A stretch of DNA of 64,000 nt from Sphingomonas sanxanigenens DSM 19645 = NX02 (GTDB taxonomy: Bacteria; Pseudomonadota; Alphaproteobacteria; Sphingomonadales; Sphingomonadaceae), in NCBI RefSeq assembly GCF_000512205.2, contig NZ_CP006644.1, positions 1,364,001-1,428,000 on the forward strand, in the 5' to 3' direction. Shown piece by piece: positions 1-64,000 of this stretch. Positions within the stretch are counted from its first letter, which is position 1; every line of letters starts with the position of its first letter. The translations under genes and the position numbers were made by a program. The notes below the pieces were generated by a model. It did not search any database. It was not told the DNA's origin and worked only from the letters and a program-made list of their open reading frames with translations.

Positions 1-2
1 TG

Positions 3-800
3 ATCCATGCCGGCGGCCTGCACCAGCCCGATATGGGGCGCCTGCCCCGATCGGCGTTCGTGGAGACCAATGTCGCGGGCACGCTCAACCTGATCGAGGC
101 TGCGGCGCGCGCGGGGCATGACCGCTTCCTGTTCACCTCCACCACCTCGCTGATGATCTCCGCGGCGATTCATCAGGGGACCGGCCATCGGGGCGCCGGC
201 CATCGGGGCGCCGGCCACGCGGCGGCTTGGATCGACGAGGATCTGGCGCCGCTGGTCCCGCGCAACATCTATGGCGTCACCAAGCTCGCGGCCGAGCAAC
301 TCTGCCGCCTGGCCCATCTCGAGCATGGCATAGGCGTGGTGGTGCTGCGCACCGGGCGCTTCTTCGCCGAGAGCGCGACGATCGACGGGATCGGCGCGGA
401 AAACCGCATGGCGAACGAACTGCTGCATCGCCGGCTGACGGTGGAGGATGCCGCGGAGGCGCATCTGGTCGCGCTCGAACGCGCGCCGTCGCTCGGCTTC
501 GAGACGCTGATCCTGTCGGCGCCGACGCCGTTCGTGCGTGGCGATTGCGCGGCGCTGATGACGGATGCGGCGGCGCTGATCGCGCGCCGCTTTCCGGACG
601 CGCCCGCGCTTTACGCCGCGCGCGGCTGGGTGCTGCCGCGCCGGATCGACCGCGTCTATTCGGCGGCGCGGTCGGAAAGGCTGCTGGGCTTCCGCTGCCG
701 CACCGATTTTCGCACGCTGCTGGATGGGATGGCCGGCGGCGCGCCATTGCCGTTCGCCGCGGCGGAGGGGGTGCAGGACCGGCTGCTCGAACGGTGCTGA
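3..800 (+). CDS. NAD-dependent epimerase/dehydratase, 5' end missing
   Basis: The reading frame is already open at base 3 (IHAGGLHQPD), so the start and the N-terminal NAD-binding glycine motif lie outside the window. What is seen is the middle and end of an extended short-chain dehydrogenase: an ETNVAGTLNLIEAA segment, the TSTTSL strand, and a YGVTKLAAE motif with the catalytic Tyr-x3-Lys. The family acts on nucleotide sugars and related substrates in the cytosol; the substrate here cannot be told. A short Gly-His-Arg-Gly-Ala repeat sits in a loop at about 184-218. The next gene starts 100 bases downstream. The family call is secure and the specific function is unknown. Confidence 0.82.
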   Translation: MHAGGLHQPDMGRLPRSAFVETNVAGTLNLIEAAARAGHDRFLFTSTTSLMISAAIHQGTGHRGAGHRGAGHAAAWIDEDLAPLVPRNIYGVTKLAAEQLCRLAHLEHGIGVVVLRTGRFFAESATIDGIGAENRMANELLHRRLTVEDAAEAHLVALERAPSLGFETLILSAPTPFVRGDCAALMTDAAALIARRFPDAPALYAARGWVLPRRIDRVYSAARSERLLGFRCRTDFRTLLDGMAGGAPLPFAAAEGVQDRLLERC

Positions 801-900
801 AACGCATAAGCGGCGCTTGTGGATCGCGCGTGCCGGCTTGTTGGTCGAAACCGCCTCGATCGACTAGCGCGGCTCCGCAACGCGACGGGGAGACGATCCG

Positions 901-1596
901 ATGACCTACACGCTGATCACCGCCAACCGGAACTATAGCAGCTGGTCGCTGCGGCCCTGGGTGCTGCTGAAGGCGCTTGGCATCCCCTTCGAGGATCGCA
1001 TCGAACCTTTCACCAGGCCGGTGAACTACGAGGCGTTTCGCGATTTTTCGCCCACCGGGCAGGTGCCGGTGCTGATCGATGGCGATCGCACGGTCTGGGA
1101 TTCGCTTGGCATCACGCTCTATCTCGCCGAGCGTCATCCTGCGGTTTGGCCGGCGGATGAAGCCGCGCGGGCGTGGAGCTATTCGGCGGTGACCGAGATG
1201 CACGCGGGGTTCCGCGAGCTGCGCAACCGCTGCACGATGAACGTCGGCGTCCGCGTGGCGCTGCCGGAGATCGGCGCGGCGCTGGCCGCCGAGATCGCGC
1301 GGCTGGTCGAGCTGTGGGAAGACGGGCTGCTGCGCTTCGGCGGCCCCTGGCTGGCGGGGCCCGCCTTCACCGCGGTCGACGCCTTCTATGCGCCGGTGGC
1401 GTGGCGCGTGCGCACCTATGCGCTGGACGTCGGCGCGCCCGCTGCGGCATGGGTCGACCAGATGATCGCGCACCCGGCCATGCAGCTTTGGGAACAGGCC
1501 GCGCTCGACGAGGCGTGGCGCGAGGAGTCGCATGAAGCGGAGATCGCGGCGGCGGGCACGCTGATCGCAGACCACCGGCGGCAGATCGCCGGCTGA
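901..1596 (+). CDS. Glutathione S-transferase family protein
   Basis: A 231-residue protein with the two-domain layout of cytosolic glutathione transferases. Residues 1-80 form the thioredoxin-like domain, with NYSSWSLRPW near the start carrying the likely catalytic serine and FSPTGQVPVLIDG as the cis-proline segment. The remainder is the helical domain. The family conjugates glutathione to electrophiles or acts as an isomerase or peroxidase; the substrate is not predictable. The ATG at 901 gives full family length. Its stop overlaps the start of the following small gene (TGATG), so the two are probably cotranscribed. Confidence 0.88.
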   Translation: MTYTLITANRNYSSWSLRPWVLLKALGIPFEDRIEPFTRPVNYEAFRDFSPTGQVPVLIDGDRTVWDSLGITLYLAERHPAVWPADEAARAWSYSAVTEMHAGFRELRNRCTMNVGVRVALPEIGAALAAEIARLVELWEDGLLRFGGPWLAGPAFTAVDAFYAPVAWRVRTYALDVGAPAAAWVDQMIAHPAMQLWEQAALDEAWREESHEAEIAAAGTLIADHRRQIAG

Positions 1597-1916
1597 TGGC
1601 GCGCGCTCCGAGCCATGTGCCGGGGCGCGGGGCTGCGGCGCTGGGGGCGATCGAGGCCGAAGTCCTCAACGAGAAGGTGGAGTCGCTCGGGCGCGCCGGC
1701 CGCAAGGCGCAGGAGGCGCTGGCAAGGCTGGCTGCGTTCGACGGCGATGCGGGCAGCGAGGCGTATCAGGCGCTGCTCGCGGCGGCGGTCGATGCGGTCT
1801 GGGCCTATTCGGTGCAGAGCGAGTTGTGCGGGCTTGCCGGTGCCGCACGGATCATGCGCGATCTGGCGGTGCCGCCTGCGGTGGTCGCGCGGCTGGGGAT
1901 CGCCACGCCGCGGTGA
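1596..1916 (+). CDS. Small conserved helical protein (DUF6665-like)
   Basis: A 106-residue soluble protein without signal peptide or membrane segment. It starts inside the stop codon of the upstream GST gene, so translation is probably coupled. It is alanine- and leucine-rich and predicted mostly helical, with a conserved-looking AIEAEVLNEKVESLGRAGRK segment and a later AVWAYSVQSELCGL segment. From memory it resembles small proteins classed as DUF6665, but this was not checked. No function is assigned. Confidence 0.6.
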   Translation: MARAPSHVPGRGAAALGAIEAEVLNEKVESLGRAGRKAQEALARLAAFDGDAGSEAYQALLAAAVDAVWAYSVQSELCGLAGAARIMRDLAVPPAVVARLGIATPR

Positions 1917-1956
1917 GGATGCCGCCCTGGCCTGGCGCTCGGGGCGTCCGGCCTTC

Positions 1957-2259
1957 CTATCGTTCCGGCCAATCGTCCTCAGGCCAGTTGCGTGCCGTGT
2001 GGACGACACGGAGGATGGTCAGAACCGTGTCGCCATCGTTCAGCGCGTAGACGATGATATATGGGAGGCGATTGACCGATTTCTCGTAGGTGCCGCTGAC
2101 ACGGCCGGGGCGGCCGGTCGCGAATTCTTTCAAGGCATCGCCCGTCTCGCGTATCCGCTTGGCGACCTGTCGCGCGGCGGTCGCGTTGTCCATCGCGATG
2201 TGAACGATTTGCTTTTCCAGATCGTCAAGCGCGTCGTTCGACCACTGCACCAGCCTCAT
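1957..2259 (-). CDS. ParE/RelE-family toxin (TA module 1)
   Basis: A 100-residue protein with the ParE/RelE fold pattern: an N-terminal WSNDALDDLEKQI helix region, a GRPGRVSGTYE strand, then YIIVYAL and ILRVVHTARNW strands at the end. The family includes gyrase poisons (ParE) and ribosome-dependent nucleases (RelE). The missing RelE catalytic signature and the type of antitoxin favour ParE, but this is inference. It overlaps the upstream antitoxin gene by 4 bases, the normal TA arrangement. Length is complete and no damage is seen. Confidence 0.85.
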   Translation of the reverse strand: MRLVQWSNDALDDLEKQIVHIAMDNATAARQVAKRIRETGDALKEFATGRPGRVSGTYEKSVNRLPYIIVYALNDGDTVLTILRVVHTARNWPEDDWPER

Positions 2260-2516
2260 CTGGCCTTGGCGCTTGCGGCCGCGATCGCCGCGTCGATCCT
2301 GTCCATCGCGTCCTTATGCGGCGTCACCCTGCCGGCTTCGCTGTCGACAAGCCCTCGCTGGATGCCCTCGATGATCTGCAATTCGCGATTCACATAGGCT
2401 TCGACGGCTTCGGCGGCGAGGTAGGACTTCGTGCGGCGCGTATTCTGCGCGAGGCGGCCGAGCTTTTCCTTGAGATCGGGCGTAACCCGGATCGTCATCG
2501 TCGTGCTGGCGCCCAC
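2256..2516 (-). CDS. Ribbon-helix-helix antitoxin (TA module 1)
   Basis: An 86-residue protein beginning with a ribbon-helix-helix DNA-binding domain: MTIRVTPDLKEKLGRLAQ followed by a helix with the KSYLAAEAVEAY motif, as in ParD/CopG antitoxins. The C-terminal part should wrap the toxin. I chose the GTG at 2516 because AAGGAG lies 6-7 bases upstream. The ATG at 2498 is an alternative, and a longer frame reaching 2651 lacks homology in its extra part. A palindromic stretch at 2539-2554 is a likely autoregulatory operator. Confidence 0.8.
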   Translation of the reverse strand: MGASTTMTIRVTPDLKEKLGRLAQNTRRTKSYLAAEAVEAYVNRELQIIEGIQRGLVDSEAGRVTPHKDAMDRIDAAIAAASAKAR

Positions 2517-2538
2517 ATCCCGCTCCTTACTGTCCGAT

Positions 2539-2554
2539 GTGTACAGTGTAACAC
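2539..2554 (-). promoter_or_regulatory. Probable operator/promoter of TA module 1
   Basis: An AT-richer palindromic stretch lies 23 bases upstream of the antitoxin GTG. On the minus strand it reads GTGTTACACTGTACAC, holding a GTG-T-T-ACAC palindrome next to TGTACA. RHH antitoxins normally repress their own promoters from such sites. A similar arrangement lies before TA module 2. Confidence 0.4.
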
Positions 2555-2764
2555 AGTTGGCTGCCTTCGTCCCCCTGCACGCATGGTCGGGGCCCAAGCC
2601 CTCGGCGAGCAGGCGTGATTGCTCGGCGGCGACGGCGTCCGGGATCGTCACGCTACGGTAACGATGTGACCCGGATCACGTCGCTTTCAGCGGCGACTCG
2701 CTAGTGGAGCGGCATGGCGCGGTGATTCGCGCCGATCCAATCTGCTGTCGAAAGGATATCCGTC

Positions 2765-3490
2765 GTGGCGAGCCTTGCGCCGTCGCGTCCGCGCCTGTCC
2801 GCGGAGCGCAAATTCTATCTCGGCATGGGGTTCGCCATGCTGATCCTGATCTTCATCGGCTTCGGGCCGAGCTATTATTTCGTGCCCGTCGCGCCCCGTC
2901 CGCCGATGGTGCCGATGAGCCCGCTGGTCCATCTCCACGGCGCGGTGTTCAGCCTGTGGGTGCTGCTGCTGATGGCGCAGATCGGGCTGGTGTCGGCCGA
3001 CCGGCGCGACATCCACATGAAGCTGGGCGTGCTGGGGCTGCCGATGGCGCTGGCGATGATGGTGCTGGGCACGATCACCGCGCTGCACGGCGTCCACCGC
3101 GCCTCGGGACCGCCGATGATCGACCCGCTCTCATGGCTCGCCATGCCGCTGTGGAGCGTGCCGGCGTTTGGCGGCTTGCTGATCGCCGGGCTGTGGCGGC
3201 GGCGCGACCGGCAGGCGCACAAGCGCTTCATGATGCTGGCGATGTTCTCGATGCTGCAGGCGGCGGCAGGGCGCATGCCGGCGTTCGCCGGGCTCAGCGG
3301 CCTGCTGCTGGTGCCCGGCCTGTTCATCGTCGCGCAGATGGTGTGGGACCGTGTGAGCCTCGGCCGCATCCATTATGCCACCTGGATCGCGCTGGTGGTG
3401 TTCCCGCTTTCCACGCTGATCCCGATCTTCACCTGGCGCACCGAAGCCTGGCTGACCTTCGCGCGCTGGGCGTCAGGCCTTGTCGCGTAA
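2765..3490 (+). CDS. Multi-pass membrane protein of unknown function
   Basis: A 241-residue integral membrane protein with about six hydrophobic segments: near residues 18-38, 60-77, 88-108, 125-145, 160-190 and 203-220. It starts with GTG. The segments HLHGAVFSLWVLLLMAQ and DIHMKLGVLGL, with paired histidines in membrane helices, resemble small haem- or quinone-binding membrane families, but I cannot name one with confidence. It stands alone between two TA modules and ends just before a strong hairpin. Confidence 0.72.
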   Translation: MASLAPSRPRLSAERKFYLGMGFAMLILIFIGFGPSYYFVPVAPRPPMVPMSPLVHLHGAVFSLWVLLLMAQIGLVSADRRDIHMKLGVLGLPMALAMMVLGTITALHGVHRASGPPMIDPLSWLAMPLWSVPAFGGLLIAGLWRRRDRQAHKRFMMLAMFSMLQAAAGRMPAFAGLSGLLLVPGLFIVAQMVWDRVSLGRIHYATWIALVVFPLSTLIPIFTWRTEAWLTFARWASGLVA

Positions 3491-3496
3491 GGCTTT

Positions 3497-3521
3497 TCCC
3501 GCCGGTTGTTGACCGGCGGGA
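3497..3521. terminator. Hairpin between convergent genes
   Basis: A perfect 10-bp stem (TCCCGCCGGT / ACCGGCGGGA) with a 5-base loop lies between the membrane protein and the convergent TA module 2. There is no downstream T-run on either strand, so termination strength is uncertain. Confidence 0.5.
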
Positions 3522-3533
3522 GATTGGGGCCGC

Positions 3534-3851
3534 TCAGTCGTCCGAGCGTTCCGGTGGATCCCTGGTGGCGGTGATCGCCGGCCATTGGCGACGGGCGTGC
3601 AGCACGCGCAAGATACGCACCGCATCGCCGGCGACATCGTACACAAGGACGTAGTTCCGGTGGACGACCAACTCGCGCGTACCAGCCACCCGGCCAGGGC
3701 GGCCAAGGGCAGGATGGGGTGCCAGCGCCGCTGCCTTTTGTTCGATCAGTTCGTCCAGATCGGCAGCAGCAGACGGATTGTCAGCGTCGATCCAGTTGTA
3801 AATATCGTCTCGGTCTTGCGTCGCTTCGGGCGTCCAATAGATGGATGTCAT
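3534..3851 (-). CDS. ParE-family toxin (TA module 2)
   Basis: A 105-residue ParE/RelE-superfamily toxin. The N-terminal YWTPEATQDRDDIYNWI helix, the central LGRPGRVAGTRELVVHRNYV strand pair and the closing VRILRVLHARRQWP strand match the family closely. The HxxRQWP ending is typical of ParE-like toxins. It overlaps its antitoxin by 4 bases and looks intact. It is clearly different in sequence from the toxin of module 1, so this is not a recent duplication. Confidence 0.86.
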   Translation of the reverse strand: MTSIYWTPEATQDRDDIYNWIDADNPSAAADLDELIEQKAAALAPHPALGRPGRVAGTRELVVHRNYVLVYDVAGDAVRILRVLHARRQWPAITATRDPPERSDD

Positions 3852-4135
3852 TTGGACCCGGCAAGCCGCTGCCGCGTTGCGGCGCGGCGTGCGGCGAACC
3901 TTGCGTCAACATCCGCAGCAGGGATGAGCCGTCCGGCATTGGCAGAATCCAGGCCGATCTGGACCTGCCGCCGAAACCAGTCATCATGTCCGACCGCATC
4001 GCGCGCGTCAGTCACATAGGCGCGCATGAAATCACGAATGAGCTGCGCGCTTGTGCGATCATGGGCCTTGGCGGCATCGGCAAAGGCGCTTTTCAGAGCC
4101 TCATCAACCCGAAAGGTGAAGGTCGCTTCGCCCAC
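3848..4135 (-). CDS. Ribbon-helix-helix antitoxin (TA module 2)
   Basis: A 95-residue antitoxin, RelB/ParD-like: a TFRVDEALKSAFADAAKAHD ribbon-helix-helix start, then RTSAQLIRDFMRAYV as the second helix and a C-terminal toxin-binding arm. I chose the GTG at 4135 because GGAG lies 8 bases upstream and the RHH strand begins only five residues in; an upstream ATG at 4192 would add residues lacking family features. The gene is translationally coupled to the toxin. Confidence 0.8.
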   Translation of the reverse strand: MGEATFTFRVDEALKSAFADAAKAHDRTSAQLIRDFMRAYVTDARDAVGHDDWFRRQVQIGLDSANAGRLIPAADVDARFAARRAATRQRLAGSK

Positions 4136-4149
4136 GCCGGCAACTCCAT

Positions 4150-4170
4150 GTGTTACACCATATGTACATA
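4150..4170 (-). promoter_or_regulatory. Probable operator/promoter of TA module 2
   Basis: On the minus strand TATGTACATA is followed by GTGTAACAC, immediately upstream of the antitoxin ribosome binding site. Both parts are palindromic and the DNA is AT-rich against its surroundings, as expected for an autoregulated TA promoter. Confidence 0.4.
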
Positions 4171-4232
4171 GTAGCGCAGGCGCTGCCGTCAAAAAAGCGG
4201 ATTATGTAACGCCCGAACGCCCGAACGCCCCC

Positions 4233-6296
4233 TCAGCCCGGCCGCCCCGGCTTGCCGAGATAATAGGAAAGCGGGGCGCGGGGCCGGCTCGTGGTGGTCG
4301 GCCGCATCTGGTCATAGACCACCGCATTCTCCAGCACGCGCTGCACATAGCCGCGCGTTTCGGTGAGCGGGATCGCCTCGATCCAGTCGAGCACGTCGAC
4401 CGATCCGGTCCGCGGATCGCCGTTCGCGCGCAGCCATTTGTTCACATTGCCGGGGCCGGCATTGTAGGCGGCCACTGCCAGCACATAGCTGCCGCCATAA
4501 TAGTCGAGCATGCGCTGGATATAGGTCGCGCCGAGGCTGACATTATAATCGGGGTCGCTGGTGAGCCCGTCCAGCCGGTAGCCGACGCCGATCCGGGCGG
4601 AGGTTTCGCGGGCCGTGCCGGGCATGAGCTGCATCAGCCCGCGCGCGCCGGCATGGCTCATCGCCTCGCGGTCGAACTGGCTTTCCTGCCGCGTGATCGC
4701 GTGGATGATCGTCCAGTTGGACTGGTAGGCGACGGGCACGGTCATCCGCGGGAAGCCGGTCTGCGGCATGTCGAACCCGTTGAGCCGCGCGCTGCGGCCG
4801 ATCATCACCCCCAGATCCGGGCGCCCCATCCGGATCGCCAGTTCGGCGGCGAACACATGGTCCGCCTCGGTCTTCGCGTCCTGCGCGATCGCACGCACGA
4901 AGCGCGTCTGCTGCTGGCGCGCGCCGAGTTCGCCCAGCAGCACGGCGGCGCGCACCGGCTCCTGATTCATCCAGCTGTCGCGCAGGGCGGGCGCCACGAC
5001 GGGCGGCGGCACCTGCGGCACGGTGATCGGCCGGCCCAGCCGCTCGCTCGAGAGCTGGCCATAGAACTGGTCGTAATGCGCCGCTGCCAGCGTGTAATAG
5101 CGGGTCGCGTCCGATCCGCGCCCGGCGGCCTGTGCGGCGCGCCCGGCCCAGTAATAGCCCTTGGACTGGGTCTGCGGCGACCGCGCCGCCAGCGCATAGC
5201 GTTCGAACATCGCGATCGCGTCACCGGGCCGGCCGAGCTTTTCGAGCGCGGTCTGCCCCGCCAGCCAGGCGAGGCTGGTATAATCGTCGCGCTCGCCCAG
5301 CGGCCGGTCCCGCACCGCCACGCCCGGCGCATAGGCGTCGTCGATCTGGCGGGCGATGTCGAACGCGGTCATGTTCTGCCCGTCCCTGGCGGCGGCGCGC
5401 GCATGGAGCAGCAGCGCCTCGTACCAGGTCTCGACATTCGCCGGCCGGCTGGTCAGCGTGCGCGGCTGGGCCAGCCAGGCGCGCGCGGCGGGGAACTGGT
5501 TGCCGGCGAGCAGCCAGCGCGCGCGATCGGCGATGAACCCGGCATCGCCGCGCCCGGTGCCGAGCATCGCGCTCGACCGCGCCGCGGCGTCGGGCGCGTT
5601 TGCGAGCATCGCGATCCGCGCCTCGAACAGCGGCCGGCGGGTGGAGGAGGTAAGGCTGACGACGCGGGCGGCATCCGCCGGTCGCCGCGCCCACAGCAGG
5701 GTCTCGACGCGCGCATCATAATCGAGCGGGGTGAAGGCGCTGCTGTGCGCTGCGATCAGCCGCGCCTCGTCCACCGTCGGCAGCACCCCCGCCGCCCAGG
5801 CAGCGCGCGCGGCCTGCGCCGCGCCGGTGCGGTCGCCGGTCGCGGCGAGCGCATCGGCGTTTCGCGCGTGGCCGATCGCGGTCAGCGGCGGGAAGCGCCG
5901 GAAGAAGCCCGCCACCCGGATCGGCGAGTAGGAATCGGCGCGGATCGCCCGCTCGGCGGTGCGGCGCATCTCGTCCTGCCCAGGCCAGCCGGGATGGGCC
6001 ATCAGGAAGGCGGCGATCTGTTCGAAGCTGGCGCTGTCGTTCCCCGACAGCCGGCTCCATTCGACGACGGCCTCGGCCAGCGGATCGGTGCGGACGGTGC
6101 TGCTGGGCGACAGCGCGCCGCCCACGCCCAGCCGCGCGCGATACCAGCCGCGCTGTTCGGGGCTCAGCGTCTGCGCGAGCGCGGGCGATGCGGTGGCGGC
6201 CGCCAGCGCGACGCCGATTGCGAGGCGTGCAAGCATGCTGGACAGCCGGGGGGGTGCGTCCCTATCAGGCGCGACGATGGAAAAAGGGGTGTTCAT
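4233..6296 (-). CDS. Soluble lytic murein transglycosylase (SLT family)
   Basis: A 687-residue periplasmic enzyme that cleaves the glycan strand of peptidoglycan to 1,6-anhydromuropeptides. The N-terminus carries a signal peptide (MLARLAIGVALAAATASPALAQ). That segment begins at an internal ATG at 6236, which is an equally plausible start. A long alpha-solenoid region follows, like the superhelical U-domain of Slt70. The catalytic SLT domain is at about residues 525-650: HAITRQESQFD with the catalytic Glu, ARGLMQLMPGTA, and LAVAAYNAGPGNV. The gene is convergent to TA module 2 and divergent from dapA. The family is certain; choice of start is not. Confidence 0.92.
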   Translation of the reverse strand: MNTPFSIVAPDRDAPPRLSSMLARLAIGVALAAATASPALAQTLSPEQRGWYRARLGVGGALSPSSTVRTDPLAEAVVEWSRLSGNDSASFEQIAAFLMAHPGWPGQDEMRRTAERAIRADSYSPIRVAGFFRRFPPLTAIGHARNADALAATGDRTGAAQAARAAWAAGVLPTVDEARLIAAHSSAFTPLDYDARVETLLWARRPADAARVVSLTSSTRRPLFEARIAMLANAPDAAARSSAMLGTGRGDAGFIADRARWLLAGNQFPAARAWLAQPRTLTSRPANVETWYEALLLHARAAARDGQNMTAFDIARQIDDAYAPGVAVRDRPLGERDDYTSLAWLAGQTALEKLGRPGDAIAMFERYALAARSPQTQSKGYYWAGRAAQAAGRGSDATRYYTLAAAHYDQFYGQLSSERLGRPITVPQVPPPVVAPALRDSWMNQEPVRAAVLLGELGARQQQTRFVRAIAQDAKTEADHVFAAELAIRMGRPDLGVMIGRSARLNGFDMPQTGFPRMTVPVAYQSNWTIIHAITRQESQFDREAMSHAGARGLMQLMPGTARETSARIGVGYRLDGLTSDPDYNVSLGATYIQRMLDYYGGSYVLAVAAYNAGPGNVNKWLRANGDPRTGSVDVLDWIEAIPLTETRGYVQRVLENAVVYDQMRPTTTSRPRAPLSYYLGKPGRPG

Positions 6297-6342
6297 GCCC
6301 CCGTTATGGCGCGGACGTGCCGCGCGGTGAAGGAGCAACCTG

Positions 6343-7218
6343 ATGTTTTCCGGCTCGATACCGGCCCTGGTGACGCCGTTCCGCGACGGAGCGTTCGACG
6401 AGCCGGCCTTTCGTGCCTTCGTCGACTGGCAGATCGCCGAGGGTTCGAGCGCGCTGGTGCCGTGCGGGACCACCGGTGAATCGGCGACGATGACGATCGC
6501 CGAGCATAATCGCGTCGTCGAGGTGTGCGTGGAGCAGGCGGCGGGCCGCGTGCCGGTGATCGCGGGCTGCGGTTCGAACGACACGATGACCGCGCTGGAG
6601 CATATGGAGGTCGCCAAGGCGAGCGGCGCCGCCGCCGCGCTGGTGGTCGCGCCCTATTACAACCGGCCCAACCAGGAGGGCGTCTACGCCCATTTCGCCT
6701 ATCTTGCCGACAAGTGCGACCTGCCGATCATCCTCTACAACGTGCCAGGGCGCACGATCACCGACATCGCGGTGGAAACGATGATCCGGCTGTCGGCGAT
6801 CCCCACGATCGTCGGCGTCAAGGATGCCAGCGGCAATGTCGCGCGCGCGACCGCGCAGCGCATCGGCTGCGGCGCCGATTTCTGCCAGCTTTCGGGCAAT
6901 GACGACATGACGCTGGGCTTCATGGCGATGGGCGGCGCCGGCTGCATCTCGGTGACGGCCAATGTCGCGCCGCGGCTGTGCGCCGAATTCCAGGCCGCCT
7001 GCGCCGCCGGCGACTGGACGCGCGCGCTGGACTTGCAGGACAGGCTCTATCCGCTCCACGCCGCGCTGTTCACCGATGCTTCACCTGGCCCCGTCAAATA
7101 TGCGCTGGGCCGTGTCCGTCCGGAGATGTCGACCGATCTGCGCCTGCCGATGACCCCGCCCTCAGCGGCGAGCCGGGCCGCGGTGGATGCGGCGCTGGCG
7201 ATCGCCGGACTGGCCTGA
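6343..7218 (+). CDS. dapA: 4-hydroxy-tetrahydrodipicolinate synthase
   Basis: A 291-residue protein of the DapA/N-acetylneuraminate lyase family. It condenses pyruvate with aspartate semialdehyde, the first step of diaminopimelate and lysine synthesis, in the cytosol. Visible features are GSIPALVTPF at the start, the CGTTGESATM loop binding pyruvate, the catalytic Tyr in YNVPGRT (about residue 133) and the Schiff-base Lys in VGVKDASG (about residue 162). Length is normal. It precedes smpB, a common order in sphingomonads. Confidence 0.96.
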   Translation: MFSGSIPALVTPFRDGAFDEPAFRAFVDWQIAEGSSALVPCGTTGESATMTIAEHNRVVEVCVEQAAGRVPVIAGCGSNDTMTALEHMEVAKASGAAAALVVAPYYNRPNQEGVYAHFAYLADKCDLPIILYNVPGRTITDIAVETMIRLSAIPTIVGVKDASGNVARATAQRIGCGADFCQLSGNDDMTLGFMAMGGAGCISVTANVAPRLCAEFQAACAAGDWTRALDLQDRLYPLHAALFTDASPGPVKYALGRVRPEMSTDLRLPMTPPSAASRAAVDAALAIAGLA

Positions 7219-7282
7219 GTTTTCGTTGTCAATCCGTGATGGCGCCGGTGAAATGCCGGCGCCGCGACCCTAGATAGTCAAG

Positions 7283-7765
7283 ATGGCCCGCCCAAAACCC
7301 GCTACGTTCGAAAAGGTGAAGACCGTTGCCGAGAACCGGCGCGCGCGTCACGACTATTTCCTCGAGGATTTCTTCGAGGCCGGCATCGCCTTGACGGGCA
7401 CCGAGGTGAAGTCGCTGCGCTTCGGCGAGGGCTCGATCGCGGAAAGCTATGCCGAGGTGAAGGACGGGCAGGCATGGCTGATCAACGCCAACATTCCCGA
7501 ATTCAGCCACGGCAACCGCTTCAACCATGAGCCCAAGCGCCCGCGCAAGCTGCTGCTGCACGAGCGCGAGATCAACAAGATGGCGAACGCGGTCGGCCGC
7601 GACGGGATGACGCTGATCCCGCTCTCGGTCTATTTCAACCCGCGCGGCCGGGCGAAGGTGGAACTGGCGCTCGCCAAGGGCAAGAAGCTGCACGACAAGC
7701 GCGAGACCGCCAAGCAGCGCGACTGGAAGCGCGAACAGGCCCGCGTTCTCAGAGACCGCGGGTAA
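7283..7765 (+). CDS. smpB: SsrA-binding protein
   Basis: A 160-residue SmpB, the protein that brings tmRNA to stalled ribosomes for trans-translation. The beta-barrel core is recognised from [29 protein letters not shown] and [18 protein letters not shown]. The basic C-terminal tail ([19 protein letters not shown]) folds into a helix in the decoding centre. The stop overlaps the start of the following DUF2062 gene by one base. The tmRNA gene itself was not recognised in this window. Confidence 0.97.
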
Positions 7766-8337
7766 TGCGCCAGGAGAGCGGCGGCTTCTTCGCGTGGGTC
7801 AACCGCAACGCGCCGACCCGCGAAAGCTTCGAGAAGAACCGCTTCTTCCGGCCCTTCGCCCATCGCGTGCTCGCGCCCGAACTGTGGCGCTTTACCCGCC
7901 GTTCGGTGCCGCGCGGCGTGGCGCTCGGCCTGCTCGTCGGCATCTTCCTGCTGATCCCGGGCGTGCAGATCGCCGGGGCGGCGCTGCTGGCGCTGCCGTT
8001 TCGCGCGAACATCCCGATCGCCGCTGCGATGACCTTCCTGTCCAACCCGCTGACGACGCCGTTGATCCTTGCCGCCTCGGTCTATCTCGGCAACCTGATC
8101 CTCGATGTCGGCGCCGACGTGGGTCGGCTGATGTATCTGATCGATCATGGCGCCTCGATCGGCCAATGGGCGGCATGGCTGGTTTCGGAGGCCGCGCCCG
8201 CGCTGCTGTTCGGCCTCGCGCTGATCTCGCTGATGTCGGCGCTGGTCGGCTATCTGGTCGCGGTGCTCGCGTGGCGGCTGTGGGTCGGCCGCAAATGGAA
8301 CCGGCGCGCGCATTTCCGGCTGATCCGCGGGCATTGA
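7765..8337 (+). CDS. DUF2062 membrane protein
   Basis: A 190-residue integral membrane protein with the DUF2062 core: SVPRGVALGLLVGIFLLIPG followed by GAALLALPFRANIPIAAA and TFLSNPLTTPLILAAS. About four membrane helices are seen, with a basic C-terminus in the cytosol. The biochemical role of the family is not established. It starts inside the smpB stop, so the two are probably translated together. Confidence 0.85.
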   Translation: MRQESGGFFAWVNRNAPTRESFEKNRFFRPFAHRVLAPELWRFTRRSVPRGVALGLLVGIFLLIPGVQIAGAALLALPFRANIPIAAAMTFLSNPLTTPLILAASVYLGNLILDVGADVGRLMYLIDHGASIGQWAAWLVSEAAPALLFGLALISLMSALVGYLVAVLAWRLWVGRKWNRRAHFRLIRGH

Positions 8338-8401
8338 GCGCCGCGCCGCGGCTTTTGGGCGGGCGGCATATTGACTGGCCGTCGCGCGCGGCCGAAGGCT
8401 C

Positions 8402-10804
8402 ATGACCCGCATGGCCCCGCCCCCGTCCGATCCTGCCCGCACTGCGCCGTTCGCCGAACGGCCAGGCGCCGATGGCCTGACGCTCGCGGCGGTCGGGGCA
8501 GGGGCGCTCGGCTCCGCCGCGCTGATCGGCTGGGCGGTGGGCGACTGGCGCCTGGGCGCGGGCATGGCGGCGCTGGTGATCGCCGGCGCCACGCTCGTCT
8601 GGCTGTTCGGGCGGCTTCATCCCAGCATTCCCGAAGAGGTCGTGATCGCCGACTGGGCGCTGGTGCGCGCCGCCGCCGACGCCGCGGGCGCGGCCGTCGC
8701 CATCACCGATCGCGCCGGGCGGCTGGTCTGTGCCAGCGACATGTTCGGCCGCTGGTTCCCCGGGCTGGAAACGCCCCCGGGATTGCCGGTGGACGAGGCG
8801 GTGGTCGAACGGCTCACCGCCGCGGGCCGTTCGGCATGGCGCGACGGCGCCGGTGCCGCCGCACCCTTCCGCCATGACGGCGGCGCGATCGGCGTCGATG
8901 TGCAGCGCGCGGGGGCGGCCGAGGATCATCTCGTCTGGCGCTTCAGCCGCAGCGCCGGCGCCCATGACCTTGCCGGGCAGGCGCGGGTGCTGGTCGGGGG
9001 CGAGGGGGGGCAGCGGCTGGGCGACGCCGGGGTGATGGCGGTGATCGTGGATGGCGAGGGACGCATCCTCGCCGCCAATCCCGCCTTTGCGACCCGCGCG
9101 GAGCGGCGCGCCGACGCGTCTCTGACCGGTGCCGATTTCGTTCCCCTGCTGACCGCCGACCGCGGCGGATCGATCCGTTTCGCGCGGGAGGGCGCGCAGG
9201 GCGTGCCGCTGCGGATGATCCAGGTGCCGCTGGGCGTGGAGGAAGGCGCCACCCTGCTGCTGCTGATCGACGATCCGGCGGGCGGCGGCGCCAATGCAGG
9301 CGCCGCTTCGGGCCACATCCAGACCCTGCTGACGATGCTGCCGATGGGCCTCGCGCTCGCCGACCGCGACGGCCGCTTCCTGTTCTTCAACGAGGCCTTC
9401 GTGCAGGCGGCGGGAATCGATCCGGCCAGCCCGCCGCTCTATCCGGGCGATCTCGTCGTCCGTGAGGACAAGGCGGCGGTCGCCGACGCGGTCCACCGCT
9501 TCGCCAGCGGGCGTGCGCTGTCCGGCGACGTCGCGGTGCGTCTGGCGCATTTGCCCGATGAGCCGGTGGCGCTGACCATCGCCGGCGCGCGGAGCCTCGG
9601 CGATGCCGCGGTGTTGCTCAGCCTGAAGGACAGCAGCGAGGAATCGCGGCTCAAGCGCCAGGTTGCGCAGGCCACCAAGATGCAGGCGGTGGGCCAGCTC
9701 GCCGGCGGCGTCGCGCATGATTTCAACAATGTGCTGACCGCGATCATCGGCCATTGCGATCTGATGCTGATGCGCCACACGCCGGGCGACAGCGATTATG
9801 ACGACATCCAGCAGATCAAGGCCAATTCCAACCGCGCGGCCAGCCTGACACGCCAGCTGCTCGCCTTCTCGCGGCAGCAGACGCTGCGGCCGCAGACCCT
9901 GCAGCTGCCCGATACGATCTCGGAGGTCTCCAACCTCCTCAAGCGGCTGCTGGGCGAAACGGTCACGCTCGTCGTGAAGCATGGCCGCGACCTGGGGCCG
10001 GTGCGCGCCGATCCGGGGCAGCTCGAGCAGGTGATCGTCAACCTAGCGGTCAACGCGCGCGACGCGATGCTGCCGCGGGGCGGCGGCACGCTGACGATCC
10101 AGACCTTCGCGGTCTCCGCCGCCGAGGTGCGCCGCATGGCGACCGACATGCTGCCGGTGGCCGACTACACCGCGTTCAGCGTGGCCGACACCGGCACCGG
10201 CATCCCGCCCGAGATCCTGCCCAAGATCTTCGAGCCCTTCTTCACCACCAAGGAGGTCGGCAAGGGCACGGGGCTGGGGCTCTCCACCGTCTATGGCATC
10301 GTCAAGCAATCGGGCGGTTCGATCTTCGCGGACAGCCGGCCGGGGCAGGGCACCGAATTCGTGATCTACCTGCCCGTCCACAGGGTCGAGGCCGGCGGCG
10401 ACGCACGGCAGGCACCGCGGCAGCGGCTGGGCGAGCTGTGGGGCAGCGGCACCGTGCTGCTGGTGGAGGATGAGGAGATGGTGCGCAGCGTCACCGAACG
10501 GGCGCTCGCCCGGCATGGCTATACGGTGCTGACGGCGGAAAATGGCGAGGAAGCGCTGGAGATCCTCGATCGCGGCGACCCTATCGACCTGCTGATCTCG
10601 GACGTGGTGATGCCGGCGATGGACGGGCCGACGCTGGTCAACCATGCGCGCCGGCGGATGCCCGATCTGCCGATCCTGTTCATGTCGGGCTATGCCGAGG
10701 AACAGCTGCGCCGCTCGATCGACATCGCCAATGTCGGCTTCCTGGCGAAGCCCTTCTCGATGCAGCAGCTTGCCGAGGCGACCCGCGAGCGGCTGGGGGC
10801 TTGA
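8402..10804 (+). CDS. cckA: Hybrid sensor histidine kinase, CckA
   Basis: An 800-residue membrane kinase that in alphaproteobacteria feeds phosphate through ChpT to the cell-cycle regulator CtrA and can act as a phosphatase. Two hydrophobic helices lie at residues 24-65, then PAS-like regions to about 410. The dimerisation box has LAGGVAHDFNNVLTAIIGH with the phospho-accepting His near residue 438. The ATPase domain has NLAVNARDAM, DTGTGIPPEI and GKGTGLGLSTVYGIV. A C-terminal receiver has the Asp in LLISDVVMPAMDG and a KPFS lysine. The H-box wording, PAS region and C-terminal receiver make CckA the best match. Confidence 0.93.
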   Translation: MTRMAPPPSDPARTAPFAERPGADGLTLAAVGAGALGSAALIGWAVGDWRLGAGMAALVIAGATLVWLFGRLHPSIPEEVVIADWALVRAAADAAGAAVAITDRAGRLVCASDMFGRWFPGLETPPGLPVDEAVVERLTAAGRSAWRDGAGAAAPFRHDGGAIGVDVQRAGAAEDHLVWRFSRSAGAHDLAGQARVLVGGEGGQRLGDAGVMAVIVDGEGRILAANPAFATRAERRADASLTGADFVPLLTADRGGSIRFAREGAQGVPLRMIQVPLGVEEGATLLLLIDDPAGGGANAGAASGHIQTLLTMLPMGLALADRDGRFLFFNEAFVQAAGIDPASPPLYPGDLVVREDKAAVADAVHRFASGRALSGDVAVRLAHLPDEPVALTIAGARSLGDAAVLLSLKDSSEESRLKRQVAQATKMQAVGQLAGGVAHDFNNVLTAIIGHCDLMLMRHTPGDSDYDDIQQIKANSNRAASLTRQLLAFSRQQTLRPQTLQLPDTISEVSNLLKRLLGETVTLVVKHGRDLGPVRADPGQLEQVIVNLAVNARDAMLPRGGGTLTIQTFAVSAAEVRRMATDMLPVADYTAFSVADTGTGIPPEILPKIFEPFFTTKEVGKGTGLGLSTVYGIVKQSGGSIFADSRPGQGTEFVIYLPVHRVEAGGDARQAPRQRLGELWGSGTVLLVEDEEMVRSVTERALARHGYTVLTAENGEEALEILDRGDPIDLLISDVVMPAMDGPTLVNHARRRMPDLPILFMSGYAEEQLRRSIDIANVGFLAKPFSMQQLAEATRERLGA

Positions 10805-10913
10805 CGGGGCCGTCGCGCAGCCGGAACGAAATATAATTCAGATTAAGGAAGTCGAAATCGTTCCGATCTATAGTGCGCGGGGCCGTAACGACGGTCGCCA
10901 ACAAAAAAGAGGC

Positions 10914-11288
10914 ATGATGGCCACCTCCCAGACGTTTTTGATCATCGAGGACGAACCGCTGATCGCGATGATGCTCGAAGATTTCCTCGAAGCGCTCGGC
11001 CATCGCGTCGCCGGCACGGCGGATACGGTTTCGGACGCGATGAGCCAGGTCGACGGCGCGACCTTCGACGCCGCGATCCTCGACGTGCACCTGCGCGGCG
11101 AGGCGTGCTGGCCGGTGGCGGATGCGCTCGCCGATGCCGGGCGGCCCTTCCTGCTCGCGACCGGCGGCGTCGTTGGTGAGACGCCGATGGCGCATCGCGC
11201 CGCGCCGGTTCTGGCGAAGCCCTTCACGATCGATTCGGTCGAGCGGGCGCTGAACCAGCTCCGGCAGCATCAGCCCGGGGAGGGCTGA
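10914..11288 (+). CDS. Single-domain response regulator
   Basis: A 124-residue stand-alone receiver. FLIIEDEPLIAMMLEDFLE gives the acidic pocket, AAILDVHLRGE the phospho-accepting Asp, LLATGG the Thr position and VLAKPFT the conserved Lys. There is no output domain, so it acts by protein contact or as a phosphate sink. Two adjacent ATGs (10914, 10917) are possible; AGAGG lies just upstream. It is 109 bases after cckA and just before recA. Its partner kinase is unknown; a link to CckA is conceivable only from position. Confidence 0.86.
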   Translation: MMATSQTFLIIEDEPLIAMMLEDFLEALGHRVAGTADTVSDAMSQVDGATFDAAILDVHLRGEACWPVADALADAGRPFLLATGGVVGETPMAHRAAPVLAKPFTIDSVERALNQLRQHQPGEG

Positions 11289-11317
11289 CCGGCGCGGAGC
11301 CCGCATTTTCCCTGAAA

Positions 11318-11332
11318 GTTCTCCTCTTGTTC
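11318..11332 (+). promoter_or_regulatory. LexA (SOS) box upstream of recA
   Basis: GTTC-N7-GTTC with exact 7-base spacing, 75 bases before the recA start. This is the established LexA operator of alphaproteobacteria, so recA should be SOS-induced. Confidence 0.85.
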
Positions 11333-11407
11333 CGGTAGAACAAATCGGATACTAGGTTGCCACCGCGTTGAACGGTTCGCGCGGAGCGACTACGGGAGGC
11401 TTGGCCC

Positions 11408-12478
11408 ATGGCAGCGCAACTTCGGGTCATCGGCGCGGATTCGGCGGGAAATATGGACAGGCAGAAAGCACTCGAAGCAGCATTGGCGCAGATCGATCGC
11501 GCCTTCGGCAAGGGCTCGGCGATGAAGCTGGGCAGCCGCGAAAAGATCGAGATCGAATCGGTTTCCACCGGATCGCTGGGGCTGGATATCGCGCTCGGCA
11601 TCGGCGGCTTGCCGCGCGGGCGCATCATCGAGATCTTCGGCCCCGAATCGTCGGGCAAGACCACGCTGGCGCTCCACGCGATCGCCGAGGCGCAGAAGAT
11701 CGGCGGCACCGCCGCCTTCATCGATGCCGAACATGCGCTCGATCCGGGCTATGCCAAGAAGCTGGGCGTCGACATCGACGAGCTGATCGTCAGCCAGCCC
11801 GATACCGGGGAGCAGGCGCTGGAGATCACCGACACGCTGGTGCGCTCCAACGCGATCGACGTGCTGGTGATCGACTCGGTGGCGGCGCTGGTGCCGCGCG
11901 CCGAAATCGAGGGCGAGATGGGGGACAGCCATGTCGGCCTGCAGGCCCGCCTGATGAGCCAGGCGCTGCGCAAGATCACCGGTTCGATCAGCCGCTCGCG
12001 CTGCACGGTGATCTTCATCAACCAGATCCGCATGAAGATCGGCGTGATGTATGGCAGCCCCGAGACGACGACGGGCGGCAATGCGCTGAAATTCTACGCG
12101 TCGGTCCGCCTCGACATCCGCCGCACCGGCCAGATCAAGGATCGCGACGAAATCGTCGGCAACACCACCCGCGTGAAGGTGGTGAAGAACAAGGTGGCGC
12201 CGCCGTTCAAGCAGGTCGAATTCGACATCATGTATGGCGAGGGCGTCTCCAAGACCGGCGAAGTGCTCGACATCGGCGTGAAGGCCGGCCTCGTCGAGAA
12301 GTCCGGTTCGTGGTTCTCCTATGATTCGATCCGGATCGGCCAGGGCCGCGAAAATGCGAAGACCTATCTGCGCGACAATCCCGAAGTGATGGCGCGCCTG
12401 GAAAAGGCGATCCGCAGCCGCACCGAGAAGGTGGCGGAAGAGATGATGGTGGGACCCGAGGCGGACGACGATCTCTGA
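11408..12478 (+). CDS. recA: Recombinase RecA
   Basis: A 356-residue RecA, the ATP-dependent strand-exchange protein that also triggers LexA self-cleavage. The Walker A motif GPESSGKT lies near residue 80. It is followed by [20 protein letters not shown], the Walker B region LVIDSVAAL, the L2-side [20 protein letters not shown], and an acidic C-terminus. Length and motif order are normal. It has its own SOS-regulated promoter and ends before a strong hairpin. Confidence 0.98.
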
Positions 12479-12521
12479 GCCTGACGAGGCCCGGGACACG
12501 AACCCCGTTTCAAGCACCCGA

Positions 12522-12552
12522 GGCCCGTCGCGTCACCGGACGCGGCGGGCCT
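12522..12552. terminator. Terminator hairpin after recA
   Basis: A 13-bp stem with one mismatch (GGCCCGTCGCGTC / GACGCGGCGGGCC) and a 4-5 base loop, followed by CTTGTC. It lies between convergent recA and trmFO and may serve both. Confidence 0.65.
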
Positions 12553-12579
12553 TGTCGTATACCGGGCGGGGCGCGAGCG

Positions 12580-13893
12580 TCAGGCCGCCAGCCAGCTTTC
12601 GAGGTCGGCGCGGGCGCGTGCAGTATATTGCATCTTGCGATCGACCTTGCGCTTCTTGCCCTCGACCGGTGGGAACAGCCCGAAATTGACGTTCATCGGC
12701 TGGAAGGTCTCCGCCGCCGCGCCGCCGGTGATGTGCCCCAGCAGCGCGCCCAGCGCGGTCGTGGCCGGCGGCGTGCTGAGCGTGGTGCCTGCCAGTTCGG
12801 CGGCCAGGAAACGCCCCGCGAGCATCCCCACCGCGGCGGATTCGACATAGCCCTCGCAGCCGGTGATCTGGCCCGCGAAGCGGATGTTGGGGCGCGAGCG
12901 CAGCCGCAACTCGCCGTCGAGCAGCCTGGGGCTCTGGATGAAGGTGTTGCGGTGCAGCCCGCCCAGCCGCGCGAACTGGGCGTTCTCGAGACCGGGGATG
13001 GTACGGAACAGCCGCACCTGCTCGGCATGCTTCAGCTTGGTCTGGAAGCCGACGATGTTCCACAACGTGCCCAGCGCATTGTCCTGCCGAAGCTGGACGA
13101 CCGCGTGCGGCCAGCGCCCGGTGCGCGGATCGTCGAGCCCCACCGGCTTCATGGGACCGTGGCGCAGCGTCTCGGGGCCGCGCTCCGCCATCACCTCGAT
13201 CGGCATGCAGCCGTCGAAATAGGGCGTGTCCTTCTCCCATTCCTTGAACGCGCTCTTCTCGCCTTCCAGCAGACCGGCGATGAACGCGTCATACTGTTCC
13301 CGGTCGAGCGGGCAGTTGATGTAATCCTTGCCGTCGCCCTTGTTCCAGCGCGACTGGAACCAGGCGATGTCGAAATCGATGCTGTCGCGATGGACGATCG
13401 GCGCCAGCGCGTCGAAGAAGGCCAGCGCCTCGGTGCCGGTCTCGCCGGCGATCGCGGCGGCGAGGGGGGCGGCGGTGAGCGGCCCGGTGGCGATGATCGC
13501 GGGGCCCTCGGGCAAGATGTCGACGCGCTCGCGGACCAGTTCGATCAGCGGGTGCGCCTCCACCGCCTGCGTCACCGCATCGCAAAAGCCGTTGCGATCG
13601 ACCGCCAGCGCCGAGCCGGCGGGCACGCGATGCGCATCGGCGCGGCTCAGGATCAGCGATCCCATCGTCCGCATCTCGGCGTGAAGCAGGCCCACCGCGT
13701 TGCTGTCGGCATCGTCGGAGCGGAAGCTGTTCGAACAGACCAGTTCGGCGAGCCGGTCGGTCTGGTGCGCGGGCGTGCCTTCCACCCCGCGCATCTCGGA
13801 CAGCCGCACGGAGAAGCCGGCCTGGGCGAGCTGCCACGCGGCCTCCGACCCTGCCAGACCGCCGCCGATGATATGGACCTGATGCGCCGTCAC
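12580..13893 (-). CDS. trmFO: Methylenetetrahydrofolate-tRNA-(uracil-5-)-methyltransferase
   Basis: A 437-residue flavoprotein that makes m5U54 in the T-loop of tRNA using methylenetetrahydrofolate. The FAD-binding Rossmann motif is [15 protein letters not shown] at residues 6-20, followed by SEMRG and the [14 protein letters not shown] segment typical of the GidA/TrmFO group. Near the end, [15 protein letters not shown] and [10 protein letters not shown] are TrmFO hallmarks. Its length, shorter than MnmG, supports TrmFO. It is convergent to recA. Confidence 0.95.
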
Positions 13894-13988
13894 GCCGTAA
13901 CCTTACCTGTCTAGAATTCGGAATCCACCGGCCGCCCGTCCGGCGACCAGGCGGTGGGCCATAGGCCAATGCGGCGGAGGAGGCGAGA

Positions 13989-14375
13989 ATGATCGATCAT
14001 GTCGGGTTCGCGGTCAGCGATCTGGAAAGGTCGCGCGCCTTCTATCTGGCCGCGCTCGCGCCGCTCGGCATCGCGCTGCTGATGGAGGTCGGCCCCGAGC
14101 GCACCCAGGCCAGCGGCACCGCGCTGGGCTTCGGCAAGGATGATCACCCCTTCTTCTGGATCGGCGACAACGAACGGGTGGGGGAGGGCACCCACATCGC
14201 CTTCACCGTCGACGACCGCGCCACCGTCGACACCTTCCACGCCGCCGCGCTCGCCGCCGGCGGCACCGACAATGGCGCCCCCGGCATCCGCGCCCATTAT
14301 CATCCGAACTATTATGCGGCGTTCGTGCTGGATCCGGACGGGATCAATGTCGAGGCGGTGTGCCATCGGGACTGA
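13989..14375 (+). CDS. VOC-family (glyoxalase/dioxygenase fold) protein
   Basis: A 128-residue single-module vicinal-oxygen-chelate protein. MIDHVGFAVSDLERSRAFY supplies the first metal-ligand His, HIAFTVDD the second half-module strand, and VLDPDGINVEAV the final Glu-containing strand. The family includes glyoxalases, fosfomycin-resistance proteins and ring-cleavage enzymes, and the substrate cannot be told. AGGAGG lies upstream. It lies just before tRNA-Gly. Confidence 0.85.
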   Translation: MIDHVGFAVSDLERSRAFYLAALAPLGIALLMEVGPERTQASGTALGFGKDDHPFFWIGDNERVGEGTHIAFTVDDRATVDTFHAAALAAGGTDNGAPGIRAHYHPNYYAAFVLDPDGINVEAVCHRD

Positions 14376-14500
14376 GGCCGGTTGACAGCGTCTCCGCCGC
14401 CCGCCAATGAGAGCCCCGCCGGAAAAGTTGGAATTCCGACTCCGCGAGAGTTGGAATGAAATTTGACCGGCACGAAAAACCCTAGATTTTCTGCGGGTTT

Positions 14501-14571
14501 GCGGGTGTAGCTCAATGGTAGAGCAGAAGCTTCCCAAGCTTACGACGAGGGTTCGATTCCCTTCACCCGCT
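14501..14571 (+). tRNA. tRNA-Gly (anticodon CCC)
   Basis: A 71-base cloverleaf: acceptor GCGGGTG pairs with CACCCGC, the D arm is GCTC-AATGGTA-GAGC, the anticodon loop is TTCCCAA with CCC at its centre, and the T arm is GAGGG-TTCGATT-CCCTT. The discriminator is T and the 3' CCA is not fully encoded (TCCG). The outermost anticodon-stem pair is a mismatch. A recombinase-like remnant abuts its 3' end on the other strand. Confidence 0.95.
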
Positions 14572-14731
14572 CCGCCCGTGTCGAAATCTCCGCCGGCTCC
14601 CGCTTCCCCGTCGCCAGTGCAAGGATTGCGTGCAGGCGGTCGGTGATGATCACGTCGACGCCGCGGCCCTGATTGGCCGGCACCAAGTCCACCGAATCGA
14701 TGAGGCTGCGCAGGATCGGGTGGGCTTCCAT
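14540..14731 (-). pseudogene. Remnant of a large serine recombinase C-terminus
   Basis: A short open stretch translates to ILRSLIDSVDLVP, then GVDVIITDRLHAILALATGK. This resembles the C-terminal part of large serine recombinases (typically ILRSLIxxIxLxP ... GxLAxILAL). No catalytic N-terminal domain is present upstream. The frame runs into the reverse complement of the tRNA 3' end. I infer a decayed integrase left by an element that inserted at this tRNA gene. The match is short and remembered rather than searched, so other origins remain possible. Confidence 0.42.
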
Positions 14732-14804
14732 GCGCGCTTTGTTGGTAGGCCGACGTCACGATCCAGTTTCGGAGGCATTGATGCGGCAGATGCGAATTCT
14801 GACT

Positions 14805-15449
14805 CTATCGGAGGCGGTGTACGTATTCGCGAAGCCGATCAGCGATGGACTCAAGTTCGTCGAGGGGTGTCCTCGCCGCCTCAGCCGCGGCAACATACTC
14901 GATTGCATTTTGAGCGCCAGCAAGTTTCTTGAGTATGCGGCCGCACGATCCGTCTTTAGAAAGCATTTCTTGAATTTCGTTTAGTTCGTCGATTACAAAA
15001 AGATTGTCTATAACTCGATCGAGTTCGTGTTTTTCTATTATGGCTGGCAAGCGCAGTGCGCGCCCGATGTCCTCGGCGAAGAATTCGTGACGCATGGCGT
15101 TAAAGCTGAGTTCTCCGTCTTTCGTTTCAACGGATTTGCGGTCGGTTCGACATATCGACAGAATTGTTGCCAGCGCATCTCGAAGCATCCGGATTTCGCG
15201 CTTACGCTGCCGTCGATAATTGAGATTGGCGATAAAAAGAGCGCCGCTAACGCTAATTGATGCTCCGATGAAGGAGCCATATATTGTGATCAATCTCCAG
15301 TCTGCGAGGGCGGGGGCCTTTGCGAGTATGAATTCGCCGCCCTTGTAGACCATGAAAATGGCGGCGCAGATGGAGGCAAAAAGCATGCTGTAATACGCAA
15401 CGCCGAGAAAGATCATGATGATCGGATCAAGCCACTTCGGCATCTGCAT
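14805..15449 (-). CDS. Hypothetical two-helix membrane protein, lower GC
   Basis: A 214-residue protein I do not recognise. Two hydrophobic helices lie at about residues 9-38 and 52-75 (IIMIFLGVAYYSMLFASICA; LITIYGSFIGASISVSGALF). A basic NYRRQRKREIR stretch follows, then a long cytosolic helical region rich in charged residues. The layout (two membrane helices then a coiled-coil-like tail) occurs in many small accessory proteins of islands and phages. Base composition is clearly more AT-rich than the flanking genes, suggesting transfer. No partner gene is evident. Confidence 0.62.
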   Translation of the reverse strand: MQMPKWLDPIIMIFLGVAYYSMLFASICAAIFMVYKGGEFILAKAPALADWRLITIYGSFIGASISVSGALFIANLNYRRQRKREIRMLRDALATILSICRTDRKSVETKDGELSFNAMRHEFFAEDIGRALRLPAIIEKHELDRVIDNLFVIDELNEIQEMLSKDGSCGRILKKLAGAQNAIEYVAAAEAARTPLDELESIADRLREYVHRLR

Positions 15450-15641
15450 AGGTCGAACCTCACCTGTCAGTCTCTAACTCTTCCGATAGTCGTAGAAAGG
15501 TTCCGCCAGCAATGGCGCGAATCGAATGCCGACGATCAGAGGATAGTTCAGTGACTCGCGATGAACGCGACTTCCACGATCGCAACAGTTCGCTTTGGAG
15601 CGCGAAGGCGGCAGCCCTGCGCCACCGCCGCATTCGTATAA

Positions 15642-15887
15642 TCGCGCGCTCGAGTTGCATATGATCGTCGATGGTGGGTTGAGCGGTACGCCGAACTCGG
15701 TCGAGCAGAAGGATATACCGGCGAAACCTTGCTTCCCGAATGGACCGATTTTTATGTAGAGGACCATTGTATAGCCTTTGCGGTGAAGGCGGAGTCGCCA
15801 GAGGGGCAGGTGAACGTCGACGAAATTTTGTGGAGTCTTGATATTCGCCTTTCTCAACCGATCAAAATTCCCGAGTGCTTGAACTAG
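15642..15887 (+). pseudogene. Possible degraded gene fragment in a gene-poor gap
   Basis: Between the unknown membrane protein and the EVE gene (about 15450-15940) there is no complete gene. One frame here has no in-frame ATG near its beginning yet reads like real protein, with segments RRWWVERYAELGRAEGY, LLPEWTDFYVEDHCIAFAV and VNVDEILWSLDIRL. A neighbouring frame upstream (NRALELHMIVDGG) could be its continuation after a frameshift. I cannot name a family. Composition is again AT-richer than the core genes. Confidence 0.3.
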
Positions 15888-15940
15888 CCGCGGCGTCGCC
15901 TCCCATTCTGCTGGCCTGTTGGCACCCCGGCCGCGCCGCG

Positions 15941-16342
15941 CTAACCCTTCGCCAGCCCCGTCAGCACCGCCCACTCCGCATCGGTCACCGGCGACACCGA
16001 CAGCCGCGACTGGCGGATCATCTGCATCTCGGCCAGCCGGGGCTCGGCCTTCATTTCCTTGAGCGTCACCGGCTTCGCCAGCGGCGCGACCGGCTTGACC
16101 TGCACCGACACCCACTGGCCGTCCGCGCCATCGGCCTGCGGGCCGCGGCTGATTTCCATGATGCCGACCACGGCCCTGGCGTCGCCGCTGTGGTAGAACA
16201 GCGCCTGGTCGCCGGGGACCATCGCCTTCAGGTGCAGCCGCGCGGCGTTGTTGCGGACGCCGTCCCACTCGGTGCTGCCATCCTTTACGAGCTGTTCCCA
16301 GCTATAGGCCTCGGGTTCGGACTTCATCAGCCAATAGGCCAT
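15941..16342 (-). CDS. EVE domain-containing protein
   Basis: A 133-residue protein that is essentially one EVE domain (PUA/YTH-like fold), a reader of modified bases in nucleic acids. AYWLMKSEPEAYSWEQL opens the domain; WDGVRNNAARLHLKAM and GDQALFYHSG follow, all highly characteristic. The ATG at 16342 places the first strand at the N-terminus; an upstream ATG at 16381 adds unconserved residues. Stand-alone EVE proteins are widespread in proteobacteria; their target is mostly unknown. Confidence 0.92.
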   Translation of the reverse strand: MAYWLMKSEPEAYSWEQLVKDGSTEWDGVRNNAARLHLKAMVPGDQALFYHSGDARAVVGIMEISRGPQADGADGQWVSVQVKPVAPLAKPVTLKEMKAEPRLAEMQMIRQSRLSVSPVTDAEWAVLTGLAKG

Positions 16343-16442
16343 CGCAGTTCCCCTGTCGGTCGGTTCGCACAGGCTTGCCATGCCGCGCGCCGTGACTCAA
16401 CGACCGCTGGTCGCGGCCGCCCCCGATCGCTAGGGGGCGTGG

Positions 16443-17573
16443 ATGACCGCGCAAATCGACCCGTTTCACGCCATCGCGATCAGCCGGATCGCCCATCGCA
16501 TGGGCGTGGAAGGCCATCCGGTGATCCATATGGAGTTCGGCCAGCCCTCCACCGGCGCGCCGCGGCAGGCGATCGAACGGGCGCATCATGTGCTCGACAC
16601 CGACGGCATGGGCTATTGGGAAAGCCCGCTGCTCAAGGAGCGGATCGCGGCGCATTATGCCGAGCGACATGGCGTGGCGGTCGATCCCGAGCAGGTGATC
16701 CTCACCTGCGGCGCGTCGCCCGCCTTCGTGCTCGCGCTGACCAGCGCCTTCGCGCCGGGCGCCCGCGTCGCGCTCGCGCGGCCCGGCTATGTCGCCTATC
16801 GCAACACGCTCAAGGCGCTCTCGATGGAACCGGTCGAGATCCCGTGCGGCCCCGCCGAACGCTTCCAGATCAGCGCCGCGGCCATCGCAGCGCTCGACCC
16901 CGCGCCCGATGGCGTGATCGTCGCGAGCCCCGCCAATCCCACCGGCACGATCATCGATGCCGGCGAATTGCGCGCGATCGCCGGGGTCTGCGCGCAGCGC
17001 GGCATCCGCATCCTTTCCGACGAGATCTATCACGGGCTTTCCTATGTGGAGCCGGCGCGGTCGCTGCTGGAATTCGCCCCCGACGCGTTCATCATCAACA
17101 GCTTCTCCAAATATTTCAGCATGGCGGCCTGGCGCCTCGGCTGGCTGGTGGTGCCGCCCGACACGATCGCCGCGGCGCGCGCGCGGATGGGCAATCTGTT
17201 CCTCACGCCACCTTCGCTCAGCCAGCATGCCGGCCTCGTCGCCTTCGATTGTCGCGACGAACTCGAGGGGCATGTCGACACCTATCGCCGCAACCGCGCG
17301 CTGCTGCTGGAGGCGCTGCCCGCGCTCGGCCTGCGCCGCATCGCGCCGCCGGATGGCGCCTTCTACATCTATGCCGATATCGGCCACCTGACCGACGACA
17401 GCCTGGCGTTCTGCGCGCGCCTGCTGCGCGACACCGCGGTCGCCACCGCGCCCGGCATCGATTTCGATCCGGTCGACGGCAACCGCTTCATCCGCTTCAG
17501 CTTCGCGGTCTCCACCGGCCGCGTCGAGCAGGCGCTGGACCGGCTGCGGCCGTGGTTCGCCGCGGCGGGCTAA
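16443..17573 (+). CDS. PLP-dependent aminotransferase, class I/II
   Basis: A 376-residue fold-type I aminotransferase. The substrate loop MEFGQPSTGAP, the cofactor-binding ASPANPTGT, SDEIYHGLSY, the Schiff-base lysine in NSFSKYFSMAAWRLGW and the final RFSFA arginine are all visible. The family moves amino groups between amino and keto acids; substrate is not defined. Its TAA stop overlaps the TAG stop of a convergent broken toxin fragment. Confidence 0.9.
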   Translation: MTAQIDPFHAIAISRIAHRMGVEGHPVIHMEFGQPSTGAPRQAIERAHHVLDTDGMGYWESPLLKERIAAHYAERHGVAVDPEQVILTCGASPAFVLALTSAFAPGARVALARPGYVAYRNTLKALSMEPVEIPCGPAERFQISAAAIAALDPAPDGVIVASPANPTGTIIDAGELRAIAGVCAQRGIRILSDEIYHGLSYVEPARSLLEFAPDAFIINSFSKYFSMAAWRLGWLVVPPDTIAAARARMGNLFLTPPSLSQHAGLVAFDCRDELEGHVDTYRRNRALLLEALPALGLRRIAPPDGAFYIYADIGHLTDDSLAFCARLLRDTAVATAPGIDFDPVDGNRFIRFSFAVSTGRVEQALDRLRPWFAAAG

Positions 17574-17665
17574 GCTTGGGCTTCAGGCCCGGCGCTGCGA
17601 TTCTCTCGCGCATGCCAGAGGCGGAGAACGATGATCGTGTCAGTCACGATCTCATATCGTAGTTC
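17570..17665 (-). pseudogene. C-terminal fragment of ParE-family toxin (TA module 3)
   Basis: Thirty-one codons reading ELRYEIVTDTIIVLRLWHAR and onward to a TAG stop. This is the missing final part of the ParE toxin whose first 68 residues lie at 19190-19393. Joining the two across the insertion element, and counting the duplicated 4 bases once, gives one open frame of 99 residues with the family's normal length and its closing LRLWHAREN strand. The fragment has no start of its own. Confidence 0.88.
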
Positions 17666-17686
17666 GTAGCCCTACTGCGTCATAAA
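17666..17686. repeat. Left end of IS: target duplication plus inverted repeat
   Basis: GTAG (17666-17669) is one copy of the 4-base target duplication. The inverted repeat begins CCCTACTGCGTCATAAA and matches the right end at 14 of 17 positions. Confidence 0.85.
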
Positions 17687-19189
17687 GATCGGATATTGGA
17701 TTGAGGCGCGAGACAGCAGGGACATCGAGCTAGGCGCCTGACGATGGCGGCGGCGAGGTGGATGCGGATGGTGGCGATGGAGTCATGGACATGGCGCTGC
17801 GGCCGAACGGGGAGCGCCGCGCGGGATATAGGCTTTGGGAATGGGAGGTTTTTGGCGGGATAGCGGATGGTGGAGGGCTGAGGGGGGAATCGTCTCCATT
17901 TGGGAGATGAGGAATCCGTAGGCGGCGATGCATAGGGTGACATGGTGGTGGAAGCCGCGCCATCCGCGGCCTTCATAGTGGCCGAGGCCGCATTGCTGCT
18001 TGAGATCGAGATAGTCGCGCTCGATGCGCCAGCGCAGCTTTGTGAGGCGGACGAGTTCGGTCGTGGCGATGTCGGCTGGCAGGGTGGAGAGCCAGAAGCG
18101 GGCGGGTTCGGGGTCGCCTTGTGGCCATTCGATCATGAGCCATAGCTCGGGGGAAGGATTGGCGCGCAGGCCATCGCCATTGGCACAGCATAGCCGCAGG
18201 AAAGCGAAGCGTCCGCCGAGCGGTTCGCTCGATCCCTGGCGGCAGGTCACGGTCTGCCACGCGCTGTCGGGCAACTCGAGCGCGAGCGCCTTGACCTGAA
18301 CCGGTTGATGAGCGTGCTTGGGCAGCTTCTGCTCACCAGGCCGAGGGCCACGGCGGTGCGTTCTGGAGCGTGGCGGCGGCGCCTCGCCGGGGCGCCAGAC
18401 ATTGGTGATGGGGCGGATCGCGACCGCGTAGGCTAAGCCCAGATCGGTCACGCCCTGGCGGAAATCGGCGGCGCCGCCATAGCCGGCATCGGCCAGCACG
18501 ACGCCTGGCGGCAAGCCTTGCGCGATCGCCGCCGCGAGCTGATCGAGCGCGATCCCGGTCTTGGACCGGAAGGGGATATCCTCGGGCACCCTGGCCTTGC
18601 GCCGCCGCTCGGCGTCGTTCGCCCAGGCCTCCGGCAGGAACAGCCGGTGCGCAACCGGCAGGCTCGCCGTCTCGGTCGCCAACGACAGGCTGACCATCAC
18701 CTGGCAGTTCTCGGTCTTGCCGAGTTGTCCGCAATATTGCCGCGCCACGCCGACCGAATGCTTCCCCTTCTTGGGAAAGCCCGTGTCGTCGATGATCCAG
18801 GCCTCGACCGGGCCGTCGCGCTCCACCACCGGCAGAACCTGCTCGCGGACACACGCCATCAGCGCCTCGTCCGACCAGCCGCCCTGACCCACGAAATGCA
18901 GCAGCGACTGGTGTTTCGCCGATACCCGGTCAGGCCGAACCACCGCCGCCAGCGGCTCCACGCTCTTGCGCTCCACGGGAAGCAGCAGTCCCGTGCAATA
19001 ATCCCTCAACGGTTCGGCTCGGTCCGCATGCCCGATCACTTTCACAAGACGATCGACATAAGCGTCAAAACGCGCTTCAATCTCCTCCGTCCAGCGACCC
19101 TCCATCCCGACCCTCCAGCTCAGTTTGAATCACCGAGCCTATCACATCTGCGCCGGTACCGAATCCCCCCTTCTTCTGACTCAGTAGGG
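17670..19189 (-). mobile_element. IS701-family insertion sequence, complete
   Basis: A 1,520-bp element bounded by imperfect inverted repeats (14 of 17 matches) and flanked by a 4-base direct repeat GTAG (CTAC on the gene strand). It holds one transposase gene. Length and 4-base duplication agree with IS701-family elements, whose usual target is YTAR; CTAC is a near match. It sits in the minus-strand parE-like gene after codon 68, and removing one target copy plus the element restores the frame exactly. The ends and the gene look undamaged, so it may still be active. Confidence 0.92.
17783..19105 (-). CDS. IS701-family DDE transposase
   Basis: A 440-residue transposase. The first catalytic Asp is in AWIIDDTGFPKKGKHSVGVA (about residue 107), the second in VVLADAGYGGA (about 200), and the Glu in LRWRIERDYLDLKQQCGLGH (about 375). 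These are the signatures of the IS701 family. It begins 84 bases inside the right inverted repeat and ends about 110 bases before the left one. The proline-rich C-terminal tail is not part of the fold and may be poorly conserved. No frameshift or stop is seen. Confidence 0.93.
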   Translation of the reverse strand: MEGRWTEEIEARFDAYVDRLVKVIGHADRAEPLRDYCTGLLLPVERKSVEPLAAVVRPDRVSAKHQSLLHFVGQGGWSDEALMACVREQVLPVVERDGPVEAWIIDDTGFPKKGKHSVGVARQYCGQLGKTENCQVMVSLSLATETASLPVAHRLFLPEAWANDAERRRKARVPEDIPFRSKTGIALDQLAAAIAQGLPPGVVLADAGYGGAADFRQGVTDLGLAYAVAIRPITNVWRPGEAPPPRSRTHRRGPRPGEQKLPKHAHQPVQVKALALELPDSAWQTVTCRQGSSEPLGGRFAFLRLCCANGDGLRANPSPELWLMIEWPQGDPEPARFWLSTLPADIATTELVRLTKLRWRIERDYLDLKQQCGLGHYEGRGWRGFHHHVTLCIAAYGFLISQMETIPPSALHHPLSRQKPPIPKAYIPRGAPRSAAAPCP

Positions 19190-19193
19190 GTAG
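19173..19193. repeat. Right end of IS: inverted repeat plus target duplication
   Basis: Inverted repeat at 19173-19189, reading CCCTACTGAGTCAGAAG inward on the minus strand, followed by the second GTAG copy at 19190-19193. Confidence 0.85.
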
Positions 19194-19393
19194 TGACCGA
19201 CGATCAGTCGACGAACCTCACGGGGATCATAGGCTTCCAGCCGTTCGCCCAGCCGGGGGAAATCGGCCAGTCGGTTCGGTGCTAGGGCCAATTGCTGGAC
19301 GATGCGCGCAGCAGCATCGGGCGCCACTGGCTTCAGATGCTCGTGAAGGCGCGCGAGATCGGACGCTGCCTTGCCCGTCCAGCGGATGTTCAC
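19190..19393 (-). pseudogene. ParE-family toxin, N-terminal part, split by IS701 element
   Basis: The first 68 residues of a ParE/RelE toxin: IRWTGKAASDLARLHEHL, then FPRLGERLEAYDPREVRRLIVGHY. The frame then enters the insertion sequence and meets a stop two codons later, so any product is about 70 residues and lacks the final beta strands that form the family's core. The rest of the gene is at 17570-17665. It overlaps its antitoxin gene by 4 bases. The toxin is very probably inactive. Confidence 0.9.
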
Positions 19394-19656
19394 GCCGATG
19401 GCGGCGGCAGCGGCGTTTCGCTCGACAGGCTATCTGCCCAGGAGAGAATGGCGCGATGATCGACAAGGCGACCGGCTTCGACATCCGCGAGCGCCTCAAG
19501 CGTCAGCGCGTGTCGCTCATCCTCCCGATCCAGCCATGCCGCCAAGGCCTGCCTCATGATCCATTCGCGCGACCGCTCGATCCGCGCCGCGAGCAGGTCC
19601 ACCCTGTCCGCAAGGTCGTTCGGCACATGCGCGGTCAACACGCGGGTTGCGGCCAT
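19390..19656 (-). CDS. Ribbon-helix-helix antitoxin (TA module 3), toxin lost
   Basis: An 88-residue CopG/ParD-like protein: LTAHVPNDLADRVDLLAARI as strand and first helix, SREWIMRQALAAWLDRE as second helix, then a toxin-binding tail (LADVEAGRLVDHRAI). The gene is complete while its toxin partner is split, so it is an orphan antitoxin. It may still repress its own promoter or interact with toxins of other modules; this is speculation. Confidence 0.82.
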   Translation of the reverse strand: MAATRVLTAHVPNDLADRVDLLAARIERSREWIMRQALAAWLDREDERHALTLEALADVEAGRLVDHRAILSWADSLSSETPLPPPSA

Positions 19657-19776
19657 GATCCTGTCATCCTCAATCGATCCCGTCGAAATCTAATCGAGAC
19701 GGGTGGGGCCAACAAGGCCACCCGACCCACAGACGGCCCCAACAGATCGCTTGATCCGCCGCCCGGCATCGGGAAG

Positions 19777-20451
19777 ATGCAGGCCGTGCCAACCGGAGAC
19801 CGCGCCCTTTCCTCCCGATCCGTGGGCCGTCCGCGCCGGCTGACGCTCGACCGGCTGCTCGATACCGCGATCGACATGGGGCTGGCCGAGCTCAACATGA
19901 AGGATCTCGCGGCGCGGCTCGGCGTCGGCATCGCCACCGTCTATCGCTATGTCGAAAGCCGCGAGGCGCTGATCCGGCTGGCGGCGGGGCGGCGGGCGAT
20001 CCGCTCCGCGCCGGCGGACATGGGGCAGCCCTGGCAGGAGATCGTGCGCGATTATGCCGCATCGCTGTTCAGTTCGGTGGGGCAGGAACCGGCGCTGGTG
20101 ATCGGCTTCATCGAGGCGCGCTGGGGCATCGCGGTGGAACTGGAGTTCGTCGACGGCTTCCTGGGCGCGCTCGCGTCGCGCGGCTTCGACCGTGACGAGG
20201 CGATGGCGCTGTATCGCGCGGTCGCCAAGATCGTGCTCGGCGCCGCGGTGGCCGCGCATCATTTCGCGGCGCTCGCGGCGCGGGGCACGAGCCAGGCGCG
20301 CGAACTCGCCGCCGCGCTCGCCGCGTGGGACGAGGATGAACTGCCGCACCTGCGCGCCGCCGCCGGCGCCTATGCCGACGAGGCGGCGGCGGTCGACTGG
20401 CGCCCGGCGCTGGAAACGGTGCTCGATGCGCTGGCCGCGCGGCGCGGCTGA
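19777..20451 (+). CDS. TetR/AcrR-family transcriptional regulator
   Basis: A 224-residue repressor-type regulator. The N-terminal helix-turn-helix is LTLDRLLDTAIDMGLAELNM then KDLAARLGVGIATVYRYVES, the TetR signature. The C-terminal all-helical part would bind a ligand. I chose ATG 19777, which leaves a short tail before the HTH; the frame is open further upstream but without family features. The downstream esterase starts 33 bases later on the same strand, so it may be cotranscribed or regulated. Confidence 0.85.
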   Translation: MQAVPTGDRALSSRSVGRPRRLTLDRLLDTAIDMGLAELNMKDLAARLGVGIATVYRYVESREALIRLAAGRRAIRSAPADMGQPWQEIVRDYAASLFSSVGQEPALVIGFIEARWGIAVELEFVDGFLGALASRGFDRDEAMALYRAVAKIVLGAAVAAHHFAALAARGTSQARELAAALAAWDEDELPHLRAAAGAYADEAAAVDWRPALETVLDALAARRG

Positions 20452-20483
20452 GCGGCGGCAAAAACGAAGAGGATGGAGAGGAT

Positions 20484-21572
20484 ATGAAGCGCGTCATCGC
20501 ATTCGCTCTTGCCGCGTCGGCGGCGATTCCCGCCGCGGCACAGGATGTCCAGGTGCCGTCCTTCACATTGCCGGTCTCCAACCAGCTCAGCCCGGAGGCG
20601 CGGGCGGTGTTCGACCGGATGCGCGCCGCGACTGCGCCCAGCGAGATCGCCGGCAACGTCGCGAAGCAGCGTGCCTTCTATCAGACCTACAATGACGATC
20701 GGCTCGCCGAGATGCGCCGGCACTTCCGCACCACCGAGCGGCGCGAGACGATCGCGGGCGTCACCGTCGACATCGTCGAGCCCGCCGACGGCATCGCGCC
20801 CGCCAACCGCGATCGCGTGCTGATCAACGTCCATGGCGGCGCCTTCATGTGGGGATCGGGCAGCGGCGCGCTGGTGGAGGCGATCCCGATCGCGGCGCGG
20901 ATGCGGATCAGGGTGGTGACGGTAGATTACCGGCTGGCGCCAGATCATCATTATCCTGCCGCTTCGGAGGATGTGGCCGCGGTCTATCGCGCCTATCTGA
21001 AGCATCATCCCGCCGCCAACATCGGCATCTATGGCTGCTCGGCGGGCGGGGTGATCACCGCGCAGGCAACCGCATGGATCCGCAAGGCGGGGCTGCCGCG
21101 CCCCGGTGCGATCGGCACCTTCTGCGGCACCGGCGCACCCTATTCGGGCGACAGCCCGTTCCTCGCCGATCCGATCACCGGGGGCGCCCCGCGCAATCCG
21201 GCGCCGCTGCCGCCGACCTTGCCCACCGCCTATATGGCGGGCGTGCCGGCGGCGGATGGGGCCGCCTATCCCTTGATGTCCGACGACGAGGTGCGCGCGA
21301 TGCCGCCCACCCTGCTGCTGGCGGGCGGGCGCGACTTCGCGGTCGGCGCGCTGACCCTCGCGCATCGGCGGCTGGCGCGGCTGGGCGTCGAGAGCGAATT
21401 GCAGCTGTTCGACGGTTTGCCGCACGCCTTCTTCGTCTGGCCCGACATGCCGGAATCGATCGAGGCCTATGATCTGATCGCGCGCTTCTTCGATCGGCAC
21501 CTATCCCGTCCCGCCCGGGCTGCGACAGAAGGTGAGAGGCGTTCGCTCGGGCCTGACCAATCCGCGCGCTGA
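20484..21572 (+). CDS. Exported alpha/beta-hydrolase (HSL-type esterase)
   Basis: A 362-residue protein with a signal peptide (MKRVIAFALAASAAIPAAAQ). It belongs to the hormone-sensitive-lipase group. The oxyanion loop is NVHGGAFMWG near residue 117, the nucleophile elbow is GCSAGG with Ser near 184, and the acid and histidine are likely in AGGRDFAVG and DGLPHAFF. It would hydrolyse small esters or lactones in the periplasm. It lies between the TetR regulator and a TonB-dependent receptor, suggesting joint use of an imported ester-containing compound. Confidence 0.88.
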   Translation: MKRVIAFALAASAAIPAAAQDVQVPSFTLPVSNQLSPEARAVFDRMRAATAPSEIAGNVAKQRAFYQTYNDDRLAEMRRHFRTTERRETIAGVTVDIVEPADGIAPANRDRVLINVHGGAFMWGSGSGALVEAIPIAARMRIRVVTVDYRLAPDHHYPAASEDVAAVYRAYLKHHPAANIGIYGCSAGGVITAQATAWIRKAGLPRPGAIGTFCGTGAPYSGDSPFLADPITGGAPRNPAPLPPTLPTAYMAGVPAADGAAYPLMSDDEVRAMPPTLLLAGGRDFAVGALTLAHRRLARLGVESELQLFDGLPHAFFVWPDMPESIEAYDLIARFFDRHLSRPARAATEGERRSLGPDQSAR

Positions 21573-21711
21573 ATAGCGGCACAAATGTCACACTGCTGCA
21601 ATGGTTAACCCGGCAGCAGCCTCTTCGCATTGCCGACTGTCCCCCCCGGCATTAGGTCACGCGCAATGGCGCAAAGACCGCCGCTGAAAGAGAACAGGAA
21701 GGGACATAGTC

Positions 21712-24132
21712 ATGATGATCCGCTCATCGGTTCAGGCGCTTCTGCTGGGCGTCTCGCCCGCGGTGCTGATCTGGGCCACGCCCGCTGTCGCGCAGACCGA
21801 AGCTGCGCCCCCCGCCGAAACCACCGAAGCCGAGCCCGCCCCGCAGGAGGAAACGGGTGAGGACATCGTCGTCGTCGGCACCGCCGGCGGCGGGACGCGC
21901 CGTCAGGACGCGTCGTTCGCGGTGACCACGCTGAGCGCCGACACGATCGCGCGCGCGGCGCCGAACAGCACCGCGGATCTTCTCCGCACCGTGCCGGGCG
22001 TCATGGCGGAAAGCTCGGGCGGCCAGAACGGCGCCAACATCTTCGTGCGCGGCTACCCCTCGGGCGGCGACGCGCAGTTCGTGACCTTCCAGGTCGCCGG
22101 CGTGCCGATCTTCCCGCCGCCGACCCTGTCGTTCCTCGAAAACTCCCAGCTGATCCGGCTCGACGAGACCGTCCAGCGGGTGGAGGCGGTGCGCGGGGGC
22201 ACGGGATCGCTGTTCTCGAACGGCCAGCCGGGCCTGACCGTCAACGTCGTCCAGCGGACCGGCGGCAGCGCGCTGCACGGCCTCGCGAAGGTCTCATACA
22301 CCGATTATGACGAGGTGCGCGGCGATGCGTGGATCTCGGGTCCGCTCGGCGAAGATACCAGCTTCATGATCGGCGGCTTCTACGCCCAGGGCAACGGCAT
22401 CCGCGATCCGCAGTTCCGTGGCGAGAAGGGCGGCCAGATCACCGCCAACATCCACCATGATTTCGACACCCGCGGCACGGTGGACATCTATGTCCGCTAT
22501 CTCAACGATCGCGGGCAGTGGCTGCTGCCGATCCCGGTGATCCAGAACGGCCGCAGTGTCAGCGCCTATCCCGGGTTCGACGCCGGCACCGGCGCGCTCC
22601 CGGGCCGCGAAACGCGGATCACGACGAACAATGCCGGGCGGACCCTCGATCTGGCGGAGGGCCGTGGCGCCGACGTGATCAACGCCGGGCTGGCCTTCGA
22701 ATATGAGCTGGTCGATGGGCTGCGCTTGCGCGAGCGCCTGTCCTACCTGGGCGGCAATGCCGATACGGTCGGCCTCGTGCCGACCGATCCGCCGCGCAGC
22801 GCCGCGGACATGGCGGTGACGCTGGGCGGCGCCGGCGCGACCGTCGGCAGCCTCACCTATGCCAATGGCGGCGGCGCGGTTTCCGGCGGTGCCTCGGCGC
22901 AGGTGATGCGCGCGGGCATCTGGGAGGTGCGCAAGAAGATCGACTCCTTCGTCAACGATCTCGGCCTCGAATTCACCAGCGGCAACAACAAGCTGACCGG
23001 CGGCTTCTATTACGCTGCGTACAACACGCGCGACCGCTGGGCGCTGGGCAACCAGGTGCTGCTGGCTGCCGAACCCAATGCGCGGGTGCTCAACCTGACG
23101 CTGGGGGACGGCCGCATCGCCACGCGCGACGGCTTCACCTCGGGCGCGGGCTTCCTCGTCGATGCCTTTTATGAAGGCCAGGACTATGCCTTCTACGCGG
23201 TCGACGAACTGCAGATCACACCCGAACTGCGCATCGACGGCGGCATCCGCTGGCAGAAGCACATCGTCGATGCGGCGATCCGCACGCCCTCGGGCACGAT
23301 CAACCAGGATGGCGATCCGACGACGCTCTACGACAACGCGACCAACGTGTTCGGCGAACGCCGCTTCGTCGACTATTCGGAAGACGAATGGTCATGGACG
23401 GCCGGCGCCAATTACGACTTCACCAGCCAGATCGGCGTCTTCCTGCGCTACAGCCGCGGCAACAGCTTCCCGCAGTTCGACAATCTGCGCGAGGGGCTGT
23501 TCATCACCGCGCAGGTGGATACCTATGAAGGCGGGCTGAAGCTGTCGCTGCCCTATGCCAACCTCTACGCCACGGTCTTCCACAACAAGTTCGAAGGTCT
23601 GGCGACGACGCAGCTCATCGACAACACCCCGGTCAGCGCGATCGGCGGCGCGAAGGCGACCGGTGTCGAGCTGGAAGGCCAGATCCGGCCGTTCCGGGGC
23701 TTCAGCGTGTCGGCGGCGGGCACCTATCTGGATGCCACCTACGAGGATTTCTTCAGCGGCGGCGGCACCATCGACAACACTGGCAACCGCGTGCAGCGCC
23801 AGCCGAAATGGGCATGGCGCGTGACGCCCGCCTATGAGCTGGACGTGGGCGGCTTCACCCCCTCGATCTTCGCGACCCTGCAATATACCGGCGACCGCTT
23901 CTCGGACCCCGAGAACAACCAGCTGCTGCCGCGCTTCTACCAGCTCGATGCGGGCGTTTCGGTGGATATCAACGAGCGGCTGAAGCTGCAGGTCACCGGC
24001 AACAACCTGACCGACGAGCTGGGGCTGACCGAGGGCAATCCGCGCATCATCGGATCGCAGGGATCGGGCCCGATCCTCGCGCGCCCGATCCTGGGCCGGT
24101 CCTTCCGGTTCAGCGCCGCGTACAGCTTCTGA
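21712..24132 (+). CDS. TonB-dependent outer-membrane receptor
   Basis: An 806-residue receptor that takes up a large or scarce ligand using TonB energy. It has a signal peptide ending in AVAQ and a TonB-box-like GEDIVVVGTA at about residue 50. The plug domain (TADLLRTVPGVM, IFVRGYPSGGDAQF, VEAVRGGTGSLFSNG) is followed by a 22-strand barrel ending in aromatic SFRFSAAYSF. The ligand is not predictable. With the downstream sulfatase (43 bases after) and upstream esterase it may serve a sulfated or esterified substrate. Confidence 0.93.
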   Translation: MMIRSSVQALLLGVSPAVLIWATPAVAQTEAAPPAETTEAEPAPQEETGEDIVVVGTAGGGTRRQDASFAVTTLSADTIARAAPNSTADLLRTVPGVMAESSGGQNGANIFVRGYPSGGDAQFVTFQVAGVPIFPPPTLSFLENSQLIRLDETVQRVEAVRGGTGSLFSNGQPGLTVNVVQRTGGSALHGLAKVSYTDYDEVRGDAWISGPLGEDTSFMIGGFYAQGNGIRDPQFRGEKGGQITANIHHDFDTRGTVDIYVRYLNDRGQWLLPIPVIQNGRSVSAYPGFDAGTGALPGRETRITTNNAGRTLDLAEGRGADVINAGLAFEYELVDGLRLRERLSYLGGNADTVGLVPTDPPRSAADMAVTLGGAGATVGSLTYANGGGAVSGGASAQVMRAGIWEVRKKIDSFVNDLGLEFTSGNNKLTGGFYYAAYNTRDRWALGNQVLLAAEPNARVLNLTLGDGRIATRDGFTSGAGFLVDAFYEGQDYAFYAVDELQITPELRIDGGIRWQKHIVDAAIRTPSGTINQDGDPTTLYDNATNVFGERRFVDYSEDEWSWTAGANYDFTSQIGVFLRYSRGNSFPQFDNLREGLFITAQVDTYEGGLKLSLPYANLYATVFHNKFEGLATTQLIDNTPVSAIGGAKATGVELEGQIRPFRGFSVSAAGTYLDATYEDFFSGGGTIDNTGNRVQRQPKWAWRVTPAYELDVGGFTPSIFATLQYTGDRFSDPENNQLLPRFYQLDAGVSVDINERLKLQVTGNNLTDELGLTEGNPRIIGSQGSGPILARPILGRSFRFSAAYSF

Positions 24133-24175
24133 TCGGGGGCGGCTGCGCCATCCGGTTGTCGCGGGAGACCTGACG

Positions 24176-25597
24176 ATGGATCGGCGCAGCTTCCTTCGGG
24201 CGACGTCCGGCCTTGCGGCCGGCGCCGCGATCGCGCCGGCGGTGCGTGCCGCCGGCGCGAACCCGCAGCGCAATATCCTGCTGATGATCTCTGACGATCA
24301 GGGGCTGGATCTGGGCTGCTACGGCGTGCCGATCCGCACGCCGCGGCTCGACCGGCTGGCGGGGGAGGGAACGCGCTTCACCCGCGCCTTTGCCGCGGTC
24401 TCCTCGTGCAGCCCCAGCCGCGCGGTGATCAACACCGGACTCTACACGCACCAGAACGGCATGTACGGGCTGCAGCACGACGTGCACCACCAGTCGCTGC
24501 TCGACGGCATCGAGACCTTGCCGGCGATGCTGCGGCGCGCAGGCTACGCGACTGCGCTGGTCGGCAAGAAGCATGTCGGCCCCGACAGCGCCTTTCCCTA
24601 CGAAGCCGAACTGGTGCCGGAACGCTCAGGCATCCGCGACGTGCGCGAACTGGCGATCGCCACGACCAGCTTCATCCGCTCCACCGACGACCGGCCCTTC
24701 TTCGTCACGGTCGCCTACAGCGATCCGCACCGCGCCGCGGGCGGTTATGGCAATGAGCGCCCGTGGCCGGGTGTGACGGCGGAGCATTACGATCCGGCGC
24801 GGGTGCCGATCCCGTCGCATCTGCCGGATCTGCCGGCGGTGCGCGCCGATCTGGCGGGCTATTATGAATCGCTCAGCCGGCTCGACACCGGCATCGGCAT
24901 GATCCTCGACGACCTCGCCGCCACCGGGCGCGCCGAGGATACGCTGGTAATCTTCCTCAGCGACAACGGCCGGCCGTTTCCCGGCGCCAAGACCAACCTC
25001 TACGGCCCCGGCCTGCACCTGCCGCTGATCGTCCGCGCGCCCGGTACGGCGGCGGCGGTGAACGACGCGATGGTGAGCTGGGTGGATATCGCGCCGACCG
25101 TGCTGGCCTTCGCCGGGGTCGATCCGCCGAGTGGCTACAAGCTGTCGGGCACTTCGCTGCTGCCGCTGCTGGGGAAGAGCGGCGGGGCGGGGCGAGACGA
25201 GGTGTTCGCCAGCCACGACTTCCACGAGATCAATCAATATTATCCGATGCGCAGCATTCGCACGCGCACGCACAGCTACATCCTCAACCTCGCGCATCCG
25301 CTCGACTATCCGATCGCCGGCGACGTCGCGGGGTCGCCATCTTGGCAGGCGATCGCCGCCGATCCCGCGATCCGCCTCGGCAAGCGCACGCAGCGCGCCT
25401 ATCTCAAGCGCCCCGCCGAGGAGCTTTACGACCTCGCGCGCGATCCCGACGAACTGGTCAACCTCGCCAGCGATCCCGCGCAGAAGCGCGTTCTCGACGA
25501 TCTGCGCGGGAAACTGCGCGCCGTGCGCGCGGCGACGCGCGATCCCTGGCTGGCCGGGCAGACCGATCCCTTCGCCCATCTGCAGCACAAGCCATGA
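24176..25597 (+). CDS. Sulfatase (Tat-exported)
   Basis: A 473-residue sulfatase similar to heparan N-sulfatases. The Tat-type leader MDRRSFLRATSGLAAGAAIA shows export in folded form. ILLMISDDQGLDLGCYG gives the first metal-binding aspartates. CSPSRAVINTG near residue 78 is the C-x-P-S-R signature, whose Cys is converted to formylglycine. DNGRPFPGAKTNLYGPGLHL completes the metal site. A formylglycine-generating enzyme was not seen here. It follows the receptor by 43 bases and is likely in one operon with it. Confidence 0.92.
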   Translation: MDRRSFLRATSGLAAGAAIAPAVRAAGANPQRNILLMISDDQGLDLGCYGVPIRTPRLDRLAGEGTRFTRAFAAVSSCSPSRAVINTGLYTHQNGMYGLQHDVHHQSLLDGIETLPAMLRRAGYATALVGKKHVGPDSAFPYEAELVPERSGIRDVRELAIATTSFIRSTDDRPFFVTVAYSDPHRAAGGYGNERPWPGVTAEHYDPARVPIPSHLPDLPAVRADLAGYYESLSRLDTGIGMILDDLAATGRAEDTLVIFLSDNGRPFPGAKTNLYGPGLHLPLIVRAPGTAAAVNDAMVSWVDIAPTVLAFAGVDPPSGYKLSGTSLLPLLGKSGGAGRDEVFASHDFHEINQYYPMRSIRTRTHSYILNLAHPLDYPIAGDVAGSPSWQAIAADPAIRLGKRTQRAYLKRPAEELYDLARDPDELVNLASDPAQKRVLDDLRGKLRAVRAATRDPWLAGQTDPFAHLQHKP

Positions 25598-25646
25598 GCG
25601 GGGATCCGACGCGCCGTGGCGTGCCGCCGGCGGGCCCGGGGAACGG

Positions 25647-27224
25647 TCATTGCGCGGCGGCGGTCTTCATCAGATCCGGCCAGCGCTCGTCGATCGCGCT
25701 CGCCACGCCGTTGGTCCAGCCGAAGCCGTCCTGATTGGGATATTCGCCGCCGCCGCCGGGCTTGCGCTCTTCGACGTCATATTTCTCCAGCATCTTGCCG
25801 GTCTCGGCATAGGCGCGCGCGACGGTGCCCATCCAGCGGCCGGCGATGTCGCGGGCGAGGTCGGTTTCGCCGTAGCGGGCGAGGCCGTCGATCGCGACCC
25901 ATTGCAGCGGCGCCCAGCCATTGGGCACGTCCCACTGCAGCCCGGTCCGCACCGTGGTCGTCCGCAGCCCGCCGGGGGCCAGCAGCCTGGCGCGCACCGT
26001 CGTCGCGGTCGCCTTGGCCTGCGCGGGCGTCGCCGCGCCGACGAACAGCGGATAGAGCGAAGCCGCGCTCAGCGCCGGGGTGGGTTTGCGCGTCTCACGG
26101 TCCCAGTCGGCGAAACGGCCCTCGCGCGCGACCCAGAAATAGCGGCTGATCGCGGCCTTGCGCTTGCCGGCGAGCGCGGTGAACACGGTCGTGCAGGCGG
26201 CGTCGCCCGCCGTCTTGCAGCGCGCGGCGATGCGTTCCTCCATCGCCAGCATCAGGCTGTTGAGGTCGACCGGCACGATCCCGGTGGTGCGGATCGTCGC
26301 CAGCGACCTGCCGTCGGCAAGCCAGCGGCTGCTGAAATCCCAGCCGCTCTCCGCGCCCGCGCGCAGATCGCGCTGGACGATGGCGGCGCTGCGCCCGGCC
26401 TGCTTCGCTTCGGCGGCGGTCGCGACGTCTTCCGCGAAGGATTCGTCGCGCGGCGTGTCGCGATCATCATAATAGCGGTTGAGCAAGGTGCCGTCGGGCA
26501 TTTTCACGACACGCTGGCAGGCGCCGCTCTCGTCGAGGCAATCCTTGCCCTTCATCCAATAGCCATGTTCGCGCCGCAGCGCCGCCAGCCGCCGCGCCGC
26601 GGTGGCCGGATCCGCGTCGCGCGAGAGATCGAGCATCAGCGCATAGAAGGGCGGCTGCGAGCGGCTGAGATAATAGGTGCGCATGCCGTTGGGGATATGG
26701 CCGTGGCGCTCGATCACCTCGGTGAAATCGGCCAGCATCGATTCCACGAGCGGCTGCTGGCCATCGACGGCGAGGCCCAGCATCGTGAAGAAGCTGTCCC
26801 AATAATACATTTCGCGGAAGCGGCCGCCGGGGACGACATAGGGCTGCGGCAGCGCGATCGCCGAACTGCCCGCCTCGGGCACCACCGGCTGGCGGACCAG
26901 CATCGGCCACAGCGCCTGCACGTGGCGGCGCACGTCCGCCGCCTCATGGTCGTTGACGCCGGGCACCTTGAAATTGGCGAGCACGAAGGCGCGCAGCGCG
27001 GCGGCGTCCGCCGGCGGCCGGCTGCGGTAATCGGCCAGGATCGCCGCCGGATCGCGCTTCGGCACGGCGTCGACGAAGGTCTTGCCATCGGGGAAGACGC
27101 GGCTGGTCTGCACGGCCTCGAACAGCGGGCCGAACAGCTCGGCGGGCGATTGCTGCGCCTCCGCCGCGGCCGGCGCCAGCGCCAGGGCGAGGGCGACGAG
27201 GCAAAGTCTGACCTGCTTCAACAT
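25647..27224 (-). CDS. treA: Periplasmic trehalase (GH37)
   Basis: A 525-residue enzyme splitting trehalose into two glucose. The signal peptide ends AAAEAQ. GH37 signatures are both present: PGGRFREMYYWDSFF near residue 150 and QWDVPNGWAPLQW near 435. A glycine-rich KPGGGGEYPNQDGFGWTNGV segment near the end is also characteristic. Length fits TreA rather than the longer eukaryotic forms. The ribosome binding site lies inside a predicted hairpin (see 27229-27270). Confidence 0.95.
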   Translation of the reverse strand: MLKQVRLCLVALALALAPAAAEAQQSPAELFGPLFEAVQTSRVFPDGKTFVDAVPKRDPAAILADYRSRPPADAAALRAFVLANFKVPGVNDHEAADVRRHVQALWPMLVRQPVVPEAGSSAIALPQPYVVPGGRFREMYYWDSFFTMLGLAVDGQQPLVESMLADFTEVIERHGHIPNGMRTYYLSRSQPPFYALMLDLSRDADPATAARRLAALRREHGYWMKGKDCLDESGACQRVVKMPDGTLLNRYYDDRDTPRDESFAEDVATAAEAKQAGRSAAIVQRDLRAGAESGWDFSSRWLADGRSLATIRTTGIVPVDLNSLMLAMEERIAARCKTAGDAACTTVFTALAGKRKAAISRYFWVAREGRFADWDRETRKPTPALSAASLYPLFVGAATPAQAKATATTVRARLLAPGGLRTTTVRTGLQWDVPNGWAPLQWVAIDGLARYGETDLARDIAGRWMGTVARAYAETGKMLEKYDVEERKPGGGGEYPNQDGFGWTNGVASAIDERWPDLMKTAAAQ

Positions 27225-27228
27225 CCAA

Positions 27229-27270
27229 CTCCATCGGTTATGCGGGCGACGCGGCCGGTCGCCGATGGAG
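27229..27270 (-). promoter_or_regulatory. Hairpin covering the trehalase ribosome binding site
   Basis: On the minus strand CTCCATCGG and CCGATGGAG form a perfect 9-bp stem around a 24-base loop that itself contains a small CGAC/GTCG stem. The 3' arm holds GGAG, the Shine-Dalgarno sequence, 4 bases before the trehalase ATG, so the folded RNA would hide it. Confidence 0.5.
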
Positions 27271-27330
27271 GCATAGCGCCGTGCCGTGCGGATTGCGACC
27301 GTGTCGGCCGGGGCGGCCGGGGCGGGGATC

Positions 27331-28245
27331 TCAGTTGGAGATCGTCCGCACCGCGAACGCCGCCGCCGCCGCGCGGGTCTCGACGCCGAGCTTCTCGAAG
27401 ATCTGTTCGAGATGCTTGTTCACGGTGCGCGGGCTGATGCCCAATATCTCGCTGATCACGCGGTTGGGCTTGCCATAGCTGATCCACAGCAGCACCTCCG
27501 CCTCGCGCAGGGTGAGCGCGTAGCGATCCTGCAGGCGCTGCACGTCGGCGCCCTGGCGCATCACGTTGAGGCGGATGAGGATCTCGTCGTGGCGCGCGCG
27601 GGTGACGAGCACGAGTTCGATCGTCGCGTCGCCGACGTCGACCTTGCTGCTGCCCGCGGACGGATCGGCGAGCAGCCGCAGCAAGGCGGGCATGATCGCC
27701 TCGGGCGGGGCGGCGCGCTCACGCGACCAGAGCGGGTCGATCTGCGTCAGCTCGCGCTCGGCCTGGGGGGTGCACCAGCGCTGGCGGCCCGCGCCGTCGA
27801 CCGCGATCAGGTGGCGGCCGGTGGCGTCGAGCGCGATCTGGCTGCCATGGCTGATGCGGGCGTTGGCGAGGTGGACGCGCACCCGCGCCAGCAATTCCTC
27901 GACCACGATCGGCTTGCGCACATAATCGACGCCGCCCGCATCCAGCGCCTCGACGACATGCTCGCTCTCGGTCAGCCCGGTCATGAAGATCACCGGGATA
28001 TGCGCCCAGGCGGCGTTGCGCTTGATCGCGCGCGTTGTTTCGAACCCGCCCATGCCGGGCATCACCGCGTCCATCAGGATCAGCCCCGGGGTGATATGAT
28101 CGAGCAGTTCCACCGCATTCTCGCCATTGGTGGCGATCAGCGCGGTCATGCCGGCGCGGTCGATCGTGTCGGTCAGGAAGCGCAGCGTTTCGGGCGTGTC
28201 GTCCACCACGAGCACGGTTTCGCGCGGATGCGGGTCAGCGGGCAT
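27331..28245 (-). CDS. LuxR-type response regulator (CrbR-like)
   Basis: A 304-residue two-component regulator. The receiver starts at VLVVDDTPETLRFL, with the phospho-Asp in LILMDAVMPGMGG near residue 59 and Lys in DYVRKPIV. A middle region of about 100 residues follows, then a LuxR/NarL helix-turn-helix: LTLREAEVLLWISYGKPNRV and SPRTVNKHLEQIFEKLGVE. The ATG at 28245 is 5 bases after the kinase stop, so the pair is cotranscribed at the end of the urease operon. I infer that it binds the 18-bp element found before five units in this region. Confidence 0.9.
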   Translation of the reverse strand: MPADPHPRETVLVVDDTPETLRFLTDTIDRAGMTALIATNGENAVELLDHITPGLILMDAVMPGMGGFETTRAIKRNAAWAHIPVIFMTGLTESEHVVEALDAGGVDYVRKPIVVEELLARVRVHLANARISHGSQIALDATGRHLIAVDGAGRQRWCTPQAERELTQIDPLWSRERAAPPEAIMPALLRLLADPSAGSSKVDVGDATIELVLVTRARHDEILIRLNVMRQGADVQRLQDRYALTLREAEVLLWISYGKPNRVISEILGISPRTVNKHLEQIFEKLGVETRAAAAAFAVRTISN

Positions 28246-28250
28246 GGGAG

Positions 28251-31200
28251 TCAGCGGGCATGGGCGCGTCTCGTCTTGATGGCCGCCGCCAGTCGCTTGA
28301 GGTCGAACTGGTCGAGGCAGGAGAGGAATTCGTCGGCCGCGGCGGCCGCCTGCGGCACCGCCGCCGCCAGCTCCCGGATCTTGCCCTCGATGCCGCGGAC
28401 GTGGCCGATCTTCACCAGCTGTTCGAGGTCGGCGAGATAGGGCAGGGCCTCGCCCGGCAGCGTCTGCGGCGTGCCACCGCCACGGTCGGGCGGGGGCGCG
28501 GCATGCTGGTCGTCGGAGGCGGCGAGCCATTGCAGGTCGAGCTGGTCGGCGATCAGGTCGAGCAGACTGTTGAGCTCCACCGGCTTCAGCAGGAACATGT
28601 CATGGCTGTCGCGGCCGTCGCCGCCGCGGCGATACTCATGCGCGTCCGCGGAGACCATGACGATGCGGATCGCGGGGCCATGCGCCTGCCGCAGCAGCCG
28701 TGCCGCTTCCCACCCCGAAAGGCCCGGCATGCTGATGTCGAGCAGCACCAGGTCCGGCCGCGCCATCGCGGCGCGGGCGATGCCGGCCTCGCCGTCCAGC
28801 GCGGCGTCGATGGCGAAGCCGATCGGCTCCAGCAGGTTGCGCAGCACCGAGATCTGCGTCGGATCATCGTCGATCAGCAGGATCGAGCGGCGCGGGCCGG
28901 CATAGCCGGTGATCGCCTCGCTGTGCGGCGCATCGGCATTGGCGGCGGTGCTGCCCGCCGCCTGCGACAGCATCAGCCGGACGGTGAAGCAGGTGCCCTT
29001 GCCGGGCTCGCTCGTCACCCTGATCTCGCCCCCCAGGATCTGGATCAGCGCGTTGGTGATCGACAGGCCCAGCCCCACGCCCTGCTGGCGCAAGGCGGTG
29101 CGGCTGCGGCCGCGCTCGAAGGGGGCGAAGATGCGCTGGAGATCGTCCGCCTCGATGCCGATCCCGGTGTCGACGATCTCGATCGTCGCGAGCTGGCTGC
29201 GATAGGTCACGCGGAAGATCACCTGGCCCTGCTCGGTGAACTTGATCGCGTTTGAAAGCAGGTTGATCAGGATCTGCCGCAGCCGCTTCTGGTCGGTGTG
29301 GACGAATTCGGGGAGCCGCTCGGGCCGGTCATAGACGAAGCCGATGCCCTTGGCCTGCGCCTGCGGGCGGAACATGTTGGTAATCTGGTCGAGGAAGGCG
29401 GGCAGCCGCACCGTATCGCGGTTGATCCTGAGCACGCCGCTTTCGACCTGCGAGATGTCCAGCAGCCCCTCGACGAGGTTGGTGAGATGCTCCGCGCTGC
29501 GGCGGATCACCTTCGCGGCCTCGACCGGCGCCACGTCGCTGCCGCGCTCCAGCAACTGCGCATAGCCGTAGATCGAATTGAGCGGCGATCGGATCTCGTG
29601 GCTGACGCTGACGAGATAGCGGCTCTTGGCGGCATTGGCCGCCTCCGCCGCCTGCCGCGCCTTTTCGAGCTGCTGGTCGGTCACGTCGTGCGCGGCGATC
29701 TCTTCCACCAGCATCTGCACATGATGCGCGGTTTCGCGCATCGCGCCGCGCCGGCTTTCATGGGCAAGCACGATGATCCAGGCGACGACCCCGGCGAGCA
29801 AGGTGAAGACGAGGAAGACGCCGAGCAGGACCGGCCCGACATGGAGGTCGGCGCCCGGCGCGCGGCCGACATATTGCCAATGGATCAGCCCGAGCACCGC
29901 CGCGTTGCACGCGGTGATGAAGCCCAGCACCGCGACGAAATGGCCGACCGGGGTGTGGACGTGGCGCGCGACCCGGCGCGGCATCAGCTTTTCGAGCCAG
30001 CCTGCGATCTGCTGGGTGGCGCGGCTGCCCTCCTTGCAGCGATCGTGACAGCGCGCCTCGAGCGTGCAGCACAGCGAGCAGATCGGCGCGGCGTAGACCG
30101 GGCAATGCGCCATGTCCGACGGTTCGAAGTCATTCTCGCAGATCACGCAGCGCTGCGCCCCGGCGCGCGCCGGCAGCGCGGACTGGCGCGCGAGATAATA
30201 GCGGCTGCGCGTCGCCAGCGCGATCGCCGGCGCGGCGACGAAGGCGACGGCGATGCCGATCGCGGGCGCGAACGCCTGCGGCAGCGGCCCCAGCACGCCG
30301 AGCAGCGACACGGTGGAGGCGGCGATCGACAGCAGCATCGCGCCGACGCCGACCGGGTTGATGTCGTAGAGGTGCGCGCGCTTGAACTCGATGCCCCGGG
30401 GCGAAAGGCCGAGCGGCTTGGAGACGGTGAGGTCCGCCGCCAGCGCGCCGATCCAGCCCGCGGCGACATTGGCGTAGAAGATCAGCACGCCCTCGATCGC
30501 GTCGATGATGCCGATTTCCATCAGCAGCAGCGCGAGCACGACGTTGAAGATCAGCCAGACGACCCGCCCCGGATGGCTGTGGGTGAGCCGCGCGAAGAAG
30601 TTGGACCAGGCGATCGAGCCCGCATAGGCGTTGGTGACGTTGATCTTGAGCTGGCAGGTGATGATGAACACGCCGGTCACCACCAGCGCCAGCCCCGAAT
30701 GGCTCGTCATCGCGGTGAAGATCGTCAGGAACAGGTCGGTCGGGCTGGCGGCATCCGCGGCGGCGATGCCGTGGCGCAGCGCATAGTCGGCGAGGAAGGA
30801 TCCCAGCAGCAGCTTGACGCCGCCGATCAACGTCCAGCCCGGCCCGCCCGCGATCAGCGCCAGCCACCAGCGGGTGCCGCCCGTCCGCGCCCGGGGCGGC
30901 AGGAAGCGCAGATAATCGGCCTGTTCGCCGATCTGCGGCAGCAGCGACAGCAGGGTTGAGAAAGCGAGGCCGAAATGGAGCAGGCTGACGCCGCCGTCGG
31001 CCGCGCCGAACAGCCCGGTGAAGCGGCTCCATTCGTCGAGCGCGGGGCGGCCCAGCGCCAGGATATAGACGATCGGCAGAAGCTGCAGCACCACCCAGAT
31101 CGGCTGGGTGACGGTCTGGAAGCGGGTGATCGCGCTCATCCCCCAGATCGCGATCGGGATCACCACCACCGAACTCAGCAGATAGGCGAGCGACATCGGC

Positions 31201-31640
31201 ACGCCGAACATCGCCCGCAGAGCGACCGCCATGATGCTCGCCTCGACCGAGAAGAGCAGGAAGGTGAAGGAGGCGTAGATCAGCGAGGTGATCGTCGAGC
31301 CGAGATAGCCGAAGCCGGCGCCGCGGGTCAGCAGGTCGATGTCCAGCCCGTGGCGGGCGGAGTGATAGGCGATCGGGAAGCCGATCGCGAACATCAGCAC
31401 CACGGCGGCGAGGATCGCCGCGACGCTGTTGGAAAAGCCGTAGGTCAGGGTGATCGCAGCGCCGATCGCCTCGCAGGCGAGGAAGGCGCTGGCGCCGATC
31501 GCGGTGTTGGCGACCTTCGCGGCGGACCATTTGCGGGCATGGTCGGCGGTGTAGCGCAGGGCATAGTCTTCCAGCGTCTGGCTGGCCGCCCATTTGTTGT
31601 AGAGCCGCTTCTCGCGGTAGATGTAGGCGGGCTGCTTCAT
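28251..31640 (-). CDS. NCS1 permease-like domain fused to hybrid histidine kinase and receiver
   Basis: A 1,129-residue fusion. Residues 1-480 are a polytopic domain resembling NCS1 purine/cytosine permeases ([17 protein letters not shown] opening, [20 protein letters not shown] region). Next comes a linker with eight cysteines in C-x2-C pairs (about 497-545; [13 protein letters not shown]), probably metal-binding, then two more membrane helices. The kinase core has [16 protein letters not shown] (His near 682), [23 protein letters not shown] and [13 protein letters not shown] receiver starts near 920 with Asp in [10 protein letters not shown], and a helical tail follows. It overlaps ureG by ATGA. 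The layout parallels CbrA/CrbS, where a solute-symporter domain is fused to a kinase. A nitrogen-containing ligand is inferred, not shown. Confidence 0.9.
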
Positions 31641-32284
31641 CCGGCCGGTTCGCGCGCCAGCCCGCCAGCGGAGACGATGAAGGCGACGATCTCGTCCAGC
31701 CCGACATTGTCCTTGAGGTTGGTGAACAGGAAGGGACGGCTGCCGCGCATCCTGCGGGCGTCGCGATCCATCACCTCGAGGCTGGCGCCGACCAGCGGTG
31801 CGAGGTCGATCTTGTTGATCACCAGCAGGTCGGACCGGGTGATGCCGGGGCCGCCCTTGCGCGGGATCTTGTCGCCGGCGGAAACGTCGATGACGTAGAG
31901 GGTGATGTCGGCCAGCTCGGGGCTGAAGGTCGCCGCCAGATTGTCGCCGCCGCTTTCGATGAAGATCAGTTCGAGCCCCGGAAAACGCCCGACCATCTGG
32001 TCGACCGCGGCGAGGTTGATGCTGGCATCCTCGCGGATCGCGGTGTGCGGGCAGCCGCCGGTCTCCACGCCCATGATCCGTTCCGGCGCGAGCGCGCCCG
32101 AGCGCGTCAGGAACTCCGCATCCTCGCGCGTGTAGATGTCGTTGGTGATCGCCGCGACATCGTAATGATCGCGCATCGCCTTGCAGAGCCGGTCGGTCAG
32201 CGCGGTCTTGCCCGATCCCACCGGGCCGCCGATGCCGACGCGCAACGGACCGGTGGGCTGGGGCGCGAAGGCGGGCTGGGTCAT
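31637..32284 (-). CDS. ureG: Urease accessory GTPase UreG
   Basis: A 215-residue SIMIBI GTPase that delivers nickel to apo-urease with UreD and UreF. The P-loop is [11 protein letters not shown] at about residues 17-27, the CPH nickel-binding motif is in [13 protein letters not shown], and NKIDLAP is the guanine-binding motif. [19 protein letters not shown] is diagnostic for UreG. Both ends overlap neighbours by ATGA (ureF upstream, permease-kinase downstream), tying the sensor kinase to the urease operon. Confidence 0.97.
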
Positions 32285-32961
32285 GACCGGAAGAGCCTTG
32301 TGTAGAGCGTTTCGTGGTGGAGCGAGGCGAGTTCGAGCAAGGGCGCCGCGGTGCCGAGATCGTCGAGCGGGGTGGCCATCGCGCGTTCGGCGATCGCCTC
32401 GATCCGGCCGGCGAGGCGCGCGGTCGCGATCTGGCCATCGGTCTGGCCGAGCGGCACCAGCCGCACGCCGGCGGAGATGAGGTTGGCTGCGGTGCCGTGC
32501 AGATAGGCGTTGAGCGCGGCCGCCAGCGGCACGCCATGCGCCGCCGTCGCCAGCGCGAGCGCCGCGGCATGCGCGATCGGCCGGTCGCCGTTGCGCCGCG
32601 CGAAATCGTCGAGCGCGGGATGCGGCCAGGCGCGGCGGGTGACGGTGAGGAAGGAGCGGCCCTGCTGATGGCTCTCCAGCGCGGTCTCGCCGCTTGCGCG
32701 GAACGCCGCGGCGAGCTCGGCAACCGCGTCGAACCGCCCGGCATCGCCCGCCGCGCGCCAGCCATGCGCGAACAGCACCGCATCCGCCCAGCCGCCGCCG
32801 CGCGTCAGCACCGCATCGACATAGTCGGCCAGCGTATCGAGGTCGGTGACGCGCCCATCGTCCACCGCCGTTTCCAGCCCATGGCTGTAGGTGAAGGCGC
32901 CGACCGGATAGGCGGGCGACGTCCAGGCAAGCAGGCGGTGGAAGGCGACGTCAGTGAGCAT
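32281..32961 (-). CDS. ureF: Urease accessory protein UreF
   Basis: A 226-residue helical protein that, with UreD and UreG, forms the nickel-insertion complex. [21 protein letters not shown] is the family's N-terminal signature, and [12 protein letters not shown] and [10 protein letters not shown] are typical later segments. I start at ATG 32961, which lies inside the His-rich end of ureE in another frame (11-base overlap). The longer upstream frame is just the out-of-frame reading of that repeat. It overlaps ureG by 4 bases. Confidence 0.94.
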
Positions 32962-33496
32962 GATGATGATGATGATGGTGATCATGATCATGATCGTGCG
33001 CATGATCATGGTCGTGATGGTCATGGTGGCCGTGATGATCGTGATGACCATGGCCGCCGCCCGATCCGGCATAGGCGCCGGCTTCGGGCGTGAACGGGCC
33101 GTCGATCAGCACCACCTCCGCACCGAGCCCGACCAGCATCGCCTGGATGACATGATCCGCGCGCAGCCGGATGCGGTCTGCCAGCACCTCGGCAGGCAAA
33201 TGGCGGTTGCCGATATGCCAGGCGAGGCGCGCGAGATTGGCGTCTGCCCCGGCGCGCACCTCCATCAGCGGTTCGGGCGCGGCGCGGACCGCGATCAGCC
33301 GCCCGTCGGACAGCCGCAATGCGTCGCCATCGCGCAGCACGGTCGCGCGCGGCAGGCTCAGCAGGAAGCGGGTGCCCCCCGCGCTGTCATAAGCGAAGCG
33401 CCGGCGATGCCGCGCGTCGAAATCGAGCGCGACATGGTCGAACGCGCTGCTTTCCGTCCATGCGCCCCTGCCGATCACCTGTTGCGCCACCAGCAT
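32951..33496 (-). CDS. ureE: Urease nickel chaperone UreE with long His-rich tail
   Basis: A 181-residue nickel carrier. The N-terminal domain (residues 1-70) has FDARHRRRFAYDSAGGTRFL; the metal-binding C-domain has LARLAWHIGNRHLPAEV with the conserved His. The last 34 residues contain 22 histidines with Asp and Gly between them, encoded by a simple CAT/GAT-rich tract. Such tails store several nickel ions. ATG 33496 fits the family; an upstream in-frame ATG would run into ureC. Confidence 0.95.
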   Translation of the reverse strand: MLVAQQVIGRGAWTESSAFDHVALDFDARHRRRFAYDSAGGTRFLLSLPRATVLRDGDALRLSDGRLIAVRAAPEPLMEVRAGADANLARLAWHIGNRHLPAEVLADRIRLRADHVIQAMLVGLGAEVVLIDGPFTPEAGAYAGSGGGHGHHDHHGHHDHHDHDHAHDHDHDHHHHHHHAH

Positions 33497-33509
33497 GTGC
33501 GGACCCCGT

Positions 33510-35218
<1,709 letters not shown>

Positions 35219-35222
<4 letters not shown>

Positions 35223-35536
35223 AGCGGCCCCATCACCTCGCCCCTGAAGCCGGTCACGGTGCGGGTGCCGGCATAGGGGATCAACGCCACCTCGCGCGTC
35301 TGGCCGGGCTCGAAGCGCACCGCGGTGCCGGGCGCGATGTCCAGCCGGTGGCCGCGCGCCGCGCCGCGGTCGAAATCGAGTGCCGGGTTGGTCTCGGCGA
35401 AATGATAATGGCTGCCGACCTGGATCGGGCGATCGCCGGTGTTGGCGACGGCCAGGCGGATCACCGGGCGATCGGCATTGAGGAGGATCTCGCCATCGGC
35501 GGGGATGATCTCGCCCGGAATCGGATCGGCGCTCAT
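35219..35536 (-). CDS. ureB: Urease beta subunit
   Basis: A 105-residue structural subunit. [28 protein letters not shown] and the ending [18 protein letters not shown] are the classic UreB segments. It overlaps ureA and ureC by ATGA on both sides, giving tight translational coupling. The three-subunit arrangement (ureA, ureB, ureC separate) is the usual bacterial one. Confidence 0.97.
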
Positions 35537-35835
35537 CGGATCGGCCTGTGCACGGTGACGAGCTTGGTGCCGTCGGGAAAGGTCGCCTCGACCTGGATGT
35601 CGTGGATCATCTCGGCGATGCCGGGCATCACCTGGTCGCGGTGCAGCACATGGCCGCCGCTCGCCATCAGTTCGGCGACGCTGCGCCCGTCGCGCGCACC
35701 CTCCACGACATGCTCGGTGATCAGCGCGATGCTTTCGGGATGGTTGAGCTTCACCCCGCGCTCGAGCCGGTTGCGCGCGACGATCGCCGCCATCGCGACG
35801 AGCAGCTTGTCTTTCTCGCGGGGGGTGAGGTTCAT
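35533..35835 (-). CDS. ureA: Urease gamma subunit
   Basis: A 100-residue subunit of the (alpha-beta-gamma)3 urease. [40 protein letters not shown] and [20 protein letters not shown] are near-invariant UreA segments. I start at ATG 35835, two bases after the ureD stop. It overlaps ureB by 4 bases. Confidence 0.97.
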
Positions 35836-35837
35836 GG

Positions 35838-36701
35838 TCAGCAATACCAAACGGCTGGGAGGCGGGCCGGCAGGGCGAGCGCCGCGGCGCGCAGCGCCGA
35901 CGCGGCGCGCATGACGCGGTCGCGCAATGCGCGGGCATCGGCATCGATCAGCCGCAGGATGAGCAATTCGTCCATTGCGGTCGCCCCACCGGAGGGCGCG
36001 CCGGCGAGCGCGCGGCCCAGGTCCAGATGGTCGGCGGCGTCGGCGCCCGCATAGACGATCGTCGCGATCGCGCGCGCGCCGCCGAAGCCGAACGGGCGGT
36101 CGGCGGTCGCGGCGAAATCGCCGTCGACATGCAGCGCATCCGCCCACACCAGCCGCCCGCCGCGGCGGATCCGCCACGCGTCATGGATCAGCCCCGTCGC
36201 AAAGGTCTCGCCCATCGCGCTGCGGCCGAAGACGAGGCTTTCCACCGCGAGCATCCTTGCCGCCGGGCCGAGATCGACCTGCAGGCTGCGGCGCACGCGG
36301 CTGCGATCGAACAGGATCGCTTCCTGCGCCAGCCATTCGCAGACGCCGGCCTCACCGATCTCGATGCGCGTCTCGATGCGGATGTCGGGATCGTCGGGCA
36401 GCACGCGATAGAGCTTCTCGGCCGCCTGCGTGGTGACGGCGCCGCGCGCATGCGCATCCACCGCGATCTCCAGCCGCACGCGGTCGCCGCCGGTCAGCCC
36501 GCCGCTGGTGGTGATCGACACGGCCTGGCGCAGGTCGCCGGGCTCGGTGTCGGGAAACAGAAGCCGGCAGGGGGAGCGCTGGTAGAGGTCGCGGATGCCA
36601 TCTGCCCCGAACGCCACCCGCGCATGGCCGTCGACCCGCTGGTGCCGCGACGGCGAAGCCGGCGGGCGGATGACGGTGTGAGCGGGCGGGCTATGCTCCA
36701 T
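35838..36701 (-). CDS. ureD: Urease accessory protein UreD (UreH)
   Basis: A 287-residue scaffold for nickel insertion and first gene of the urease operon. [47 protein letters not shown] and the FGRSAMGE segment match UreD. The chosen ATG 36701 lies about 33 bases after the shared 18-bp element and only 6 bases after its -10-like hexamer, so the message may be leaderless. An upstream in-frame start would have to begin before this promoter. Confidence 0.93.
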
Positions 36702-36734
36702 GATCCGGTATTGCGGGGCGCGGAACGCGCCCGG

Positions 36735-36752
36735 CATGGGGCATTTGACGTA
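36735..36752 (-). promoter_or_regulatory. Shared 18-bp element, urease operon promoter
   Basis: Reads TACGTCAAATGCCCCATG towards ureD. A -10-like AATACC follows after 22 bases, and the ureD ATG begins 6 bases after that. The same element, in the same orientation relative to the gene, occurs before four other units in this window, so a common activator overlapping the -35 region is likely. Confidence 0.75.
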
Positions 36753-36776
36753 TGGTGAAAGGACGTATGGTGAAAG
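36747..36776. repeat. 15-bp tandem duplication next to the ure element
   Basis: GACGTATGGTGAAAG occurs twice in tandem (36747-36761, 36762-36776). The first copy overlaps the upstream half (TACGTC) of the shared element, so the duplication gives a second half-site 15 bases further upstream. Confidence 0.8.
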
Positions 36777-36786
36777 AGCGTCGCCC

Positions 36787-38268
36787 TCAGCTCCGGTTGC
36801 GCTTCGCCGGCGCCGGCTTCGCATAGGCCGGATCGACCTTCTCCGCCTTGCCCTCGCGCGCCGCCTTCTCGCCCGCCCCCGGCTGCATATGCTCGGTCGT
36901 CAGATCCGAGAGGAAGCCGGGCTGGGTGATGCCCTTCTTGCGCATCGCGACGCCGGTCAGGCAGGCGTGCATGATGAAATTGGCGTTGAGCGGCGTGCGA
37001 TAGGTCGGGTCGAGCTGCGGCGCGACCTCGACGATCTCGAAGCCGACCAGTTCGTTCTCCGCGCACAGCCGCCGCACGATCGGCAGCGCCTCGCGCATCG
37101 TCAGGCCGCCGGGCACGGGGGTGCCGGTGCCGGGGATGAAGGCGGGGTCGAGCACGTCGACGTCGAAGCTGACATAGAGCTTCTTTCCGCTTTCCCGCGC
37201 CTCCTTCAGCGCGCGTTCCATCACCGCCTGCCAGCCGCTTTTCTCCACCTCGGGCATCGCGTGGTAGCGCACGCCGTTGTTGCGCATCCATTCGAACCCC
37301 TCGGCGCCCGGCCATGGTCCGCGCAAGCCGACCTGGATGTAATTCTTGCCGAGGACATGGCCTTCCTTGACCGCGCGATAGACCGGGGCGCCATGGGTGA
37401 TGAAGTGCACGCCCTCACGCCCGGCGTCATAGTGCGAGTCGAAGTGGACGACGCCGAAGCTGCCCTTGCCATGCACGTCGGCGAGGCCGGCCACGTCCGA
37501 ATATTCGAGGCTGTGGTCACCGCCGACGATGAACGGGATCGCGCCGGTGCGCGCGATCTCGGCGACGCGCTCGCGCACGTGGTGGACGGTGCGCTCGGTG
37601 CTCATATTGTCGACGGCGATGTCGCCATAGTCGACGATGTTGAGCTCCTCCGAGGGGTCGACCATCGTGTACATGTCGATGCCGCCCGCGCCATATTGCG
37701 CGCGCAGCGACTGCGGCCCCAGCTTGGCGCCGCGATAGCCCGATCCCATGTCGAGCGGCGCGCCGACGATCGCGACATCGACCTTGCCCGCGACCAGATC
37801 CTCGGGATAGATCGCCACCGGCGCGCCGGCGAAGGTGGCGATGCCGCCGCCCCAGTCGCGCATATAGTAGCTGAGCGAGAAGGGCCCCGGTTCACGCCTG
37901 GGATCGAAGGTCTTGGGCCGCATCGTCTTCCACGCGTTGAAGCGCGGATTGTCGGTTTCGAGCGGGATCGAGGCCATGTCGGTCTCGGGCTTGAACTTGT
38001 ACGCCTCCACCACGGCCATCATGCCGTCGATATAGGCTTCGATCTGCTCGGGGTTCTTGTCCTTGAACCGTTCGAACAATTTCTCGGGCTTGCCAAACCC
38101 TTCCGACTTTTCGGAGAGCAGGAAGTCACGCTTTTCCTTGGGAATGGACTTCAGTTTGGCTTCCAGCCAGGCGGGAGGCTTGGGCTTTTCCTCGCCGATC
38201 GCGATGCTCGCGCTGCCGAGTGCGGCGCCCGCCAGCAACACCCCGACGACGACCTGCTTGAGCTTCAT
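36787..38268 (-). CDS. Exported arginase/agmatinase-family ureohydrolase, paralogue 1
   Basis: A 493-residue protein with a signal peptide (MKLKQVVVGVLLAGAALGSASIAIG), an about 100-residue Lys/Glu-rich N-terminal extension, then an arginase fold. Manganese or nickel ligands are in VGGDHSLEY (about 249), HFDSHYDAG (about 277; DSHYD where the family usually has DAHxD) and SFDVDVLDPAF (about 367), followed by PGTGTPVPGGLT. The family splits guanidino compounds to urea and an amine. Substrate is not predictable: agmatine, guanidinobutyrate and guanidine are all possible. GGAAGG supports ATG 38268. It has its own copy of the 18-bp element and lies directly upstream of ureD. A periplasmic site is inferred from the leader. 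Confidence 0.88.
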   Translation of the reverse strand: MKLKQVVVGVLLAGAALGSASIAIGEEKPKPPAWLEAKLKSIPKEKRDFLLSEKSEGFGKPEKLFERFKDKNPEQIEAYIDGMMAVVEAYKFKPETDMASIPLETDNPRFNAWKTMRPKTFDPRREPGPFSLSYYMRDWGGGIATFAGAPVAIYPEDLVAGKVDVAIVGAPLDMGSGYRGAKLGPQSLRAQYGAGGIDMYTMVDPSEELNIVDYGDIAVDNMSTERTVHHVRERVAEIARTGAIPFIVGGDHSLEYSDVAGLADVHGKGSFGVVHFDSHYDAGREGVHFITHGAPVYRAVKEGHVLGKNYIQVGLRGPWPGAEGFEWMRNNGVRYHAMPEVEKSGWQAVMERALKEARESGKKLYVSFDVDVLDPAFIPGTGTPVPGGLTMREALPIVRRLCAENELVGFEIVEVAPQLDPTYRTPLNANFIMHACLTGVAMRKKGITQPGFLSDLTTEHMQPGAGEKAAREGKAEKVDPAYAKPAPAKRNRS

Positions 38269-38334
38269 CCGCCTTCCCCCCGTTCGATCCATCATGACGA
38301 TCGCGAGCAGGCTAGGGCCGGTCCGTGACGGCGC

Positions 38335-38352
38335 CATGGGGCGATTGACGTA
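38335..38352 (-). promoter_or_regulatory. Shared 18-bp element, arginase-family gene 1
   Basis: Reads TACGTCAATCGCCCCATG towards the gene, 66 bases before its ATG. TAGCCT follows after 20 bases (38309-38314) as the likely -10 hexamer. Confidence 0.72.
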
Positions 38353-38426
38353 GAATCGGGCGCCCCCGCGCGATCGGATCGCACTGGGGCGCTGGCAAAG
38401 CATCAAATGCCGTGGTGCGGCTGTGG

Positions 38427-40169
38427 CTATTCCGCCGCCACCGCATATTCGAACGCCGGCGCGGGCGCGAGAAACTCGCCCGGCCGCGTCCCCGTCGCCC
38501 CGCCATCCTTCTCGAACGTCGGCGTGCCGTTGACCAGGGTCAGCCGCATCGGCGCCGGATCGCGCGTATAGCGCCAGGTGATGCCGCCCATGCCGTCGGG
38601 CGCGTCGAAGATCTTGCGCTCCTCGCGACGCTCGATCTCATCCATGTTGAACACGGTGATGTCGGCGGGGTTGCCCACCGCCAGCACGCCGCGCCCCTGC
38701 AGGTTGAAATGCTCGGCGAGCTTGCCGGTCTGGACATGGACCGCTTCCTCGATCGTGATCTTGCCCTGCCGGACATAGTAGGTGAACAGCAGCATATTCT
38801 CACCCGGCCCGCAGAACATCTGCGCGTGCGCGCCCGCATCCGAGACGTTGCCGACCGACCGCGGATCGCGGATCAGCTGGACGATCACCTCCTCGTTCAT
38901 CGGATAGGGCGCCATGTGGACGGTGGACTTGATGCCGTTGCGCAGGATCCAGTCCGCCATCGCATCCGACCGGTGCGCGATCCCGGTCATTTTCATATAG
39001 TCGGAAAGGGTGAGGTTCATCGGCCCGACGCCATTGTCCGAATTGCGCAGCAGCAGCCGGTCGGGGTTGCTCATCGGCGCGTGCGCCCACGCCTTGGTAT
39101 CCCAGCTTTCGCGTGCCCGCGCGCGCCAGTCCGGATCGGCGAGCAGCCTTTCCTTCTCCGCCCAGCTGTCCGCCGCGACCACCTCATGCCACACGAAGTC
39201 GCCCGACTGCGCGAAGATCAGCGACTTGGTGAGCGACAGCGTGTTGGTGGGGGAGACGTGGGTATAGGCGGTCCAGAAGTCGCGGCCTTCCGCCTTCAGC
39301 GCGTCATGCTGTTTCTGCAGGTCGGGCACGATCGGCTTCTGGAAATCGAGCGTCGGAATACCCGCCCACTGGATCCGCACGTCGAGCCCTTCGGCCAGCC
39401 GCGCGAACCGCGCCAGCGTCACCGGGCAGTTCAGCCGGATGAAGGTGTCCATCACGATCTGGCACACCGTGCCGGGGTTGCGCGACAGCACCTCGAGCAG
39501 CGCGCGGAACTCCTTGTCCTCGGCGGCGAAGGTCGGCACCGGCCGGTCGTCACCGTCGAAATCGAGCTGGTTGGTCGAAAGCCCCATCGCGCCCGCCTTG
39601 CAGGCATCGTCGAGCAGCTCGCACATCCTGGCGATTTCCTCGTCGGTCGCGGCGCGGGTCCAGGCGTCCATGCCCATCGCCGCCAGCCGGATCGCGATAT
39701 GGCCGACGAAGGCGGCATAGTTCAGCGGGATCCGGACGTTCTTCGTCATCGAGGCCTTGTATTCGGACCATTTGCGCCAGTCCCACGGCAGTTCGTTGAC
39801 GAAGGCCTGCTTGTCGATGTCCTCGAAGAAGGCGAAGATGCCGACGATCTCGTTGCGCACCGTCTCGTCGTCGGAAATCGGCGCGGCGGAAAAGCCGCAA
39901 TTGCCCATCACGATCGTCGTCGCGCCATAGCCGGGCAGGGGATTGAGATCGTCCTGCCACCACATCGTCGCGTCATAATGGGTGTGCGGCTCGATGAAGC
40001 CGGGCGTCACATAGCAGCCGGTGGCGTCCACCACCCGCTCGCCGGGCTTCGCTTCGAGATCGCTTCCGATTTCGGCGACGGTGGTGCCCGCCACCCGCAC
40101 ATCGGCCTTCCTGGCCGGCCGAAGCGTGCCATCGACGACGGTGCCGCCGCGGATCAAAATATCTGCCAT
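38427..40169 (-). CDS. N-acyl-D-amino-acid deacylase family amidohydrolase
   Basis: A 580-residue metal-dependent amidohydrolase. MADILIRGGTVVDGTLRPAR opens the beta-sandwich part, GFIEPHTHYDATMWWQDDL gives the HxH-type metal ligands, GNCGFSAAP is typical of D-aminoacylases, and DAGAHAQMFCGPG near 480 supplies the late metal/catalytic Asp. The family removes acyl groups from N-acyl-D-amino acids or opens related amides; substrate uncertain. The ATG at 40169 has GGAGAGG upstream. It has no copy of the 18-bp element, so its link to the urea regulon is only by position. Confidence 0.88.
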   Translation of the reverse strand: MADILIRGGTVVDGTLRPARKADVRVAGTTVAEIGSDLEAKPGERVVDATGCYVTPGFIEPHTHYDATMWWQDDLNPLPGYGATTIVMGNCGFSAAPISDDETVRNEIVGIFAFFEDIDKQAFVNELPWDWRKWSEYKASMTKNVRIPLNYAAFVGHIAIRLAAMGMDAWTRAATDEEIARMCELLDDACKAGAMGLSTNQLDFDGDDRPVPTFAAEDKEFRALLEVLSRNPGTVCQIVMDTFIRLNCPVTLARFARLAEGLDVRIQWAGIPTLDFQKPIVPDLQKQHDALKAEGRDFWTAYTHVSPTNTLSLTKSLIFAQSGDFVWHEVVAADSWAEKERLLADPDWRARARESWDTKAWAHAPMSNPDRLLLRNSDNGVGPMNLTLSDYMKMTGIAHRSDAMADWILRNGIKSTVHMAPYPMNEEVIVQLIRDPRSVGNVSDAGAHAQMFCGPGENMLLFTYYVRQGKITIEEAVHVQTGKLAEHFNLQGRGVLAVGNPADITVFNMDEIERREERKIFDAPDGMGGITWRYTRDPAPMRLTLVNGTPTFEKDGGATGTRPGEFLAPAPAFEYAVAAE

Positions 40170-40344
40170 GACCTCTCCCTTCGCTGGATCCGGCGCTCCG
40201 GGAGTCTGTGTCCGCCCCCTTGCCGGAAGACGCGCAGAATATGGGAGTTTGGCGGGAGGCAAATCGTTCCGCGCGCAGAGGGATCGTGGAGGGATCCCCT
40301 AGGGGTGTATCGGGCGAGCCGGCGGGCGACGCCGCGGCAGGGGA

Positions 40345-40812
40345 TTATGCGACATCCGGCGTCACATCCTTGATCACCGTCTTCAGCGGCGCGAAATTGC
40401 CGAACAGCCCGCGCAGGTCGGCGCGGCGGCTGAGCACGTCGGCCAATGTGTAGCGGTCGAGCACGGCGAGGAAGGCCTGCGTCGCTTCGTTGAGGATGCG
40501 GGGCAAGGTGCAGGCGGGCGCGATCAGGCATGAACTGCAATCGACGAGGTCGAAGCCGGTTTCGGTATGGCGGACGATCGCGCCGATCGTGATGTCCCCG
40601 GCCGGGCGGCCCAGCTTGAGGCCGCCGTTGCGGCCGCGCACCGCGGTGACGAACCCCGCCTGGTTCAGATCCTGGACGATCTTCTTCAGCGTATCCTTCG
40701 AGATGTCATAGACCTGCGCAATCTCGGCGATCGACGACAGATCCCCCTCGTCGCGCGCGCCGACATGGAGGAGCACGCGGACGGCATAGTCGGTGTAGCG
40801 GGTCAACTGCAC
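40345..40812 (-). CDS. nsrR: Rrf2-family regulator, NsrR-like
   Basis: A 155-residue winged-helix repressor. MQLTRYTDYAVRVLLHVGA and AQVYDISKDTLKKIVQDLNQAGFV form the DNA-binding part, followed by GRNGGLKLGRPA. Three cysteines (DCSSCLIAPACTL, about residues 92-102) match the iron-sulfur ligands of NsrR, which senses nitric oxide. The ending FLAVLDRYTLADVL is also NsrR-like. It lies next to alternative oxidase and haemoglobins, with two NsrR-like operators nearby, which supports the name. Confidence 0.88.
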   Translation of the reverse strand: MQLTRYTDYAVRVLLHVGARDEGDLSSIAEIAQVYDISKDTLKKIVQDLNQAGFVTAVRGRNGGLKLGRPAGDITIGAIVRHTETGFDLVDCSSCLIAPACTLPRILNEATQAFLAVLDRYTLADVLSRRADLRGLFGNFAPLKTVIKDVTPDVA

Positions 40813-40909
40813 GGACGGGCACCGAGGACAGGCATCGTCCCTTCATGACGTGCAGGACGGCCCGGCTCAAGCCGGACCGTCCCGACGGTGCGATCCATGG
40901 CGTAGGGCT

Positions 40910-41590
40910 TCAAGCCGCGACTCTCACATCGTCGGCATGTTCGGGGTAGGGTGCGATCCGCCCCGGCGCCTGCCCGCCGAGCTCATCGGCGAAGCCATGG
41001 TTGACGTCGCGGTGATGCGCCTCGTCCGCGCGCACCTTGAGCACGACGTCGCGCAGCGTCGCATCCGCCGGCAGCTTCCAGTAATGCAGCGCGATCGCGG
41101 GGGCAGGGCCGTCGGCGATGGCGCCCGCGTCGATCGCCTGCAGGAAGTGGGTGTAGCTGATTACCGCCTCCTCCTCGAAATAGCCGACGACGCGGTGCGC
41201 AACCCGCGGCGCGACCAGATAAAGCGCGAAGAAGGCGGTGTAGAATCCCGCCTGCACCAGCAGGATCAGCAGCCGCTCGAGCATGTTCGGCTGCGCCACC
41301 GCGACGAAGGTCATCAGGTGCATCCGCTCATTTTCGGCTTCCTCCATCAAGGTGCGGATCCAGCCATTATCGTCCACCATGCGGCGCAGGCACTTCAGGT
41401 GGGTCAGCGTGGCGCCGACCATGCCCGGCACCGCCGCGACGGTTTCGATCACGATCGCGCGATGGCCGTGGCGCTGCCGGAACAGCAGGTCGGCGAAGAA
41501 CCGCATGGTCTTGGTGAAGCCCCACGCCACGCGGTCACCCAGATCCGCGGGCCGGCGATGCTCGATGCTCACTGCAACATGGTCGATCAT
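40910..41590 (-). CDS. Alternative (ubiquinol) oxidase
   Basis: A 226-residue di-iron quinol oxidase. It passes electrons from ubiquinol to oxygen without pumping protons and resists nitric oxide and cyanide. The iron ligands lie in the four conserved boxes: [37 protein letters not shown] and [12 protein letters not shown]. Two hydrophobic stretches (about 45-60, 100-130) fit monotopic membrane attachment. GGGAG precedes ATG 41590. An NsrR-like palindrome at 41682 lies in its promoter, consistent with induction when nitric oxide blocks the normal oxidases. Confidence 0.95.
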
Positions 41591-41681
41591 TTCAAAATCT
41601 CCCTGTCAGCGCGGCGCGTCAGGAGGGCGAGTCGCGAAAGGTGCAGATCATTTATCTCTTTCGGGATCCTCACGCAATGAA

Positions 41682-41704
41682 AAGGTGCTGTTGACATGCA
41701 CCTT
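41682..41704. promoter_or_regulatory. NsrR-like operator 1
   Basis: A 23-base inverted repeat AAGGTGC-N9-GCACCTT, close to the known NsrR/Rrf2 pattern AAGATGC-N9-GCATCTT. It lies between the divergent alternative oxidase and haemoglobin genes. Confidence 0.7.
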
Positions 41705-41717
41705 ATCGCGGCCACAT

Positions 41718-41740
41718 AAAGTGCATGTGATTAGCACCTT
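41718..41740. promoter_or_regulatory. NsrR-like operator 2
   Basis: A second 23-base copy, AAAGTGC-N9-GCACCTT, ends 15 bases before the truncated haemoglobin ATG. The two sites start 36 bases apart. Confidence 0.68.
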
Positions 41741-41755
41741 ATAGGATCGACTCCG

Positions 41756-42139
41756 ATGACCCGTCCTCCGTTGATCGACGAAGCGGCGCTGCGCCCGCTG
41801 ATCGAGCATTTCTACCAACGCGTGCGCGGCGACGCGCTGCTCGGCCCCGTCTTCGCCGCTGCCGTCCATGACTGGGACGACCATCATGCGCGGCTCGCCG
41901 ATTTCTGGTCGTCGGTGATGCTGACGACGGGGCGCTACAAGGGCAATCCGGTCGCGCTCCACCTGATCCATGCCGACAGCATGACGCCCGAGCGCTTCGC
42001 GCGGTGGCTGACGCTGTGGCGCCAGACCACCGACGAGCGGCTCGATCCCGCCGCGGCCGCCGCGATGCAGGCCAAGGCCGCGCGCATCGCCGAGAGCCTG
42101 CAACTCGCCGTCCAGTATCGCCGGCCCGCCGCGGCCTGA
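41756..42139 (+). CDS. Group III truncated haemoglobin
   Basis: A 127-residue small haem protein. LIDEAALRPLIEHFYQRVRG, LLGPVFAAAVHDWDDHHARLADFWSSV and GNPVALHLIHADSM fit group III (TrHbP) globins, with the proximal His in the later helix. Such proteins bind oxygen or nitric oxide and commonly sit with flavohaemoglobin under NsrR control, as here. It is 24 bases upstream of hmp on the same strand. Confidence 0.9.
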   Translation: MTRPPLIDEAALRPLIEHFYQRVRGDALLGPVFAAAVHDWDDHHARLADFWSSVMLTTGRYKGNPVALHLIHADSMTPERFARWLTLWRQTTDERLDPAAAAAMQAKAARIAESLQLAVQYRRPAAA

Positions 42140-42163
42140 TCATCGACCCACAAGGAGACCGAC

Positions 42164-43372
42164 ATGTCATTGACCCCCGCGACGATCGCCATCGTCAAGG
42201 CCACCGTTCCCGCGCTTGCCGAACATGGCACGGCGATCACCACCGCCATGTATGCGCGGCTGTTTCAGGACGCGCATATCAAGGCGCTGTTCAACCATGC
42301 CAACCAGGGCGAAAGCGGCGCGCAGGTCCATGCGCTGGCCGCTGCGATCCTCGGCTATGCGCAGAACATCGAGAATCTCGGCGCGCTCGCGCCGGTGGTC
42401 GAGCGGATCGCCTACAAGCATGTCGGCTATCACATTCTGCCCGAACATTATCCCTATGTCGCCAATGCGCTGCTCGCGGCGATCAAGGAGGTGCTGGGCG
42501 ATGCCGCGACCGACGAGATATTGGCGGCGTGGGGCGAAGCCTATTGGTTCCTGGCCGACATCTTGAAGGCGCGCGAGGTGGTGCTGCGCGGCGAGATCCT
42601 CGCGGCGGAGGGCGGCTGGGAAGGCTGGCGCCGGTTCGTGGTGGCGGAGAAGATCCGCGAAAGCGGCACGATCACCTCGTTCATCCTGAAACCCGAGGAT
42701 GGCGGGCCGGTGCTGCGCCACAAGCCCGGCCAGTATCTGACCTTCCGGCTGAAGCCGCGGGGACGCCCCGAACTGAAGCGCAACTATTCGATCTCCTGCG
42801 GGCCCAATGGCGCCTTCTACCGCATTTCGGTGAAGCGCGAGGCGGACGGGCAGGGCGGGTCGCGTTTCCTGCATGATGATGTCGCGGTCGGCGACGTGCT
42901 GGAAACGACGCCGCCCGCCGGCGATTTCTACCTCGGCGATGCGCCGCAGCGCCCGGTCATCCTCCTGTCCGGCGGTGTCGGGCTGACGCCGATGGTGAGC
43001 ATGGCGGAGGCGATCGCGCGCGATCACCCGCATGTCGAGGCACATTATGTCCACGGCACGCTCAACAGCGAGACGCATGCGATGGACGCGCATGTCCAGG
43101 ACCTCGCAGCGACCTGCCCGTCGCTCACCGTGACGACCTTCTACAGCGATCCGCTGTCGCACGACCGCCTTGGCGAGACGCATCATGGCGAAGGCTTCAT
43201 CGCGATCGACTGGCTGAAGCGCCACACGCCGCTGCTGGAGGCGGACGTCTTCCTGTGCGGCCCCAAGCCCTTCCTGCGCGCGTTCGTTTCGGGGCTGGCG
43301 CTCGCCGGCGTGCCGGCCGGCCGCATCCATTACGAGTTCTTCGGCCCCGCCGACGAACTGATGGCGGCTTAG
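42164..43372 (+). CDS. hmp: Flavohaemoglobin, nitric oxide dioxygenase
   Basis: A 402-residue enzyme turning nitric oxide plus oxygen into nitrate with NAD(P)H. The globin domain (1-140) has LFNHANQGESGAQ, the proximal His in RIAYKHVGYHILPEHYPYV and the reductive-site tyrosine nearby. The FAD domain (about 150-260) has HKPGQYLTFR and RNYSISCGPN. The NAD domain has ILLSGGVGLTPMVSMAEA and CGPKPFLRAF. ACAAGGAGACC lies just upstream. Domain order and length are normal. Confidence 0.97.
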   Translation: MSLTPATIAIVKATVPALAEHGTAITTAMYARLFQDAHIKALFNHANQGESGAQVHALAAAILGYAQNIENLGALAPVVERIAYKHVGYHILPEHYPYVANALLAAIKEVLGDAATDEILAAWGEAYWFLADILKAREVVLRGEILAAEGGWEGWRRFVVAEKIRESGTITSFILKPEDGGPVLRHKPGQYLTFRLKPRGRPELKRNYSISCGPNGAFYRISVKREADGQGGSRFLHDDVAVGDVLETTPPAGDFYLGDAPQRPVILLSGGVGLTPMVSMAEAIARDHPHVEAHYVHGTLNSETHAMDAHVQDLAATCPSLTVTTFYSDPLSHDRLGETHHGEGFIAIDWLKRHTPLLEADVFLCGPKPFLRAFVSGLALAGVPAGRIHYEFFGPADELMAA

Positions 43373-43377
43373 GGGCG

Positions 43378-43677
43378 ATGGGCGCCGCCACGTCGCAGCC
43401 CTACCGATCGACCCCGGTCTTCACCGAGCGGACGTTGCCGAAGGCGTTGTAGCGCGCGCATCGGACGAAGCCGGGCGTCTGGGGCGTCATCCGCATTCTC
43501 GATGGCCGGCTTCGCTACCAGGTCGAGGATGGGCGGCCGGCGGAGACGCTGACCGCCGACCGTCCCGGGCTGGTGCTGCCAGCGGAACCGCACCATGTCG
43601 AACTGATCGGCCCGGTGACGATGCGGGTGGATTTCTACGATCATGCGCCGGTGGCGTGGGAAACGGGCTCCGACTAG
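43378..43677 (+). pseudogene. DUF1971 (TehB N-domain-like) gene with an in-frame stop
   Basis: Read through one amber codon (TAG at 43450-43452, codon 25), the frame gives a 99-residue cupin-like protein: PYRSTPVFTERTLPKAL, stop, RAHRTKPGVWGVIRILDGR, LRYQVEDG, ADRPGLVLPAEPHHVELIG. This matches DUF1971 proteins end to end, in which the stop position normally encodes a residue of a basic motif before THxTKxGVWG. A single base change (for example TTG to TAG) would explain it. No ribosome binding site before a second start was found. It follows hmp directly and could once have shared its transcript. Confidence 0.72.
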
Positions 43678-43709
43678 CGGACGGGCCGACGGACGAGGCG
43701 CGACCGACT

Positions 43710-43741
43710 GTTCCTCCCGGCGCGCGGCGTCGGGGAGGAAC
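43710..43741. terminator. Hairpin between convergent genes
   Basis: GTTCCTCCC pairs with GGGGAGGAAC around a GC-rich loop, between the broken DUF1971 gene and the convergent arginase-family gene 2. There is no clear T-run. Confidence 0.45.
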
Positions 43742-43755
43742 ATCTCGTGTCCGGT

Positions 43756-45186
43756 TCAGCCGCGCGTCTTCTTCGCCTTCTTCTCACCCTTGGCCGGCTT
43801 GGGTGCCTGCCATTCGGAACTCAGCGGGCTCAGATAATGCTCCTCCCTGATCCCCTTCCTGCGGATCGAGAGGCCGGCCATGCAGGCGTGCATGATGTAG
43901 GCGCTGTTCTGCGCGGAGCGGTAGGTGGGGTCCATCGTCGGGTCGAGTTCGACCAGTTCGAAGCCGGCGAGGTCGGTCTCTGCGCAGATGCGGCGGATCA
44001 GCGGCACCACCTCGCGCATCGTCAACCCGTCCGGCACGGGCGTGCCGGTGCCGACCATATAGGCGGGATCGAGCACGTCGATGTCGAACGACACGAACAC
44101 GCGCTTGCCATTCTCCCGGGCTTCCTTGAGCACGCGGGTGACGACGGTGTCCCAGCCCGATTTTTCCACCTCCACCATCGTGTGATAGCGGAAGCCCTGC
44201 TCGCGCATCCATTCGAAGGTCTCGATGTCGGGGGACTGCGCGCGCAGGCCGACCTGGATATAGTCGCGGCCGGCGACATGGCCTTCCTTGATCAGGCGAT
44301 AGACCGGCTGGCCATGGTCGATCAGGTGCGCGCGGTCGCGCCCCGCATCATAATGCGAGTCGAAGTGGATCACGCTGACCTTGCCCTTGCCGAGCACGTC
44401 GGTGACGCCGGCGATATCCGAATAGGCGAGGCTGTGGTCGCCGCCGACGATGAAGGGCAGCGCCCCGGTGCTGGAGATCGACGCGACCATCTCGCGGACA
44501 TGCCCCATCGAGCGCTCGGTGCTCATATTGTCGACCGCGAAGTCGCCATAGTCGACCATGTTGAGCGTCGCGCGCGGTGAGGTCATCGTATACATGTCGT
44601 TGCCGGCGCCCATCCGCACCGTGCGCATCGCGGTCGGCCCCAGATGCGCGCCGCGGGTGCCCGACCCCATGTTGAGCGGAATGCCGACCATCGCGACGTC
44701 GACCTTGCCCGCCACCAGATCCTCGGGCGTCAGCGCCACCGGCAGGCCGAAGAAGGTCGGGATGCCGCTGCGCCCTTCCATGTAGCGGCCGAGCGAGAAA
44801 GGGCCGGGCTCGCGCCTGGGATCGAGCACCGCCGGCCGCAGCACCTTCCACGTGTTGAAATTCTTGGTGTCGGGGTTGAGCGGGATCGTCGGCGCGTCGG
44901 TCCTGGCGTTGAACTTCGAGGCTTCGACCACCTCCATCATCGCCGAGACATAGGCCTTGATCTCTTCGGGCGTCTTCTTCGCCAGCCGCCGTTCGAGCTC
45001 GCCCTCAACCGGCGCGAACTTGTTGACGTCCTTGGAGCGGAGGAACTTCAGTTCGGCGGCGCTGAGGCTGCCCAGTTTCGCCTCGATCTCGGGCGTGAAC
45101 CTTTTCTCGTTGCTCTGGGCGACGGCAAAGGAGGCGATGCCCGCCGTGGCCAGTGCCAGAACCGCCAATGTCTTCGCGACCTTCAC
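43756..45186 (-). CDS. Exported arginase/agmatinase-family ureohydrolase, paralogue 2
   Basis: A 476-residue paralogue of the enzyme at 36787-38268, with the same plan: signal peptide (VAKTLAVLALATAGIASFAVAQ), N-terminal extension of about 100 residues (KTPEEIKAYVSAMMEVVEASKF, compare KNPEQIEAYIDGMMAVVEAYKF in paralogue 1), then the arginase fold. Metal ligands are in VGGDHSLAY (about 247), HFDSHYDAG (about 276) and SFDIDVLDPAYM (about 366). The start is GTG 45186, chosen because GGAGG lies 7 bases upstream. The Lys-rich tail ends KKAKKTRG. Differences from paralogue 1 in the loop after GTGTPVP and around the substrate pocket suggest a different guanidino substrate, but this is inference. Confidence 0.87.
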   Translation of the reverse strand: MKVAKTLAVLALATAGIASFAVAQSNEKRFTPEIEAKLGSLSAAELKFLRSKDVNKFAPVEGELERRLAKKTPEEIKAYVSAMMEVVEASKFNARTDAPTIPLNPDTKNFNTWKVLRPAVLDPRREPGPFSLGRYMEGRSGIPTFFGLPVALTPEDLVAGKVDVAMVGIPLNMGSGTRGAHLGPTAMRTVRMGAGNDMYTMTSPRATLNMVDYGDFAVDNMSTERSMGHVREMVASISSTGALPFIVGGDHSLAYSDIAGVTDVLGKGKVSVIHFDSHYDAGRDRAHLIDHGQPVYRLIKEGHVAGRDYIQVGLRAQSPDIETFEWMREQGFRYHTMVEVEKSGWDTVVTRVLKEARENGKRVFVSFDIDVLDPAYMVGTGTPVPDGLTMREVVPLIRRICAETDLAGFELVELDPTMDPTYRSAQNSAYIMHACMAGLSIRRKGIREEHYLSPLSSEWQAPKPAKGEKKAKKTRG

Positions 45187-45291
45187 CCGTTTTCCTCCAC
45201 CCGATGCGCCCGGCCGTCCGCGCGCGCGACCAAAGGATCCACAGGGCGCCGGCGACCGCCGCGGGCTAGCATCGGCGCGGGTGGCCGCCTC

Positions 45292-45309
45292 TACGTCAAA
45301 CGCCCTATG
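45292..45309 (+). promoter_or_regulatory. Shared 18-bp element, MauD-like gene
   Basis: Reads TACGTCAAACGCCCTATG towards the MauD-like gene. AAGCCG lies 22 bases on, and the ATG follows after 6 bases. It also lies 105 bases upstream of the divergent arginase-family gene 2, which it might serve too. Confidence 0.7.
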
Positions 45310-45343
45310 GCTGCCCGCAACCCGCCGATCCAAGCCGCTCGCC

Positions 45344-45952
45344 ATGCTGATCGCATCGACCTTTCTGCTCTGGATCATGGTCGCGCTGCTCGTCGTCGCG
45401 GTGATTTCGCTCGCGCGGCAGGTGGGCACGCTCAACGATCGGCTCGCGCAGGCGGCGGGGCTTGTCGCCGAAGGCGGCCCGCGCGTGGGCGATCCCGCGC
45501 CGATGATCGCCGCGCCGGGGCTTGGCGGCGGCGTGGTCAATGTCGGCGGGCCGGATGCCGGAGGGCGGGCGGCGCTGCTGCTGTTCGTCACGCCGGATTC
45601 GCCGGTCTGCAAGGCGATCATCCCGGTGGCGATGATCCTCGCCCGATCGGAAGGGCTGCGGCTGGTGTTCGTCGGCGACGGCGACGCGCGAAACCTGGCG
45701 GCGATGGTCGACCGCTTCCGGATGACGGGGTTCGATTTCGCGCTGAGCGGGCAGGTCGTCGCGGCCTATCAGGCGAGCGTGCTGCCCTGGGGGGTGCTGA
45801 TCGGCGGGGACGGCCGAGTCCGCGCACGGGGCGCCGTCAGCGCGCGCGAGCATCTCGAAAGCCTGATCGCTGCGGGGGATGCGTGTGGCATCGGCGCGGG
45901 ATCGGGTAGTGACGATGCCAATGTCGTGCCGATGGCGATCGGCGCCGCATGA
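45344..45952 (+). CDS. MauD-like membrane-anchored thioredoxin-fold protein
   Basis: A 202-residue protein opening with MLIASTFLLWIMVALLVVAVISLARQVGTL, the signal anchor of MauD, the disulfide-handling accessory protein of methylamine dehydrogenase. GPRVGDPAPMIAAPGLGG leads into a thioredoxin fold. The active-site motif is SPVC (FVTPDSPVCKAIIPV) instead of the usual C-P-x-C, so one redox cysteine is missing. SVLPWGVLIGGDGRVRARG is the family's later segment. No methylamine dehydrogenase or mauE gene is in the window. The preceding 18-bp element ties it to the urea/guanidino group. Confidence 0.8.
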   Translation: MLIASTFLLWIMVALLVVAVISLARQVGTLNDRLAQAAGLVAEGGPRVGDPAPMIAAPGLGGGVVNVGGPDAGGRAALLLFVTPDSPVCKAIIPVAMILARSEGLRLVFVGDGDARNLAAMVDRFRMTGFDFALSGQVVAAYQASVLPWGVLIGGDGRVRARGAVSAREHLESLIAAGDACGIGAGSGSDDANVVPMAIGAA

Positions 45953-45960
45953 CGGGGCGA

Positions 45961-45988
45961 CCTCCCCGACGCGTCGCGCCGGGGAAGG
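45961..45988. terminator. Weak hairpin between convergent genes
   Basis: CCTCCCCG can pair with CGGGGAAGG (one bulge) between the MauD-like gene and urcA. It resembles the other intergenic hairpins in this window. Termination activity is unproven. Confidence 0.35.
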
Positions 45989-46003
45989 GGAAGGGGAAGG
46001 CGG

Positions 46004-46312
46004 TCAGTGCGCCGCGCTGATCACCACCGCTTCGGTGCCGGGGGTAACGCGCGCCCGCGCATCGGCGATGACCTCGGCACGGCACTGATTCGCCTTGCGC
46101 TGCATCGACAGATGGATCCGATAGGCGCCGTTGCCGCAGACCGCCTTGGCGGCACGGGTCAAGCGTGCGGTGAAGACGCGCTGACCCGCGGGGGTGGAGA
46201 GATCGAGATCTCCGACCCGCGTGGTCACGCTGTCTTCGGCTAGAGGGTTGTGGGCCAGCGCCGGCAACGGCGCGAGTGCCAGCCCGAAGGCCAGCACGAG
46301 GTGAAGCCGCAT
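46004..46312 (-). CDS. UrcA family protein
   Basis: A 102-residue exported protein. The signal peptide is MRLHLVLAFGLALAPLPALAH. TTRVGDLDLSTPAGQRVFTARLTRAAKAVCG is the UrcA pattern, with two cysteines (AVCGNG and NQCRAEV) likely forming a disulfide. AGGAG lies 7 bases before ATG 46312. The family is common in sphingomonads and caulobacters and has no established function. It is convergent to the MauD-like gene. Confidence 0.85.
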   Translation of the reverse strand: MRLHLVLAFGLALAPLPALAHNPLAEDSVTTRVGDLDLSTPAGQRVFTARLTRAAKAVCGNGAYRIHLSMQRKANQCRAEVIADARARVTPGTEAVVISAAH

Positions 46313-46444
46313 CCTTGATCTCCTGCGAATTTCCCCAGTCATTAAACGCCGGGGTGCGCGCTCCATATCACCGCCGGGCGCCTTCGCCAACAGCGCGTTT
46401 CGATGCCGCGAAATAAGCGGATTCCGCGCGCTTTCCCGGTCGCC

Positions 46445-46462
46445 TACGTCAAACGCCCCATA
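46445..46462 (+). promoter_or_regulatory. Shared 18-bp element, TonB-dependent receptor 2
   Basis: Reads TACGTCAAACGCCCCATA. TAGCCT follows after 22 bases (46485-46490). The rest of the gap 46313-46620, up to the receptor ATG, holds no gene and gives a leader of about 120 bases. Confidence 0.74.
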
Positions 46463-46620
46463 GGGGTCCCCCGGGGTGCGGGCATAGCCTCCCAGCGCCT
46501 GCCCATCCGCATCGGCCGTCCAGGAAGCCGCGGAGCCAGGGCGCCGGGGTCGATCACCCCACGAGAATGCCAGGGCAGGTGGGGAGATACCGATCGGACC
46601 AAGACAAGAAGGGGGAATTT

Positions 46621-49032
46621 ATGATGCGCCGATCTCTGACCAGCCGGAGCCTGCTGTCGGCCACCGCTCTCGGCACGCTGCTGATCGCAGCGCCCGTCGC
46701 AGCCCAGACCGCCGCTTCCGAAGACGCTGCCGCGCCTGTGCCGCAGGCGCCGGACGACGGGGATGACGTGATCATCGTCACCGGCACCCGCCGCGCGGTG
46801 TCGCTGCAGGATGCGCCGATCAACCTCACCGCGCTGTCGGGAGCGGAACTGCAGGACCAGCGGATCGACGACGTCCGCGACATCGCTGCCTTCTCGCCCG
46901 GCCTCACCATCCAGGATACCGGCCCGCGCAACACCGGCACCATCGTGATGCGCGGCCTGAGCGCCAGCGATACCGGCGATACCGGCGGCAACGCCGACAA
47001 TTCGCTCGCCACCTATCTCGGCGAAGTGCCGCTCTATCTCGATTTCAAGCTGCTCGACATCGACCGGGTCGAGGTGCTGCTCGGGCCGCAGGGCACGCTC
47101 TATGGCCTCGGCACGCTGGCCGGCGCGATCCGCTACATTCCCAACCGGCCGGATCCGGACAATTGGTCCGGCATGGCGCATGGCCGCATGTACGATGTCG
47201 CGCATGCCGATGATCCGGGCTTCAGCGTGGACGGCACGATCAACGTTCCGATCGTTCCGGGCGTGATCGCGCTGCGCTCGACGGTGGGTTACTACAACGA
47301 TCCCGGCTTCATCGATTACAAATATCTGGTGCGCGATCCGGGCGTCTCGCTGCCGCAGCCGAACAATCCGACCGGTTTCTTCGGCTCGATCGGCACGCCG
47401 CAGGAGGTCGCCGACAATCTCTACACCTACAAGGACGCCAATTTCGAGCATACTTTCACGACGCGCAACCAGCTCGGCATCTTCCCGGCGGACTGGCTGA
47501 ATGTCTATCTGACCTACGCCTATCAGGAAACGCAGACCAACGGCCGCCAGTCCAACGGCGGCGGCGTGTTCGGCACCGGCAAATATGAGGCGCCGTGGCG
47601 CTTCCTCGAGCCGTCGGACCGCAAGGCGCATCTGGTGAGCGCGGAGATCGAGGCGGACATCGGCAGCTTCGCGCAGTTCGTGTCGGCGACAGCCTATACC
47701 AAGCAGACGATCCAGAGCTCGGTGGACGTTACCGACCTGTTGCTCGACCTCGACTATGATTATGAGCTGTTCCCGGCCTTCGCCGGCTATACCCGCTCGG
47801 ACATCGACTATGAGCAGTTCAACCAGGAAGTGCGTTTCGTCTCCGCGCATGGCGGGCCGCTGAGCTGGGTGGTCGGCGGCTTCTATAACGAGCTCAAGCA
47901 GAACTCGACCTATTTCGAGATCCTGCCGGGCTATCCCGCCTATGCTGGCATCGATCGGCCGGACGAGATCGAATATGCCTCGTTCGTCGACAGCAAGACC
48001 ACCGAGAAGGCGGTCTATGGCGAACTCAGCCTCGAGCCGTTCGAGGGACTGCAACTCACCGCCGGCGGCCGCTATTTCGATTACAAGGCGGATGTGGTCG
48101 GCGGGCAGGCGCTGCCGCTCTTCCAGCCGTTCCCGGAAATCAACTACCGCAGCCGCGCCGGCAACACCAAGGACGATGGCTTCGTCTGGAAGTTCAACGG
48201 CTCGTACAAGTTCGGCGAGGAACTGATGGTCTATGCGACCTACAGCAAGGGCTATCGCATCGGCGGCGTCAACCGCGTGGCGCCGTGCGCGCTGCCGCTG
48301 CCGCCGGGGCAGAACCTCTGCGCGCTACCCGACGAGCTCGTCTACGCGCCGGACGAGGTGAAGAATGTCGAAGTCGGCATGCGCTGGTCGCTGTTCGAGC
48401 GGCGCTTCACCGGCAGCCTCGCCGCCTATCATATCGACTGGACGGGCATCCAGCTCGACGGCCTGACCGAGAATGGCGCGATCGGCATCACCGTCAACGG
48501 CGGCAAGGCCGTGTCGAAGGGCGTCGAGCTGACCGTCCAGTTGCGGCCGATCGAAGGGCTGACGATGAGGGGCAACTATGCCTACAACGATGCCCACCTC
48601 ACCGAGGAGGTGCCGGGCCTGATCAAGTTCCGCGGCGGCGAGGTGGATGCCGAGCCGGGCGATCGCCTGCCGGGTTCCACCAAGAATTCGGGCGCGGTGG
48701 GGGCGACCTACACCTTGCCGGTCGGCGACACCTCCGACATCGCGGTCAACTGGACGATGACCTATACCGGCAACATCCTCACCCGCGTCGGCGCCCGTGG
48801 CTTCGGCGAAAAGCTGCCCAGCTTCGTCACCCACCGCGCCTCCATCGCCTACAGCAAGGAGGATTGGGAGATCCGGCTGTTCGCCGACAACCTGTTCGAC
48901 AAATATGCCGTCGCCTCGGTGGGTAATGATCTCAGCCGCCGCTTCGTCAACGACGGCGTCGTTTCCCGCTACTACGCGCGCACGGTGATCCCGCCGCGCC
49001 GGGTGGGCGTGGAGATGACGAAGAAGTTCTGA
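46621..49032 (+). CDS. TonB-dependent outer-membrane receptor (urea/guanidino regulon)
   Basis: An 803-residue receptor of the large sphingomonad type. The signal peptide ends APVAAQ. A TonB-box-like DDVIIVTGTRR lies at about residue 52. The plug has DVRDIAAFSPGLTIQD, IVMRGLSA, VEVLLGPQGTLYGLGTLAGAIRYI. The barrel ends with RRVGVEMTKKF, a terminal Phe as expected. GGGGGAAT precedes ATG 46621; an upstream in-frame ATG lacks a leader. The 18-bp element suggests its ligand is a nitrogen source used by this regulon, possibly a guanidino compound or a metal complex such as nickel. Confidence 0.93.
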   Translation: MMRRSLTSRSLLSATALGTLLIAAPVAAQTAASEDAAAPVPQAPDDGDDVIIVTGTRRAVSLQDAPINLTALSGAELQDQRIDDVRDIAAFSPGLTIQDTGPRNTGTIVMRGLSASDTGDTGGNADNSLATYLGEVPLYLDFKLLDIDRVEVLLGPQGTLYGLGTLAGAIRYIPNRPDPDNWSGMAHGRMYDVAHADDPGFSVDGTINVPIVPGVIALRSTVGYYNDPGFIDYKYLVRDPGVSLPQPNNPTGFFGSIGTPQEVADNLYTYKDANFEHTFTTRNQLGIFPADWLNVYLTYAYQETQTNGRQSNGGGVFGTGKYEAPWRFLEPSDRKAHLVSAEIEADIGSFAQFVSATAYTKQTIQSSVDVTDLLLDLDYDYELFPAFAGYTRSDIDYEQFNQEVRFVSAHGGPLSWVVGGFYNELKQNSTYFEILPGYPAYAGIDRPDEIEYASFVDSKTTEKAVYGELSLEPFEGLQLTAGGRYFDYKADVVGGQALPLFQPFPEINYRSRAGNTKDDGFVWKFNGSYKFGEELMVYATYSKGYRIGGVNRVAPCALPLPPGQNLCALPDELVYAPDEVKNVEVGMRWSLFERRFTGSLAAYHIDWTGIQLDGLTENGAIGITVNGGKAVSKGVELTVQLRPIEGLTMRGNYAYNDAHLTEEVPGLIKFRGGEVDAEPGDRLPGSTKNSGAVGATYTLPVGDTSDIAVNWTMTYTGNILTRVGARGFGEKLPSFVTHRASIAYSKEDWEIRLFADNLFDKYAVASVGNDLSRRFVNDGVVSRYYARTVIPPRRVGVEMTKKF

Positions 49033-49044
49033 GTTGGGCGTGCA

Positions 49045-49079
49045 ACCTCCTTCCCGGCGCTGCGCGCCGGGAAGGAGGT
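49045..49079. terminator. Perfect 16-bp hairpin after TonB-dependent receptor 2
   Basis: ACCTCCTTCCCGGCGC and its exact complement flank a 3-base loop, 12 bases after the receptor stop. Strong enough to end transcription or protect the 3' end, though no T-run follows. Confidence 0.6.
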
Positions 49080-49206
49080 GTCGAGCGCTGCAGATCCCAT
49101 CCCCGATGACCAAGATTTCATCATCCGCCAACGCTGAGGAAAGGCGCGCCGCGCCATAACCGAACGTGGATCGGCACAGGCCGGTCTTCCGTACGGGACG
49201 CGAGGC

Positions 49207-49938
49207 ATGTCGCGGTTGCGCAGGTTGATGGTCGTTTTGGCGCTGCTGGTTGCGGCGGCTGGAGGGTTTGCCGGCTGGCTGGCGCATATCGGCTATTTCG
49301 GCGGGCCGGTGTTCTTCGAGATACCGGCCAAGCCCGGCACGTCAGCGCAGGGCGCGGTCGCGGTGCTGCTGTCCGGCGATCTCGGCTTTCGCATCGGCAT
49401 GGGGCCGCGCATCGCCGATCGGCTGGCTGCCGACGGCATTCCCGTGATCGGCGTCAGTTCGCTTGCCTATTTCCGCACGCAGCGCACGCCCGCCGATGCG
49501 CAGGCGCTGCTCGCCAAGGCCGCACGCCGCGCGCTCGCCTTCGGGCATGGCGACCGGCTGATCCTGATCGGCCAGTCTTTCGGTGCCGACATGCTGCATG
49601 TCGGGCTGACCCGGCTGCCCGCGGACCTGCGCGGCAAGGTGCAGATGGTCGCGCTGGTGGTGCCGACCGACACGGTCTTTTTCCGTGCGTCGCCCGGCGA
49701 GCTGTTCAATTGGGCGAGGCCCGATGCCGCGGCCTTGCCCACCGCCCGCGCGCTCACCTGGGTGCCGACGGTCTGCATCCGGGGCGTCGACGAGGCGGAC
49801 AGCCTCTGCCCGGCGTTGACCCAGCCCAACGTCCGCGGTGTCGCGCTGCCCGGCGGGCATGCGCTGCACCATGATATCGATGCGCTCTACGCGGCGCTGC
49901 GCCGCGAGATCCTGGCCACCGCGCCGCGGGCGACCTGA
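49207..49938 (+). CDS. acvB: AcvB/VirJ-family periplasmic hydrolase
   Basis: A 243-residue protein with an N-terminal membrane anchor or signal. VAVLLSGDLGFRIGMGPRIADRLAADG and PVIGVSSLAYFRTQRTP are AcvB/VirJ hallmarks, and IGQSFGADMLHVGL is the nucleophile elbow (Ser in GQSFGAD). In Agrobacterium and Rhizobium AcvB hydrolyses lysyl-phosphatidylglycerol and is paired with LpiA/MprF. Here mprF lies two genes downstream, matching that partnership. It is shorter than full AcvB and corresponds to the VirJ half. Confidence 0.88.
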   Translation: MSRLRRLMVVLALLVAAAGGFAGWLAHIGYFGGPVFFEIPAKPGTSAQGAVAVLLSGDLGFRIGMGPRIADRLAADGIPVIGVSSLAYFRTQRTPADAQALLAKAARRALAFGHGDRLILIGQSFGADMLHVGLTRLPADLRGKVQMVALVVPTDTVFFRASPGELFNWARPDAAALPTARALTWVPTVCIRGVDEADSLCPALTQPNVRGVALPGGHALHHDIDALYAALRREILATAPRAT

Positions 49939-49960
49939 ACCCATGCGCCAAGGAGGGAAG

Positions 49961-50377
49961 ATGCGAGGCATGATCGCGGTCGCCGCCGCATTGCTCGCCG
50001 GACCGGGCGCGGCGACGCCCGCCGGCGCCGAGGTGCCTGCCGTCGCCACCACGCTCGGCACCTGGATCAACCCGCACGGTACCGTGAAGGTGCGGACCGG
50101 CATGTGCGGCAGCGTGCTTTGCGGCCATATCGTCTGGGCGAGCGCGGAGGCCAATGCGGATGCCGCCGAAAGCGGCGTGCCGCGGCTGGTCGGCACCGAA
50201 TTGCTCGGCAATTACCGGCCGGCCGGAGCCGGGCGCTGGCGCGGCGAGGTCTATGTGCCCGATATGGGGCGGCGCTTTGCATCGACGATCGAGCCGCAGG
50301 GCGTGGACGCGCTGCGCATCAGCGGCTGCATCCTCGGCGGGCTGATCTGCCGGTCGCAGATCTGGCACCGCGCATGA
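49961..50377 (+). CDS. DUF2147-family exported protein
   Basis: A 138-residue protein with a signal peptide (MRGMIAVAAALLAGPGAATPAGA). The mature part reads LGTWINPHGTVKVRTGMCGSVLCGHIVWA and later YVPDMGRRFASTIEP then CILGGLICRSQIWHR, as in DUF2147. Four cysteines may form disulfides. AGGAGGGAAG is an excellent ribosome binding site for ATG 49961. It sits between acvB and mprF and overlaps the mprF start by ATGA, so it is translated with them. Its function is not established. Confidence 0.85.
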   Translation: MRGMIAVAAALLAGPGAATPAGAEVPAVATTLGTWINPHGTVKVRTGMCGSVLCGHIVWASAEANADAAESGVPRLVGTELLGNYRPAGAGRWRGEVYVPDMGRRFASTIEPQGVDALRISGCILGGLICRSQIWHRA

Positions 50378-52962
50378 TCGCCTCGGGGATCGTCGCGCTG
50401 CGCATGCTGGCGGCGCGGCACCGCCGGCGGATCGAGGCGGTTGGCGTGCTGCTGGCGGCACTGCTCGGCTTCGCGGCGCTGCACGCACTGCTCGCCGAGG
50501 TGCATCCCCATGCGATCGCCGCGGCGCTGCGCGCGGTCGATCCGATGCGGGTGGCGGCGGCGCTGATGCTGACCGCCGCGAGCTATGCGATGCTGACGCT
50601 GTATGACGTCGTCGCGCTCCGCGCGATCGGCCGGCCGCTCCCCTATCGCACCGCCGCCTTCGCCGCCTTCACCAGCTATACGCTGAGCCACAATCTGGGC
50701 TTCGCGTGGCTGACCGGCGGGTCGGCGCGCTATCGCATCTACACCGCTGCCGGGCTCGACGGTGGCGACGTCGTCCGCGTCATCACCATGGCCAGCCTCG
50801 CCTTCTGGATGGGGGTGGTCGTGCTCGCGGGCGGTGCGCTCATCCTGCATGCCGCGCCGCTTGCCCTCGGCGGGTTCTCCATTGCGCCGACGCTGCAGCA
50901 TCTCATCGGCGGCGGCATATCGGTTGCGGCGGTGCTGCTCCTCGCGCTTTTGCCCGGGCGCCATCGACGCCCGCGGCGCCTGCCGTCGCGCGGCAGCGCG
51001 CTCGCGCTGCTCGGCATTTCCGCGGTCGATCTCGCGGCCGCCAGCGCGGCGCTGCTGGTGCTCGCCCCCGGCGCTTCGGCATCCTTGTTTCCGGCCTTCT
51101 TTCTTGCCTATGCATTGGCGATCGTCATCGCGCTGCTCGCCCACGTGCCGGGCGGGGTGGGGGTGTTCGAGGCGGCGATGCTGGCGCTGCTGCCGCAATT
51201 GCCGCCGCCCGCCTTGCTCGCGGCGCTGATCGCCTATCGGCTCATCTATTATCTGCTGCCGCTCGCGCTCGCCGGGCTGCTGCTCGCGCTGCAAGAGCGG
51301 CGGCAGTTGCAGCGTCCGATCAACGCCGCGGCGGGCATCGCCCGGTTCGTCATGCGCGGCACCGCGCCGGCCTTGCTGGCGGCCTTGGTGTTCGCGGGCG
51401 GCGTCGTGCTGCTGGTGTCGGGATCGCTGCCCGCGGAGCCGGCGCGGCTCAACCTGCTGCGCCATATCGTGCCTTTGCCCTTCGTCGAGACCTCGCACAT
51501 CGCCGCCAGCCTGGCCGGCACCGGGCTGCTGCTGCTTGCGCCCGCGCTGTTCCGGCGGCTCGATGCCGCCTTCCTGCTCGCGCGGGCACTGCTGATCGCG
51601 GGCGCCGCCTTCTCGGTCGCGAAGGGCATCGATTATGAAGAAGCGGCGATCCTGCTGGCGGTCGCCGCGCTGCTGCAGCTTTCGCGGGGCGCATTCTACC
51701 GGCGGACGGCGCTGACCGCAGCGCTGGGCACGCCGCGCACGGGGGTTCCGATAGCGGTTGCGATCGGCCTGTCGGTCTGGGTCGGCTTCTTCTCGTACAA
51801 GCATGTCGCCTATCAGAATGACCTGTGGTGGGAATTCGCCTGGCATGGCGATGCCTCGCGCTTCCTGCGCGCCAGCTTCGCGATCGCCGTCGCGCTGGTC
51901 TGCGTCGCGGTGCTGCGGCTGTTCGCGCATCCGGATACGACGGTGCCGTCGACCGCCGTCGACGAACAGGCGGCGGCCACGGCGCTCGCGCACAGCCCGC
52001 GCAGCGACGCGATGCTGGCTTATACCGGCGACAAGCGCTTCCTCCGCTCGCCCTCGGGACCGGCGATGCTGATGTATCAGGTGCAGGGGCGGAGCTGGAT
52101 CGTGATGGGCGATCCGATCGGCGCGCGTGCGGACTGGCCCGATCTGTTGTGGATGATCCGCGAACGCTCCGATGCCGCGCAGGGGCGGCTGCTGCTCTAC
52201 CAGATCTCGCTGGATGCGGTGCCGCTGGCGATCGATCTCGGGCTGCAGCTCGTCAAATATGGCGAGGAGGCGCGCGTCGCGCTGGCCGGCTTCACGCTCG
52301 ACGGCGCGGAGATGAAGTCGCTGCGATACGCCGAACGGCGGGCGATCCGCGAAGGTGCCAGCTTCGAGATCGTACCGCGCGCCGCGGTCGCGCCGCTGAT
52401 GCCCGAACTCCGGGCGGTCTCCGACGCCTGGCTCGACGCCAAGGGGCATGACGAGAAGGCCTTCTCGATCGGCCGCTTCGACCCCGCTTATCTCACCCGG
52501 TTCGATTGCGCGGTGGTGCGCCATGAGGGACGGATCGTCGCCTTCGCAAACGTCTGGGGCACTGAAGAGCGCGAGGAATTGTCGGTCGACCTGATGCGCC
52601 ACGCCGACGCTGCGCCCTACGGCACGATGGATTTCCTGTTCGTCCAGCTCATGAAATGGGGGCGGGAACAGGGCTATGGCTGGTTCAACCTGGGCCTCGC
52701 GCCGCTTTCGGGGATCGAGGCGCGGCGGCTGGCGCCGATCTGGGCGCAGGTCGGCCACCTGCTCTATCGCCATGGCGAGGCGCTGTACGGGTTCGAAGGC
52801 TTACGCGCCTATAAGGAGAAGTTCGCGCCGGTCTGGTCGCCGCGCTACATCGCCGCGCCGCATGGCGTCGGGCTGGCGCGGGCGCTGATCGATCTGCAGA
52901 CGCTCGTCGGCGGCGGTGCCGGCAGCGTCGCGCGCCGCGCCCGGCTGGCGCTGGCGGCCTGA
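50374..52962 (+). CDS. mprF: Lysyl-phosphatidylglycerol synthase/flippase MprF (LpiA)
   Basis: An 862-residue membrane enzyme that transfers lysine from lysyl-tRNA to phosphatidylglycerol and flips the product outward, lowering surface charge. The N-terminal two-thirds has about 14 hydrophobic helices with the flippase motifs TSYTLSHNLGFAWLTGGSARYR and AHVPGGVGVFEAAMLALLP. The C-terminal synthase domain (DUF2156, about 550-850) has FLRSPSGPAMLMYQVQG, MGDPIGA and GTMDFLFVQLMKWGREQGY. ATG 50374 overlaps the DUF2147 gene by 4 bases. Confidence 0.94.
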   Translation: MIASGIVALRMLAARHRRRIEAVGVLLAALLGFAALHALLAEVHPHAIAAALRAVDPMRVAAALMLTAASYAMLTLYDVVALRAIGRPLPYRTAAFAAFTSYTLSHNLGFAWLTGGSARYRIYTAAGLDGGDVVRVITMASLAFWMGVVVLAGGALILHAAPLALGGFSIAPTLQHLIGGGISVAAVLLLALLPGRHRRPRRLPSRGSALALLGISAVDLAAASAALLVLAPGASASLFPAFFLAYALAIVIALLAHVPGGVGVFEAAMLALLPQLPPPALLAALIAYRLIYYLLPLALAGLLLALQERRQLQRPINAAAGIARFVMRGTAPALLAALVFAGGVVLLVSGSLPAEPARLNLLRHIVPLPFVETSHIAASLAGTGLLLLAPALFRRLDAAFLLARALLIAGAAFSVAKGIDYEEAAILLAVAALLQLSRGAFYRRTALTAALGTPRTGVPIAVAIGLSVWVGFFSYKHVAYQNDLWWEFAWHGDASRFLRASFAIAVALVCVAVLRLFAHPDTTVPSTAVDEQAAATALAHSPRSDAMLAYTGDKRFLRSPSGPAMLMYQVQGRSWIVMGDPIGARADWPDLLWMIRERSDAAQGRLLLYQISLDAVPLAIDLGLQLVKYGEEARVALAGFTLDGAEMKSLRYAERRAIREGASFEIVPRAAVAPLMPELRAVSDAWLDAKGHDEKAFSIGRFDPAYLTRFDCAVVRHEGRIVAFANVWGTEEREELSVDLMRHADAAPYGTMDFLFVQLMKWGREQGYGWFNLGLAPLSGIEARRLAPIWAQVGHLLYRHGEALYGFEGLRAYKEKFAPVWSPRYIAAPHGVGLARALIDLQTLVGGGAGSVARRARLALAA

Positions 52963-52963
52963 A

Positions 52964-54550
52964 CTATGCGGCGACGATCCCCCGGGCGGTGAAGAAGTCT
53001 GCGACCGGCGCCAGTTCCCGCGCGTAATGCCGCCAGCGCCCGATCGAGCAGGCGTTGAGCGGCCGGCGCACCTGCTGCGCGCTGGGCGTCGCCACCGCCT
53101 CGTCGGTTTCGTGGAAGCGCAGGCAGTGCTCGTCCCAGGGCAGGCCGACATGGTCGAGCAGCCGGCGCGTTTCGCCCTCCTGGTCGGCGACCAGCGCCTC
53201 ATAGCCCAGTTCGAGCACGCGGCCGGGAAAGTGCGCCTGCCAGAAGGCGATCAGGCCGTCGAACAGCGCATAATAGCGCGCGGTATCCATCAGGTCGTAG
53301 GACCAGGCGTAATAGCTGGAACCGGTGGCGAACAGGGTCTTGAAATTGCTCCACACGCTGTCCATCGGGTTGCGGCGCAGGCAGACGATGCGCGCGTTGG
53401 GCAGCGCGCGTGCGATATGGCCGATGTAGAGGAAGTTGAGCGGCAGCTTGTCGACGAAGCGGGGCGCACGCCCACCGGCATGCTGGCGCGCGCGCTCCAG
53501 ATAGGCGGCGCCGAGCCGCGCCGGATCGAGATCGCGCGCCGCCAGCACCGTCTCGCGATCGAGCACCAGCCGCGAAGGCGTCTGCGCCAGCCGCTTGAGC
53601 GCCAGCGGCATCGCCTGCAATTCGCCTGCCGAACTGATCCCGGGATGCGCGGCAAGGATGCGGTCGACCAGGGTCGTGCCGGTGCGCGGCAGGCCGACGA
53701 CGAACACCGGCGCGTCGGCGATGTCGCTGGGGCCGGCGAAATAGGCGGGATCGGTGAAGCTGGCGCGGATCGCATCGACGATCCCGGCATCGGCCTCGAT
53801 GTCGAAGGCCAGCCTGGCCTTGTGCGCGGCGTTGCCGGTGGCGAGGTGGCGGAACACGGCCTCATGGTCGCCCAGATCCTCATATTCCTTGGCGGCGGCA
53901 TAATGGATGCGCAGCCGCTCGACCGGATCGGCAGTGGTGGCCAGCGCCGCCTCGAGGCGCGCGGCATGGTTGCGATCGGGCGTCTGGCGGCGAAGGCCGG
54001 CGATGCCGAGATGCGCGCGGCCATGCCCCGGCCGGCGCGCGACGATCGCCTCATAATGGCGCTCCGCATCGTCGACGCGGCCGAAGAAGCCGTAGCTGCT
54101 GGCGAGGTTGAAGCGGAAACCGACATCGTCGGCCGCCATGCCGACCGCGCGCTCGAACAGCGGCACCGCCGCTTCGTGATCGCCCAGCCGGGCATAGACG
54201 CAACCGATCGTGTCGAGCGTGCGTGCGTCCGCTCCGCGCGCCAGTGCCACCGCGGCATCGGCGGCCGCGCGGGCATCGGCCTCGCGCCGCGCCAGCGCGT
54301 TGAGCCGGGCGAGTTGCGCGCGATACTCGGCGTCGGCGGGCGCCAAGGTCACCGCGCGCGCGATCACCGGCAGCGCGGCGGCGATGCGGCCACCCTCGGC
54401 CATCGCCATCGCGAGCAGAAAATGGCCCTCGGCATGGTCGGGCCGGGCCTGCGTCGCCGCGGTCGCGATCCGGGCGCAGCGGTCGAGGTCTCCTTCCTCC
54501 AGCGCGCGGCGCGCCGCCGGCAGGTCGGGCAGGGGGCGCGCCGGCGCCAC
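52964..54550 (-). CDS. TPR-repeat sulfotransferase-family protein
   Basis: A 528-residue protein. The N-terminal half consists of TPR-like repeats (EGHFLLAMAMAEGGRI, LDTIGCVYARLGDHEAAVPL, FNLASSYGFFGRVDDAERHY). The C-terminal half is a sulfotransferase fold: FVVGLPRTGTTLVDRILAAH is the PAPS 5'-phosphosulfate loop, and NARIVCLRRNPMDSVWSNF is the 3'-phosphate site. GTG 54550 is the likely start, 2 bases after the hupE stop; no earlier suitable ATG exists. The acceptor is unknown; bacterial TPR-sulfotransferases are related to tyrosyl-protein and glycan sulfotransferases. Confidence 0.85.
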   Translation of the reverse strand: MAPARPLPDLPAARRALEEGDLDRCARIATAATQARPDHAEGHFLLAMAMAEGGRIAAALPVIARAVTLAPADAEYRAQLARLNALARREADARAAADAAVALARGADARTLDTIGCVYARLGDHEAAVPLFERAVGMAADDVGFRFNLASSYGFFGRVDDAERHYEAIVARRPGHGRAHLGIAGLRRQTPDRNHAARLEAALATTADPVERLRIHYAAAKEYEDLGDHEAVFRHLATGNAAHKARLAFDIEADAGIVDAIRASFTDPAYFAGPSDIADAPVFVVGLPRTGTTLVDRILAAHPGISSAGELQAMPLALKRLAQTPSRLVLDRETVLAARDLDPARLGAAYLERARQHAGGRAPRFVDKLPLNFLYIGHIARALPNARIVCLRRNPMDSVWSNFKTLFATGSSYYAWSYDLMDTARYYALFDGLIAFWQAHFPGRVLELGYEALVADQEGETRRLLDHVGLPWDEHCLRFHETDEAVATPSAQQVRRPLNACSIGRWRHYARELAPVADFFTARGIVAA

Positions 54551-54552
54551 GC

Positions 54553-55581
54553 TCAGGCGATGCCGAACCCGCTGACGCGCTCGACCATCCAGAAGGCACC
54601 GATCGCGCCGACCGCGTAGAGCGCGGCGACGCGCACCGGCTGCGAGACATTCACCCGCCGCAGCAACATCATTGCGAGCGTGACGGCCGCGACGAAGGCA
54701 AGCTGGCCGGCCTCGACGCCGATGTTGAAGAAGATCAGGCTCGGCACGCGCTCCGCATGCGAGACGCCGAGTTCGCCGAGCGCGCTGGCGAAGCCGAGGC
54801 CGTGGAGCAGCCCGAACAGCGAGACGACGATCGTCTGCCGGCGCAGCGCCGGCCGATTCCCGGTCCGGCCCGATGCCATCAACGCTTCGCGCGCCATGAA
54901 CGCGATCGACAGCGCGATGGCCGCTTCCACCGGCGGGACCGGCACCGCCACCAGCGCGAAGAAGGCGAGCGCGAGCGAGATCGAGTGGCCGAGCGTGAAC
55001 GCGGTCACCAGCCCGACGAGTTGGCGGCCGCTGGCGAGCAGGCAGAGGCACAGCACGAAGGCGAGGTGATCCCAGCCCATCCAGATGTGGACGACGCCCT
55101 GTTCGAGGAATTCGGGCGCAAGCTGGCTGAGCGGGCGGTCGCCGGCGGCGGTCTCGCCCACCGGTACGACGATGCCGTCGCCGTCGCCGGAAAGGCTGCG
55201 GTCGACCTGCGCGCCCATCACATTGGTGACGAAGGTGCCGCCATCCGCCTTCCACGGCGTGCGGATCACGTCATCGGCGCGGAACGCGCGATCGCAGGCG
55301 AATTCGAACGCGTATTGCGCGCGGCCGGCCATCGTCTGGCGGCTGACCGACGTCTGGCGGCAGCCCTCGGGATAGATGAGCGCCGCCGGTGCGCCGATCG
55401 CCTCGGGCACCGCCGCCGTGAACTCGTAGCTGTTGGCATCCTCGCCGCGCGAAAGGCTGAACTCGGCGGACATGAAGATGTCCGCGCGCGCCGGGGCGGT
55501 GCCCAGCAGCGCGATCGTCGCTGCCATCGCCACCATGGCCAGCGCCCGCGCGAAGGCCCTAGCGATCGATGCGGACATCAT
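54553..55581 (-). CDS. hupE: HupE/UreJ-family membrane protein, probable nickel permease
   Basis: A 342-residue protein with a signal sequence, a periplasmic domain of about 120 residues (SLSRGEDANSYEFTAAVP) and a C-terminal membrane domain. That domain has EQGVVHIWMGWDHLAFVLCL, LGHSISLALAFF and LFGLLHGLGFASALGELG, whose histidines match HupE/UreJ secondary nickel/cobalt transporters. Such proteins supply nickel to urease or hydrogenase, and urease is encoded 18 kb away. AGGAGG lies before ATG 55581 (55578 also possible). The start lies inside the end of the upstream PPIase gene. Confidence 0.87.
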   Translation of the reverse strand: MMSASIARAFARALAMVAMAATIALLGTAPARADIFMSAEFSLSRGEDANSYEFTAAVPEAIGAPAALIYPEGCRQTSVSRQTMAGRAQYAFEFACDRAFRADDVIRTPWKADGGTFVTNVMGAQVDRSLSGDGDGIVVPVGETAAGDRPLSQLAPEFLEQGVVHIWMGWDHLAFVLCLCLLASGRQLVGLVTAFTLGHSISLALAFFALVAVPVPPVEAAIALSIAFMAREALMASGRTGNRPALRRQTIVVSLFGLLHGLGFASALGELGVSHAERVPSLIFFNIGVEAGQLAFVAAVTLAMMLLRRVNVSQPVRVAALYAVGAIGAFWMVERVSGFGIA

Positions 55582-56416
55582 ATTCCTCCTTGAGCTTGGC
55601 GATCTCGCGATCGATCGTGCCTTCGGTCTCGGCCATCATATAATCCTGCCGCACCTGATCGCGGATGTCGGAATAGGGCATCAGCGCGGGCGCGATCGCT
55701 TCGTCCTTGCGCACGAAATGCCAGCCGCGCGGGGTGCGCACCGGGCCGATCCACTGCCCGGTCGGGGCCTTCGCCAATGTCTCGATGAAGGGCTGGCCGA
55801 AGATGCCGCGCACCATGCTGTCGCCATAACGCGGATAGTCGCGGCCCAGCCAGAAATCGTCGCCCGCCACCGCATCGCCGCGGTTGAGCGCCGCGAGCGT
55901 GCCCGCCGGATCCTTCGGCGCTGCCGAAAAGAAGATCTGCGAGAAGCTGGTCTTGGGCTCGGCGCGATAGCGCTTCAGATTCTCCGAATAATGATTGACG
56001 ATCTGTTCCTCGGTCGGCTCGGCGGGGGCGCCGGCGATCAGGTAGCGGACCTTGTCGATCAGCCGCTTCCGGGTCGGGCCGTCGGTCAGGTGCATGCCGC
56101 GCGCGATCGCTTCGCGGAACAGCAGCTCGTCGGTGATGAAATCCTTTTGCATCTTGGCTTCGTCGGCGGCAGTCGCCTTGCGACCGGCGAGCGTCTGGAA
56201 CTCGTCGACCAATGCGCGCTTCACCTCGGTGCTGTAATGGACCGGCGGCTTGCGGCTCGCCTCGACCGCGGCATAGGCGGCGAAGAAGCCGCCGCCCACG
56301 ATCAGGAACGCGAACAGCGGATCGCGCACCCCCGCCTTCAGCGCCGCGCCGATCCGCCTCGCGTCGAAACCCCGGGCGCTCCCGCCACGCACCGCCGCCC
56401 CTTGCGCCGTCGCCAT
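55559..56416 (-). CDS. Membrane-anchored peptidyl-prolyl cis-trans isomerase (parvulin/PpiC-like)
   Basis: A 285-residue protein with one membrane helix at about 32-50 (DPLFAFLIVGGGFFAAYAAV) and the rest in the periplasm. Helical SurA/PpiD-like segments are followed by a parvulin-type domain: SFSQIFFSAAPKD near 150 and GQWIGPVRTPRGWHFVRKDE near 230. It would help folding of exported proteins. ATG 56416 is chosen at the start of the unstructured leader. It overlaps hupE by 23 bases and heads a three-gene operon with hupE and the sulfotransferase. Confidence 0.85.
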   Translation of the reverse strand: MATAQGAAVRGGSARGFDARRIGAALKAGVRDPLFAFLIVGGGFFAAYAAVEASRKPPVHYSTEVKRALVDEFQTLAGRKATAADEAKMQKDFITDELLFREAIARGMHLTDGPTRKRLIDKVRYLIAGAPAEPTEEQIVNHYSENLKRYRAEPKTSFSQIFFSAAPKDPAGTLAALNRGDAVAGDDFWLGRDYPRYGDSMVRGIFGQPFIETLAKAPTGQWIGPVRTPRGWHFVRKDEAIAPALMPYSDIRDQVRQDYMMAETEGTIDREIAKLKEEYDVRIDR

Positions 56417-56491
56417 GTCCCCAGCCCCTTGCAGCGGGCCGCCGAAGGCCCCCGATGGACATGATCCTAGAGCGCGGGCGCGACGGGCGCC

Positions 56492-56509
56492 TACGTCAAA
56501 TGACGCATA
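56492..56509 (+). promoter_or_regulatory. Shared 18-bp element, urea transporter operon
   Basis: Reads TACGTCAAATGACGCATA towards urtA, the most divergent copy in its second half. TAGCCT follows after 22 bases (56532-56537). The divergent PPIase gene starts 76 bases away on the other side. Confidence 0.7.
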
Positions 56510-56605
56510 TCGATGCACCCGGCCGATTACCTAGCCTCGCGGCGATACGGTGGGCGGGGCCGCTCTTGCCGATCTGCATCCCAAGCGTTCGAGGAGTGAG
56601 GTGAG

Positions 56606-57829
56606 ATGGTGCTTCGGTCGGCGAAGATCCTGTTTCTGACGGCCGCGGTCTCCGCGCTGGCGCTGGCCGGCTGCTCGAAGGGCGGCGGCGGCGACGGCGG
56701 CGCGCCCGCGGGCGATACCGTGTCGGTGGGGGTGCTGCAGTCGCTGACCGGTACGATGGCGATCAGCGAGATCACCGTGAAGAATGCCGAGATGCTGGCG
56801 ATCGAAGAGATCAACGCGGCGGGCGGCGTGCTCGGCAAGACGATCAACGCGCTGGTCGAGGACGGCGCGTCGGATCCCTCCACCTTCGCGCAGAAGGCGT
56901 CGAAGCTGGTGGAGGACGGCAAGGTCTCCACCGTGTTCGGCGGCTGGACCTCCGCCAGCCGCAAGGCGATGCTGCCGGTGTTCGAACGCACGGATAACCT
57001 GCTGTGGTATCCGGTGCAGTTCGAGGGCAATGAATGCTCGCCCAACATCATGTATTCGGGCGCGCAGCCCAACCAGCAGATCCTGCCTGCGTTCGAATGG
57101 GCAAAGGAAAAGGGTTACAAGAACATCTTCCTGATCGGCTCGGACTATGTGTTTCCGCGCACCGCCAACCTGATCCTCAAGAAGCATATCGAAAAGGGTG
57201 GCCTCGGCGTCGCGGGCGAGGCCTATGTGCCATTGGGCGGGACCGATTTCTCCGGCGTGATCGCCAAGATCCGGGCGGCCAAGCCGGACATCGTCTTCAA
57301 CACGCTGAACGGTGACAGCAATGTCGCCTTCTTCAAGCAGATGCAGGCCGCCGGCCTGACCTCGAAGACGCTGCCGGTGATGTCCTTCTCGATCGGCGAG
57401 CAGGAAGCGCAGGCGATGGGCGCCGGGCTGGTGGAGGGCAGCTATGCCGCCTGGAACTATTTCCAGAGCCTCGACCTGCCGGGCAACGCCAGGTTCGTCG
57501 CGGCCTACAAGAAGAAATATGGCGCGGACGCCGCGATCACCGATCCGATGGTGCATGGCTATCTGAACGTGTGGGCGTGGAAGGCCGCAGTCGAGAAGGC
57601 GGGCAGCTTCGATCCGGCGGCGGTGCGCAAGGCGGCGGCGTCGCTCGGCGGGTTCGAGACGCCGATGGGCAAGGTCTCCTTCGCGGCGAACCAGAGCCTC
57701 GTGCAGAAGGCCTATATCGGCCAGCTCAAGCCCGACGGCCAGTTCGCGATCGTCGCGGACTCGGGCGCCGACATCCAGCCGGAGCCCTATGACGCGCTCG
57801 CCTTCCCCGGCAAGACGTGCAAGCTGTGA
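56606..57829 (+). CDS. urtA: Urea ABC transporter substrate-binding lipoprotein
   Basis: A 407-residue periplasmic-binding lipoprotein. ALALAGCSKGG is the lipobox with Cys at about residue 23. The mature part begins VSVGVLQSLTGTMAISE and contains ASRKAMLPVFERTDNLLWYPVQFEGNECSPNI, characteristic of UrtA/FmdD proteins that bind urea or short amides. It ends PEPYDALAFPGKTCKL, also a UrtA trait. GAGTGAGG lies upstream. It is the first gene of urtABCDE and is preceded by the 18-bp element. Urea as ligand follows from the family and from the urease context. Confidence 0.93.
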   Translation: MVLRSAKILFLTAAVSALALAGCSKGGGGDGGAPAGDTVSVGVLQSLTGTMAISEITVKNAEMLAIEEINAAGGVLGKTINALVEDGASDPSTFAQKASKLVEDGKVSTVFGGWTSASRKAMLPVFERTDNLLWYPVQFEGNECSPNIMYSGAQPNQQILPAFEWAKEKGYKNIFLIGSDYVFPRTANLILKKHIEKGGLGVAGEAYVPLGGTDFSGVIAKIRAAKPDIVFNTLNGDSNVAFFKQMQAAGLTSKTLPVMSFSIGEQEAQAMGAGLVEGSYAAWNYFQSLDLPGNARFVAAYKKKYGADAAITDPMVHGYLNVWAWKAAVEKAGSFDPAAVRKAAASLGGFETPMGKVSFAANQSLVQKAYIGQLKPDGQFAIVADSGADIQPEPYDALAFPGKTCKL

Positions 57830-57843
57830 AGGGCACGGAGCAG

Positions 57844-57977
57844 CCCCTCCCCTTCAGGGGAGGGGACGGGGCGGGGCAGCGTCGGCGGGGGCTCAACGCC
57901 GCCGGCGACGCTCTTTCCGCTGCCGCAGAAGCGCGCTTCGCCCCCCACCCCAACCCCTCCCCTGAAGGGGATGGGCG
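57844..57977. repeat. Palindromic repeat element between urtA and urtB
   Basis: CCCCTCCCCT-TC-AGGGGAGGGG forms a perfect hairpin at 57844-57865. A related inverted copy (ACCCCTCCCCTGAAGGGGAT) lies at about 57953-57972. The two ends can also pair with each other. It looks like a dispersed intergenic repeat and may lower expression of urtBCDE relative to urtA. Confidence 0.6.
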
Positions 57978-57983
57978 CGTGGC

Positions 57984-58877
57984 ATGACCGACCTCCCGCT
58001 CGTCCTCAACCAGCTGTTCAACGGCGTCTCGGTCGCATCGCTCTACCTCCTCGCCGCGCTCGGCCTGGCGCTCAGCTTCGGGCTGATGCGCGTCGTCAAC
58101 ATGGCGCATGGCGAGATGCTGATGCTGGGCGGCTATCTCGCCTGGCTGACGCTGATCGTCGTCCCCGGCCCGGCCGGCATCCTCGTCGCGATCCCGGTGG
58201 CGTTCGCGGGCGCCGCGGTTGCGGGCGGGGTGATCCAGACGGCGCTGATCTCGCGCCTCGCCGCGCGGCCGCTCGATACGCTGCTGGCGACCTGGGGCGT
58301 CAGCCTGATCCTGCAGCAGGCGGCGCGCGACCTGTTCGGCGCGATCGGCGTCGAGGTGCGCGCGCCGGACTGGCTTTCGGGCGGCATCACCGTCGCCGGC
58401 ATCGCCATGCCCTCGGCGCGGCTGTTCATCATCGGCGTGACGGTGGCGGTGCTCGCCGCGCTCGCGCTGCTGCTGGCGCGAACGCGGATCGGGCTGTTCG
58501 TGCGCGCGGTCAATCAGGACCGGATGATGGCAGGGGCCACCGGCATCGACGTGCGCCGCGTCGATCTTGCCGTCTTCTGCCTCGGATCGGGCATTGCCGG
58601 GCTGGCCGGCGTGGTGCTGGCGCTGCTCGGCCCGGTTACGCCCACGGTCGGGCAGAGCTATATCGTGCCGGCGTTCCTCGTCGTCGTGATGGGCGGCCTC
58701 GGCAGCCTCGTCGGCACCACCGTCTCGGCGGTTATCCTCGGCCTGTTCTCGGCGCTGGTGCAGATCTTCGTCGATGTCAGCGCGGCGCAGATGCTGCTGC
58801 TGCTGTTCGTCATCCTCTTCATCCAGATCCGTCCGCAGGGCGTGGTCGCGGTCAAGAGCCGCGCGCTCGATGTCTGA
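57984..58877 (+). CDS. urtB: Urea ABC transporter permease UrtB
   Basis: A 297-residue LivH-type permease with eight hydrophobic helices. LNQLFNGVSVASLYLLAALGLAL and MRVVNMAHGEMLMLGGYLAW are the family's opening; VRAVNQDRMMAGATGID is the coupling-loop region; GQSYIVPAFLVVVMGGLGSLVGT closes it. The GQSYIVPAF-type ending distinguishes UrtB from amino-acid LivH. It is shorter than UrtB forms that carry an extra periplasmic domain. It overlaps urtC by 8 bases. Confidence 0.93.
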   Translation: MTDLPLVLNQLFNGVSVASLYLLAALGLALSFGLMRVVNMAHGEMLMLGGYLAWLTLIVVPGPAGILVAIPVAFAGAAVAGGVIQTALISRLAARPLDTLLATWGVSLILQQAARDLFGAIGVEVRAPDWLSGGITVAGIAMPSARLFIIGVTVAVLAALALLLARTRIGLFVRAVNQDRMMAGATGIDVRRVDLAVFCLGSGIAGLAGVVLALLGPVTPTVGQSYIVPAFLVVVMGGLGSLVGTTVSAVILGLFSALVQIFVDVSAAQMLLLLFVILFIQIRPQGVVAVKSRALDV

Positions 58878-59898
58878 CGCGCCCCGCCTCGCATTGCCGC
58901 CGGCGGTGTCGCGCCTGCTGCCCTGGCTGCTGCTCGGTTGCGCCACGATCGCGCCCTTCCTGCTCTCGCCCTACGATCTCAACCTGCTCGCGCGCTTCAT
59001 GGCGATGGCGATCCTCGCGCTCGGCCTTGTGCTGATCTGGGGGCATGGCGGCATCCTCAGCCTGGGGCAGGGCGTGTTCTTCGGGCTCGGCGGCTATGCC
59101 ATCGCGATGCACATGAAGCTGGTGGATCTGCCGCAGGGCGAACTGCCGGACTTCATGATGTGGAGCGGCCGCGAAAGCCTGCCGATCTCGTGGGCGCCGT
59201 TCCACAGCCCGTTGCTCACCATCCTCGCGATCCTGCTGGTGCCGGCGCTGATCGGGGCGCTGTTCGCGTGGGCGGTGTTTCACCGCCGCGTCGGCGGCAC
59301 CTATTTCGCACTCATCACCCAGGCGCTGGCGCTCGCCTTCGCCACCTTCCTCACCAGCCGGCAGGATGTGACCGGCGGCTTCAACGGCCTTACCGATTTC
59401 TACGGCATCTTCGGCTTCGGCCTCTCTCGGCCCGGGGTGGCGACGAGCCTCTACTGGGTGACGCTGGCCTGCCTGTGCACTGCCTTCGTCGGCCTCCGGC
59501 TGCTGCTCGCCTCGCGCTTCGGCATCCTGCTGCGGGCGATGCGCGACGGCGAGAACCGCGCACGCTTCCTCGGTTACGACCCGACGCCGTTCAAGGTTGC
59601 CGCGTTCGCGATCGCGGCGCTGCTCGCAGGCGTCGCAGGCGCCCTGTTCACGCTCCATGCCGGGGTGGTCTCTCCCGCGCTGGTCGGCGTGGTACCCTCG
59701 ATCGAGATGGTGGTGTGGGTGGCGATCGGCGGGCGTTACAGCCTTGCCGGTGCGATCGTCGGCGCGCTGCTGGTCAACATCGCGCGCGACAGCATCTCCA
59801 GCGCGATCCCCGAACTGTGGCTCTATCTGGTCGGCGCGATCTTCATCCTGACGGTGACGATGCTGCCCAACGGCCTCGCCGGGCTGGCGAAGCGATGA
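58870..59898 (+). CDS. urtC: Urea ABC transporter permease UrtC
   Basis: A 342-residue LivM-type permease with about nine membrane helices. GLVLIWGHGGILSLGQGVFFGLGGYAIAMHMK and FALITQALALAFATFLTSRQDVTGGFNGLTDF are typical of UrtC, as is LRAMRDGENRARFLGYDPT. The segment ALVGVVPSIEMVVWVAIGGR matches UrtC rather than LivM. ATG 58870 overlaps the urtB stop; the stop overlaps urtD by ATGA. Confidence 0.93.
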   Translation: MSDAPRLALPPAVSRLLPWLLLGCATIAPFLLSPYDLNLLARFMAMAILALGLVLIWGHGGILSLGQGVFFGLGGYAIAMHMKLVDLPQGELPDFMMWSGRESLPISWAPFHSPLLTILAILLVPALIGALFAWAVFHRRVGGTYFALITQALALAFATFLTSRQDVTGGFNGLTDFYGIFGFGLSRPGVATSLYWVTLACLCTAFVGLRLLLASRFGILLRAMRDGENRARFLGYDPTPFKVAAFAIAALLAGVAGALFTLHAGVVSPALVGVVPSIEMVVWVAIGGRYSLAGAIVGALLVNIARDSISSAIPELWLYLVGAIFILTVTMLPNGLAGLAKR

Positions 59899-60653
59899 CG
59901 GCGGGGGCGGTTGCCGACCTGCTGCTCGCGGTCGACGGCGTCACCGTCGCTTTCGACGGGTTCAAGGCGCTCGACGGGTTCAGCCTCACCCTCCAGCGCG
60001 GCGAGACGCGCGTCGTGATCGGCCCCAACGGCGCGGGCAAGTCTACCTTGTGCGACACGATCATCGGCCGCGTCCGCGCCGCATCGGGGCGGATCCTGTT
60101 CCGCGGCGAGGATATCGGCGCGCTGCCCGAACAGACGATCGTCGCGCGCGGCATCTGCCGCAAGTTCCAGGCGCCGGGCGTGCTGCCGACCCTGAGCGTC
60201 GGCGACAATATGGCGCTCGCCGCGCGGCGCGACCGGCGCTGGTGGAAGAGCTTCGGCTTCGGCATCCCCGCCGCCGAACGGACATCGGTCGACGCGGCGC
60301 TGGCGATGATCGGCCTTGCCGACCGCCGCGATGCGCCCGCCGGCGAACTCTCGCATGGCGAGAAGCAATGGCTGGAGATCGGCATGGTCGTGGCGACCGG
60401 CGCCGAACTGCTGCTGCTCGACGAACCCACCGCCGGCATGGGGCCCGCCGAGACCGCGCGCACCGCCGAATTGATCCGCAGCCTGGGCGAAGGGCGCACG
60501 GTGCTGGTGATCGACCATGACATGAGCTTCGTCGAGCAACTCGCCGCGCCCGTTACGGTGATGCATCAGGGGCGCTTCCTCAAGCAGGGCAGCATCGCCG
60601 AGGTGCGCGCGGACCCCGAGGTCGCCGCGGTCTATCTGGGGCATACGGGATGA
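59895..60653 (+). CDS. urtD: Urea ABC transporter ATP-binding protein UrtD
   Basis: A 252-residue LivG-type ATPase. Walker A is GPNGAGKST, the signature is ELSHGEKQWLEIGMVVAT (LSHGE rather than LSGGQ, usual in UrtD), and Walker B is LLLLDEPTAGM. VTVAFDGFKALDGFSLTLQ opens the protein. It overlaps urtC and urtE by ATGA at both ends. Confidence 0.95.
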   Translation: MTAGAVADLLLAVDGVTVAFDGFKALDGFSLTLQRGETRVVIGPNGAGKSTLCDTIIGRVRAASGRILFRGEDIGALPEQTIVARGICRKFQAPGVLPTLSVGDNMALAARRDRRWWKSFGFGIPAAERTSVDAALAMIGLADRRDAPAGELSHGEKQWLEIGMVVATGAELLLLDEPTAGMGPAETARTAELIRSLGEGRTVLVIDHDMSFVEQLAAPVTVMHQGRFLKQGSIAEVRADPEVAAVYLGHTG

Positions 60654-61366
60654 CCGCGCCGCTGCTCGCGCTCTCCGGCCTCGCCAGCGCCTATGGCCAG
60701 AGCCAGGTGCTGTGGGATGTCGACCTCATGCTGGCCCCGGGCACCGCCACCGCGCTGATCGGCCGCAACGGCGTCGGCAAATCGACCTTGCTCGGCACGA
60801 TCATGGGCACGCGCACCGTGACCGCCGGCCGCGTCGCGTTCGATGGTGCAGACATCACCGGCCTGACCCCGCACCGCCGCGCCCGCGCCGGCATCGGCTA
60901 TGTCCCGCAGGGCCGTCACATCTTCCCGCATCTGACGGTGATGGAGAATCTGGAAACCGGCCTCGCCGCACGCGGCGGCCGCGGCAGCGGCGGTGGTGGC
61001 GTGCCCGACCATATCTTCGAGCTGTTCCCCAAGCTGCGCGACATTCGCGACCGCAAGGGCGGCTTCCTCTCGGGCGGCGAGCAACAGCAGCTCGCGATCG
61101 GCCGCGCGCTTGCCGGCGAGCCACGGCTCCTCCTGCTCGACGAGCCGACCGAGGGCATCCAGCCCAATGTCGTCCAGCAGATCGAGGCGGCGCTGCGGAC
61201 GGTGCGGGACCGGCTGGGCGTGACGATCCTCGTGGTCGAGCAATATCTCGATTTCGTCTGGCGCTTCGCCGACGGCTATTGCGCGATGGATGGCGGCCGG
61301 ATCATCCGGCAGGGCAGCACCGCGACCGAAAGCGCGGCGGATGTCGCGCATCTGGTGCAGATCTGA
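60650..61366 (+). CDS. urtE: Urea ABC transporter ATP-binding protein UrtE
   Basis: A 238-residue LivF-type ATPase. AYGQSQVLWDVDL opens it; Walker A is GRNGVGKSTLLGTIMG; GYVPQGRHIFPHLTVMENLETGL is the Q-loop region; the signature is FLSGGEQQQLAIGRALAGEP and Walker B is LLLLDEPTEGIQPNVVQQI. The EGIQPNVVQQI wording is specific for UrtE. It is the last gene of the transporter operon, followed by a hairpin. Confidence 0.95.
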   Translation: MTAPLLALSGLASAYGQSQVLWDVDLMLAPGTATALIGRNGVGKSTLLGTIMGTRTVTAGRVAFDGADITGLTPHRRARAGIGYVPQGRHIFPHLTVMENLETGLAARGGRGSGGGGVPDHIFELFPKLRDIRDRKGGFLSGGEQQQLAIGRALAGEPRLLLLDEPTEGIQPNVVQQIEAALRTVRDRLGVTILVVEQYLDFVWRFADGYCAMDGGRIIRQGSTATESAADVAHLVQI

Positions 61367-61373
61367 CCCTCAC

Positions 61374-61401
61374 CTTCTCCCCGAAGCGCCTCGGGGAAAA
61401 G
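61374..61401. terminator. Terminator hairpin after urtE
   Basis: An 11-bp stem with one mismatch (CTTCTCCCCGA / TCGGGGAAAAG) and a 6-base loop between convergent urtE and the FadR-type gene. On the minus strand the second arm runs into CTTCTCC, on the plus strand into AAAAGGGGG. Confidence 0.5.
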
Positions 61402-61406
61402 GGGGC

Positions 61407-62114
61407 TCACTTGTCCATGTCCGCCAGCGCCAGCCGCAGCAATTCGCTCATCTCGCGCCGCGCCGCCTCGGCATCGCCCGCCGCGATCGCCTGATGCACC
61501 AGCAGATGCTCGGGGAGGGGATCGCGCGGCAGGCCGTGCTTGCGTTGCTTGAAGCGCGTCGTCCAGCGCACCGCGGCACCCACCGTGCTGGCCAGCGCCG
61601 CCAGCGGCTCGTTGCGCGCGGCGTCGAGGATCGCGCGGTGGAAGCGCTGGTCGGCGTCCTGCCCAGCGGCGTTGCCGAGGCCGTAGCGCGCCATGTCGTC
61701 GAGCGCGGCGGCCATTTCCGCGATGTCATGCCGATCGCGGCGCAGCGCCGCGAATGCCGCCGCTGCCGGCTCGATCACCGCGCGCAGTTCGAACAGGCCG
61801 CGGATGAATTCCGCCTCGGGCTCGCCCTCGAACGACCAGGCGAGAACCTCGGGATCGAGCAGGTTCCAGCGGCTGCGCGGGGTGACGCGGGTGCCGGCCT
61901 TGGGGCGGCTTTCGACCAGCCCCTTGGCCGCGAGGATGCGGATCGCCTCGCGATAGGCGGTTCGCGAGACGCCCAGCGCCTCGCTCGCCTCGATCTCCCC
62001 GCCGAACACGTCGCCCGGCTTGCGCCGGCCGCCGACGATCTCGATGCCGATATCGCGCGCGATCTTGCCGTGGATGCGAGGCGAAGCGCTGCGATGCTCG
62101 TCGTCCAAGATCAT
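61407..62114 (-). CDS. FadR/GntR-family transcriptional regulator
   Basis: A 235-residue regulator. The winged helix at residues 15-80 has IHGKIARDIGIEIVGGRRKPGDV, EIEASEALGVSRTAYREAIRIL and KGLVESRPKAGTRVTPRSRW, the GntR pattern. The C-terminal all-helical FCD domain has FIRGLFELRAVIEPAAAAFAA and later metal-binding histidines (DADQRFHRAIL, HLLVHQAI). It is 14 bases downstream of the sugar dehydrogenase on the same strand and probably regulates this sugar operon. Confidence 0.9.
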   Translation of the reverse strand: MILDDEHRSASPRIHGKIARDIGIEIVGGRRKPGDVFGGEIEASEALGVSRTAYREAIRILAAKGLVESRPKAGTRVTPRSRWNLLDPEVLAWSFEGEPEAEFIRGLFELRAVIEPAAAAFAALRRDRHDIAEMAAALDDMARYGLGNAAGQDADQRFHRAILDAARNEPLAALASTVGAAVRWTTRFKQRKHGLPRDPLPEHLLVHQAIAAGDAEAARREMSELLRLALADMDK

Positions 62115-62128
62115 CCTCTCCGGCGGGT

Positions 62129-63049
62129 TCAGTCCTCGAATGCGTCGGTAACCGACGTTTCCCCGGTCAGGAAAGCATCGGCGACCAGACGGAACGGTGC
62201 AACATCCACATCGCTCTTGCCCGCCGCGATCAGTTCCGCGAAGCGCGCATAGAGTTCGGGATATTCGGCCTCGGCCGGCAGCGGCTGCGCCACGCCGTCG
62301 ATGGTCAGCGTGTTGCCGCCATGCGAAAGCACGAGCAGGCCGGCGTCGGTCTCGACTTCGATGTCCCAGGTCTGCGGGCCGGTCTGGCGCCAGTCGAACA
62401 CGGCATCGATCGGCGCGCCGCTCGCGCTGCGCATCGCCAGCCTTGCCGCGATCGGCGCCTTGCGATTGGCCGGCACTTCGAGGCTCGCCTGCTCGAGCCG
62501 CACCGGATCGGCCAGCAGCTGCGTCAGGATCGACAGCGCGTTGATGCCCGGATCGAACACGCCGAGCCCGCCCGGCTGCCAGATCCACGCCTGGCCGGGA
62601 TGCCAGTGGCGGACATCTTCCTTCCAGGAAATGTCGATGCGGCGCAATTCCTTGCCCGCGATCCACTGGCGCGCGGTCTCGACGCCGGCGGCATAGCGCG
62701 AGTGCCAGCTCGCGAACAGCGTCACGCCGGCCGCGTCGGCGGTGCGGGCGAGGTCGACCACTTCGGAAAGCGTCGCGCCCGGCGGTTTTTCGAGGAACAC
62801 ATGCTTGCCGGCGGCCAGTGCGGCGCGGGCGGCGCCATGGCGCACCTGCGGCGGCTGGCAGAGCGCAACCGCATCGAGCGTCGGCTCCTTCGCCAGCATC
62901 GTGTCGATGTCGGGATAAGCGGGAATGCCGTCCGCATGCGCGTTGCGGCTGGCGGTCGCGGCGAGGACGAATTTCTCGCTCCCCGCGATGGCGGGCACGT
63001 GCTGGTCGCGTGCGATCTTGCCGAAGCCGACGATGCCGACCCGGATCAC
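62129..63049 (-). CDS. Gfo/Idh/MocA-family sugar 1-dehydrogenase (galactose/arabinose type)
   Basis: A 306-residue NAD(P)-dependent oxidoreductase. VGIVGFGKIARDQHVPAI is the Rossmann motif, VFLEKPPGATLSEV carries the EKP catalytic lysine, and WQPGGLGVFDPGINALSILTQ the substrate-binding D-x3-N/H helix. It resembles D-galactose and L-arabinose 1-dehydrogenases of non-phosphorylative pathways. The start is GTG 63049, overlapping the upstream gene by 4 bases. The AraD1-type neighbour and FadR-type regulator support a role in sugar oxidation. Confidence 0.86.
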   Translation of the reverse strand: MIRVGIVGFGKIARDQHVPAIAGSEKFVLAATASRNAHADGIPAYPDIDTMLAKEPTLDAVALCQPPQVRHGAARAALAAGKHVFLEKPPGATLSEVVDLARTADAAGVTLFASWHSRYAAGVETARQWIAGKELRRIDISWKEDVRHWHPGQAWIWQPGGLGVFDPGINALSILTQLLADPVRLEQASLEVPANRKAPIAARLAMRSASGAPIDAVFDWRQTGPQTWDIEVETDAGLLVLSHGGNTLTIDGVAQPLPAEAEYPELYARFAELIAAGKSDVDVAPFRLVADAFLTGETSVTDAFED

Positions 63050-64000
63050 AGCGCGATCACCTGCACGTCGGCCGCCTCGGCCACGGCGAGCGGGTTGCGC
63101 ACCGGCAAGGTGAAGGGCGCCGCCTCCACCTCGAAAACATCGCCCGGCTGCGTCGCGACCCCATCGGAGAAGGAGAGGGTGGCGGTGCCGAAGAAATGGA
63201 CATGAACGTCACCCGGCCGGCGGAAACCGGCATATTTGAAGTGGTGATGCTCGAGATTGCGCACCGAATGCGACATATTGTCCTCGCCCGACAGGAAGGG
63301 CTTTTCCCACAGCGTCTCGCCATTGCGGACGATGCGGCTGGTGCCGCGAATGTCCTGCGGCAGATCGCCGAGCAGCAATTCGGGGCCAAGCGCCGCCGGC
63401 CGCAGCTTGCTGTGCGCCAGCCACAGATAATTGCCGCGCTCCGTCACATGGTCGGAGAATTCATTGCCCAGCGCGAAGCCGATGCGCACCGGATCGCCAC
63501 CGGGGCCGATCAGATAGATGCCGGCGATCTCGGGCTCCTCGCCGCCATCCAGCGCGAAGTCCGGCATGGTCAGCGGCGCGCCCGGCGCGACGAGGATCGC
63601 GCCATCGCCCTTGTAGAACCATTCAGGCTGCACGCCGGTGCCGCCGTCGGCGGGCTTGCCGCCGTCGACGCCCATCAGGAACATCTTCATCGAATCGGTC
63701 GGCGCGGGGTTCTCCACCGCAGCGCGGTGCATCTTGTCCCGACCCTCGGCCGAGCCGAGATGGGTCAGGCCGGTTCCGCTGACCAGCAGATGCGCGGCAT
63801 CGGCGTGGTCGATCGGCGCGAGGAGCGTCACCGCAGCAAGGTCGATCGGGTCGCCCAGCCGCACCGCGGCGTGGGCGGCGAGCGTTTCGCCCGCCGCCAG
63901 CGCCGCCTCGGCGAGCGCGAGGGTGGAGGCGAAGCCTTCCACCCGATATGCCGCGCCTTCACCGTCGATCGCGGCGACGCCGCGCATGCCATCGTCGAAT
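63046..64000 (-). CDS. AraD1/GguC-type fumarylacetoacetate-hydrolase-fold protein, 5' end missing
   Basis: At least 318 residues, open to the window edge (the frame continues before MRGVAAIDGEG), so the true start is beyond 64000. The core has SGTGLTHLGSAEGRDKMH, GVQPEWFYKGDGAILVAPG, GGEEPEIAGIYLIGPGG and GFALGNEFSDHVTERGNYLWLAHSKLRPAALGPEL, the AraD1-family pattern with its acidic metal ligands. Members convert 2-keto-3-deoxy sugar acids in L-arabinose or related pathways. It overlaps the dehydrogenase by 4 bases (GTGA). Confidence 0.87.
   Translation of the reverse strand, partial: FDDGMRGVAAIDGEGAAYRVEGFASTLALAEAALAAGETLAAHAAVRLGDPIDLAAVTLLAPIDHADAAHLLVSGTGLTHLGSAEGRDKMHRAAVENPAPTDSMKMFLMGVDGGKPADGGTGVQPEWFYKGDGAILVAPGAPLTMPDFALDGGEEPEIAGIYLIGPGGDPVRIGFALGNEFSDHVTERGNYLWLAHSKLRPAALGPELLLGDLPQDIRGTSRIVRNGETLWEKPFLSGEDNMSHSVRNLEHHHFKYAGFRRPGDVHVHFFGTATLSFSDGVATQPGDVFEVEAAPFTLPVRNPLAVAEAADVQVIAL

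What the first reader, a model, noticed from the sequence alone, without database searches (positions are those of the whole stretch)
45344..45952. MauD-like protein without methylamine dehydrogenase, with SPVC active site
MauD normally matures methylamine dehydrogenase with MauE. Here it stands alone, one of the redox cysteines is Ser, and its promoter carries the urea-regulon element. It may have been recruited to serve an exported enzyme of the regulon, for instance an arginase-family hydrolase.
Basis: partly seen in the sequence, partly recalled or inferred. Interest (0 to 1): 0.5.

Follow-up and report, generated by a model that had tools for sequence, protein, structure and literature searches.

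The report
Orphan remnant of lost amine-dehydrogenase operon
A stranded helper gene whose enzyme partners have been lost still sits behind the promoter it once shared with urea-metabolism genes, and its relatives show that this gene group can include a whole amine-oxidising enzyme system.

Summary
The ORF at 45344-45952 (+) is a real MauD homologue with SPVC where the 83 other rows of one alignment have CxxC. Its promoter element occurs four times in the genome, all in this window. It is best read as a relic, not as a chaperone recruited by the arginase-family hydrolases. In three relatives (G030, G093, G098 = Pacificimonas aurantium) the homologous mauD lies in a complete mauBEDA-cytochrome operon beside the same urease genes, with the element near mauB (weak in G030). 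MAG UBA6171 keeps mauD among ruins: truncated mauE, mauA fragment with a stop, cytochrome fragment. G251 has hydrolases, urease and element but no mauD. The window gene has lost 9 of 31 near-invariant MauD residues (others: mean 0.29, maximum 3), yet its frame is intact, so a residual role is not excluded. The genome has another complete mau cluster 1.8 Mb away without the element. MauD is absent from 12 of 18 genomes with the hydrolase, though ten of these are one genus. Boldest lead: the intact relatives may encode an undescribed periplasmic ureohydrolase + amine dehydrogenase + urea import + urease module.

The parts
45344..45952 (+). orphan mauD-like gene, 202 aa: N-terminal helix, thioredoxin-like domain, SPVC instead of CxxC, divergent low-confidence C-terminus
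45292..45310 (+). promoter element TACGTCAAACGCCCTATGG, ending 33 nt before the mauD ATG
46445..46463 (+). same element upstream of the TonB receptor gene
38334..38352 (-). same element upstream of ureohydrolase 1
36734..36752 (-). same element upstream of ureD
56492..56510 (+). variant element TACGTCAAATGACGCATAT upstream of urtA, identical in UBA6171 (L040:12742)
43756..45189 (-). arginase-family ureohydrolase 2, divergent from mauD; signal-peptide-like start (by eye); arginase-type metal motifs GGDHS, FDSHYD, SFDIDVLDP present (motifs recalled)
36787..38268 (-). arginase-family ureohydrolase 1; signal-peptide-like start (by eye); metal motifs present
35838..36701 (-). ureD, urease accessory gene at the head of the urease genes
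   Evidence: named from sequence knowledge and place; 53-63% identical in five relatives
33510..35222 (-). ureC, urease alpha subunit
   Evidence: named from sequence knowledge; 81-86% identical in four relatives
46624..49032 (+). TonB-dependent receptor following mauD
56606..58877 (+). urtA and urtB, urea-type ABC importer genes (named from sequence knowledge)

Best explanation
The gene is a relic: the last surviving gene of a mauBEDA-cytochrome operon that encoded a periplasmic TTQ amine dehydrogenase and belonged, under one promoter element, to a gene group with ureohydrolases, urease, urea import and a TonB receptor. In this lineage mauB, mauE, mauA and the cytochromes were deleted, leaving the old promoter directly in front of mauD. 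The encoded protein still has the N-terminal helix and thioredoxin fold but has lost the nucleophilic cysteine and many MauD-specific positions, so it should not do normal dithiol-disulfide exchange; its former client, the cysteine-rich MauA of that operon, is gone. Shown: the synteny series across genomes, the element positions, absence of mauA/mauB/mauE at the locus, loss of conserved residues, intact frame. Inferred: the order of losses, that the element works as a regulator site, loss of catalytic activity, and that the gene is largely or wholly without its former function.
For: Intact state: G030, G093 and G098 carry mauB-E-D-A plus cytochrome c next to ureD/ureC; in G030 and G098 the ureohydrolase is divergent from mauB. 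Element near mauB in G098 (2 mismatches), G093 (1), L042 (2) and, weaker, G030 (3). Intermediate: UBA6171 (L040) has element, truncated mauE, mauD with CPIC, mauA fragment with an in-frame stop, cytochrome fragment without CxxCH, then TonB, and no MauA or MauB match in the 2.0 Mb held of it. Absent state: G251. Tree: the window MauD groups with these MauDs and two of Gluconacetobacter in a set of 8 rows at SH-aLRT 100, the genome's second MauD outside. Constraint: 9 of 31 near-invariant positions lost against mean 0.29, maximum 3 in 83 others; 11 of 41 and 15 of 51 at laxer thresholds, maximum 4 and 6 in others. Rate: MauD/UreD ML distance ratios 1.14-1.37 for the four pairs with the window, 0.70-1.09 for the six without. 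TIGR02661 bits 131 against 187, 177 and 159 in three relatives.
Against: The frame is intact over 202 codons with coding-like GC by codon position (0.76/0.52/0.85). In a neutral simulation to 29% amino-acid change only 19% of 400 runs never met a stop, indels ignored (47% at 15% change), which mildly favours some remaining constraint. The element is well placed, 33 nt before the ATG, as for ureD in three genomes (31-34 nt). Cis-Pro148 and Cys89 are kept, as in all 84 rows. The window row is long-branched, so its exact place within the clade is unsure.
Confidence: 0.68

Rival explanations
1. The gene has been kept for a new, non-redox or monothiol role in the gene group, for instance holding or quality-controlling an exported protein (TonB receptor, ureohydrolase) or acting through Cys89 and the second cysteine, Cys181.
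For: Intact frame and retained element at a spacing like that of ureD; thioredoxin-like fold predicted, 10-residue blocks at pLDDT 88 or more over residues 1-30 and 51-180, lower at 31-50; UBA6171 also keeps an intact mauD while its mauA and mauE are broken. MauD/MauE homologues without mau genes are thought to serve other ends in Streptomyces gene clusters (PMC7794033, passages seen).
Against: Hydrolase and element occur without MauD in G251; hydrolases and TonB receptor have 2 Cys each; lost residues are those conserved in MauD generally; no second SPVC case in 84 rows or in the further loci read.
Confidence: 0.23
2. The protein still serves an amine dehydrogenase, namely the second mau cluster at C1:3.23 Mb, as an extra maturation factor.
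For: A complete mauBEDA cluster is present in the same genome.
Against: That cluster has its own MauD with CPLC, no element within 4 mismatches in the 20-kb stretch, and the two MauDs lie on different sides of a fully supported branch.
Confidence: 0.04
3. Recruited as a thiol chaperone of the arginase-family hydrolases.
For: Divergent neighbour with a shared intergenic region; both in one promoter group.
Against: Hydrolases occur without MauD in 12 of 18 genomes, 3 of 9 genera, contain two cysteines, and the first redox cysteine of the protein is gone.
Confidence: 0.05

Closest known systems
MauD, methylamine dehydrogenase accessory protein (NCBIfam TIGR02661)
   Same: Sequence descent, N-terminal helix, thioredoxin-like domain, cis-Pro and second active-site Cys
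   Different: First active-site Cys is Ser, 9 of 31 near-invariant positions changed, score below the family cut-off, no mauA/B/E at the locus
mauBEDA-cytochrome operons beside urease genes in G030, G093 and G098 (Pacificimonas aurantium DSM 107782)
   Same: Same place relative to ureD and, in G030 and G098, a ureohydrolase; same promoter element, weak in G030
   Different: There the operon is complete; the window keeps mauD only
Eroding mau operon of Sphingomonadales MAG UBA6171 (L040)
   Same: Order element, mauD, TonB receptor beside two divergent ureohydrolases
   Different: mauD still has CPIC; remains of mauE, mauA and a cytochrome are still readable there
ResA/TlpA-type membrane-anchored thiol-disulfide oxidoreductases
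   Same: Fold: 396 PDB matches at E up to 0.001, thiol-disulfide oxidoreductases such as ResA at the top
   Different: No dithiol motif; by sequence the best PDB match has E 0.44
MauE/MauD homologues in Streptomyces candidate RiPP clusters (PMC7794033, passages seen)
   Same: Mau maturation homologues without the rest of a mau cluster
   Different: Different context; the authors suggest a function outside methylamine metabolism

Membership tests
MauD (TIGR02661) | score over the curated cut-off of 188.6 bits | tested here: not met
   131.3 bits; G098's MauD (L009, 186.6) and the genome's own second MauD (L002, 159.2) also fall short, so the cut-off alone is not decisive
MauD (TIGR02661) | dithiol active site CxxC | tested here: not met
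   SPVC; 83 of 84 rows have the first Cys
MauD (TIGR02661) | conserved MauD core residues | tested here: not met
   9 of 31 near-invariant positions changed
MauD (TIGR02661) | N-terminal helix followed by thioredoxin-like domain | tested here: met
   model with mean pLDDT 85.3, helix 2-41; Foldseek ResA-like matches; that the helix is a membrane anchor is inferred
MauD (TIGR02661) | descent from within MauD | tested here: met
   set of 8 rows at SH-aLRT 100 in an 84-row tree, quick method, no test of a single clade run
MauD (TIGR02661) | gene beside mauA, mauB and mauE | tested here: not met
   none at the locus; one match each for MauA and MauB in the genome, 1.8 Mb away
MauD (TIGR02661) | needed for maturation of the amine dehydrogenase small subunit | not testable with these tools
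   -
ResA/TlpA-type thiol-disulfide oxidoreductase | CxxC at the N-terminus of the active-site helix | tested here: not met
   Ser86 just before and Cys89 inside helix 87-103
urea/ureohydrolase promoter group | element TACGTCAAAnnCCCyATGG upstream of the gene | tested here: met
   exact match at 45292-45310; that it binds a regulator is not shown

The most novel reading that the evidence does not exclude
The orphan marks an undescribed periplasmic module: a TonB receptor brings in a guanidino-amine (agmatine-like), exported ureohydrolases split it into urea and an amine, a co-regulated TTQ amine dehydrogenase oxidises the amine while feeding electrons to cytochromes c, and the Urt importer plus urease take up and use the urea, all under one promoter element; the dehydrogenase part has been lost in some lineages, here leaving mauD.
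Probability: 0.45. Interest if true: 0.6.

Novelty: new variant of a known kind. Interest (0 to 1): 0.4.

Why it matters
As a gene, the orphan mauD is probably a leftover. As a fossil it is useful: it points to intact relatives in which an amine dehydrogenase, ureohydrolases, urea import and urease lie together with one promoter element. My literature searches in the held library showed no paper on this combination (six papers holding three of four terms, none on it by title and start of abstract; none, listings only: none on it by title). Most subscription papers are not held. That gives a concrete, testable proposal for how some sphingomonads dismantle guanidino compounds outside the cytoplasm, and shows in one series how such a module erodes.

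Tried and rejected
Recruitment as arginase chaperone: set aside on co-occurrence, cysteine counts and loss of the active site; the co-occurrence count is weaker than it looks because ten of the twelve MauD-less genomes are one genus (g100), and I therefore raised this rival from 0.04 to 0.05, the new-role rival from 0.22 to 0.23, and lowered the relic from 0.70 to 0.68 on checking. Recent duplicate of the genome's other mauD: set aside, different clades. Sequencing error as cause of Ser: unlikely, two base changes. Hidden remnants of mauA, mauB, mauE or cytochromes near the window gene: tblastn of 45101-46700 gave only matches at E 0.03 or worse besides MauD and TonB. SPVC survey: no second case in 84 rows, nor among the family and class loci read; 8 further matches had no locus and were not read, and the 80 genome-contig loci are the best of 233. 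G299 has a MauD with CPIS, second Cys lost, at the start of a 5.8-kb contig beside a mauE match; its hydrolase gene is on another contig, so linkage is unknown. dN/dS was not attempted: no other genome of the genus is held and the available pairs are distant. The MauD/UreD rate comparison has few taxa and trees of different shape; G030 (L133) is long-branched in both genes. UBA6171 is a MAG of 2.0 Mb, so absence of mauA/mauB there is weaker evidence. In L042 no mauE match was found and the contig ends just upstream of the element, so its link with urease is unknown. In the 18-genome element search at up to 1 mismatch, 9 genomes had sites, but the reversed control also gave one site each in three genomes, so single sites in G299, G322, G341 and G509 may be chance. 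The genomes were samples drawn by the tool. No signal-peptide program was available; 'exported' is read from the N-termini.

Full report
1. The observation. The ORF at 45344-45952 (+) is present, 202 aa. It matches TIGR02661 MauD (E 2.8e-38, 131.3 bits, cut-off 188.6), has no Pfam match at E up to 0.001, and has SPVC where MauD has CxxC. In an alignment of 84 MauD sequences (window; the genome's second MauD, L003; L038, L039 and L133 from relatives; and 79 of the 80 genome-contig loci, L041 dropped as the same contig as L038) the first Cys is present in 83, the window alone having Ser; the second Cys and the cis-Pro are present in all 84. The 80 loci are the best of 233. The codon is TCG against TGC/TGT in six compared genes.

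2. The promoter element. TACGTCAAACGCCCTATGG lies at 45292-45310, 33 nt before the ATG. Related sites lie before the TonB receptor gene (46445), ureohydrolase 1 (38334, -) and ureD (36734, -) (none in 100 shuffles). In the whole 6.58-Mb genome these four are the only ones at up to 2 mismatches, and the reversed control gave none. A variant, TACGTCAAATGACGCATAT, stands before urtA and is identical in UBA6171. Many sites have a CTAG-like stretch about 18-21 nt downstream, a possible -10; the window mauD site has CCAAGCC there (read by eye).

3. Mau genes elsewhere in the genome. A complete mauB-mauE-mauD-mauA cluster lies at C1:3.233-3.236 Mb, followed by a cytochrome c and genes that I recognise as a quinohemoprotein amine dehydrogenase set (names from sequence knowledge). 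It has no element within 4 mismatches in the 20-kb stretch.

4. Relatives show where the gene came from. A search of 298 genomes of the family found MauD homologues at E up to 1e-10 in 32, the window's genome included; the closest are in G098 (54%) and G093 (52%). In both, mauD lies in cytochrome-cytochrome-mauA-mauD-mauE-mauB, directly beside the urease genes from ureD on; G098 also has a ureohydrolase and the Urt importer there, while in G093 these lie about 20 kb away. G098's contig has the same length as Pacificimonas aurantium DSM 107782 contig 3. G030 has urease, two ureohydrolases and, divergent from them, mauB-E-D-A-cytochrome. The element lies near mauB in G098, G093 and L042 and, with 3 mismatches, G030. 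Among the 80 genome-contig loci the element at up to 2 mismatches occurs in three, L040, L041 and L042, all of this clade.

5. An intermediate and an empty state. In the MAG UBA6171 (L040) the order is ureD, ureohydrolase, ureohydrolase, divergent element, truncated mauE, mauD with CPIC, a mauA N-terminal fragment with an in-frame stop running into a cytochrome fragment without a CxxCH motif, then the TonB receptor. No MauA or MauB match was found in the 2.0 Mb held of its genome. G251 has urease, three ureohydrolases, Urt and the element but no MauD, MauA or MauB match. The window fits between UBA6171 and G251; the direction of change is inferred.

6. Phylogeny and constraint. A quick ML tree of 84 rows puts the window MauD with L040, L038, L133, L039, L042 and two Gluconacetobacter sequences (SH-aLRT 100); the genome's other MauD is outside. 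The window and L133 are long rows whose exact place is unsure. Of 31 positions conserved in at least 97% of the other sequences the window has lost 9; the other 83 lose 0.29 on average, at most 3. L133, with a longer branch (1.5 against 0.9), loses 1 of 29, so divergence alone does not explain it. MauD-to-UreD ML distance ratios are 1.14-1.37 for the four pairs that include the window and 0.70-1.09 for the six without it (computed by hand). Against full neutrality: the frame is open, GC by codon position looks coding, and of 400 neutral runs to 29% amino-acid change 19% never met a stop.

7. Structure. AlphaFold2 on a 30-sequence alignment gives mean pLDDT 85.3, a helix at 2-41, a thioredoxin-like domain with Ser86 just before and Cys89 inside the active-site helix 87-103, and a low-confidence tail from 183. 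Foldseek finds thiol-disulfide oxidoreductases such as ResA.

8. Against recruitment by the hydrolases. The hydrolase occurs (E up to 1e-60) in 5 of 298 family genomes and (E up to 1e-80) in 16 of 396 order genomes, the sets overlapping. Of the 18 distinct genomes, 12 have no MauD homologue at E up to 1e-8; they belong to 3 of 9 genera, ten being one genus (g100) whose neighbourhoods I did not read. G251 is the one with the element and urease shown. The window hydrolases and two of the three G251 copies have two cysteines each; the G098 ORF has a third near its first possible start; three MauA proteins have 14. The nearest solved relatives are guanidinobutyrase 3nio and 'probable agmatinase 2' 7esr; that the latter is a guanidine hydrolase is recalled.

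9. Reading. The most likely account is a relic of a lost TTQ amine-dehydrogenase operon of this gene group. A residual role cannot be excluded. The relatives with complete operons suggest a periplasmic route for guanidino-amines: ureohydrolase gives urea and amine, the dehydrogenase oxidises the amine, Urt and urease use the urea. That route is inference; no substrate is known and export of the hydrolases is read from their N-termini. [quoted passage not shown]

Noticed in passing
window 27334-28440 (-) and 28254-31544 (-): LuxR-type response regulator and a hybrid histidine kinase with a long N-terminal region beside the urease genes; similar ORFs by eye stand beside urease in G251 (L134:8366-12719) and a kinase-like one in G030 (L133:83-3406). 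Candidate regulator of the element.
   Followed up: partly
window 40345-43372: A cassette of an Rrf2-type regulator, alternative oxidase, truncated haemoglobin and flavohaemoprotein (alternative oxidase by Pfam; the others by sequence knowledge) lies between the two ureohydrolase genes, which are adjacent in UBA6171, G030 and G251.
   Followed up: no
L003:3761-12199 (G000:C1:3227760-3236198): A TTQ amine-dehydrogenase cluster is followed by genes resembling a quinohemoprotein amine dehydrogenase with a radical-SAM protein: two quinone amine dehydrogenases in tandem (second set named from sequence knowledge).
   Followed up: no
window 46004-46390 (-): UrcA-family protein (TIGR04433, 70.5 bits) between mauD and the TonB receptor gene.
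   Followed up: no
L046 and L050 (Gluconacetobacter johannae, G. azotocaptans): A mauBEDA operon of the same MauD clade with TonB receptor and UrtA/UrtB homologues within 10 kb and weak element-like sites (3-4 mismatches); no urease or hydrolase match in the stretch.
   Followed up: partly
L156 (G299:C70): A second degenerate MauD, with CPIS (second Cys lost), near a contig end in a genome that also has the hydrolase.
   Followed up: partly
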